DNA of 33,072 bases from Candidatus Zhuqueibacterota bacterium (GTDB taxonomy: Bacteria; Zhuqueibacterota; Zhuqueibacteria; Zhuqueibacterales; Geothermadaptataceae): NCBI GenBank assembly GCA_015491485.1, contig WFVT01000304.1:1-33072 (forward strand), read 5' to 3'. Numbering within the stretch: the first letter of the stretch is position 1; each line of letters starts with the position of its first letter. The notes under the pieces were generated by a model. It saw only the letters and a list, made by a program, of their open reading frames with translations. It searched no databases and was not told where the DNA came from. Made by a program: the position numbers and the translations under genes. This document shows, one piece after another, positions 1 to 33,072 of the stretch.

Positions 1-165
1 CTCATAACTTTAATGATTTAAATGAAATTTGGCTAATTTTAAAAAATAGCGACATTGGTATATTATTTGCTTGAAACGGACGAGGATTATTCTGACGTTC
101 AAGCGTTCGCACCAAATTTCGTTCTGACCGGAAAGCAGTTTCAACAAAGAAATAGGTGAAATTAC

Positions 166-609
166 ATGTTTGTAATTCGAAGCCTTTTGATTGGATTGCT
201 TGTGATTTTGCCGGAAATGCTTGCCGCGCAGTCGGTAACGCTCCGGCCGCTCAAACCAACGACCACCAAGCCGGTTTTGTATGAGCTGCGGGTGCAGCTC
301 AGCACGCCCCTTTCACCGACAGCGGTGGTTGAAGTCCAATTCCCCCGATATTTTGATCTATCCTCGCTTAAAATTGCCGGCTCTAATCAAATCAAAGGGG
401 GAATCCAATTTTCTGTGGATTCCACCACCGTTACCCTGAAGCGCAGCGGTCTGGGGCCCGCGATTGCGGCCGGACAACCGGTCTCCCTGATTTTCGGCCC
501 TGTGGCACAAAAAGATACGGTTGCTGCCGACAGCGTGAATATTCGGATTTTTTATGACGGATTGCAACAACGAACTCATTTTCAAGCCTTTAAGATCGGG
601 ATACGATAA
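166..609 (+). CDS. Small secreted protein, stand-alone copy of the N-terminal domain of the downstream giant surface protein
   Basis: A 147-residue protein with a signal peptide (hydrophobic residues about 5-20, likely cleavage after LAAQ near residue 22) and no further membrane segment, so it should be exported. The mature part is beta-rich and resembles residues 35-165 of the next gene. Both have an FP..FD.SS stretch, then an AG.PV...FG.VA block, then TVAAD and a D(G/N) near the end. No enzyme motif is visible, so an Ig-like or adhesion/assembly role is only a guess. An AGGTGA ribosome binding site 6 nt before the ATG supports the start. The stop lies 7 nt before the next ATG, so the two genes are probably one operon. 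The AT-rich 1-165 leader is the likely promoter region, but I found no good pair of -35/-10 boxes in it. Confidence 0.75.
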   Translation: MFVIRSLLIGLLVILPEMLAAQSVTLRPLKPTTTKPVLYELRVQLSTPLSPTAVVEVQFPRYFDLSSLKIAGSNQIKGGIQFSVDSTTVTLKRSGLGPAIAAGQPVSLIFGPVAQKDTVAADSVNIRIFYDGLQQRTHFQAFKIGIR

Positions 610-616
610 ATAAACC

Positions 617-3600
617 ATGAAAAGTCCAGCATACGACATGGCATCACGACGTCTTCTGACTGTTCTGCTCCTCATTAGCGGCTTGTTTTGGCTGATCCCA
701 CGGGCGGCCCTGGCACAAATCACTTCAATTACGGTGACACCGAGCAACGCCGCCGCGGGTGAAGAGACCATTTATGAGGTTCAATTCACTCCATCTGTGG
801 ATATTTTAAATAATGATCAGTTGGTTTTCGATTTTCCCTCGGGTTTTGATGCTTCCAGCGTGATTGTTGCCAGCGCCATTTCCGGTATGGATGGCGGCTT
901 AACGGTAACCAGCACGACGACGTTACAGGTGGTTTTAACCCGCGATGCCACGGGGACCACCGTGACGGCGGGTACCCCGGTTACGGTGCGGTTTGGTAAC
1001 GTGGCAAATCATACCGTGGCTGCCGATACCTATACGCTGGATGTAACGCTAAGAGATAATGCCGGAACGACAACGAAAGACACCGGAACCTCCTCGGCGT
1101 TCACCATCACCCACAATCAGTTGGATCATTTTAGTGTTTCCAACTCGGCGGGAGGACTGATCGGAACGCAAACCGCGGGCGTATCTTTTGATATCCGGGT
1201 GATTGCCCAGGATGCTTACAATAATACGGTCACCTCATTCACCGGGACCGTTTCCATCGATGACGTCACCGGGACGATCTCCCCCACCACCAGCGCAAAT
1301 TTCACGGCGGGAGTGCTGTCAAGTCAGACCGTTACTATTACGGAAGCCAATTCGAACAATAAAATCACCGTCACCTCTGGAGCGGTTACCGGGACCTCCA
1401 ACACATTTGCGGTGGACCCGGCCTCTCTGGATCATTTCACGCTGTCAAGTATCGCCAGTCCGCAGACGGCGGGTACCGCGTTTTCGGTTACCATTACGGC
1501 GGAAGATGCGTATGGTAACCGGGTGACCGGTTTTAACGGCACCGTGAACATCAGTATCAGTTCCGGAACGGTGACTCCGACCACCAGCGGCAGTTTTGTG
1601 AATGGCGTCCGTACGGAATCCATCAATGTACTCACCGCCGGTACGGGGCTGACACTGACCGTGGATGATGGATCGGGAAATACCGGCACCTCGAACAGCT
1701 TTGATGTCAACCCCGGCGCTCTGGATCATTTTCTGGTAACGGCACAGGGTGGCGGAGCCATCGGAACGCAAACGGCGGGTACGGCATTCGATATCGCCAT
1801 TACCGCACAAGATGCTTACAATAATACTGTCACCAGCTTTACCGGGACGGTGACCCTATCGGATGTCACAGGCACCATTTCACCGACGACCAGCGCCAAT
1901 TTTACCAATGGCGTGCTTGCTTCCCAGTCGGTGACCATTACCAAAGCATCCAGCAATGTAACCATTACCGCCACCGCAAGCGGAAAAACCGGCACCTCGA
2001 ACAGTTTTACCGTAAATCCAGCGGCATTGGACCATTTCACCATTTCCACCATTCCGAGTCCGCAGACCGCTGGAACCGCATTCCCCGTTACCATCACGGC
2101 ACAGGATGTCTATAACAATACGGTAACCGGGTTTTCCGGCACGGTCAATATCAGTATCAGTTCCGGAACCGTAACCCCGACTACATCCGGTTCATTCAGC
2201 GGCGGCGTGCGCACCGAATCCATCAATGTGCTCACTGCCGGTACGGGGCTGACGCTGACTGTGGATGATGGTTCGGGAAATACCGGCACCTCGAACACGT
2301 TTGATGTCAACCCCGGCGCCCTTGACCATTTTGAAATCACGGCCACCGACGGCAACAATATTCCGGCTCAAAATGTCGGCCAATCGTTTGATATACGCAT
2401 TGAGGCGCACGACGGCAACCATAATATCGTTACCAGTTTTATCGATCCGGTGACCCTCTCCGATTTGACCGGTACCATTTCCCCCACCACCAGTGCAACA
2501 TTTACCGCTGGGGTGCTGGATACGCAAAGCGTCACCATTACCAGTACCCAGACATCGAATACCATTACGGCGACCGGCGGCGGCAAATCCGGTACATCCA
2601 ATGCGTTTGACGTCAACCCCGGATCCATCCAGCATATCGTGTTGCGCACGGCTCCAAACGGCGGCGGCGTGGAGTTCGCCGACTACCAGATGACTGCTGA
2701 TGACTCTGTGACCATCTGGGCCGCCGGGTACGATATCGGAAACACCTATCTGGGCGATGTGAGTGTGACCTGGTCGAGTACCGGGGCGCTGGCACCGGCC
2801 GCTTCCGGAACCGGCGCATCGTTTACCTTCAAGCCGACAACCGCCAGTGTCAACGGCACCACCGGCACCATCGTTGGCACCCACTCCACCGCGGGTAGCG
2901 ATGCCACCGGTACGATCACGGTAACGCCGGGCGTGCCTTCGGGCGCTGTGACGTTGACTCCCTCGCCCGCGGCGATTCCGGCAGACGGCACCAGTACCTC
3001 CACCATTACTTCGTCCATCATTGTGGATGCCGACGGCAATGCCGTCGGTCCCGGCCGGCAGTTTACGGTGCTTTTGCCTTCGGTGGGAACCATTCCGGAT
3101 ACGCAAGATGTGAATGCATCGCTGAACGGGATTCAGGTGGAGACCAACAGCAACAGTCAATTGTCGTTTCTGTTTAAGGCGGATACCGTGGGCGGCGAAG
3201 CCGTTATTTCTGTGGCCAGTGTGGAAGGATCGGCAGCCGGAAACACCCAGGTGACCGTTGGAAATATACAAATCACCGCCATCAATGCCCCGCAATATGT
3301 CACCCGGGGACAGCAAGATGCTCAGGTCACCATGGCCGTGCGGAATATCGGCTCCAGCACCGTGTCTCTCACCTCAGCCAATTTAACGTTTACCGGCACC
3401 GGCGGTTTTGACCGTGCGGCGGATTATCCCACCATTACCCGCGCCGATACCATCACTGCCATTCCCGGCGGCGTAACCGCCAATTTGATTTTCCTGGTGG
3501 ACGTCAGCGCAACGGCTACCATCGATACGGTCACCATTGACGGCGTTGTGAACGGCACCATCGGTGGCACCCCGGTTTCGGATACCGCAGCCGACAGCAC

Positions 3601-6600
3601 TGCTCGTTGGCTGGTTCAAAAACCGGCGGCTTTGCTGGTTCAGTCGGTTACCGGGCCGGACTCTGTGGCGCAGGGGCAGCAAAATATCGACGTTGCGGTC
3701 TGGCTGGCGAATAACCTGGGCGATGGCCAGACGGCGACCGCTGTGATCGACAGCATCGTGCTGTCATTCCGGAAAGGCGCCGCCGATGTCAATAGCCAAT
3801 ATATTGTCACTGAAGTGGGCAGCAATCCCACGACTCTGGCGGGGGGAACCCGTTCCGCCTTTCACTTCACCGTCAATGTCGGAGCGGCGGCTGATACCGG
3901 GGCGGTCATCATCGATGCCATGGCATATGGAAAGGATCAAAATGCGCAAACCCTGATTTCCGATGCCAATGGTGCGGATACCACGCACACCTGGAATGTA
4001 TCCACAGCCGCAGCGTTGCAAATCGTGTCCATCACCCCCAGCCAGCCATCTGTAACCGCCGGTATGACCAAACAGTGGATTGCCAAAATGGCGGTAGCTA
4101 ACAACAGCTCATCCACGATTCAGTTGGATTTGAGTGCAACATCCACCTACATCCGATTTTACAGCGGCGCCAATAACGTCACGTCGGAATACACGATCAC
4201 TCAGCCCACACAGTTGAAAAGCGGCGGTACGGTACTCGGTCCCAGTATCACCGATACGCTGGAATTCGTAATTACGCAAACCGGCACCACTACAGGCAAC
4301 ATTATCATTTCCGGCCGGGTTGCCGGAACGGATTTGGGGCCGGGACTGCCGGTGAGCGATGATACCAACGACGGCGGCAAAGGTCAGGTGGCGGTACAGA
4401 CACCGGCCGATTTGCAAATAACGGCGATTGAGCCGTCGCAAGCCGCGGCGACTGTGAATCAAACCCGGCCGTGGTCGCTGGCGGTCAAAGTCAAAAACGC
4501 CGGTGGTGCAGATATTCGATTGACCTTTCAAGCCGACTCGACCACGATTTCGCTGTCCGATACCACCGGCTACCGCTGGACCCGCCCAACTCAGCTTTCC
4601 GGGGGAGGCGCCATTTTGCCCGGGAACAGCAGCGGAACGCTGGTATTCACGGTTGATACCACCGGTTCGAATCTGGGAGTCAATCGGGTCAATGCAATTG
4701 TGTCCGGATTTGAGATCAATACCGGAACCTTTTTGAGCGATACCACGACCACCGTAAATGACACCAGTTTTGTAGTCCAGACCCCGGCGGTGATCCGGAT
4801 TGACAGCACGTATATTGACACCACCACAGCACCGAATCCACCGTTCGTCAATAACAAACAGACGTATAAAATCAATGTGCTGGTGAGTAACTCGGGCCAG
4901 GAAGCGGTGGATAGTTTGCGAATCCAGCTAACCACCACGGGCGTTTCCGCGATTGGTCCGCAAACACCGGATTATGCTACCGTGCCGGGAAACGGCAGTT
5001 CCACGGTGGGCATACAGGTTACGGCGCCCGACTTCGAAGCATTGGAAACCTTTACGGCGCAAATTGTTAAGGCTGTCAGCCGCAACACCCAAACCGTGCC
5101 CACGGTTTTGCCGCCGGTGGACACGACCGAGACGGTGCAATCGCAAATTCCAGCCGGATTACAGATACTCCAGGTTGCCACTTCCGACACCGCCGTTTCT
5201 GCCAATCAGATCAGCCCCTGGCAAATCTTTGTGGTGGTAAAGGATACCGGTTCCTCGGGCATTCTCTTTCAGCCCAAAGCGGAAGACATTACTTTTAAAA
5301 TGAATGGAGTCGTGCGCACCGATTTTGAAGTCGCTCCACCAACCCGGTTGAATGGGCGGGCCAACCTGTTTCTGCCGGGCGGGGAGACCGATACTCTGGC
5401 TTATACCGTCAACCGTACCGGAAAACAGGGCGGGGTTGCGACCATTATTGCCAAAGTCGGTGGCTCCGACATCAATGACCGGAGTGCTCTGGAAAGCTCC
5501 GACAGCACGCAAATTGCCATCGAAACCAGCGCGTTTGTGCGCATCATCGACACCTCACCGATAGTGAACAATCTCATTTCGCAGGACATCGGCCGGGTCA
5601 ATATCGGACAGGTGTTTCAGATCAAAGTCACGGTGGAAAATGCCGGCCTCGAGCCCGTGAAGGATGTGGTGGTGCAACTGCAGAGTGCGGGACCGTCGCA
5701 AATTGCAGCGCCTATTGATACCATCGCCAATCTGGCTGCGCAAAGTACGGCCTCTCTGTTTTTTACCGTACGGGCGGATAGTTCGATCAATCTAACCGGT
5801 GAAGATTTTCAATCCAAAATTCTGGCAGCCACGGCCGTACAGAGCGGCAAGCCCGCTCCCATCCGCGCCCCTTCCGATGATTTTGCGCGCATTTTGATCG
5901 AGTGGCCGGCGCTGTTACAAATCCAGGCGAATACGGCGCCCAGCGGTGGAAAGCTTGCCGTGGGCCAATCGTTTACGTTCTCCGCCCTGGTCAAAAATCT
6001 CGGCGACGCCCAACTGGCATCCGGTGGCAAAGTTACATTGCAGTTGCCGACCAACTATCAAACCAATGATCCCTTAACCCGCGATTTTACCGCCGGTACG
6101 CCGGTGAACTGGACGGTCACGGCGCCGCCGGTGCCCAGCGGGCCTGATACGTTTGTGGTGCGGATATCAACCATTCCCAACGATATTAACATCAATGCTC
6201 CCGCAGCGGTCGCGCGTCAGGCGGACACCCTTATTGTAGAAACCGACACCACCCGCATCGAAATCGATTCTTTGTATGTCAGCGCACCGGAGGGCGCCAG
6301 AGACGACACCCTGTCAACGGATCAATTGTTCACCCTGGCGTTGTCCATTGACCGGACGCCGAATTTGCCCAATATCACCGCGACGCTCCGCCTGCCGCCG
6401 GGGTATAGTTTCCGGTTCGGTCCGGCGGATTCCAGCAAAAATATGCCGCTCGGAACCAGCGTGGTATATTGGGACGTTCGTACGCCGGGATTGCCATCTG
6501 CGGGACCGGATCCACTGGTGGTGCGCGTTTATGGAACAGACGCAAAAAACAACCTCATCGAATCGTATGACACTTTGCACGTACAAACCGTGCTGAGGGC

Positions 6601-8479
6601 ACAGCTTAAAGTGTCGAGCCGGATTATCAGTCCGCCAGGGGCGGAAACCGGAAGCCTTGCCCGGGGACAGCGTTTTGTGCTGCGGGCGTTTATCGAGAAT
6701 CAGGGCACAGCCCGAACGGTGGGGAAAGCCGAGCTGCGTCTCGATCCGGGCGCCACTGGAGTCACCACCAGCGATACGTTGATCAAGCAGGTGGATGTTG
6801 GTGCTTTTGTGGATTGGGAGCTGAAGGCACCGGATACCGTATCGAGTCAGAAGCCCATTACGGTCCGCATCCACCGGACACCGAAAGATGAAAATACCAA
6901 TCAGATTGCAGCGTGGGTACAAAATGGCCGCTCCACTCTGCTGGTGGAAACCCGGGATGTCGGAAAAATCACCGCGGGGTCACTGCAAATCACCAGTCCG
7001 GTTGGCGCCACCGATGGGGTTTTGAGCACCGAACAGACTTTCACCATCGGGACTACGCTGAACTGGACGGATGTGGCGGACATTCAAGCCGAGGTGGTAC
7101 TTCCTCCGGGATTCACGGCGGCCGATAAAATCGTACAGCCCAACAATAAAAACACAACCGGCACCGAATTTTTGAGCTGGCAGATCCAGGCGCCGAAATC
7201 ACGGACGGACCAGGCGGCGATTTTTGTGGTTGTTCGCGGACGAGATGCAGCGGATACCACCCGTATCACGGTGAATAGCGATACGCTGTCGCTGCGTGTG
7301 GTGAATAAAGCGGTGCTGACGCTGAGAGCGGAAATCGTGGATCCGGCAACCGCAACCGACGGTGTAGTCACCACGGATCTGGAGTTTACCGTGCGGGCGA
7401 TTGTTCAAAATCAGCCCAATGCTGCGGGCGTGGTGGGCAGTGACAGCATCCGGATGACCTTGCCGCCCGGATATAGCAGTTCTGAACCGGCGGTTAAATC
7501 CACGCAGGACGGTGTCGCCGAATGGCGCATCAAAGCGCCTTCGGCGCCGCACAAAGAGCCGCGTTCCATTCGATTTGCCGTGCTGGCGCATCCGCGGGAT
7601 GAGAACAGCGAAGAGATTGTATTTATCTCGCCCTCTGAAGTGCAGATTTCCATTTTAGCCGAACGCAGTCAGTTGGTGGTGCAAGAAGTCGCCTTTAATC
7701 CGGAGCCGACAATTTCTGCCGGCCAAACCGACGTGCCGCTGATCAAACTGCAATTTGAAAATACCGGCTCCCCGGGATCGAGCAACATTCTGGTTAAAAA
7801 GATCACGGTGGATGTCTTGGATCGGGATGGACAGCCGCTGCAGGCTTCGGATGTTTTTGCCGCGCTGAAAATTACGCGCGAATCCGACAATACGTTGTTT
7901 GCGCAGAAAGCAGCGGTACCGGGCAATACGGCGGTGGAGTTGAACTTTTTGCAGGATGCGGTTCTCGAACCGCAAACTCCCATTGTTTTTGTCATTTCGG
8001 CGGATATTTCTCAAAACGCCAAGCTCAATGCGTTTAACTTGCGGCTCTCCAGTCAAAATCAAATAACCGCCATCGATCAGGACAGCGATCAGCCGGTCAG
8101 TGTGGAGATATTCAACCAGGAAGGCCAAAAAAGTGCGATCGAAACCGGCAAAATGGTGCTGATCGACCGCAAGTTTACCAACAGCTTTTTTAATCGCCCC
8201 AATCCGTTCGGTTCCTCCGAGCGCCCGGTGACCAAATTCATCTATCATCTGGAGAAAAACTCCGACGTGACTCTCCGGATTTATACCCTGTTCGGCGAGC
8301 TGGTATGGGAGAAGCGGTTTAGCGCAAGCGATCCACAGGGACAGGCTGACGGAGGGCCGAAAGTCATTACCTGGAACGGCACCAACGGTCGCGGAATACG
8401 CGTCTTAAATGGCGTTTACCTTGCCGTTCTGACTACCAACGCTGGAACTGTCACCACGAAAGTCGCGGTGATCCGATGA
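617..8479 (+). CDS. Giant repeat-rich secreted surface protein with T9SS/FlgD-like C-terminal sorting domain
   Basis: A 2620-residue protein. The signal peptide spans residues 1-34 (ending AALA-Q); M8 is an alternative start. Residues 35-165 resemble the upstream small protein. Residues 169-670 are five Ig-like repeats of the LDHF...SPQTAGTAF type, in an alternating A/B pattern. Residues about 880-2420 hold many degenerate CARDB-like beta domains (recurring N.G......V.L and P.GA.DG.LST.Q.FT patterns). The last 100 residues (NRPNPF at 2526, then Y.L......L.IYTLFGE, W.GTN.RG, NGVYLAVL, ending KVAVIR) match the FlgD-like/type A sorting domain that directs proteins through T9SS in the Bacteroidetes group. 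I infer an extracellular adhesin, sheath or matrix protein. It is translationally coupled to the next gene (ATGA overlap), whose PorV-like domain belongs to a family that carries such substrates across the outer membrane. No catalytic motif was seen. Confidence 0.85.
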   Translation: MKSPAYDMASRRLLTVLLLISGLFWLIPRAALAQITSITVTPSNAAAGEETIYEVQFTPSVDILNNDQLVFDFPSGFDASSVIVASAISGMDGGLTVTSTTTLQVVLTRDATGTTVTAGTPVTVRFGNVANHTVAADTYTLDVTLRDNAGTTTKDTGTSSAFTITHNQLDHFSVSNSAGGLIGTQTAGVSFDIRVIAQDAYNNTVTSFTGTVSIDDVTGTISPTTSANFTAGVLSSQTVTITEANSNNKITVTSGAVTGTSNTFAVDPASLDHFTLSSIASPQTAGTAFSVTITAEDAYGNRVTGFNGTVNISISSGTVTPTTSGSFVNGVRTESINVLTAGTGLTLTVDDGSGNTGTSNSFDVNPGALDHFLVTAQGGGAIGTQTAGTAFDIAITAQDAYNNTVTSFTGTVTLSDVTGTISPTTSANFTNGVLASQSVTITKASSNVTITATASGKTGTSNSFTVNPAALDHFTISTIPSPQTAGTAFPVTITAQDVYNNTVTGFSGTVNISISSGTVTPTTSGSFSGGVRTESINVLTAGTGLTLTVDDGSGNTGTSNTFDVNPGALDHFEITATDGNNIPAQNVGQSFDIRIEAHDGNHNIVTSFIDPVTLSDLTGTISPTTSATFTAGVLDTQSVTITSTQTSNTITATGGGKSGTSNAFDVNPGSIQHIVLRTAPNGGGVEFADYQMTADDSVTIWAAGYDIGNTYLGDVSVTWSSTGALAPAASGTGASFTFKPTTASVNGTTGTIVGTHSTAGSDATGTITVTPGVPSGAVTLTPSPAAIPADGTSTSTITSSIIVDADGNAVGPGRQFTVLLPSVGTIPDTQDVNASLNGIQVETNSNSQLSFLFKADTVGGEAVISVASVEGSAAGNTQVTVGNIQITAINAPQYVTRGQQDAQVTMAVRNIGSSTVSLTSANLTFTGTGGFDRAADYPTITRADTITAIPGGVTANLIFLVDVSATATIDTVTIDGVVNGTIGGTPVSDTAADSTARWLVQKPAALLVQSVTGPDSVAQGQQNIDVAVWLANNLGDGQTATAVIDSIVLSFRKGAADVNSQYIVTEVGSNPTTLAGGTRSAFHFTVNVGAAADTGAVIIDAMAYGKDQNAQTLISDANGADTTHTWNVSTAAALQIVSITPSQPSVTAGMTKQWIAKMAVANNSSSTIQLDLSATSTYIRFYSGANNVTSEYTITQPTQLKSGGTVLGPSITDTLEFVITQTGTTTGNIIISGRVAGTDLGPGLPVSDDTNDGGKGQVAVQTPADLQITAIEPSQAAATVNQTRPWSLAVKVKNAGGADIRLTFQADSTTISLSDTTGYRWTRPTQLSGGGAILPGNSSGTLVFTVDTTGSNLGVNRVNAIVSGFEINTGTFLSDTTTTVNDTSFVVQTPAVIRIDSTYIDTTTAPNPPFVNNKQTYKINVLVSNSGQEAVDSLRIQLTTTGVSAIGPQTPDYATVPGNGSSTVGIQVTAPDFEALETFTAQIVKAVSRNTQTVPTVLPPVDTTETVQSQIPAGLQILQVATSDTAVSANQISPWQIFVVVKDTGSSGILFQPKAEDITFKMNGVVRTDFEVAPPTRLNGRANLFLPGGETDTLAYTVNRTGKQGGVATIIAKVGGSDINDRSALESSDSTQIAIETSAFVRIIDTSPIVNNLISQDIGRVNIGQVFQIKVTVENAGLEPVKDVVVQLQSAGPSQIAAPIDTIANLAAQSTASLFFTVRADSSINLTGEDFQSKILAATAVQSGKPAPIRAPSDDFARILIEWPALLQIQANTAPSGGKLAVGQSFTFSALVKNLGDAQLASGGKVTLQLPTNYQTNDPLTRDFTAGTPVNWTVTAPPVPSGPDTFVVRISTIPNDININAPAAVARQADTLIVETDTTRIEIDSLYVSAPEGARDDTLSTDQLFTLALSIDRTPNLPNITATLRLPPGYSFRFGPADSSKNMPLGTSVVYWDVRTPGLPSAGPDPLVVRVYGTDAKNNLIESYDTLHVQTVLRAQLKVSSRIISPPGAETGSLARGQRFVLRAFIENQGTARTVGKAELRLDPGATGVTTSDTLIKQVDVGAFVDWELKAPDTVSSQKPITVRIHRTPKDENTNQIAAWVQNGRSTLLVETRDVGKITAGSLQITSPVGATDGVLSTEQTFTIGTTLNWTDVADIQAEVVLPPGFTAADKIVQPNNKNTTGTEFLSWQIQAPKSRTDQAAIFVVVRGRDAADTTRITVNSDTLSLRVVNKAVLTLRAEIVDPATATDGVVTTDLEFTVRAIVQNQPNAAGVVGSDSIRMTLPPGYSSSEPAVKSTQDGVAEWRIKAPSAPHKEPRSIRFAVLAHPRDENSEEIVFISPSEVQISILAERSQLVVQEVAFNPEPTISAGQTDVPLIKLQFENTGSPGSSNILVKKITVDVLDRDGQPLQASDVFAALKITRESDNTLFAQKAAVPGNTAVELNFLQDAVLEPQTPIVFVISADISQNAKLNAFNLRLSSQNQITAIDQDSDQPVSVEIFNQEGQKSAIETGKMVLIDRKFTNSFFNRPNPFGSSERPVTKFIYHLEKNSDVTLRIYTLFGELVWEKRFSASDPQGQADGGPKVITWNGTNGRGIRVLNGVYLAVLTTNAGTVTTKVAVIR
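1121..2626 (+). repeat. Alternating A-B-A-B-A tandem array inside the giant surface gene
   Basis: Five in-frame units begin with codons for LDHF at 1121, 1427, 1721, 2027 and 2321; a degenerate sixth (IQHI) begins at 2627. Spacings are 306, 294, 306, 294 and 306 nt, so A units are 102 residues and B units 98, with an exact 600-nt superperiod. A units carry TGTISPTTSA and B units carry SSGTVTPTTSG. DNA identity at the 600-nt offset is high in the B units: a 20-nt block at 1550-1569 recurs exactly at 2150-2169, and the stretch from 1621 closely matches that from 2221. This fits duplication of a two-domain unit. Confidence 0.9.
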
Positions 8480-10461
8480 ATAAACAACGAAACGGCATCG
8501 AGATAGAAAGCAACATGGTCGCAAAAAATCGTACATGGCAGCGCATGAGAAATCGGATGAGCAAACACACCGGTTGGCTGGTGCTGGCTCTGCTGTTCGG
8601 GGTCGGCACGCCCGCAATGGCGCAAAGGGCCGATGGCGGCTTTGAAGGCATTTTTTCGTATGGAGTGGGCGCCCGGGCGCTGGGCCTTGGCGGCGCTTAT
8701 ATTGCCGAAGCGTCTGACGCATCGGTGGTCTATTGGAATCCGGGTGGACTTGATCGGTTGTCGCGCAAATCCATGACTCTGTTTTATTCCACTCTCCCCC
8801 TGGACGGCCAATACAATTTTATCAGTTATGTTCATCCGACGGTATCGTCCGGCACGTTTGGCGTTGCGGTTTTGCGCGTGGGCACGGACGGAATCGTGGA
8901 ACGCGATGAACTGGGCGATGTTCTCGGAAGGTCCAGCTTTTCGCAGATTCAGTTGCTCATATCTTATGGAAAACAGTTGCCGTACAATTTATCGATCGGG
9001 GCTTCGTTGAAAATCGAGCAGCAGGACTTTTTGTTTTCACAGGGGCAGATCAGCGGACGCGGCGTCGGTGCGGATGTGGGGGTGATGTACCGCCCGGACT
9101 GGGGACCGGAATTTCTGCAAAATCTTTCATTGGGCGTTATTATACAAAATGCTATACCGCCGATTGTGAGAATTGCAGAAGCGCAGGTCCGGGTGCCCCG
9201 GAATTATAAATTCGGGGTGGCGAAATGGTTTCGCCTGTCTTCCAGAAATGATGGATTGGGCATTTATGGAGATATCGAAAAAGGCGAACAAAAAGACATT
9301 AAAATGCGTTTCGGCGTGGAATATGCCTATCAAGGGGGGGCGATGTTGCGGTTAGGGTTTGCCGAACGGCAACTGGTGTTTGGCGCCGGAATCAACATCA
9401 ACCGCTTACAGATCGATTATTCCTATGGCAGCTATGATTTTAGTCCCGAATTTCCGCAAAATCATCGCGTATCGATCAGCCTGACCTTTGGCAAATCCAA
9501 ACAGGAAATCATCGAGCTGGCCAAACGAGAGCGAGAACTTGCCATCGCCCGAGAGGCGGCGCAACGGGCCGAATTTCAGCGCAAGCTGGAGATTAAAACC
9601 AACATCGAAGCCGGATTGAGCTTTTTCCAGAAACAAAAATATTTTGACGCACTCATTAAATTTAACGCTGCGCTCAATCTCGACCCGGACAATGAAGAAG
9701 CCGCAATGTGGGCGCGACGCGCTGAACAAAAGTTGAAAGAGGAAGAAGAACGGGAGCGGGAACGTTTACAAAAACTGGCCGCCGAAAAAGCCGAGGAACA
9801 GCAGCGCAAAGCGTTTGTACAAAATCAGCTCCAAAAAGGTATCAGCTTTTTCAATGCCGGAAAATATAACGAAGCGCTGGCGGAATGGCGCATCGGATTG
9901 GAGCGCGACCCGGATAATCCGAGCTTGAAAAAATGGATTGCCAAAACCGAAGAGCAGATTCAGCGCCGGATTCGGGAACTCCGGCGGCAAGCCGAGCTGC
10001 TCGCCGCGCGCGGCCGCTATCTGGAAGCCATCGATCGGCTGAGTGAATTGAAGCAATTCGGCGTCAATGATGAAAAATTGCTGGCGAAGGTCAATGCAGA
10101 CATCGCCCAGTTCCGCCGCAAAATGAATTACGAAGAGGCATATCGCCGCGGCGTGACGGAGTATTTCAACAAGAATTACAAAGCCGCCATGCAATTCTTT
10201 GAACAGGCCCTGCGCCTCGATCCGAACAATTCCAATGTAAAAGAGTATTATAGAAAAGCTGAAGCCCGGGCCAACGCCCGTGAAGAACCGTTTAAGACGC
10301 CGGAAATTGAACAGAAATATAAAAAGGCGGTTTTGCTTTACGCTCAGCGGAAATATGAGGCGGCATTGAAACTCTTAAAAGAGATTGAAAAAGAACAGCC
10401 ATACAGTAAACAAATTTTAAAACTGATCGACGATACCGAAGAGGCCTTACGTAATCGATAG
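8476..10461 (+). CDS. PorV/PorQ-like outer-membrane beta-barrel protein fused to C-terminal TPR repeats
   Basis: A 661-residue protein. The first ATG overlaps the upstream stop by 4 nt; ATG codons at 8515 and 8560 would give more typical signal peptides. The export signal ends at AMAQ near residue 50. Residues about 52-345 have the PorV/PorQ (UPF0164) signature: YGVGARALGLGGAY, then A.DASVVYWNPGGL, then repeating amphipathic beta strands ending in SISLTFGK. A charged, probably coiled-coil linker follows. Residues about 374-661 hold roughly five TPR-like units, for example KYFDALIKFNAALNLDPDN and NYKAAMQFFEQALRLDPNN, presumably periplasmic. PorV proteins shuttle T9SS substrates or anchor at the outer membrane. 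The coupled upstream gene encodes a protein with a T9SS-type C-terminus, so a dedicated export or attachment partner is a reasonable inference. The TPR tail is not part of classical PorV. Confidence 0.85.
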   Translation: MNKQRNGIEIESNMVAKNRTWQRMRNRMSKHTGWLVLALLFGVGTPAMAQRADGGFEGIFSYGVGARALGLGGAYIAEASDASVVYWNPGGLDRLSRKSMTLFYSTLPLDGQYNFISYVHPTVSSGTFGVAVLRVGTDGIVERDELGDVLGRSSFSQIQLLISYGKQLPYNLSIGASLKIEQQDFLFSQGQISGRGVGADVGVMYRPDWGPEFLQNLSLGVIIQNAIPPIVRIAEAQVRVPRNYKFGVAKWFRLSSRNDGLGIYGDIEKGEQKDIKMRFGVEYAYQGGAMLRLGFAERQLVFGAGININRLQIDYSYGSYDFSPEFPQNHRVSISLTFGKSKQEIIELAKRERELAIAREAAQRAEFQRKLEIKTNIEAGLSFFQKQKYFDALIKFNAALNLDPDNEEAAMWARRAEQKLKEEEERERERLQKLAAEKAEEQQRKAFVQNQLQKGISFFNAGKYNEALAEWRIGLERDPDNPSLKKWIAKTEEQIQRRIRELRRQAELLAARGRYLEAIDRLSELKQFGVNDEKLLAKVNADIAQFRRKMNYEEAYRRGVTEYFNKNYKAAMQFFEQALRLDPNNSNVKEYYRKAEARANAREEPFKTPEIEQKYKKAVLLYAQRKYEAALKLLKEIEKEQPYSKQILKLIDDTEEALRNR

Positions 10462-10533
10462 CCCGGTGAAGTAAGCGCATAGCGTGAATCGTTTCTAAAG
10501 GATACGAGCCAAAACCAAAGAGAAGTCATACCC

Positions 10534-13500
10534 TTGTTTAAAAACGTTATAAAAGAGCAGTTAAAGGTTCCTGCACACATCGATTACCTGGGCGAACTGC
10601 GTGATTTTGTGGTTCGCGTGGGACGGAAGTATGGTGTGTCTGAAAAAATCATCAACTCTTTCAAGCTCGCTATCGATGAGGCAGGAACCAACATCATCCG
10701 GCATGCCTACCGCGATCACGATGAGCCCGGCTTTATTTTATTGCGGGTCATTGTCCGAAAAGCAAGCATCACGGTCAGTCTCATCGACCAGGGAAAATAT
10801 TTTGATCCCCGCACCGTTGGCAGCCCGGATTTGAAGCGGTATGTCGATATCGGCAAAAAGGGGGGGCTTGGCATTTTCATCATCCGCAAGTTGATGGATG
10901 AAATCGATTATCGGCGTACCGAAGAAGGAAACGAGCTACGGCTGACCAAGTATCGAGTCGATGAGAAAAAGCAGGGCGTCAAGGCACTGCCGGAAAAGGT
11001 CAAGGGGATTCCGCTTTCCCTGAAAGCCAAATATTTCATTCGTACCGCCCTGGCGATTACCCTCGTGATTGCTGGCGTTTATTCCGTTTACTATTACCGG
11101 GTGGCTGAGCAAATCCGGAATGTGTATTTGGATACCCTCACCGAAATCGGGCACCAGGTCACCAAAGAGCTGATCCAGGAGCCGCACTACTTTAAATTGG
11201 AAAACCTTCATCATTTATACGCCAATGTGCTGAATCTCTATAAAAAATATGAAGATGAAATTTACGAATTATATGTAATCGATAAAGACGGATTGGTGGA
11301 GGTATCCAGCGATACGGCGAAAATCATTTCGGGCAGCGAAAAGGTTTTGACGGAACGTCAGCCGGTACGGGATAATATATTTCTCTATACCATTGAAAAG
11401 GCGATGGAGGGAAAAGGTGCCGTAACCATTGATCTCTATGATTTTATTGAACCGATCAGGCTTCCCGACCAGGCTGAGCCGTGGGGAGAGCTGCATGCAC
11501 GGTTGTTGAAATCGCGAGTGGATGCGGAAATCTGGCAAAAACGATGGGAATACGGGCGGCTGGCACTGAGCATTCTTTTGATGAGCTACATTGGCACCCT
11601 GCTTTTGATCTATTTGCTGCTCAATCCATTCAAAAAGCTCGCCGATTGGATTCGCGCCCTCGACCATGGCGAGGTGCAGGACGAAATGGATATCGATTCG
11701 TCCACCGAAATCGGTGAAATCGCCAAGGCGTTCAGCGAAATCACCACCAAATTTCGAGAGTCTCAAAAAAACCTGGCAGAGCAGGAACAGCTTCAAAAAG
11801 AAATGCAGGTGGCGCAGGAAATCCAGCAGACGCTCCTGCCTACCGAATTCCCCGAAATCGAAGGCTACGAAATCGCCTCGTATTACGAAGCCGCCAAAGA
11901 AGTCGGTGGTGATTATTTTGATTTTGTGGAAGTGGATAAAGATACCATCGGGATTGTTGTGGCCGATGTGTCCGGGAAAGGGGTCCCCGGCTCGCTGGTG
12001 ATGACCATGATCCGTACCGCGCTACGTACGGAAGCCCGCGGGGTTAAAGATGCTGCCGAGGTGCTGGCGCGAGTGAATGACTTCGTAGTCAATGATATGA
12101 AAAAGGGCATGTTTGTAACCATATTTTATGTAATTATTGACTCCAAGCGACGTCGGTTGAATTATGCCAGCGCCGGCCACAATCCGATGATACTGTACCG
12201 GCCGTCCACGCGTAAGACCTATTACCTGAACCCAAAAGGGTTCCCGATCGGCATTCAATTATCTGAAAAAGATTTGTTCCGGAAATCCATTGAATCTGAT
12301 ACCATCCAGCTCGCTGAAGACGATATCTTGCTGCTTTATACCGATGGCATTACAGAAGCCATGAATTCCCGCCGGGACCTGTTCGGCGAAGAGCGGTTGC
12401 TGAAAGTGATACGGGAATACGGGCATCTGCGAGTAAAGCCGTTCATCGAAAAGATGAAAATGGAGCTGACTTCCTTCACCGAAGGGCAACCGCAATATGA
12501 TGATATTACCCTGGTGGCGATTAAAGAGAAAACTTCGCCTGAAAAAGAGGAGCTGCGACGGGCCAAACTGGCGCACCAGTATATTGCCGAAGGCATGAGT
12601 ATTCGTGAGGCCTGCGAAAAAGCGGGCATTACCACTTATGCCTATTACAACAAATATAAAAAGCAATTTGAGCAAATCGGTGTTGATAATTACGAGGTGG
12701 ACGAGACAATCGCTGTTGAGGCGAAACATATCAGTATTGAAGACAAGGTCAAAATTTTCGACATCATCAAAAATCATCCGGAATACGGTGCAAAACGCAT
12801 TAGTGAAGAGCTGAATACGGAAAAATACGGCTATACCGTTATTCCGGAAAGCAAAATTTATGAAGAACTCGTTCGTAGCCGGCTGAACACCCGGCAATTG
12901 CGGGAAGCCTGGGTCGCGCGTGGCGGCAGAAATAAACGGCGGTTGAAGCCGCCGGGAACGCCCATGCTGACTCTGGATGGACGGATTATCATGGATCAGG
13001 ATATCGCCGATGACCGTCCGGCAGCTCCGCCTCCGCCGGCAGATGAAGCATCGCCGAAAGTGCCGGCTGCGGAAGGCGAATCCTCTCACGAAACCGCCGA
13101 AAAAGAAGAATCAGCGGCCCCAACGGTCGGCGAGGCTGCGGAAGATTTGAATATCGATGTTATTGCGCGTCCACTGGAAGAAGTTTTGGATAAAACCAAA
13201 GCCGATTCTGATACCATCGCGGATCCTGAAAGCCATGTGGAGGAAGCAAGTTCGGCCGCTCCTGAACACCGCTATCCCGAAACTGAAGATGGTCCAGAAA
13301 CGGAAGAACTGGTTTCTGCGACAACCGGAGATGATGAAACCATATCGTTTGAAAAACTGTTCGAAGGCGGCGATCTACTTGAAAGCGATGTAGAAAAGAA
13401 AGAAGGTGGCACCGGTCCCGACTCTCAAGTTCAGGAGGATCAAGAAGAAGCAGCCTCGGAATTGTATTCCAGTCCGGCGGCAAATATTCGTCAAAGCCTC

Positions 13501-14955
13501 ACAGTCGATGAAAAAGAACCGGATACGGCCATTCCAGAAGCCGATGATCGGGAGGCGAACAGGCAGTCTGACCAGGACCTCACCCTGAGCGCAGTGGAAG
13601 ATTTGCTGGAAAAGGAAATTTTTAACAGCTTTGAGGAAATTGCTTCCAGCCTTGTTGTGGAGGAAGGCGAAAAACAAAGCGAAAACGATGTTCCGCAAAC
13701 GCTTGACACCGACTCTGAACCGGCTCTGGATGCAGAACCGGACGATGCCGTTGTTAATGAAACGGAGAACGATTGGATTGAGGCAATAACCAAAGATGCC
13801 GGGACGTTGGAACCCGAGTCGGAGACGACCGAGTCGGCGCCACGTGAAAGCGAAGACACGCTGATACCCGAAGCCGCTTCTGAGACGGAACCAGTAGAAT
13901 CAGCAGAGGTTGAAGGCACTGAAACGGCTGTCGAACCGGAACCGCTTTCGGAATTGGCGGATCATGAAGGCGCTGCCGAGGCCGGCACGGAGGAGGCCCT
14001 GCCAGCGGCAGCGGAAGCGGAACAAGAAACGACGGAGGCGGTTCGGGAGGACGGTGAAGTGAGTACCCGTGAGGATTCTGAGATGGAAACGGAAGAATTC
14101 GAGGTTCCGCCCCCGGAGAGTCTGCCGCAAACCGAAGAAATTTTGGTTCAGGCCGCGGGTGAAATCCAGAACGAGTCTGAAACTTCTGATGAACTGGAAT
14201 TGATTCAGCCGCTTGAGGAAGCATTTGAGAAAACCACAACCGGGGAAGCCGTGCCGACACCGGCCGAACTACAGGGAAATGGTCGAGTCAAGCCCCTGGA
14301 AACGGAGTCTGATTATGAAGCAGAGGAAGAGGCGGAACCGGCACTAAGCGAGGATACGGCACAGCAAGACGATACCCATGTTTTCCTTGAGATTTTTTCC
14401 GATGAAGAGACGCCGGAAGAAAGCACCGATACCACTGGTGCCCGGTTGCGGCAGATAGCTTCGACGGAGATGGATTCCAGAATATCCAGCAGCAGGCCGA
14501 TTACTCAAAAAGAGGCGGTAACGGAAACCACCGCATCCGGGAGCCGCTTAACGCGGCAAGCAACTCATCCACCGCGATGGCTGGAAAGAGAAAAATTGCT
14601 TGTCCTCGGGCTGCGCTATTACAAAAACCGCGATTTTGACCGGGCCATTGAGATGTTCCAGGAAGCCATTCGCAAGTTTCCCGATTTCAAAGAAGCGCAC
14701 AGCATTTTGGGCAACGCCTATTTCCGGAAAGGCGCCTATGCTGAAGCCTTTCGGGCATATCTTCGCGTCCTGGAAATCGATCCGCGAGACATGACGGCGT
14801 TGGAAAACATCGGTGTGATTTATGCCAATCAGGGTGCTTTGGATAAAGCCATCCGCCAATGGCAGAAAATCCTGAGAATTGATCCCGGTCGGCATGATAT
14901 TCAAAAAAAGATTCAAAAAGCGTTGCAATTGCTTGAAGAAAAAGAAATTGGTTAA
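10534..14955 (+). CDS. Transmembrane SpoIIE/PP2C phosphatase fused to RsbW-type ATPase, HAMP, HTH domains, acidic linker and TPR
   Basis: A 1473-residue multidomain signalling protein. Residues 1-147 are an anti-sigma-kinase-type HATPase (N box with E49 and N53; DQGKYFDP from D85; GGLG at 110-113). Membrane segments lie at about 170-188 and 343-363 around a roughly 150-residue periplasmic sensor. HAMP plus coiled coil cover 364-435. A SpoIIE/PP2C domain covers about 436-665 with metal-binding aspartates D460 (GGDYFD), D478 (ADVSGKG), D604 (YTDG) and D657 (DDIT). Residues 677-715 look like a transposase-type helix-turn-helix (MSIREACEKAGITTYAYY). Residues 733-795 form a second helical domain shared with the next gene. 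About 830-1335 is a low-complexity, Glu/Asp-rich linker. 1349-1473 are TPRs. It should phosphorylate and/or dephosphorylate a STAS partner on serine in response to a periplasmic signal. The start is TTG with a weak AAAGAGAAG upstream, 72 nt after the PorV-like gene. Confidence 0.88.
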   Translation: MFKNVIKEQLKVPAHIDYLGELRDFVVRVGRKYGVSEKIINSFKLAIDEAGTNIIRHAYRDHDEPGFILLRVIVRKASITVSLIDQGKYFDPRTVGSPDLKRYVDIGKKGGLGIFIIRKLMDEIDYRRTEEGNELRLTKYRVDEKKQGVKALPEKVKGIPLSLKAKYFIRTALAITLVIAGVYSVYYYRVAEQIRNVYLDTLTEIGHQVTKELIQEPHYFKLENLHHLYANVLNLYKKYEDEIYELYVIDKDGLVEVSSDTAKIISGSEKVLTERQPVRDNIFLYTIEKAMEGKGAVTIDLYDFIEPIRLPDQAEPWGELHARLLKSRVDAEIWQKRWEYGRLALSILLMSYIGTLLLIYLLLNPFKKLADWIRALDHGEVQDEMDIDSSTEIGEIAKAFSEITTKFRESQKNLAEQEQLQKEMQVAQEIQQTLLPTEFPEIEGYEIASYYEAAKEVGGDYFDFVEVDKDTIGIVVADVSGKGVPGSLVMTMIRTALRTEARGVKDAAEVLARVNDFVVNDMKKGMFVTIFYVIIDSKRRRLNYASAGHNPMILYRPSTRKTYYLNPKGFPIGIQLSEKDLFRKSIESDTIQLAEDDILLLYTDGITEAMNSRRDLFGEERLLKVIREYGHLRVKPFIEKMKMELTSFTEGQPQYDDITLVAIKEKTSPEKEELRRAKLAHQYIAEGMSIREACEKAGITTYAYYNKYKKQFEQIGVDNYEVDETIAVEAKHISIEDKVKIFDIIKNHPEYGAKRISEELNTEKYGYTVIPESKIYEELVRSRLNTRQLREAWVARGGRNKRRLKPPGTPMLTLDGRIIMDQDIADDRPAAPPPPADEASPKVPAAEGESSHETAEKEESAAPTVGEAAEDLNIDVIARPLEEVLDKTKADSDTIADPESHVEEASSAAPEHRYPETEDGPETEELVSATTGDDETISFEKLFEGGDLLESDVEKKEGGTGPDSQVQEDQEEAASELYSSPAANIRQSLTVDEKEPDTAIPEADDREANRQSDQDLTLSAVEDLLEKEIFNSFEEIASSLVVEEGEKQSENDVPQTLDTDSEPALDAEPDDAVVNETENDWIEAITKDAGTLEPESETTESAPRESEDTLIPEAASETEPVESAEVEGTETAVEPEPLSELADHEGAAEAGTEEALPAAAEAEQETTEAVREDGEVSTREDSEMETEEFEVPPPESLPQTEEILVQAAGEIQNESETSDELELIQPLEEAFEKTTTGEAVPTPAELQGNGRVKPLETESDYEAEEEAEPALSEDTAQQDDTHVFLEIFSDEETPEESTDTTGARLRQIASTEMDSRISSSRPITQKEAVTETTASGSRLTRQATHPPRWLEREKLLVLGLRYYKNRDFDRAIEMFQEAIRKFPDFKEAHSILGNAYFRKGAYAEAFRAYLRVLEIDPRDMTALENIGVIYANQGALDKAIRQWQKILRIDPGRHDIQKKIQKALQLLEEKEIG

Positions 14956-14966
14956 ATAGTTTCCAT

Positions 14967-14995
14967 TTGACTTTCATTCATGGTTCTATTATATT
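14967..14995 (+). promoter_or_regulatory. Sigma-70-type promoter for the STAS gene
   Basis: TTGACT at 14967-14972 and TATATT at 14990-14995 are separated by exactly 17 nt. This predicts a start near 15002 and a leader of about 36 nt before the ATG at 15038. It uses the same two hexamers and spacing as the tRNA-Ser promoter at 19610. It would let the STAS protein be made independently of the phosphatase upstream. Confidence 0.65.
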
Positions 14996-15037
14996 AAAAC
15001 TTATGATGATCAAAGAACCTACAGCTAGGAGTTAGCC

Positions 15038-15730
15038 ATGGAAGGTATCCAGGTGTCGGTGGAAAGAGCAGGAATGAACAATAACATTGCCGTCATTAAA
15101 GTCGGTGGATATATTGATACCACCACCTCGGCTGAATTGGAACATGCTCTGGATTCCCTCCTCAAAGCGGGAATGAACCGCATCATTATCGACCTGGGTA
15201 ATGTGGATTATATCAGCAGTGCGGGTTGGGGAATTTTCATCAGTGAGATCAAAGGCATTCGCGAAAGAGGGGGCGACCTGAAATTGGTGCGCATGATTCC
15301 GGATGTCTATGAGGTGTTTGAGCTGCTGGAATTCCACTATATTCTCAAAGCGTTTGATACGCTGGAAGAGGCGGTGCGTGATTTTGACCGGGGCGCATCT
15401 TTTGAAGAGAAGCCGGAAACGAAAAGCGTGGAATCAGGCGGCGATTCCGGGACTGTGACCGCCGGAACGGAACCGCTGGTTGCGGAGCAAAAAACCACAG
15501 TCAGTTCCGCCGAACCACGTCAGCCGCAAAGCATTGATGACAAAATTCGGGAGGTCGTGATCAACAACCCGGATGCCGGCACCTTGAAAATCAAAAAGCT
15601 TTTGGCCTCACCTCAATATGGGAATATAAAAATCGGATTTTTCGAGTTGCGTCGGCGGCTGAAAAACCTCAACCTGGATTCCAAAGCGAAACGTGTCGAG
15701 TTTTTTAAACAGCGGGCGATGAGCTCCTGA
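15038..15730 (+). CDS. STAS-domain anti-sigma-factor antagonist with extra C-terminal helical domain
   Basis: A 230-residue cytoplasmic protein. Residues 1-115 are a STAS domain of the SpoIIAA/RsbV family. The phosphorylation loop reads VDYISSAGWG, and Ser61 aligns with SpoIIAA Ser58. Residues 116-165 are a polar linker. Residues 166-230 (from IDDKIREVV to the end) match residues 733-795 of the upstream phosphatase: I(E/D)DK(V/I), then an NP or HP turn, then I...L, then YG...I, then a basic tail. The protein is therefore the likely substrate of both the kinase and the phosphatase halves of that protein. AGGAG 6 nt before the ATG supports the start. No sigma factor is visible in the window, so the final output target is unknown. 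Confidence 0.88.
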   Translation: MEGIQVSVERAGMNNNIAVIKVGGYIDTTTSAELEHALDSLLKAGMNRIIIDLGNVDYISSAGWGIFISEIKGIRERGGDLKLVRMIPDVYEVFELLEFHYILKAFDTLEEAVRDFDRGASFEEKPETKSVESGGDSGTVTAGTEPLVAEQKTTVSSAEPRQPQSIDDKIREVVINNPDAGTLKIKKLLASPQYGNIKIGFFELRRRLKNLNLDSKAKRVEFFKQRAMSS

Positions 15731-15787
15731 AGCTTTTTCGCCCCCTTTTCCTGCCTCTTCTCCCCGCCGAGAACCCTGGATGCCCTG

Positions 15788-15816
15788 TGGCGAAGCCCTG
15801 CTCTTGATAATATAAT
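15788..15816 (+). promoter_or_regulatory. Possible icd promoter
   Basis: A perfect TATAAT lies at 15811-15816, inside an AT-rich patch about 100 nt before icd. The -35 candidate 17 nt upstream (TGGCGA, 15788-15793) is poor, so this is moderate to weak evidence. Confidence 0.35.
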
Positions 15817-15919
15817 GCTTTGAACTTTTCGGAATCGATCCAATAAAGGATTTGGATGTGTTATGTGTGATGCTATCTGAACTGAGTTGGTGAACTGCTG
15901 AAACATAGGAGGCAAATGG

Positions 15920-17161
15920 ATGGAATTTGCGAAACTTCGTGTGCCGGACCAGGGAGAGAAAATCCGCGTAGAAAATGGAAAGCTGGTCGTGCCGGATCAG
16001 CCGATCATCCCGTTCATTGAAGGGGATGGTATAGGGCCGGATATTTGGCGTGCCACTCAGCGTGTACTGGATGCCGCGGTCGAAAAGGCGTATGATGGAC
16101 AACGAAAAATCGTCTGGTTCGAGATTTTTGCCGGGGAAAAGGCCAAAGCGAAATATGATGAATGGCTGCCCGAGGACACATTCAATGCAATCCGCGAGTT
16201 CACCGTGGCCATCAAAGGGCCGCTGACCACGCCGGTGGGCGGCGGCTTTCGCAGTCTGAACGTGACTCTGCGTCAGGTGCTGGATTTGTACGCCTGCGTG
16301 CGGCCGGTAAAATATTATCCCGGGGTGCCTGCGCCGGTGCGCGCGCCGGAAAAGATGAACGTGGTCATTTTCCGCGAAAATACCGAGGACGTGTACGCCG
16401 GCATCGAGTGGAAAGAGGGTTCGGAAGAGGCCGCGAAAATTATCCGCTATATTGAAGAACAGTTTAACATCAAAATCCGGCAGGATTCGGGCATCGGTAT
16501 CAAGCCCGTGAGTATCACCGGTTCCAAACGGCTGGTGAGAAAAGCCATTCAATACGCCATCGATCAGGGCCGCAGCAGTGTGACCCTGGTGCACAAAGGC
16601 AACATCATGAAATTCACCGAAGGCGCTTTCAAAGAATGGGGATATGAGCTGGCCCGGGAAGAGTTCGGCGATTTCACTATCACGGAAGAGCAGCTTTGGT
16701 CTGAATTTGACGGTAAAGCGCCGGCCAATAAAATCGTCATCAAAGATCGCATCGCCGATAACATGTTCCAGCAGATTTTGACGCGGACGGATGAATACGA
16801 CGTGATCGCCACGACCAACCTCAACGGTGATTACCTGTCCGATGCCTGCGCGGCGCAGGTGGGCGGTCTGGGGATGGCGCCGGGTGCCAATATCGGGGAT
16901 TCTATCGGCCTGTTTGAAGCCACCCACGGCACCGCGCCGAAATATGCCGGTCTCGACAAGGTCAATCCGAGTTCGCTGATCCTCTCCGGCGTGATGATGC
17001 TGGAATATCTGGGTTGGAAAGAAGCGGCCGAGCGCATCGAGAACGGCCTGGCCAAAACCATTCAGCAAAAGCGAGTGACGTATGATTTGGAACGGCAGAT
17101 GGAAGGCGCTACTTTGCTGAAATGTTCTGAATTTGCTGAGGCCATTGTGGAGAATCTGTAA
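15920..17161 (+). CDS. icd: NADP-dependent isocitrate dehydrogenase
   Basis: A 413-residue enzyme of the citric acid cycle, converting isocitrate to 2-oxoglutarate and CO2 with reduction of NADP. It aligns along its length with the E. coli enzyme: IEGDGIG near the N-terminus, [22 protein letters not shown] (Ser112 matches the substrate-binding, phosphorylatable Ser113 of E. coli), [11 protein letters not shown], and [13 protein letters not shown] specificity is supported by K341, Y342, Y388 and R392, which match the 2'-phosphate-binding Lys344, Tyr345, Tyr391 and Arg395 of E. coli. Of two close ATGs, the one at 15920 lies 7 nt after AGGAGG, while 15916 is only 3 nt away. A terminator follows, so it is probably transcribed alone. 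No acek-type kinase gene is in the window. Confidence 0.97.
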
Positions 17162-17183
17162 TTCCTGGTTTTGACGCTGGAAC

Positions 17184-17223
17184 AAGGGGTTATCCTGAAG
17201 GTAAAAATTTAGGATAACCCCTT
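17184..17223 (+). terminator. Intrinsic terminator after icd
   Basis: A perfect 13-bp inverted repeat (AAGGGGTTATCCT at 17184-17196 and its complement at 17211-17223) with a 14-nt loop begins 23 nt after the icd stop. The tail (TGTTGT) is only moderately U-rich. The rest of 17224-17436 holds no gene I can support and no clear promoter. Confidence 0.7.
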
Positions 17224-17433
17224 TGTTGTATGCGTATCTCTGAGGGACAGCCGCAGTCCCGCGCCTGAAGATTGTTCTTGCGAATGTATTCAATTTGTTG
17301 AATTGAGCCCGTGGATAGTCGCGGAACATATTGAAAAAAAGCTTCACAATCAATGCGCCTCAGCGAGCGTTTGAATTTTTTGAGTTCCATTCAGATCGAT
17401 GTGCACAGCGAATGTATTGATAAACGTGAATAA

Positions 17434-18420
<987 letters not shown>

Positions 18421-18444
18421 AACGAAGCACTGGGGGATATATTT

Positions 18445-19560
18445 TTGAACGAGCAATGGACCCATTCTGCAGATGAACTCAGAGTGCTGCTCAACCTGAC
18501 TCAGATACCGGGAGTCGGGGGAGCCCGATTGCGCCGGCTCATTCAGCGATTTCAAACCCCGTCAGGCGTGCTTGCCGCCACCACCGAGGAACTCGCCGCC
18601 GTTGCCGGTATCAATGCAGAGATCGCAGACCAGATTTTGAGATCCGAAAACCTTCCATTCGGCGATGGCCAGCTGCAGCGTTTGTTTGAAAGCGATTTCC
18701 GGTTGATCACGTTTTGGGATCGGCACTATCCGGACTTGCTCAAACACATTGATGATCCGCCGGTCATTCTCTATGTGTGGGGCGAATTCGCGCCGCGGGA
18801 CGGTTTTGCCGTGGCGGTGGTTGGAACCCGCATGCCGACTTCCTACGGCCGCCAGGTCACGCAGAAAATCGTCGCTGATCTGGTGGCGGCGGGAGTGACC
18901 GTGATCAGTGGCCTGGCGCGCGGCATCGATACCCTGGCGCATACCGAAGTCGTGAAGCGGGGCGGGCGCACCATGGCTGTGCTCGGTTCGGGGCTGGATC
19001 GGCTGTATCCGGCTGAAAATGCAGAACTGGCGCGGGCCATCGCCGAGAACGGCGCGGTGATCACCGAATGTCCGTTTGGCAGCAAGCCGGACGCGGTGAA
19101 TTTCCCGCGCCGAAACCGTATCATCAGCGGACTGTCGCTGGGCACTCTGGTTGTGGAAGCCCGTGAAAAAAGCGGCGCTCTGATTACGGCCAATACGGCT
19201 CTGGAACAAAATCGCGAGGTGTTTGCGATTCCGGGCAGCATTTTTTCGCCGCAAAGCCGCGGCTGCCATGAGCTGATCAAGGCTGGCGCTAAAATTGTCA
19301 GTACGGTGGACGATATTTTGGAAGAACTGCCGGAGCAGGGAGAGTTGTTTGCCCGGCAGGAGTTTGTTCAAACCCTGCCGCCGGACCTCTCGGAAACGGA
19401 AAAATGCATCCTGGATCATCTGGGGCAGGAACCGGTTCATGTAGATATGCTTGCCCGCGCCACAGAAATTTCCCCGGCTGAACTGGCGACGCTGTTGCTA
19501 CAGTTGGAGTTCCAGGGGTATGTCCGGCAGCTTCCGGGCAAGCACTATGTTCGCGTCTGA
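18445..19560 (+). CDS. dprA: DNA-processing protein DprA/Smf
   Basis: A 371-residue single-strand DNA-binding protein that loads RecA onto incoming DNA during natural transformation. The N-terminal helix-hairpin-helix-like part (IPGVGGARLRRLIQRF) leads into the Rossmann-like DprA core: VAVVGTRMPTSYG, then ISGLARGIDTLAH, then VLGSGLDRLYP, NFPRRNRIISGLS, SGALITANTALEQ and IPGSI. A C-terminal winged-helix segment (about 300-371) resembles the DML1-like domain. The TTG start lies 7 nt after GGGGGA, which decides it. It follows obg closely. recA and cinA, often linked with competence, lie about 9 kb downstream. Confidence 0.96.
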   Translation: MNEQWTHSADELRVLLNLTQIPGVGGARLRRLIQRFQTPSGVLAATTEELAAVAGINAEIADQILRSENLPFGDGQLQRLFESDFRLITFWDRHYPDLLKHIDDPPVILYVWGEFAPRDGFAVAVVGTRMPTSYGRQVTQKIVADLVAAGVTVISGLARGIDTLAHTEVVKRGGRTMAVLGSGLDRLYPAENAELARAIAENGAVITECPFGSKPDAVNFPRRNRIISGLSLGTLVVEAREKSGALITANTALEQNREVFAIPGSIFSPQSRGCHELIKAGAKIVSTVDDILEELPEQGELFARQEFVQTLPPDLSETEKCILDHLGQEPVHVDMLARATEISPAELATLLLQLEFQGYVRQLPGKHYVRV

Positions 19561-19609
19561 AATTGACCCAATTTTAACCATGGAAGCGGCCGTAAGGCCT
19601 AAAAAGCTA

Positions 19610-19638
19610 TTGACTTGATAGCTTCAAATTTTTATATT
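19610..19638 (+). promoter_or_regulatory. Sigma-70-type promoter for the tRNA-Ser pair
   Basis: TTGACT (19610-19615), a 17-nt spacer and TATATT (19633-19638) lie 12 nt before the first base of tRNA-Ser(UGA). The placement and spacing are as expected for a stable-RNA promoter. Confidence 0.75.
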
Positions 19639-19650
19639 GGATGGCTGAAC

Positions 19651-19734
19651 GGAGGGCTAGACCTAATTGGTAAGGCAGCGGTCTTGAAAACCGCCGGGCG
19701 TAAGCCCTTGGGGGTTCGAGTCCCTCGCCCTCCG
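19651..19734 (+). tRNA. tRNA-Ser(UGA)
   Basis: A 7-bp acceptor stem GGAGGGC/GCCCTCC, anticodon stem GCGGT/ACCGC with loop CTTGAAA (anticodon TGA), a long variable arm (GGGC-GTAA-GCCC) and a T loop TTCGAGT. The long arm and anticodon identify serine, reading UCA and likely other UCN codons. The acceptor and D arm differ from the other three serine tRNAs here, which all begin GGAGAGGTG. CCA is not encoded. Confidence 0.93.
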
Positions 19735-19746
19735 CTACGCATTGAT

Positions 19747-19835
19747 GGAGAGGTGCCTGAGTGGCTGAAAGGAGCCGCCTGCTAAGCGGTTGAGGGACTA
19801 AAATCCCTCCGAGGGTTCGAATCCCTCCCTCTCCG
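19747..19835 (+). tRNA. tRNA-Ser(GCU)
   Basis: Acceptor GGAGAGG/CCTCTCC, anticodon loop CTGCTAA (anticodon GCT), a long variable arm (GAGGGAC-taaaa-TCCCTC type) and T loop TTCGAAT. It reads AGC/AGU. It lies 12 nt after tRNA-Ser(UGA), so the two are probably one transcript. Six T residues follow the discriminator base. CCA is not encoded. Confidence 0.95.
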
Positions 19836-19872
19836 CTTTTTTATTATATCCCCAAACCTGTTCAGGTTCGAC

Positions 19873-21309
19873 GTGATTACAGTTCGATTCGCACCCAGTC
19901 CGACCGGCTATTTGCACATCGGAGGTGCTCGCACCGCCATTTTTAACTGGCTTTTTGCTCGGCAGCAAAACGGCCGTTTCATTTTGCGGATCGAAGACAC
20001 CGATCGCGAGCGCTCCGGAACGGAGATGGTTCAAGCCATTTTTGAGGGATTGCGGTGGTTGGGCCTGGATTGGGACGGCGATCCGGTGTTTCAGTCGCAG
20101 CGATTGGATATTTATCGCGACTATGCCAATCGCTTGCTCCGCGAAGGTAAGGCCTTCCGCTGTTTTTGTTCGGCGGAAAAAATCATGCGTCAACGCGAGC
20201 AGGCGGTGCGGCAAAAAATCACTTTTCGGTACGACGGTACCTGCCGGAATTTGAGCGAAGAGGAAATTCAGCAGCGGCTGGAGCGGAACGAGCCGTTCAC
20301 CATCCGGTTTCGATTGCCGGAAGGCGATGTGCAATTTCATGACATGCTGCATGGCACCATCACGGTAGAACAGGAAGTGTTGGATGATTTCATTATCCTG
20401 CGCTCGGATGGCACGCCAACATATCACCTGGCCGTGGTGGTCGATGATTACGAGATGGGCATCACGCATGTGATTCGCGGTGATGACCATTTATCCAATA
20501 CCCCCAAACAGGTTTTGCTTTACGAAGCATTTGGGTGGCAGGTGCCGCAGTTCCTGCACGTGCCGCTGATTCACGGCCCGGATCGCCGGCGGCTCAGCAA
20601 ACGCCACGGCGCCACTTCGGTGCAGGAATACCGCGACCGCGGATACCTTCCCGAAGCGATATTCAACTACCTTGCTCTGCTGGGGTGGTCGCCGGGTACG
20701 GATGAAGAAATCTTCACGCGCGAGGAGCTCATCGAGCGATTCAGTCTGGATGGGCTTTCCAAAAGCAGCGCGATTTTTGATGAGCAAAAGCTGCTGTGGA
20801 TGAATGCCCAACATCTGTATCGGCTCAGCAGCGCCGAGCTTTTTGACCGGGTGGTTCCATTTTTGGCCAAAGCCGGACTTGCCGGGGAAGCTGAACTGCA
20901 GCAGCGCCGCGATTATGTGGAAAACATTCTCGAGCTGCTGAAGCCCCGTGCTAAACGGCTGACCGATTTTGCCGATCAGATGCACTACTTTTTTTACGAG
21001 CCCGAAGCCTACGACGAAAAAGGCATGAAAAAGCACTGGAAAGGGCTCGAAACCGCCGAGCGGCTGGACATGCTGCGGTCGCGACTGGCTGGATTGGAAA
21101 ATTGGACAGAGGCGGAAATCGAAGCGGTGGTTCGCGATCTGGCAGAGGAGTTGCAGATCAGTGCGGCCAAACTGATTCATCCGACGCGGTTGGCCATTTC
21201 CGGACGCACGGCCACACCGGGACTGTTTGAAGTGATGGCGCTTCTGGGACAAGACGTTGTGCTGCAGAGAATGAAAAAAGCGGTTGAAATCATCAAAAAT
21301 TCTTTTTAA
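19873..21309 (+). CDS. gltX: Glutamyl-tRNA synthetase
   Basis: A 478-residue class I aminoacyl-tRNA synthetase charging tRNA-Glu. The N-terminus reads VRFAPSPTGYLHIGGARTA (HIGH-type motif as HIGG). The Glu-binding and connective regions include FIILRSDGTPTYHLAVVVDD and HVIRGDDHLSNTP. The KMSKS loop appears as RRLSKRHG. A helical anticodon-binding domain fills residues about 310-478. Length is normal. The start is GTG at 19873, giving the usual family N-terminus. tRNA-Gln(CUG) and tRNA-Glu(CUC) follow directly, so one of its substrates is adjacent. Whether it also mischarges tRNA-Gln (non-discriminating form) cannot be told from motifs alone. Confidence 0.97.
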   Translation: MITVRFAPSPTGYLHIGGARTAIFNWLFARQQNGRFILRIEDTDRERSGTEMVQAIFEGLRWLGLDWDGDPVFQSQRLDIYRDYANRLLREGKAFRCFCSAEKIMRQREQAVRQKITFRYDGTCRNLSEEEIQQRLERNEPFTIRFRLPEGDVQFHDMLHGTITVEQEVLDDFIILRSDGTPTYHLAVVVDDYEMGITHVIRGDDHLSNTPKQVLLYEAFGWQVPQFLHVPLIHGPDRRRLSKRHGATSVQEYRDRGYLPEAIFNYLALLGWSPGTDEEIFTREELIERFSLDGLSKSSAIFDEQKLLWMNAQHLYRLSSAELFDRVVPFLAKAGLAGEAELQQRRDYVENILELLKPRAKRLTDFADQMHYFFYEPEAYDEKGMKKHWKGLETAERLDMLRSRLAGLENWTEAEIEAVVRDLAEELQISAAKLIHPTRLAISGRTATPGLFEVMALLGQDVVLQRMKKAVEIIKNSF

Positions 21310-21323
21310 ATTAACCGCGATTC

Positions 21324-21394
21324 TGGGGTGTCGTCTAGTGGCAGGACACACGGCTCTGGACCGTGGAACCGGGGTTCGAATCCCTGCACCCCAG
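21324..21394 (+). tRNA. tRNA-Gln(CUG)
   Basis: Acceptor TGGGGTG/CACCCCA with G discriminator, D stem GTCT/GGAC, anticodon stem CACGG/CCGTG with loop CTCTGGA (anticodon CTG) and T loop TTCGAAT. It reads CAG. It begins 14 nt after the gltX stop. CCA is not encoded. Confidence 0.95.
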
Positions 21395-21403
21395 CTCAAA
21401 ACT

Positions 21404-21476
21404 GGCGCATTCGTCTAGTGGCCTAGGACGCCGGCCTCTCACGTCGGTAACACGGGTTCGAGTCCCGTATGCGCCA
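21404..21476 (+). tRNA. tRNA-Glu(CUC)
   Basis: Acceptor GGCGCAT/ATGCGCC with A discriminator, D stem GTCT/GGAC as in the neighbouring tRNA-Gln, anticodon stem CCGGC/GTCGG with loop CTCTCAC (anticodon CTC) and T loop TTCGAGT. It reads GAG. Only 9 nt separate it from tRNA-Gln. Confidence 0.94.
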
Positions 21477-21506
21477 CTTCGCATTGAATTTCTAAAAGAA
21501 TGGGTT

Positions 21507-21580
21507 GCGCCCGTAGCTCAACTGGATAGAGCGCTTGGCTACGGACCAAGAGGTTGGGGGTTCAAGTCCTCCCGGGCGTA
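21507..21580 (+). tRNA. tRNA-Arg(ACG)
   Basis: Acceptor GCGCCCG/CGGGCGT (terminal G-U), anticodon stem CTTGG/CCAAG with loop CTACGGA (anticodon ACG at 21541-21543) and T loop TTCAAGT. A34 is normally converted to inosine by TadA so that CGU, CGC and CGA can be read. tadA is the next gene. Confidence 0.96.
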
Positions 21581-21593
21581 CTTGAAATAGACG

Positions 21594-21624
21594 CAAGGAA
21601 TCAGCATTGATTCCTTGTTTTGTT
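21594..21624 (+). terminator. Intrinsic terminator between tRNA-Arg(ACG) and tadA
   Basis: A perfect 10-bp stem (CAAGGAATCA at 21594-21603 and its complement at 21608-21617) closes a GCAT loop and is followed by TTTTGTT. It starts 13 nt after the tRNA and ends about 16 nt before the likely tadA ATG. That leaves little room for a separate promoter, so tadA may depend on readthrough. Confidence 0.85.
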
Positions 21625-21640
21625 ATGGGACACGGTTTTG

Positions 21641-22090
21641 ATGCATCAGAGATGGATGGCTCAGGCCCTGCAGGAAGCGCAAAAGGCGTTCGAGCGGGGC
21701 GAAGTTCCCGTGGGCGCTGTGGTGGTGGTGGATGACGAAGCCGTCGGAGCCGGACACAATCTGGTGGAAACGCTGCAGGATCCCACTGCCCATGCGGAGA
21801 TATTGGCCATCCAATCGGCGGCAGGTCGTCTGGGAACCTGGCGGCTGAATGATGCACGCATTTACGTGACGTTGGAACCGTGTCCGATGTGTTACAGCGC
21901 CATTCATCTGGCGCGCATTCCGGAAATCGTTTTTGGCGCTCATGACCCGCGGTTGGGCGCCTGCGGATCCGCGCTGGATCTGCGCGGGCTGAATGCCATG
22001 ACCGAACCGGCAAAAATCGAAGCCGGGGTGATGGCCGAAGAATCGCGGCTATTGCTGAAACAGTTCTTTCAAAAGTTGCGCCAAAAATAA
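21641..22090 (+). CDS. tadA: tRNA adenosine(34) deaminase TadA
   Basis: A 149-residue zinc deaminase converting A34 of tRNA-Arg(ACG) to inosine. Zinc and catalytic residues are all visible: H51 and E53 in HAEILAIQ, C81 and C84 in PCPMCYSAI. EVPVGAVVV near the N-terminus and the FGAHDPRLGACGS loop are family-typical. I prefer the ATG at 21641 because it gives the normal N-terminus. An upstream TTG at 21620 would extend the protein by seven residues into the terminator tail. A GGGA about 10 nt upstream is a weak ribosome site. It sits right after its tRNA substrate and shortly before tRNA-Ala. Confidence 0.95.
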   Translation: MHQRWMAQALQEAQKAFERGEVPVGAVVVVDDEAVGAGHNLVETLQDPTAHAEILAIQSAAGRLGTWRLNDARIYVTLEPCPMCYSAIHLARIPEIVFGAHDPRLGACGSALDLRGLNAMTEPAKIEAGVMAEESRLLLKQFFQKLRQK

Positions 22091-22093
22091 TAT

Positions 22094-22166
22094 GGGGCAG
22101 TAGCTCAGTTGGGAGAGCGGTACGTTCGCAACGTACAGGTCGGCGGTTCGAATCCGCTCTGCTCCA
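22094..22166 (+). tRNA. tRNA-Ala(CGC)
   Basis: Acceptor GGGGCAG/CTGCTCC contains the G3-U70 wobble that is the alanine identity element, and the discriminator is A. The anticodon stem GTACG/CGTAC has loop TTCGCAA (anticodon CGC). It reads GCG. It begins 3 nt after the tadA stop. The matching synthetase gene alaS lies at the right end of the window. Confidence 0.95.
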
Positions 22167-22181
22167 CTAAGCCTGTTTTAC

Positions 22182-22269
22182 GGAGAGGTGCCGGAGCCTG
22201 GTTGAACGGGGCGGTCTCGAAAACCGTTGAGGTCTCTGACCTCCGGGGGTTCGAATCCCTCCCTCTCCG
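22182..22269 (+). tRNA. tRNA-Ser(CGA)
   Basis: Acceptor GGAGAGG/CCTCTCC, anticodon stem GCGGT/ACCGT with loop CTCGAAA (anticodon CGA), long variable arm (GAGGTC-tct-GACCTC) and T loop TTCGAAT. It reads UCG. A perfect TTGACA lies downstream at 22290, but no fitting -10 was seen. Confidence 0.95.
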
Positions 22270-22317
22270 CTTGGTGTTGCGCATGTTGTTTGACAAACAT
22301 TGATTTCGCTGAAAGTT

Positions 22318-22405
22318 GGAGAGGTGTCCGAGTGGCTGAAGGAGCACGCTTGGAAAGCGTGTATAGGGTAACCCCCTATCGAGGGTTCGAATCCCTCCCT
22401 CTCCG
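22318..22405 (+). tRNA. tRNA-Ser(GGA)
   Basis: Acceptor GGAGAGG/CCTCTCC, anticodon stem CACGC/GCGTG with loop TTGGAAA (anticodon GGA), a long variable arm (ATAGGG-taacc-CCCTAT type) and T loop TTCGAAT. It reads UCC/UCU. An 8-T run (22407-22414) follows, then the SRP RNA. Confidence 0.95.
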
Positions 22406-22427
22406 CTTTTTTTTCGCGCAAAAACAG

Positions 22428-22695
22428 GCTGTGCTAGGCGGGGAGTTAGCGGTGCCCTGAACCTGCAATCCGCTACAGCAGGGCCGAATTCCCACCCGAG
22501 GCCTTAGCGGTCTCAAGCTGGCCGTAGCCGTCAGCGTTGAAGGTCCAAGCCCCGCGCAATAGGAACATGCCCAACCCCGTCAGGACCGGAAGGTAGCAGC
22601 GGTAAGCATAGTTTCTATGTGCCGCGGGATTCCTTGGCCGGAGCTGAAGGCGAAAGCCAGTTGAGATGCGGCGGGGTCGAAGGTGGGTGCACAGC
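22428..22695 (+). ncRNA. ffs: Signal recognition particle RNA, long form with Alu domain
   Basis: An approximately 268-nt RNA that binds Ffh to target nascent membrane and secreted proteins. The conserved helix 8 signature lies at 22579-22600 (GTCAGG, CCGGAAGG with the GGAA tetraloop at 22588-22591, then AGCAGC). The 5' part (TGCTAGGCGGGGAGTTAGCG, then CAGCAGGGCCGA) matches the Alu-domain region of long bacterial SRP RNAs, unlike the 114-nt E. coli 4.5S RNA. Ends are set by the pairing GCTGTGC (22428-22434) with GCACAGC (22689-22695). It lies between tRNA-Ser and dnaX, the same place as scr in Bacillus. Confidence 0.95.
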
Positions 22696-22702
22696 TTTTT
22701 TT
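22696..22702 (+). terminator. U-tract ending the SRP RNA
   Basis: Seven T residues follow directly after the terminal stem of the SRP RNA, which can itself act as the terminator hairpin. dnaX starts 21 nt later. Confidence 0.6.
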
Positions 22703-22723
22703 ATATTATCCTGGTGACGGTGT

Positions 22724-24568
22724 ATGGCCTATCTCGTGATTGCCCGCAAATGGCGCCCCAAAACCTTTTCCGAGGTGGTCGGACAGCAGCACGTGACCAT
22801 CACTCTAGAAAATGCAATCAAAACCCATCGCATTGCTTCTGCCTATTTGTTCAGCGGTCCGCGCGGTGTCGGCAAAACCACCACGGCACGTATTCTGGCC
22901 AAAGCGCTTAACTGCGAGTCCGGGCCGACAGTCACTCCTTGCAATAGTTGTACCCCGTGCATCGAAATTTCAGAAGGCCGCAGCATGGATGTGCTGGAAA
23001 TCGACGGCGCGTCCAACCGCGGCATCGATGAAATCCGCAGTCTGCGCGAAAGCACCCGTTATACCCCGTCCAGCCTCCGCTACAAAATTTACATCATCGA
23101 TGAAGTGCACATGCTGACCACGGAAGCCTTCAATGCGCTGCTGAAGACTCTGGAAGAGCCTCCCCCGCACGTGAAATTTATTTTTGCCACCACCGAAGTC
23201 AACAAGGTGCCGGCTACCATCCTGTCGCGGTGCCAGCGTTTTGATTTTCGTCGTATCCCGGTGGAGAAAATCGTCGAGCAGTTGCGCACCATCTGCGAGG
23301 CGGAGAACATCGAAGTTGACCGGGAAGCACTCTATTTGATTGCCAAAAAATCCGAAGGGTGTATGCGTGATAGCCAGAGCCTGCTCGATCAGGTGATCTC
23401 GTTTTCCGGCACCCGGATCAAAGAAACCGATGTCATCAATCTGCTGGGGATGATCGATCAGGACCTGTATTTTGAGATATCCCGGGCCATTGCCGAGAAA
23501 AATTTAGCCGGACTGGCGCAAATCGCTCAGCGCATTTATGAACAAGGATACGACACCGGAGATATCATCAACGGCCTGATCGAGCATTTTCATCATCTCC
23601 TGATTTTAAAAACCACCGGCTCGACCGATCATCTGATTGCGGTGGCAAGTCAAACCGACCAATACAAGCAGGAAGCGGATGCTTTCGGCGAAACCGATTT
23701 GATCCGGATCATTCAACTTCTTACCGAAACCGCGGCAGGTCTCAAGCGCAGCGTGAATCCTCATATTCAATTTGAAACGCTCCTCTTCCGACTGGCCAAA
23801 TTACCCAACGCCTCGGAGTTGCAGCAGCTTCTGGATGATCTTCAAGAATTAAAAAAAAAAGCCGGTCAACCAGCCATAGCCACTGAGCGGCCGGGCTTTA
23901 AATTTATCCCCGAAATTGCCGCAGACCGCCTCACCGGAAGTTTGTTTTCCAAAATTAACGGCCCCTCACAAGACCGTCACAAGGATATGGACCGTGAGTC
24001 CGAGAGTGTTAGCGCCCCGGGGGACTATCCGCAAGTGGATTTGCGCGAAATCCAGGAGCGCTGGAAAGATATTCTGGCCGCGGTGAAAAGACGGAAAATT
24101 CACTTTGCTTCTCTTCTGGAAGAGGGGCGGCCGGCCCGCATTCAAGATAACAACAAACTCGATATTGTGTTTGATGACGGGAACGGCTATCATATTCATA
24201 CCCTCAATGAAAACAAGAAGTTGATTGAAGGAGCCATCCAGGAAGTCATCGGTAAAAAAGTTTTTGTGTATTGTTACCATCATTCGCAAATTTCGGCAGC
24301 AGCCGAGACTCAGGAACCCCAGCCGCCATCTTATGCCACGCAGAGTGAAACGGTCGCACCCGTGTCCCCGGAACCGCCGGTCGAGGAGCCGGAACCTGCC
24401 GCGGCGGAACCGGTTTCGAGCCGGCCCGTTCCGGAAGCGGCAATTCAAGAATCGGATGCGCCGCCGGCGGAACCCCATTTGCCTGCACGGCATGATCGAG
24501 GGCTGGAAACCCATCCCCTGGCTCAAAAGATCATTGAAAGTCTTGGCGGTGAGCTCATTGAACCGTGA
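22724..24568 (+). CDS. dnaX: DNA polymerase III clamp-loader subunit gamma/tau
   Basis: A 614-residue clamp-loader ATPase. Domain I has Walker A GPRGVGKT (about 45-52), the zinc-binding cysteines (C64 and the CNSCTPC group), Walker B YIIDEVHML and the SRC sensor motif LSRCQRF. Domains II-III extend to about residue 375. An A10 run at 23851-23860 encodes KKK at 377-379. After it come a poorly conserved linker, a conserved C-terminal domain (DLREIQERWKDILAAVKRRK to about 520) and a Pro/Glu-rich tail. Full-length protein corresponds to tau, and slippage at the A10 run would give a gamma-like form. GGTGA 6 nt before the ATG supports the start. It follows the SRP RNA and precedes ybaB-recR, a widely conserved order. 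Confidence 0.97.
   Translation: MAYLVIARKWRPKTFSEVVGQQHVTITLENAIKTHRIASAYLFSGPRGVGKTTTARILAKALNCESGPTVTPCNSCTPCIEISEGRSMDVLEIDGASNRGIDEIRSLRESTRYTPSSLRYKIYIIDEVHMLTTEAFNALLKTLEEPPPHVKFIFATTEVNKVPATILSRCQRFDFRRIPVEKIVEQLRTICEAENIEVDREALYLIAKKSEGCMRDSQSLLDQVISFSGTRIKETDVINLLGMIDQDLYFEISRAIAEKNLAGLAQIAQRIYEQGYDTGDIINGLIEHFHHLLILKTTGSTDHLIAVASQTDQYKQEADAFGETDLIRIIQLLTETAAGLKRSVNPHIQFETLLFRLAKLPNASELQQLLDDLQELKKKAGQPAIATERPGFKFIPEIAADRLTGSLFSKINGPSQDRHKDMDRESESVSAPGDYPQVDLREIQERWKDILAAVKRRKIHFASLLEEGRPARIQDNNKLDIVFDDGNGYHIHTLNENKKLIEGAIQEVIGKKVFVYCYHHSQISAAAETQEPQPPSYATQSETVAPVSPEPPVEEPEPAAAEPVSSRPVPEAAIQESDAPPAEPHLPARHDRGLETHPLAQKIIESLGGELIEP
23851..23860 (+). other. A10 slippery run in dnaX, candidate programmed slippage site for gamma production
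   Basis: Ten consecutive A residues sit at the domain III/linker boundary of dnaX. In the -1 frame (one extra A) a TGA comes at 23884-23886 after eight new residues, giving about 387 residues. In the +1 frame (one A lost) a TAG comes at 23877-23879. Either slip yields a short clamp-loader subunit. Thermus dnaX is known to use transcriptional slippage on an A9 run, and E. coli uses ribosomal frameshifting on A6G. Confidence 0.7.
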
Positions 24569-24601
24569 AAAACAACGACGGCAGCATAAAAGGAGTGAAT
24601 C

Positions 24602-24940
24602 ATGGCAAAATTCAACATGGGCAATTTGCTCAAGCAGGCACAGCAAATTCAGGAACAGATCCAGAAAATTCAGGAACAGCTTGCGGAAAAACGTGTGGAA
24701 GGCACAGCCGGCGGCGGTATGGTGACGGCGGTGGCCAATGGCAAAAATGAAATCGTGCAGATCAAAATCGATCCTGAAGTGGTGGATCCTGAAGACATCG
24801 AAATGCTTGAAGACCTGGTGGTTGCAGCAGTCAACCAGGCGCTGACCAAAGCGCAAGAAATGGTCAGCGAAGAGATGTCGAAAGTGGCCGGCGGACTTCT
24901 GCCCAATTTACCGTCGGGATTCAACCTGCCCGGTATGTGA
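24602..24940 (+). CDS. ybaB: YbaB/EbfC nucleoid-associated protein
   Basis: A 112-residue DNA-binding protein of the YbaB/EbfC family. The typical pattern is visible: an N-terminal amphipathic helix (LLKQAQQIQEQIQKIQEQL), the G-rich VEGTAGGGMVTAVANGK turn, KIDPEVVDPEDIEMLEDLV, and AVNQAL followed by a helix. AGGAG lies 6 nt before the ATG. It is placed between dnaX and recR, as in many bacteria, and probably belongs to the same operon. Confidence 0.95.
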   Translation: MAKFNMGNLLKQAQQIQEQIQKIQEQLAEKRVEGTAGGGMVTAVANGKNEIVQIKIDPEVVDPEDIEMLEDLVVAAVNQALTKAQEMVSEEMSKVAGGLLPNLPSGFNLPGM

Positions 24941-24968
24941 TTGCCAAATCTGGAAGACGTTTCGAATC

Positions 24969-25565
24969 ATGGAATACATTGCCGACGCGATAAAAATTGC
25001 GATCGAAGAGTTCGCCAAGTTGCCCGGCATCGGCCGCAAAACCGCGCAGCGGCTGGTGTTTTTTTTGATCAAGCGCAAGCCGGAAGAGCTGGAAGCGCTG
25101 GCACAGGCGATTCGTAGCCTCAAAGACCGGGTGCGCTATTGCTCGGTCTGTTACAATCTGACCGAAACCGATCCGTGCGGCATTTGCTCACATCCGGGCC
25201 GAGATGCCAGAATGATTTGCGTGGTCGAAGAGCCCAACGATGTGGTGGCCATCGAAAAGACGCATGAATTCAAGGGCGTGTACCATGTTCTCGGCGGAGC
25301 CCTGTCGCCGCTGGAAGGCATCGGCCCCGATGATTTGCGTATTAAAGAACTTTTGCAGCGGTTGCAGGGCAATGTGGAAGAGGTGATCATCGCCACCAAT
25401 GCCAATGCCGAGGGGGAAGCCACGGCGGTGTATCTGAGCAAACTCATCAAGCCGATGGGCATTCGCATTACGCGCATCGCGCATGGCGTGCCGGTGGGCG
25501 GTGATCTGGAATTTACCGACGAGGTCACATTGGCGAGGGCGCTTACCGGGCGGACGGAGATGTGA
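24969..25565 (+). CDS. recR: Recombination mediator protein RecR
   Basis: A 198-residue protein that acts with RecO/RecF to load RecA at gaps. An N-terminal helix-hairpin-helix (KLPGIGRKTAQRLVFFL) is followed by a four-cysteine zinc finger (CSVCYNLTETDPCGICS), a Toprim domain starting at ICVVEEPND with YHVLGGALSPLEGIGPDDL, and the C-terminal Walker B-like region (MGIRITRIAHGVPVGGDLEF). Length is normal. It lies 28 nt after ybaB. Confidence 0.97.
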   Translation: MEYIADAIKIAIEEFAKLPGIGRKTAQRLVFFLIKRKPEELEALAQAIRSLKDRVRYCSVCYNLTETDPCGICSHPGRDARMICVVEEPNDVVAIEKTHEFKGVYHVLGGALSPLEGIGPDDLRIKELLQRLQGNVEEVIIATNANAEGEATAVYLSKLIKPMGIRITRIAHGVPVGGDLEFTDEVTLARALTGRTEM

Positions 25566-25578
25566 TGTTCAGAGGGTT

Positions 25579-25767
25579 TTGCAGCCGTTTATACCGGAGC
25601 GCATCAAGGAGGATAGCGGCCTGCTTTTGATCCATGAGGGCAGCAAGAGCCTCGCTTTCAATGATTTCACGGAGGTGATGGTATTGGAAAAAACGCCGGC
25701 TGAAACTTCTTCCATGATCCGAGGCATGCAAAAGGCGCGAATCTTCTTGTCGAGCGGAAAATTTTAA
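25579..25767 (+). CDS. Doubtful small ORF after recR, unknown function
   Basis: An open frame of 62 codons from a TTG at 25579, ending KARIFLSSGKF. It fills most of the 287-nt gap between recR and pgsA. It reads as a plausible soluble peptide (LLLIHEGSKSL, FTEVMVLEKTPAE) and I do not recognise a family. There is no ATG or GTG near the natural start, and the ribosome site is poorly spaced (AGAGGG only 2 nt away). It could be a real small gene, the tail of a decayed one, or chance. The remaining 25768-25852 is AT-rich and holds nothing I can name. Confidence 0.3.
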   Translation: MQPFIPERIKEDSGLLLIHEGSKSLAFNDFTEVMVLEKTPAETSSMIRGMQKARIFLSSGKF

Positions 25768-25852
25768 TAGGATTAAGCGTAAAAAGATATTAAATTTAAG
25801 ATTGCGGTGAATGACAATCCGATGAAACGAACGCCCAACCCAAGATGATCGC

Positions 25853-26479
25853 ATGACGTTTCCGAATCAATTGACACTTTTAAGAATTTTTTTGACGCCG
25901 ATTTTTATTGCCACTCTGTTTGTTGAATCCTTGACGTACCGATATATTTCGTTTTTCCTGTTCCTCATCGCTTCACTCACCGACTGGTATGATGGCTACA
26001 TCGCGCGCAAATTCAATTCGGTCAGTCAGTGGGGCAAATTTCTCGATCCCCTGGCGGATAAAATCCTGGTGCTGTCCACCTTTTTTGCTTTATTTTTGAT
26101 CGGGCAGGTGCAGTTGTGGATGGTCCTGGTCATCGCCGGCCGTGACCTTGCCATTACCGCCCTTCGTATTTATGCCATGAACAAAAAACGCCCTTTGGTG
26201 ACCAGCACATTTGCCAAATGGAAAACCGCCAGTCAGATGACGGCGATCTATATTATTTTGATTTATCTGATCGTCAAACAAAAAATGATGGATGCACCGG
26301 GGCAGTATTCCTGGGTGCAGCGTCTGGAATCGCTGGAAGTGATCGATAAGCTCATGTATGTGGTTACGTTTATCACGGCGACCACCGGCGTGCATTACCT
26401 GATTGAAAATCGGCACCATGTGAAGGGCTTTGCTATTGCGTTTTGCCGACTGTTTCTACCAACAACCTTTTTCTCATGA
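25853..26479 (+). CDS. pgsA: CDP-diacylglycerol-glycerol-3-phosphate 3-phosphatidyltransferase
   Basis: A 208-residue inner-membrane enzyme making phosphatidylglycerol phosphate from CDP-diacylglycerol and glycerol 3-phosphate. The CDP-alcohol phosphatidyltransferase motif D-x2-D-G-x2-A-R-x8-G-x3-D-x3-D is complete (DWYDGYIARKF, then GKFLDPLADK). The N-terminus NQLTLLRIFLTPIF is family-typical, and several hydrophobic helices follow. The ATG overlaps no neighbour. Its stop overlaps the pgpA start by 4 nt, so synthase and phosphatase for the same lipid are translationally coupled. Confidence 0.95.
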   Translation: MTFPNQLTLLRIFLTPIFIATLFVESLTYRYISFFLFLIASLTDWYDGYIARKFNSVSQWGKFLDPLADKILVLSTFFALFLIGQVQLWMVLVIAGRDLAITALRIYAMNKKRPLVTSTFAKWKTASQMTAIYIILIYLIVKQKMMDAPGQYSWVQRLESLEVIDKLMYVVTFITATTGVHYLIENRHHVKGFAIAFCRLFLPTTFFS

Positions 26480-26976
26480 GAAAAACCGCGATTTTTCTTG
26501 CCACCGGCGCTTATACTGGGCTGGCGCCGTTCGCTCCCGGAACCGCAGGTAGTTTGCTGGCATCCCTGATCCTTTTGATACTACCCGGCTTTCATCATCC
26601 TGGTTATGCAATTGCGGTTTTCAGTGTTTTGGGGATCGGCGTCTGGGCATCTGCCGAAGCGGAGCGGTTCTATCAAAAAGAAGATGCGCCTCAGGTCGTC
26701 ATCGACGAAATTGCCGGCATGATGATCAGCGTGGCGTTGCTGCCTGCGGGCTGGAAGACCGTGGCCATCGCGTTCGTATTTTTCCGAATTTTCGATATCG
26801 CCAAGCCGTTTCCGGTGCGGCAGGCGGAGCACACCGGCAAACTGGTGGGCAAATTGGGCTACGATTCTCAGCGGCTGTTTCAGCTCGCCGGCGGCGTGGG
26901 TGTGATGATGGACGATGTGGTGGCCGGCATCTATGCCAACATCGCCACCCGTTTGGTGCTGACCTGGATGCAGTAG
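26476..26976 (+). CDS. pgpA: Phosphatidylglycerophosphatase A
   Basis: A 166-residue membrane protein removing phosphate from phosphatidylglycerol phosphate, the step after PgsA. Family features are the N-terminal GLAPFAPGTAGSL, the VVIDEIAGMM acidic motif, FFRIFDIAKPFPV and the C-terminal GVMMDDVVAGIYANI. I chose the ATG at 26476, which overlaps the pgsA stop as ATGA and gives the usual N-terminus; an ATG at 26443 would add 11 residues inside pgsA. It lies 12 nt before cinA. Confidence 0.94.
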   Translation: MRKTAIFLATGAYTGLAPFAPGTAGSLLASLILLILPGFHHPGYAIAVFSVLGIGVWASAEAERFYQKEDAPQVVIDEIAGMMISVALLPAGWKTVAIAFVFFRIFDIAKPFPVRQAEHTGKLVGKLGYDSQRLFQLAGGVGVMMDDVVAGIYANIATRLVLTWMQ

Positions 26977-26988
26977 GCGAGGATAATC

Positions 26989-28230
26989 ATGCAGGCCTGT
27001 ATCATTTCCATTGGCAATGAATTGTTGATCGGGCAGACGGTCAACACCAATGCCGCCTGGATGGGGCAAAAGCTGGGTGAGGTCGGGGTGACGGTACAAA
27101 AAGTGGTCACCATCCCGGATCAGGAGGAGGCCATTCGCGCGGCGCTGGACGACGCCCTGGCGCATGCCGACATCACCCTGATGACCGGCGGCCTCGGCCC
27201 CACCCACGACGACATCACCAAAAAGGTCGTGACGGACTATTTCGGCGGCAAGCTGGTGTTTCATCCGGACATTCTCGAACGGCTGCGCCGGGCGTTTCAA
27301 AAGCGTGGCTTCGAGATGCCGGCGGTCAATGAAAATCAGGCCTGGCTGCCGGACAATGCCGAGATTTTGCCAAATCGCGTGGGCAGTGCGCAGGGCATGC
27401 TGTTTGTAAAAAATGGTAAAAAATGCGTGGTGATGCCCGGCGTGCCGCGGGAAATGAAGTATATTATGGAAAACAGCATCCTACCCATGTTGAAGCGCGA
27501 GCTCACCGGACAGGTCATCCGCCACCACACCTGGCGCACGGCAGGCATCCCGGAATCCATGCTGTTCGAAATGCTCGGCGATGTGGCAAAACTGGAGCGC
27601 TTCGGCAAGCTGGCGTTTTTGCCCAAATACTGCGGTGTGGATGTGCGGATCACCATTTCGGCGCCCGATCCGGATGAAGCCGAAAAGCGGCTGCAACAGG
27701 CGGAAAAAATTGTTTTTGAGAAAATAGGCCATTATATTTATGCAACAGGGGATACGCCGCTGGAACAGGTGCTGGGCGAGCTGTTGACCGGGCGAAAACA
27801 AACCCTTGCCGTGGCCGAAAGCTGCACCGGCGGCATGATTTGTGACCGCATCACTGATATTCCGGGCAGCTCCAACTACTTCATGGGCGGGGTGATCGCC
27901 TACAGCAACGACGAAAAAATCGCCCGGCTGCGTGTATCGCCGGAAACGCTGAAGCAGTTCGGCGCCGTTTCCGAGCAGACGGCCCGGGAAATGGCCGCAG
28001 GTGTGCGTGAAACCACCGGCACCGATTTCGGGCTGAGCACCACGGGCATAGCCGGGCCCACCGGCGCCACTCCGGAAAAGCCGGTCGGGCTGGTGTATGT
28101 GGGACTGGCCACGAAAGAGTCGGTGGTGGCGAAAAAATTTGTGTTTGGCGAAGACCGGCTGATCAACAAAGAGCGCGCCACGTATGCGGCCCTGCAGATG
28201 TTGTACAAAGCGTTGAAAGGGATTCAGTGA
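26989..28230 (+). CDS. cinA: CinA: NMN deamidase / molybdopterin-binding-like competence-damage protein
   Basis: A 413-residue two-domain protein. The N-terminal MoCF-like domain (about 1-170, ISIGNELLIGQTVNTNAAWM, then TGGLGPTHDDITKK) is a pyrophosphatase-type domain in characterised homologues. The C-terminal PncC domain (about 255-413, AVAESCTGGMI, GIAGPTGATPEKPVGLVYVG) hydrolyses nicotinamide mononucleotide to recycle pyridine nucleotide. GCGAGGAT lies 6 nt before the ATG. Its stop overlaps the thpR GTG. Together with recA downstream, it repeats the cinA-recA linkage known from competent bacteria. Confidence 0.96.
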   Translation: MQACIISIGNELLIGQTVNTNAAWMGQKLGEVGVTVQKVVTIPDQEEAIRAALDDALAHADITLMTGGLGPTHDDITKKVVTDYFGGKLVFHPDILERLRRAFQKRGFEMPAVNENQAWLPDNAEILPNRVGSAQGMLFVKNGKKCVVMPGVPREMKYIMENSILPMLKRELTGQVIRHHTWRTAGIPESMLFEMLGDVAKLERFGKLAFLPKYCGVDVRITISAPDPDEAEKRLQQAEKIVFEKIGHYIYATGDTPLEQVLGELLTGRKQTLAVAESCTGGMICDRITDIPGSSNYFMGGVIAYSNDEKIARLRVSPETLKQFGAVSEQTAREMAAGVRETTGTDFGLSTTGIAGPTGATPEKPVGLVYVGLATKESVVAKKFVFGEDRLINKERATYAALQMLYKALKGIQ

Positions 28231-28796
28231 GTCGGGACACCATACGCGCGTTTATTTGCTTTGAAATTTCCGACGCGCTGCGACAGTATCTGGAAACGAT
28301 CATCGAGGATGGGAGACGATTTCGGGAGGCGATTTCGTGGACCCGACCCGGGAACATCCATCTTACTTTGAAATTCCTGGGCAACATCGACGCACAGCAG
28401 CGTGAGGCGGTCTCGGGCGTATTGCAGAAGCTGACCGGCGCGTTCCGGGCGTTTGCAGTCAGTATCGATCGCCTCGGCGCGTTTCCCAATTTCCGACGGC
28501 CGCGGGTGATATGGGCGGGCAGCCATGAAGAAAATCCCACCCTGCAGCAGCTCGTGGCACAATTAGAGAATGAACTGGCCGCGTTTGGTTTCGAAACGGA
28601 GAATCGGAAATTTACACCGCATTTGACCATCGGCCGGGTGAAACGGCCGCCGATTCGCCAAACGGTGGATTTTTTGCAGCGATTTCCATTCGAACCTCAC
28701 ACGATTGAATGTCGTGAAATCATATTTATGAAAAGTGAACTCAATCCAGGCGGCGCCATTTACACGCCACTGGCAACGTTTTCTTTGCAATCTTAA
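28227..28796 (+). CDS. thpR: RNA 2',3'-cyclic phosphodiesterase ThpR (LigT family)
   Basis: A 189-residue 2H phosphoesterase. The two HxTx catalytic motifs are both present: HLTLKFLG from H45 and HLTIGRV from H132, at the expected spacing. The N-terminus RAFICFEIS matches the family. It hydrolyses 2',3'-cyclic phosphate ends of RNA in vitro; its role in the cell is poorly known. The GTG start overlaps the cinA stop (GTGA), so it is translationally coupled. It is inserted between cinA and recA. Confidence 0.94.
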
Positions 28797-28809
28797 CACG
28801 GTGGGAGTT

Positions 28810-29859
28810 ATGGCAGACGTGAACGAAGACAAACGAAAAGCACTTGAGCTGGCCATATCGCAAATCGATCGGCAGTACGGCAAAGGCTCGGTGATGCGTC
28901 TGGGCGACAACCGAGCCAAAATCGCGGTGGATGTGATCCCCACGGGCAGTCTGTCGCTGGACGCGGCGCTCGGCGTGGGCGGCGTGCCCCGGGGCCGTAT
29001 CGTGGAAATTTACGGCCCGGAGTCCAGCGGAAAGACCACCCTGGCTTTGCATATCATCGCGGAAGCGCAAAAGCGTGGCGGACTGGCCGCGTTCGTGGAT
29101 GCCGAGCACGCATTGGATGCGGTGTACGCACAGAATCTCGGCGTGGATACGGACAATCTGCTCATCAGCCAGCCGGATACCGGCGAACAGGCGCTGGAAA
29201 TCACCGAGACGCTGGTGCGCAGCGGCGCGCTCGATGTGGTGGTGGTGGACTCAGTGGCGGCGCTGGTACCCAAGGCCGAAATCGAAGGCGAAATGGGCGA
29301 TGCGCAGATGGGCCTGCAGGCCCGGCTGATGAGCCAGGCCATGCGCAAACTGGCCGGCGCCATCAGCAAATCGAACACCTGCGTGATTTTCATCAACCAG
29401 ATCCGCGAGAAAATCGGCGTGCTGTTCGGCAACCCGGAAACCACCACCGGCGGTCGCGCGTTGAAATTCTACGCCTCGGTGCGCATCGATATCCGCCGTA
29501 TCGCCAGTATCAAGCAAGGCGATCAGGTGGTGGGCAACCGCACCAAATGCAAGGTGGTGAAAAACAAGGTCGCGCCGCCGTTCCGTGAGGCTGAATTCGA
29601 TATCATGTATGGGACCGGCATTTCCGCCGTTGGTGATTTGATTGATCTTGCAGTGAAACACGATATCATCCAGAAAAGCGGTACCTGGTTCTCGTATGGC
29701 GAAGAGCGATTGGGACAGGGCCGCGAAAATGTTAAAAAATATTTGTTGGAAAATCCAGATTTGATGGCGGAAATTGAACAACACGTCCGGCACGTGCTGG
29801 GACTGACGAAGACCGAAACCGAACCGGCGGCCGAAGCGTCCGACAAAAACGAGAAATAA
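28810..29859 (+). CDS. recA: Recombinase RecA
   Basis: A 349-residue DNA-dependent ATPase for homologous recombination and the DNA-damage response. The ATG at 28810 gives the normal start ([20 protein letters not shown]). An in-frame upstream ATG at 28735 would lie inside thpR and is less likely. Visible motifs are [11 protein letters not shown], Walker A GPESSGKT (69-76), [29 protein letters not shown] (Walker B and L1), [21 protein letters not shown] (L2) and [11 protein letters not shown]. The C-terminal tail is acidic, as usual. No intein or truncation. recX follows after a short gap. Confidence 0.98.
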
Positions 29860-29868
29860 ATCCGGATC

Positions 29869-30543
29869 ATGGCGCAGTTTCCCGAAGGCGGGACGGTCAC
29901 ACTCGTGGAGCCGCAAAAGCGGCGCAAAAACCGCGTCAATGTGCATATTGACGGCGAGTTCGCCTTCGGGCTGGATCGCGAGGTGGCCGAAAAACACGGC
30001 ATCGCAAAAGACCGCGTGCTCTCCCGCGAGGAGATCCGGCTGATACTGGAAGAGGAAGAATATAAGCGCGGCCTGAACCGGGCCTTTCGTATTCTGGCCG
30101 CCCGCTCGCGTAGCGAAAAAGAAGTGCGCGATCGGCTTCTGGAAGCGGGCTATCCCGAGGTGATCGCGGAGAAAATCATCGCTCGCTGCCGGGAGCTGGG
30201 CTTTTTGGACGACACCGAATTCGCCTTTCGCTACGCCGAAGATCGGCTGCGCAACCGGCCCATGAGCCAGGAGATGCTGAAGCGCGAACTGATGTCGCGC
30301 GGCATCGGCGAGGAGCTGGCCGGCAGGGCGGCGGATAAAGCGTTTGCACAAACGGATGAACTCGAACTGGCGAGGAAGCTGGTGTCGCAAAAGATCAAGC
30401 GCTGGCGGGGCGAACCCAAAGACAAAGCGCGCGAAAAAATGGCTCGGTTTTTGGCGTCCCGAGGGTTTGGATGGGAGATTGTCCAGACGCTGTATCATGA
30501 ATTCAAATCGAATTTCCGCGATCCCTTCGCTGACGATCGTTGA
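29869..30543 (+). CDS. recX: RecA regulatory protein RecX
   Basis: A 224-residue helical modulator of RecA filaments. An N-terminal extension of about 60 residues (VTLVEPQKRRKNRVNVHIDG and onward) precedes the typical RecX three-helix repeats (RILAARSRSEKEVRDRLLEAG, ELGFLDDTEFAFRYAEDR, then RELMSRGI). Its ATG is 9 nt after the recA stop, so it is almost certainly co-transcribed and co-regulated with recA. alaS follows, the recA-recX-alaS order seen in many proteobacteria. Confidence 0.93.
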   Translation: MAQFPEGGTVTLVEPQKRRKNRVNVHIDGEFAFGLDREVAEKHGIAKDRVLSREEIRLILEEEEYKRGLNRAFRILAARSRSEKEVRDRLLEAGYPEVIAEKIIARCRELGFLDDTEFAFRYAEDRLRNRPMSQEMLKRELMSRGIGEELAGRAADKAFAQTDELELARKLVSQKIKRWRGEPKDKAREKMARFLASRGFGWEIVQTLYHEFKSNFRDPFADDR

Positions 30544-30575
30544 GGACATGGCATCATAGAGGAGTGTGGCTAACC

Positions 30576-33072
30576 ATGATGAAAGCATCAGAAATTCGTG
30601 AATCGTTTCTCGAGTTTTTTCGCAATAAAGATCATCTGATCGTTCCGAGCGCTCCGGTGATCCCGCAGAATGATCCGACCCTGTTGTTCACCAACGCAGG
30701 GATGAATCAATTCAAAAATATTTTTCTCGGCCTCGAAAAGCCCCCGCACCCGCGCGTGGCCGACACGCAAAAGTGCATCCGCGTGAGCGGGAAACACAAC
30801 GATCTCGAGGATGTGGGTTTTGATACCTATCATCATACCTTTTTTGAAATGCTGGGCAACTGGTCGTTCGGTGACTACTATAAAAAAGAAGCCATCGAGT
30901 TTGCCTGGGAGCTGTTGACCGAGGTCTGGAAGCTGCCCAAAGATAAATTGTATGCGACCGTGTTCCGCGAAGACGACGAGGCCGAGGAGCTGTGGAAACA
31001 GGTCACGGATATTCATCCGGAGCGCGTGTTGCGATTCGATGAAAAAGACAATTTCTGGGAAATGGGCGACACGGGGCCCTGCGGCCCGTGTTCCGAGATC
31101 CACATCGATCTCGGCGAAGAACGCTGCGATAAAAAAGACGAACCCGGGCATGTTTGCGCGGTGAACGGCGGCTGCGCCCGGTTCATCGAGCTGTGGAATC
31201 TGGTGTTCATTCAGTACAACCGCGAAAAAGACGGCAGCCTGGTGCCGCTGAAGGAGCGCCATGTGGATACGGGCATGGGCTTTGAGCGGATTGTGGCCGT
31301 GCTGCAGGGCAAGGCGTCCAATTACGACACCGACATTTTCTCGCCGCTCATCCATCGCATCTCCGAGCTGACCAAAGTGGATTATCCCGGGCCGGACGGC
31401 GGCGTGGCGCACCGGGTGATTGCCGATCACATCCGCACGCTGAGTTTCGCCATCGCCGACGGCGCGATACCGTCCAACGAGGGCCGGGGCTACGTGCTGC
31501 GCCGGATTCTGCGCCGGGCGGCGCGGTTCGGCCGCACGCTCAACATGCATGAACCGTTTATCTATCAGCTCGTGTCCGTGCTGGCCGAAACCATGGGCGA
31601 TGCGTTTCCCGAGCTGCGCGAAAAAGAGGAGTACATCGCGCTGGTGATCCGATCCGAAGAGGAGAGCTTCAGCCAGACCCTCGATCGCGGGCTGGAGATT
31701 TTCGATAAAATCGTGCATGTGCTGAAATCGAAAAAAGCCACGGAAATTCCCGGTGAAGACGCCTTCCGCCTGTACGACACTTACGGCTTTCCGCTGGATT
31801 TGACCGAGCTGATGGCGCGTGAGCAGGGCTTGACGGTGGATCGCGCCGGCTTTGAAAAGGCCATGGAAGAACAGCGCAAACGGGCGCGCGAGGCCGGAAA
31901 ATGGGAACTGGATTTGGGCTACCAGCCCGAAGAGTGGCCGCAACTGACCAAAGGCGAGGTCGAATCGCGGTTTATCGGTTACACCGATCTGGAAGCCGAG
32001 ACCGAAATCCGGCATTTGTTGCAGGAAGACGGACGCGTATATTTCACCCTCGCCGACACGCCGTTTTATGCCGAGTCCGGTGGACAGGTCGGTGACAAAG
32101 GCCTCATCGAAGGCGACGGCTTTGCCATCGAGGTGCTGGATACGCAAAAAGTCGGCTCGCACATCGTGCATATCGGACAGTTGAGGGAGGGGAAAATCGA
32201 GAATCCGAAGGTGGTGGCGCGGGTGAACCGCGAGCTGCGCATCGCGGCGGCGCGTAACCACACGGCCACGCATCTCCTGCACAAAGCCCTGCGCGATACG
32301 CTGGGGACGCACGTAACCCAGGCCGGTAGTCTGGTGGCACCGGACCGGCTGCGCTTCGATGTGACGCATTTTCAAAAGATCGACCTTGCCGCACTCGAAG
32401 ACATCGAAGGGCAGGTCAACGAAAAGATCCGCGAGGATCTCGAAGTCGAGGATTTCACCACCACGTTCGTTGAGGCGCGCAAAATGGGCGCCATGGCGAT
32501 TTTTGAAGAGAAATACGGCGAGGTGGTGCGCGTGGTGAAGATTGGCGATTACAGCCTCGAGCTGTGCGGCGGTACGCACCTGCACCACACCGGCGAGGCC
32601 GGCTTTTTCCGCATTTTGAGCGAGGGCAGCGCGGCGGCCGGCATCCGGCGTCTGGAGGCGATCACGGGCAAGGGCGCCGAAGATGTGGTGCGCGCCGAAC
32701 GGCGCATCGAAGAGGAGTTGCGGCAGTTATTGCAGTGCCAGACCGAAGATTTGCCTGCCAAAGTGCGCGAGCTTCTGGAGCAGCGTCGGCAACTGGAGCG
32801 CGAGCTGCAGCAGTTGCGGCTGCAACTGGCGCAGAAAGAAATTGCCGCCCTGGCGGAAAAAGCGCAATCCGTCAACGGCATCCGGTATGTCACGGCCAAA
32901 GTGGACGCCGCCGAGGTGAACGACCTGCGCGCCATGAGCGACACCCTGCGGCAAAAGCTGCGCTCCGGCGTGGGCGTACTGGCTGCGGAAATCCAGGGCA
33001 AAATTTCGTTTGCCTGCACGGTAACGGATGATTTGATCCAATCCAAAGGGCTGCGCGCCGGCGATATCGTAA
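30576..33072 (+). CDS. alaS: Alanyl-tRNA synthetase, 3' end cut by the window edge
   Basis: 832 codons of an open frame that continues past the window; full-length homologues have about 870-880 residues, so only the end of the C-Ala domain is missing. Class II catalytic core: PTLLFTNAGMNQFKNIFLG, then KHNDLEDVGFDTYHHTFFEM and GDTGPCGPCSEIH. The editing domain has both zinc/catalytic motifs, HTATHLLH and CGGTH. A coiled coil (about 705-770) leads to the C-Ala region. GGAG lies 11 nt before the ATG at 30576; a second ATG follows at once and gives MKASEIRESF, the more usual N-terminus. It charges tRNA-Ala, one gene of which lies at 22094. Confidence 0.97.
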   Translation, partial: MMKASEIRESFLEFFRNKDHLIVPSAPVIPQNDPTLLFTNAGMNQFKNIFLGLEKPPHPRVADTQKCIRVSGKHNDLEDVGFDTYHHTFFEMLGNWSFGDYYKKEAIEFAWELLTEVWKLPKDKLYATVFREDDEAEELWKQVTDIHPERVLRFDEKDNFWEMGDTGPCGPCSEIHIDLGEERCDKKDEPGHVCAVNGGCARFIELWNLVFIQYNREKDGSLVPLKERHVDTGMGFERIVAVLQGKASNYDTDIFSPLIHRISELTKVDYPGPDGGVAHRVIADHIRTLSFAIADGAIPSNEGRGYVLRRILRRAARFGRTLNMHEPFIYQLVSVLAETMGDAFPELREKEEYIALVIRSEEESFSQTLDRGLEIFDKIVHVLKSKKATEIPGEDAFRLYDTYGFPLDLTELMAREQGLTVDRAGFEKAMEEQRKRAREAGKWELDLGYQPEEWPQLTKGEVESRFIGYTDLEAETEIRHLLQEDGRVYFTLADTPFYAESGGQVGDKGLIEGDGFAIEVLDTQKVGSHIVHIGQLREGKIENPKVVARVNRELRIAAARNHTATHLLHKALRDTLGTHVTQAGSLVAPDRLRFDVTHFQKIDLAALEDIEGQVNEKIREDLEVEDFTTTFVEARKMGAMAIFEEKYGEVVRVVKIGDYSLELCGGTHLHHTGEAGFFRILSEGSAAAGIRRLEAITGKGAEDVVRAERRIEEELRQLLQCQTEDLPAKVRELLEQRRQLERELQQLRLQLAQKEIAALAEKAQSVNGIRYVTAKVDAAEVNDLRAMSDTLRQKLRSGVGVLAAEIQGKISFACTVTDDLIQSKGLRAGDIV

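Follow-up and report, generated by a model that had tools for sequence, protein, structure and literature searches.

The question raised by this locus is whether a SpoIIE-type phosphatase and the STAS protein encoded next to it share one and the same extra domain, and what such a domain would do on both sides of a partner switch. The first-pass annotation had proposed that residues 733-795 of the phosphatase and residues 166-230 of the STAS protein form one small helical domain common to both (hereafter domain X). The window, i.e., the whole stretch of 33,072 nucleotides analysed here, corresponds to contig C304 in a metagenome-assembled genome of KSB1 type, which totals 4.45 Mb in 397 contigs; the KSB1 phylum now carries the name Zhuqueibacterota (PMC11683472). 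The following features of the window are relevant here.

617..8479, + strand: gene for a 2620-aa repeat protein, upstream, in a probable operon by gene context
8476..10461, + strand: gene for a PorV-like plus TPR protein, upstream, in a probable operon by gene context
10534..14955, + strand: SpoIIE-type phosphatase gene (1473 aa), whose orthologues adjoin STAS-A in nearly all relatives
10570..10950, + strand: HATPase_c_2 (RsbW/SpoIIAB-like serine kinase) domain, residues 13-139 (Pfam E 4.7e-29)
11605..11733, + strand: HAMP domain, residues 358-400 (E 6e-5, just under the curated cut-off)
11938..12525, + strand: SpoIIE (PP2C/PPM) phosphatase domain, residues 469-664 (Pfam E 4.2e-51)
12559..12687, + strand: HTH1, residues 676-718, resembling the first HTH of IS481/IS3 transposases (weak Pfam HTH_28/HTH_Tnp_1 matches)
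12730..12924, + strand: domain X, phosphatase copy, residues 733-797 (profile, structure-model and NCBIfam comparisons)
12946..12981, + strand: KPPGTPMLTLDG motif, residues 805-816, immediately C-terminal to the phosphatase X
14587..14913, + strand: C-terminal TPR repeats, residues 1352-1460 (domain scan)
14967..14995, + strand: promoter-like TTGACT-N17-TATATT upstream of the STAS-A gene (conservation)
15038..15730, + strand: STAS-A gene (230 aa; STAS domain, flexible linker, domain X)
15077..15373, + strand: STAS domain with SpoIIAA/RsbV fold, residues 14-112 (Pfam E 6.4e-19)
15218..15220, + strand: Ser61, the predicted phosphorylation site, within the invariant YxSSAGWG
15533..15727, + strand: domain X, STAS-A copy, residues 166-230 (profile and structure-model comparisons)

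From its N-terminus, the phosphatase consists of an RsbW-like kinase domain, a hydrophobic/extracytoplasmic segment, HAMP, SpoIIE, HTH1, X, a long acidic linker and TPRs. The N-terminal domain also matched the NCBIfam RsbW model (E 5.5e-22, below the curated cut-off), and a strict N-box pattern for the kinase was passed in only 35 of 47 orthologues; the metal-site motifs of the SpoIIE domain were retained in 46-47 of 47. In the KPPGTPMLTLDG motif, the K, PG, P and final G were invariant among the aligned orthologues. The membrane anchoring of this protein is an unusual location for a DNA binder. STAS-A scored above the cut-off of TIGR00377 in NCBIfam, and Foldseek with its model returned STAS folds only, including a match to the SpoIIAA chain of 1th8 (E 1.9e-8). 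Ser60 and Ser61 are both invariant; by analogy with SypA S56 and CapS S54, Ser61 is predicted to be the phosphosite. The linker (residues 121-163) is predicted to be disordered. Upstream of STAS-A, the sigma-70-like promoter (TTGAC[AT]...TATATT) was kept in nine genomes from two families and was the only signal there, as no conserved palindrome was seen; Rfam gave no match within the region of the phosphatase/STAS-A pair.

The two X segments were compared by hhalign, with 37 copies aligned for the phosphatase and 46 for the STAS protein, and matched with a probability of 98.3% (E 2.4e-14, score 72.6). Among 200 controls with shuffled columns, no score exceeded 17.4 and no probability exceeded 6, and a reversed-column control gave a probability of 0.3. 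Plain BLAST with the window phosphatase already reached the STAS C-terminus in four relatives (L064, L096, L098 and L101; E 2e-6 to 9e-6). The phosphatase-X profile retrieved STAS copies phylum-wide and, conversely, the STAS-X profile recovered both X-bearing phosphatases of the host genome (E 7.6e-8 and 7.9e-11). AlphaFold models (mean pLDDT 73 and 80, with the blocks of X mostly at 83-90) placed four helices in each copy, at residues 166-176, 182-189, 201-210 and 216-229 in STAS-A and at 735-747, 753-760, 772-781 and 787-797 in the phosphatase, with similar lengths and identical order and gaps in a secondary-structure comparison. Since HTH families resemble one another, and the X of the window's STAS protein alone has no Pfam match, one might suppose that the two segments are unrelated look-alike HTHs that were captured independently or converged. 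This explanation, which we consider extremely improbable, is refuted by the profile comparison (E 2.4e-14, far above the shuffles), by the identical helix spacing and by the motif ELNTEKYGFT, which is not generic and is common to both copies in deep lineages. On profile homology and predicted helix layout, the phosphatase X and the STAS X are homologous copies of the same four-helix HTH-type domain. The proposal of a common domain is borne out by these data, and the positions given for it hold, with the phosphatase copy at residues ~733-797; the outcomes that the first-pass annotation had taken to speak against it, i.e., differing predicted structures or an alignment no better than background, were both looked for and neither was found.

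Comparison with mobile-element models indicated what kind of HTH this is. HTH1 plus X of the phosphatase corresponded to positions 1-112 of the IS481 transposase model NF033577 (NCBIfam) in all 21 orthologues (best E 6.8e-20; E 8.5e-9 for the window phosphatase) and to positions 98-187 of the IS3 model in 20 of 21. Among the STAS proteins, the X of STAS-B, a second X-bearing STAS protein of the host genome, matched IS3 positions 131-191 (NCBIfam), and X copies of STAS-A matched IS3 in 11 and IS481 in 7 of 46 cases. Matches of X to Pfam HTH_21, HTH_32 and HTH_Tnp_Tc3_2 were weak but recurrent; STAS X alone reached HTH_21 with a best E of 4.6e-7 and also matched HTH_Tnp_Tc3_2. A PDB sequence search with the X profiles gave nothing meaningful, and Foldseek with HTH1 plus X gave weak, non-significant matches, with TnsB and Pax paired domains leading the PDB list. 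Judged from these model matches, X is the second of the two HTHs that make up the DNA-binding region in IS481/IS3-type transposases; the phosphatase holds both (HTH1 and X) and the STAS proteins the second only. The earlier description of X as following a transposase-like HTH was right as to the HTH, which lies at residues 676-718, but the two are not separate, as HTH and X form one two-part transposase region. IS481/IS3 transposases likewise have this N-terminal two-part region; they differ in carrying a DDE/rve catalytic core, whereas in the phosphatase no such core was detected with Pfam or NCBIfam among the families listed, TPRs and an acidic linker being found instead, and in that the HTHs here lie inside signalling proteins and are inherited across the phylum.

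The distribution of X in the host genome is narrow. Profile searches (E up to 10) found five copies, two in SpoIIE phosphatases and three in STAS proteins, as well as one further chance match of 30 residues that contains a stop. The genome encodes 13 SpoIIE proteins, 11 of them without X, and at least 11 STAS hits, of which the 8 beyond the X-bearing three are all without X. The observation that classical RsbU/V/W and SpoIIAA/AB lack X stands, and it extends to these 11 SpoIIE proteins and 8 STAS hits of the host. No transposase matching either X profile was found in this genome. The second X-phosphatase (L115, on contig C310) is a paralogue and is preceded by matching gene types, i.e., a giant repeat protein and a PorV-like protein. 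STAS-B (contig C331, 238 aa) is encoded with a glycogen/starch synthase-type gene on one side and Poly_export/SLBB and Wzz/GNVR genes on the other. STAS-C (contig C54, 506 aa), whose X lies at the far end of an acidic linker of ~310 aa, is encoded downstream of Poly_export and Wzz/GNVR genes and upstream of a TPR gene; further genes 3' of it look, when read by eye, like tyrosine-kinase, sugar-epimerase and deacetylase genes. By gene context, both STAS-B and STAS-C sit in exopolysaccharide operons.

Across the phylum, 77 of 82 genomes carry X, including all 49 good ones, and each X-bearing frame that was inspected encoded, in full or in part, either a SpoIIE or a STAS protein. The phosphatase and STAS-A are adjacent in nearly all relatives inspected (mostly KSB1 lineages). 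The profile search suggested earlier, for neighbouring SpoIIE and STAS proteins that both carry X, shows the pair to be kept throughout the phylum. Outside the phylum, the search consisted of one pattern-based scan with a single query sequence, which reaches close relatives only; by contig coordinates, the checked records labelled Calditrichota, Deferribacteres and similar coincided with genomes of this phylum, with the exception of 'Cloacimonas 4484_140' (L104), which was unplaced. In a tree of X, phosphatase copies were placed apart from STAS copies (STAS-B being monophyletic at 0.99), which indicates that the duplication predates the sampled lineages. The tree thus shows, at the level of sequence, that both partners already carried X by the time the sampled lineages of the phylum split. 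In one family (f7), five extra phosphatases (L146-L150) keep X and have lost HTH1. X-less STAS paralogues occur in 8 of 8 genomes of this family and phosphatases with a degenerate X in 5, so a strict pairing of the two was rejected in favor of a loose link.

The two sides of the switch differ in charge. The recognition helix (helix 3) of X is basic in every STAS copy (mean +2.85 and minimum +1 for STAS-A, n = 46; +3.5 for STAS-B) and neutral or acidic in the phosphatases (mean -0.65); over the X core, averages were +7.1 for STAS-A, +11.8 for STAS-B and +0.9 for the phosphatase. The extra f7 phosphatases mostly have no basic X (charges of -4 to +3), which, together with their loss of HTH1, counts against DNA binding by the phosphatase X. 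The favored reading of these sequence features is that the STAS X would be a DNA-binding output and the phosphatase X a recruitment module. Upstream of STAS-A and STAS-B, the search for an X operator yielded no candidate. The only strong conserved palindromes were those upstream of STAS-B, and these were rejected as X operators because they lie at a sigma-54 enhancer-like distance and occur once in the genome.

It is also conceivable, although we regard it as doubtful, that X acts purely between proteins, with the phosphatase X pairing with the STAS X, no nucleic-acid binding, and some as yet unnamed protein as target in the manner of SypA. Opposite charges on helix 3 (neutral/acidic in the phosphatase, basic in STAS) would suit such docking, as would the retention of X by the f7 paralogues despite the loss of HTH1 and most basic residues, and with so many SpoIIE proteins (13) and STAS hits (at least 11) in one cell, insulation is needed. 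Co-divergence gave a result that flips with the genome subset chosen and is not taken as proof here. In a class-only subset, STAS-X tracked the phosphatase X (partial r 0.27, 0 of 300 permutations), exceeding other segments, and did not track HTH1 (-0.04), as docking of X on X would predict; with all 45 genomes, i.e., with deep lineages included, this signal was gone (partial r 0.06) and HTH1 took over (0.41). Furthermore, the STAS recognition helix is basic in 46 of 46 sequences, as expected of a nucleic-acid binder, and X-less STAS proteins occur in all eight f7 genomes but phosphatases with a degenerate X in only five.

Overall, we propose a sensor-driven, phylum-specific partner switch that acquired a transposase DNA-binding region of the IS481/IS3 type, with STAS-X binding nucleic acid and phosphatase-X recruiting, and we give this model about an even chance. 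The membrane-anchored sensor would phosphorylate Ser61 of STAS through its N-terminal RsbW-like domain, and the SpoIIE domain of the same protein would remove the phosphate. STAS-A would be the neighbouring substrate, and STAS-B and STAS-C are probably further substrates or outputs, probably phosphorylated and dephosphorylated by this sensor at a serine like STAS-A. With its flexible linker and basic recognition helix, the STAS X would most likely be a nucleic-acid-binding head, whose binding may depend on the dimer or complex state set by STAS phosphorylation, by analogy with CapS. The phosphatase X, having lost its basic face, probably recruits STAS-X proteins, either by contact of X with X or by way of shared DNA bound through HTH1, and such recruitment would let this phosphatase, one of 13 SpoIIE proteins in the cell, meet the correct STAS substrates. 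For SpoIIE and RsbU, loops of the phosphatase domain suffice for substrate recognition (PMC11418112), which means that extra docking is not required.

The components of SpoIIE-SpoIIAB-SpoIIAA and RsbU-RsbW-RsbV, i.e., a PP2C phosphatase, an RsbW-type kinase and a STAS protein with a conserved serine, are all present here; unlike in those systems, kinase and phosphatase are fused, no sigma factor is adjacent and X is on both partners. As the phosphatase has its own RsbW-like kinase domain, the system most resembles SypE/SypA and CapK/CapS. SypE of Vibrio fischeri likewise combines a serine kinase and a phosphatase in one protein that acts on a STAS phosphoserine protein, with a link to an exopolysaccharide locus and no sigma factor known (PMC8256260, PMC4517449, PMC3610818). 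SypE has a central response-regulator domain (PMC3610818), whereas the window phosphatase has HAMP and no receiver domain in the Pfam scan, and the membrane/HAMP sensor, HTH1, X, long acidic linker and TPRs are found in the latter only; SypA is a single STAS domain, to which the STAS proteins here add X. In CapK/CapS, a GHKL kinase phosphorylates a STAS serine, the STAS protein has a C-terminal HTH, the kinase also has an HTH and the output is sigma-free (PMC13373217). CapS is a STAS-wHTH repressor in which phosphorylation of STAS breaks the dimer and frees the DNA (PMC13373217; 2026). Its winged HTH is MarR/ArsR-like, whereas X is predicted to be all-helical and of transposase type; CapK is laid out as HTH-STAS-GHKL without a phosphatase, in contrast to the window protein with its SpoIIE phosphatase and other layout, and here each partner carries one homologous copy of X. 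The HTH of CapK is dispensable (PMC13373217), which cautions that an HTH on a kinase of this sort may be non-essential. The Pseudomonas biofilm phosphatase SiaA shares the HAMP-PP2C layout and the biofilm theme (NCBIfam E 8.6e-19, far below the cut-off), with the similarity limited to residues 349-663 and the HTH, X and RsbW-like parts outside it. A literature search on STAS/SpoIIE proteins with an HTH found CapK/CapS as the sole close precedent, and one on partner switching in KSB1 found none.

Given CapK/CapS (PMC13373217) and SypE/SypA (PMC8256260, PMC4517449), a sigma-free partner switch is no longer unprecedented; the earlier suggestion that no separate sigma factor takes part in this one is plausible. 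A classical sigma switch, in which the fused kinase would hold an unlinked SigB/F/G-like sigma factor until unphosphorylated STAS-A frees it and X would be a localisation aid, appears unlikely. It could account for the RsbW-like domain, for the invariant serine of STAS and for three full-length sigma factors in the genome that are distantly like SigBFG. However, none of these three reaches the family cut-off and none is in the window's locus, one of them adjoins a separate classical STAS/HATPase pair (contig C99), and the joining of kinase and phosphatase in one chain is the layout of SypE, which has no known sigma target (PMC4517449). A link to exopolysaccharide, suggested by gene context, would parallel SypE/SypA.

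Already known are STAS proteins that act on DNA through a fused HTH (CapS, 2026) and enzymes that serve as both kinase and phosphatase for a STAS protein (SypE); what is new is one transposase-derived domain on both sides of a switch, confined to that network in the host genome and found phylum-wide. The tagging of particular phosphatase-STAS sets by X bears on how one SpoIIE protein chooses its STAS protein among many look-alikes and on what roles STAS proteins play without sigma factors (PMC11418112; PMC4517449), as specificity and output become addressable through one module of 65 residues. The locus further provides a clear example of how the DNA-binding region of a transposase was absorbed into a core signalling system. 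Tentatively, a domesticated transposase region across the whole switch network may let the partners recognise each other and/or the same DNA and give sigma-free transcriptional (or promoter-local) control of surface polysaccharide phylum-wide. The shared X suggests that the outputs of the switch may themselves work on DNA, with no sigma factor in between.

Immediately behind the shared four-helix HTH-type domain (X), the phosphatase carries a short motif in which K, PG, P and the final G are invariant among the aligned orthologous phosphatases, and which is possibly a relic of transposase sequence.

Window 12946-12981: KPPGTPxLTLDG, immediately C-terminal to X
L146-L150 (G019:C23, G040:C169, G024:C248, G028:C39, G034:C32): second X-phosphatases, family f7

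A variant of this motif is still retained in the degenerate f7 paralogues, which comprise 1638-1990 amino acids, lack the first HTH (HTH1) and adjoin metabolic genes, with no neighbouring STAS gene. Both paralogous phosphatase loci, i.e., the window and L115 (same genome), have a giant repeat protein and a PorV-like gene upstream.

Window 617-10461: these genes, 5' of the phosphatase
L115:8998-18000: these genes, 5' of the paralogous phosphatase
Window 19652-22405: several tRNA genes, alongside the next feature
Window 22429-22694: large bacterial SRP RNA

The window's giant protein had no Pfam match; by eye, its C-terminal end resembles a FlgD-like sorting domain.

L038:4131-4275 (G000:C331): tandem palindromes and -24/-12-like site, 5' of STAS-B
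Window 14967-14995: sigma-70-type promoter, TTGAC[AT]-N17-TATATT, directly 5' of STAS-A

STAS-B is preceded by conserved TGT-N11-ACA palindromes in tandem and, approx. 90 bp beyond them, by a -24/-12-like site (TTGGCAC...TTTGA), an arrangement retained in two families. It occurs once in the genome and resembles a sigma-54 promoter together with its enhancer. As STAS-A has its own conserved promoter inside the operon, it may be expressed separately from the phosphatase.
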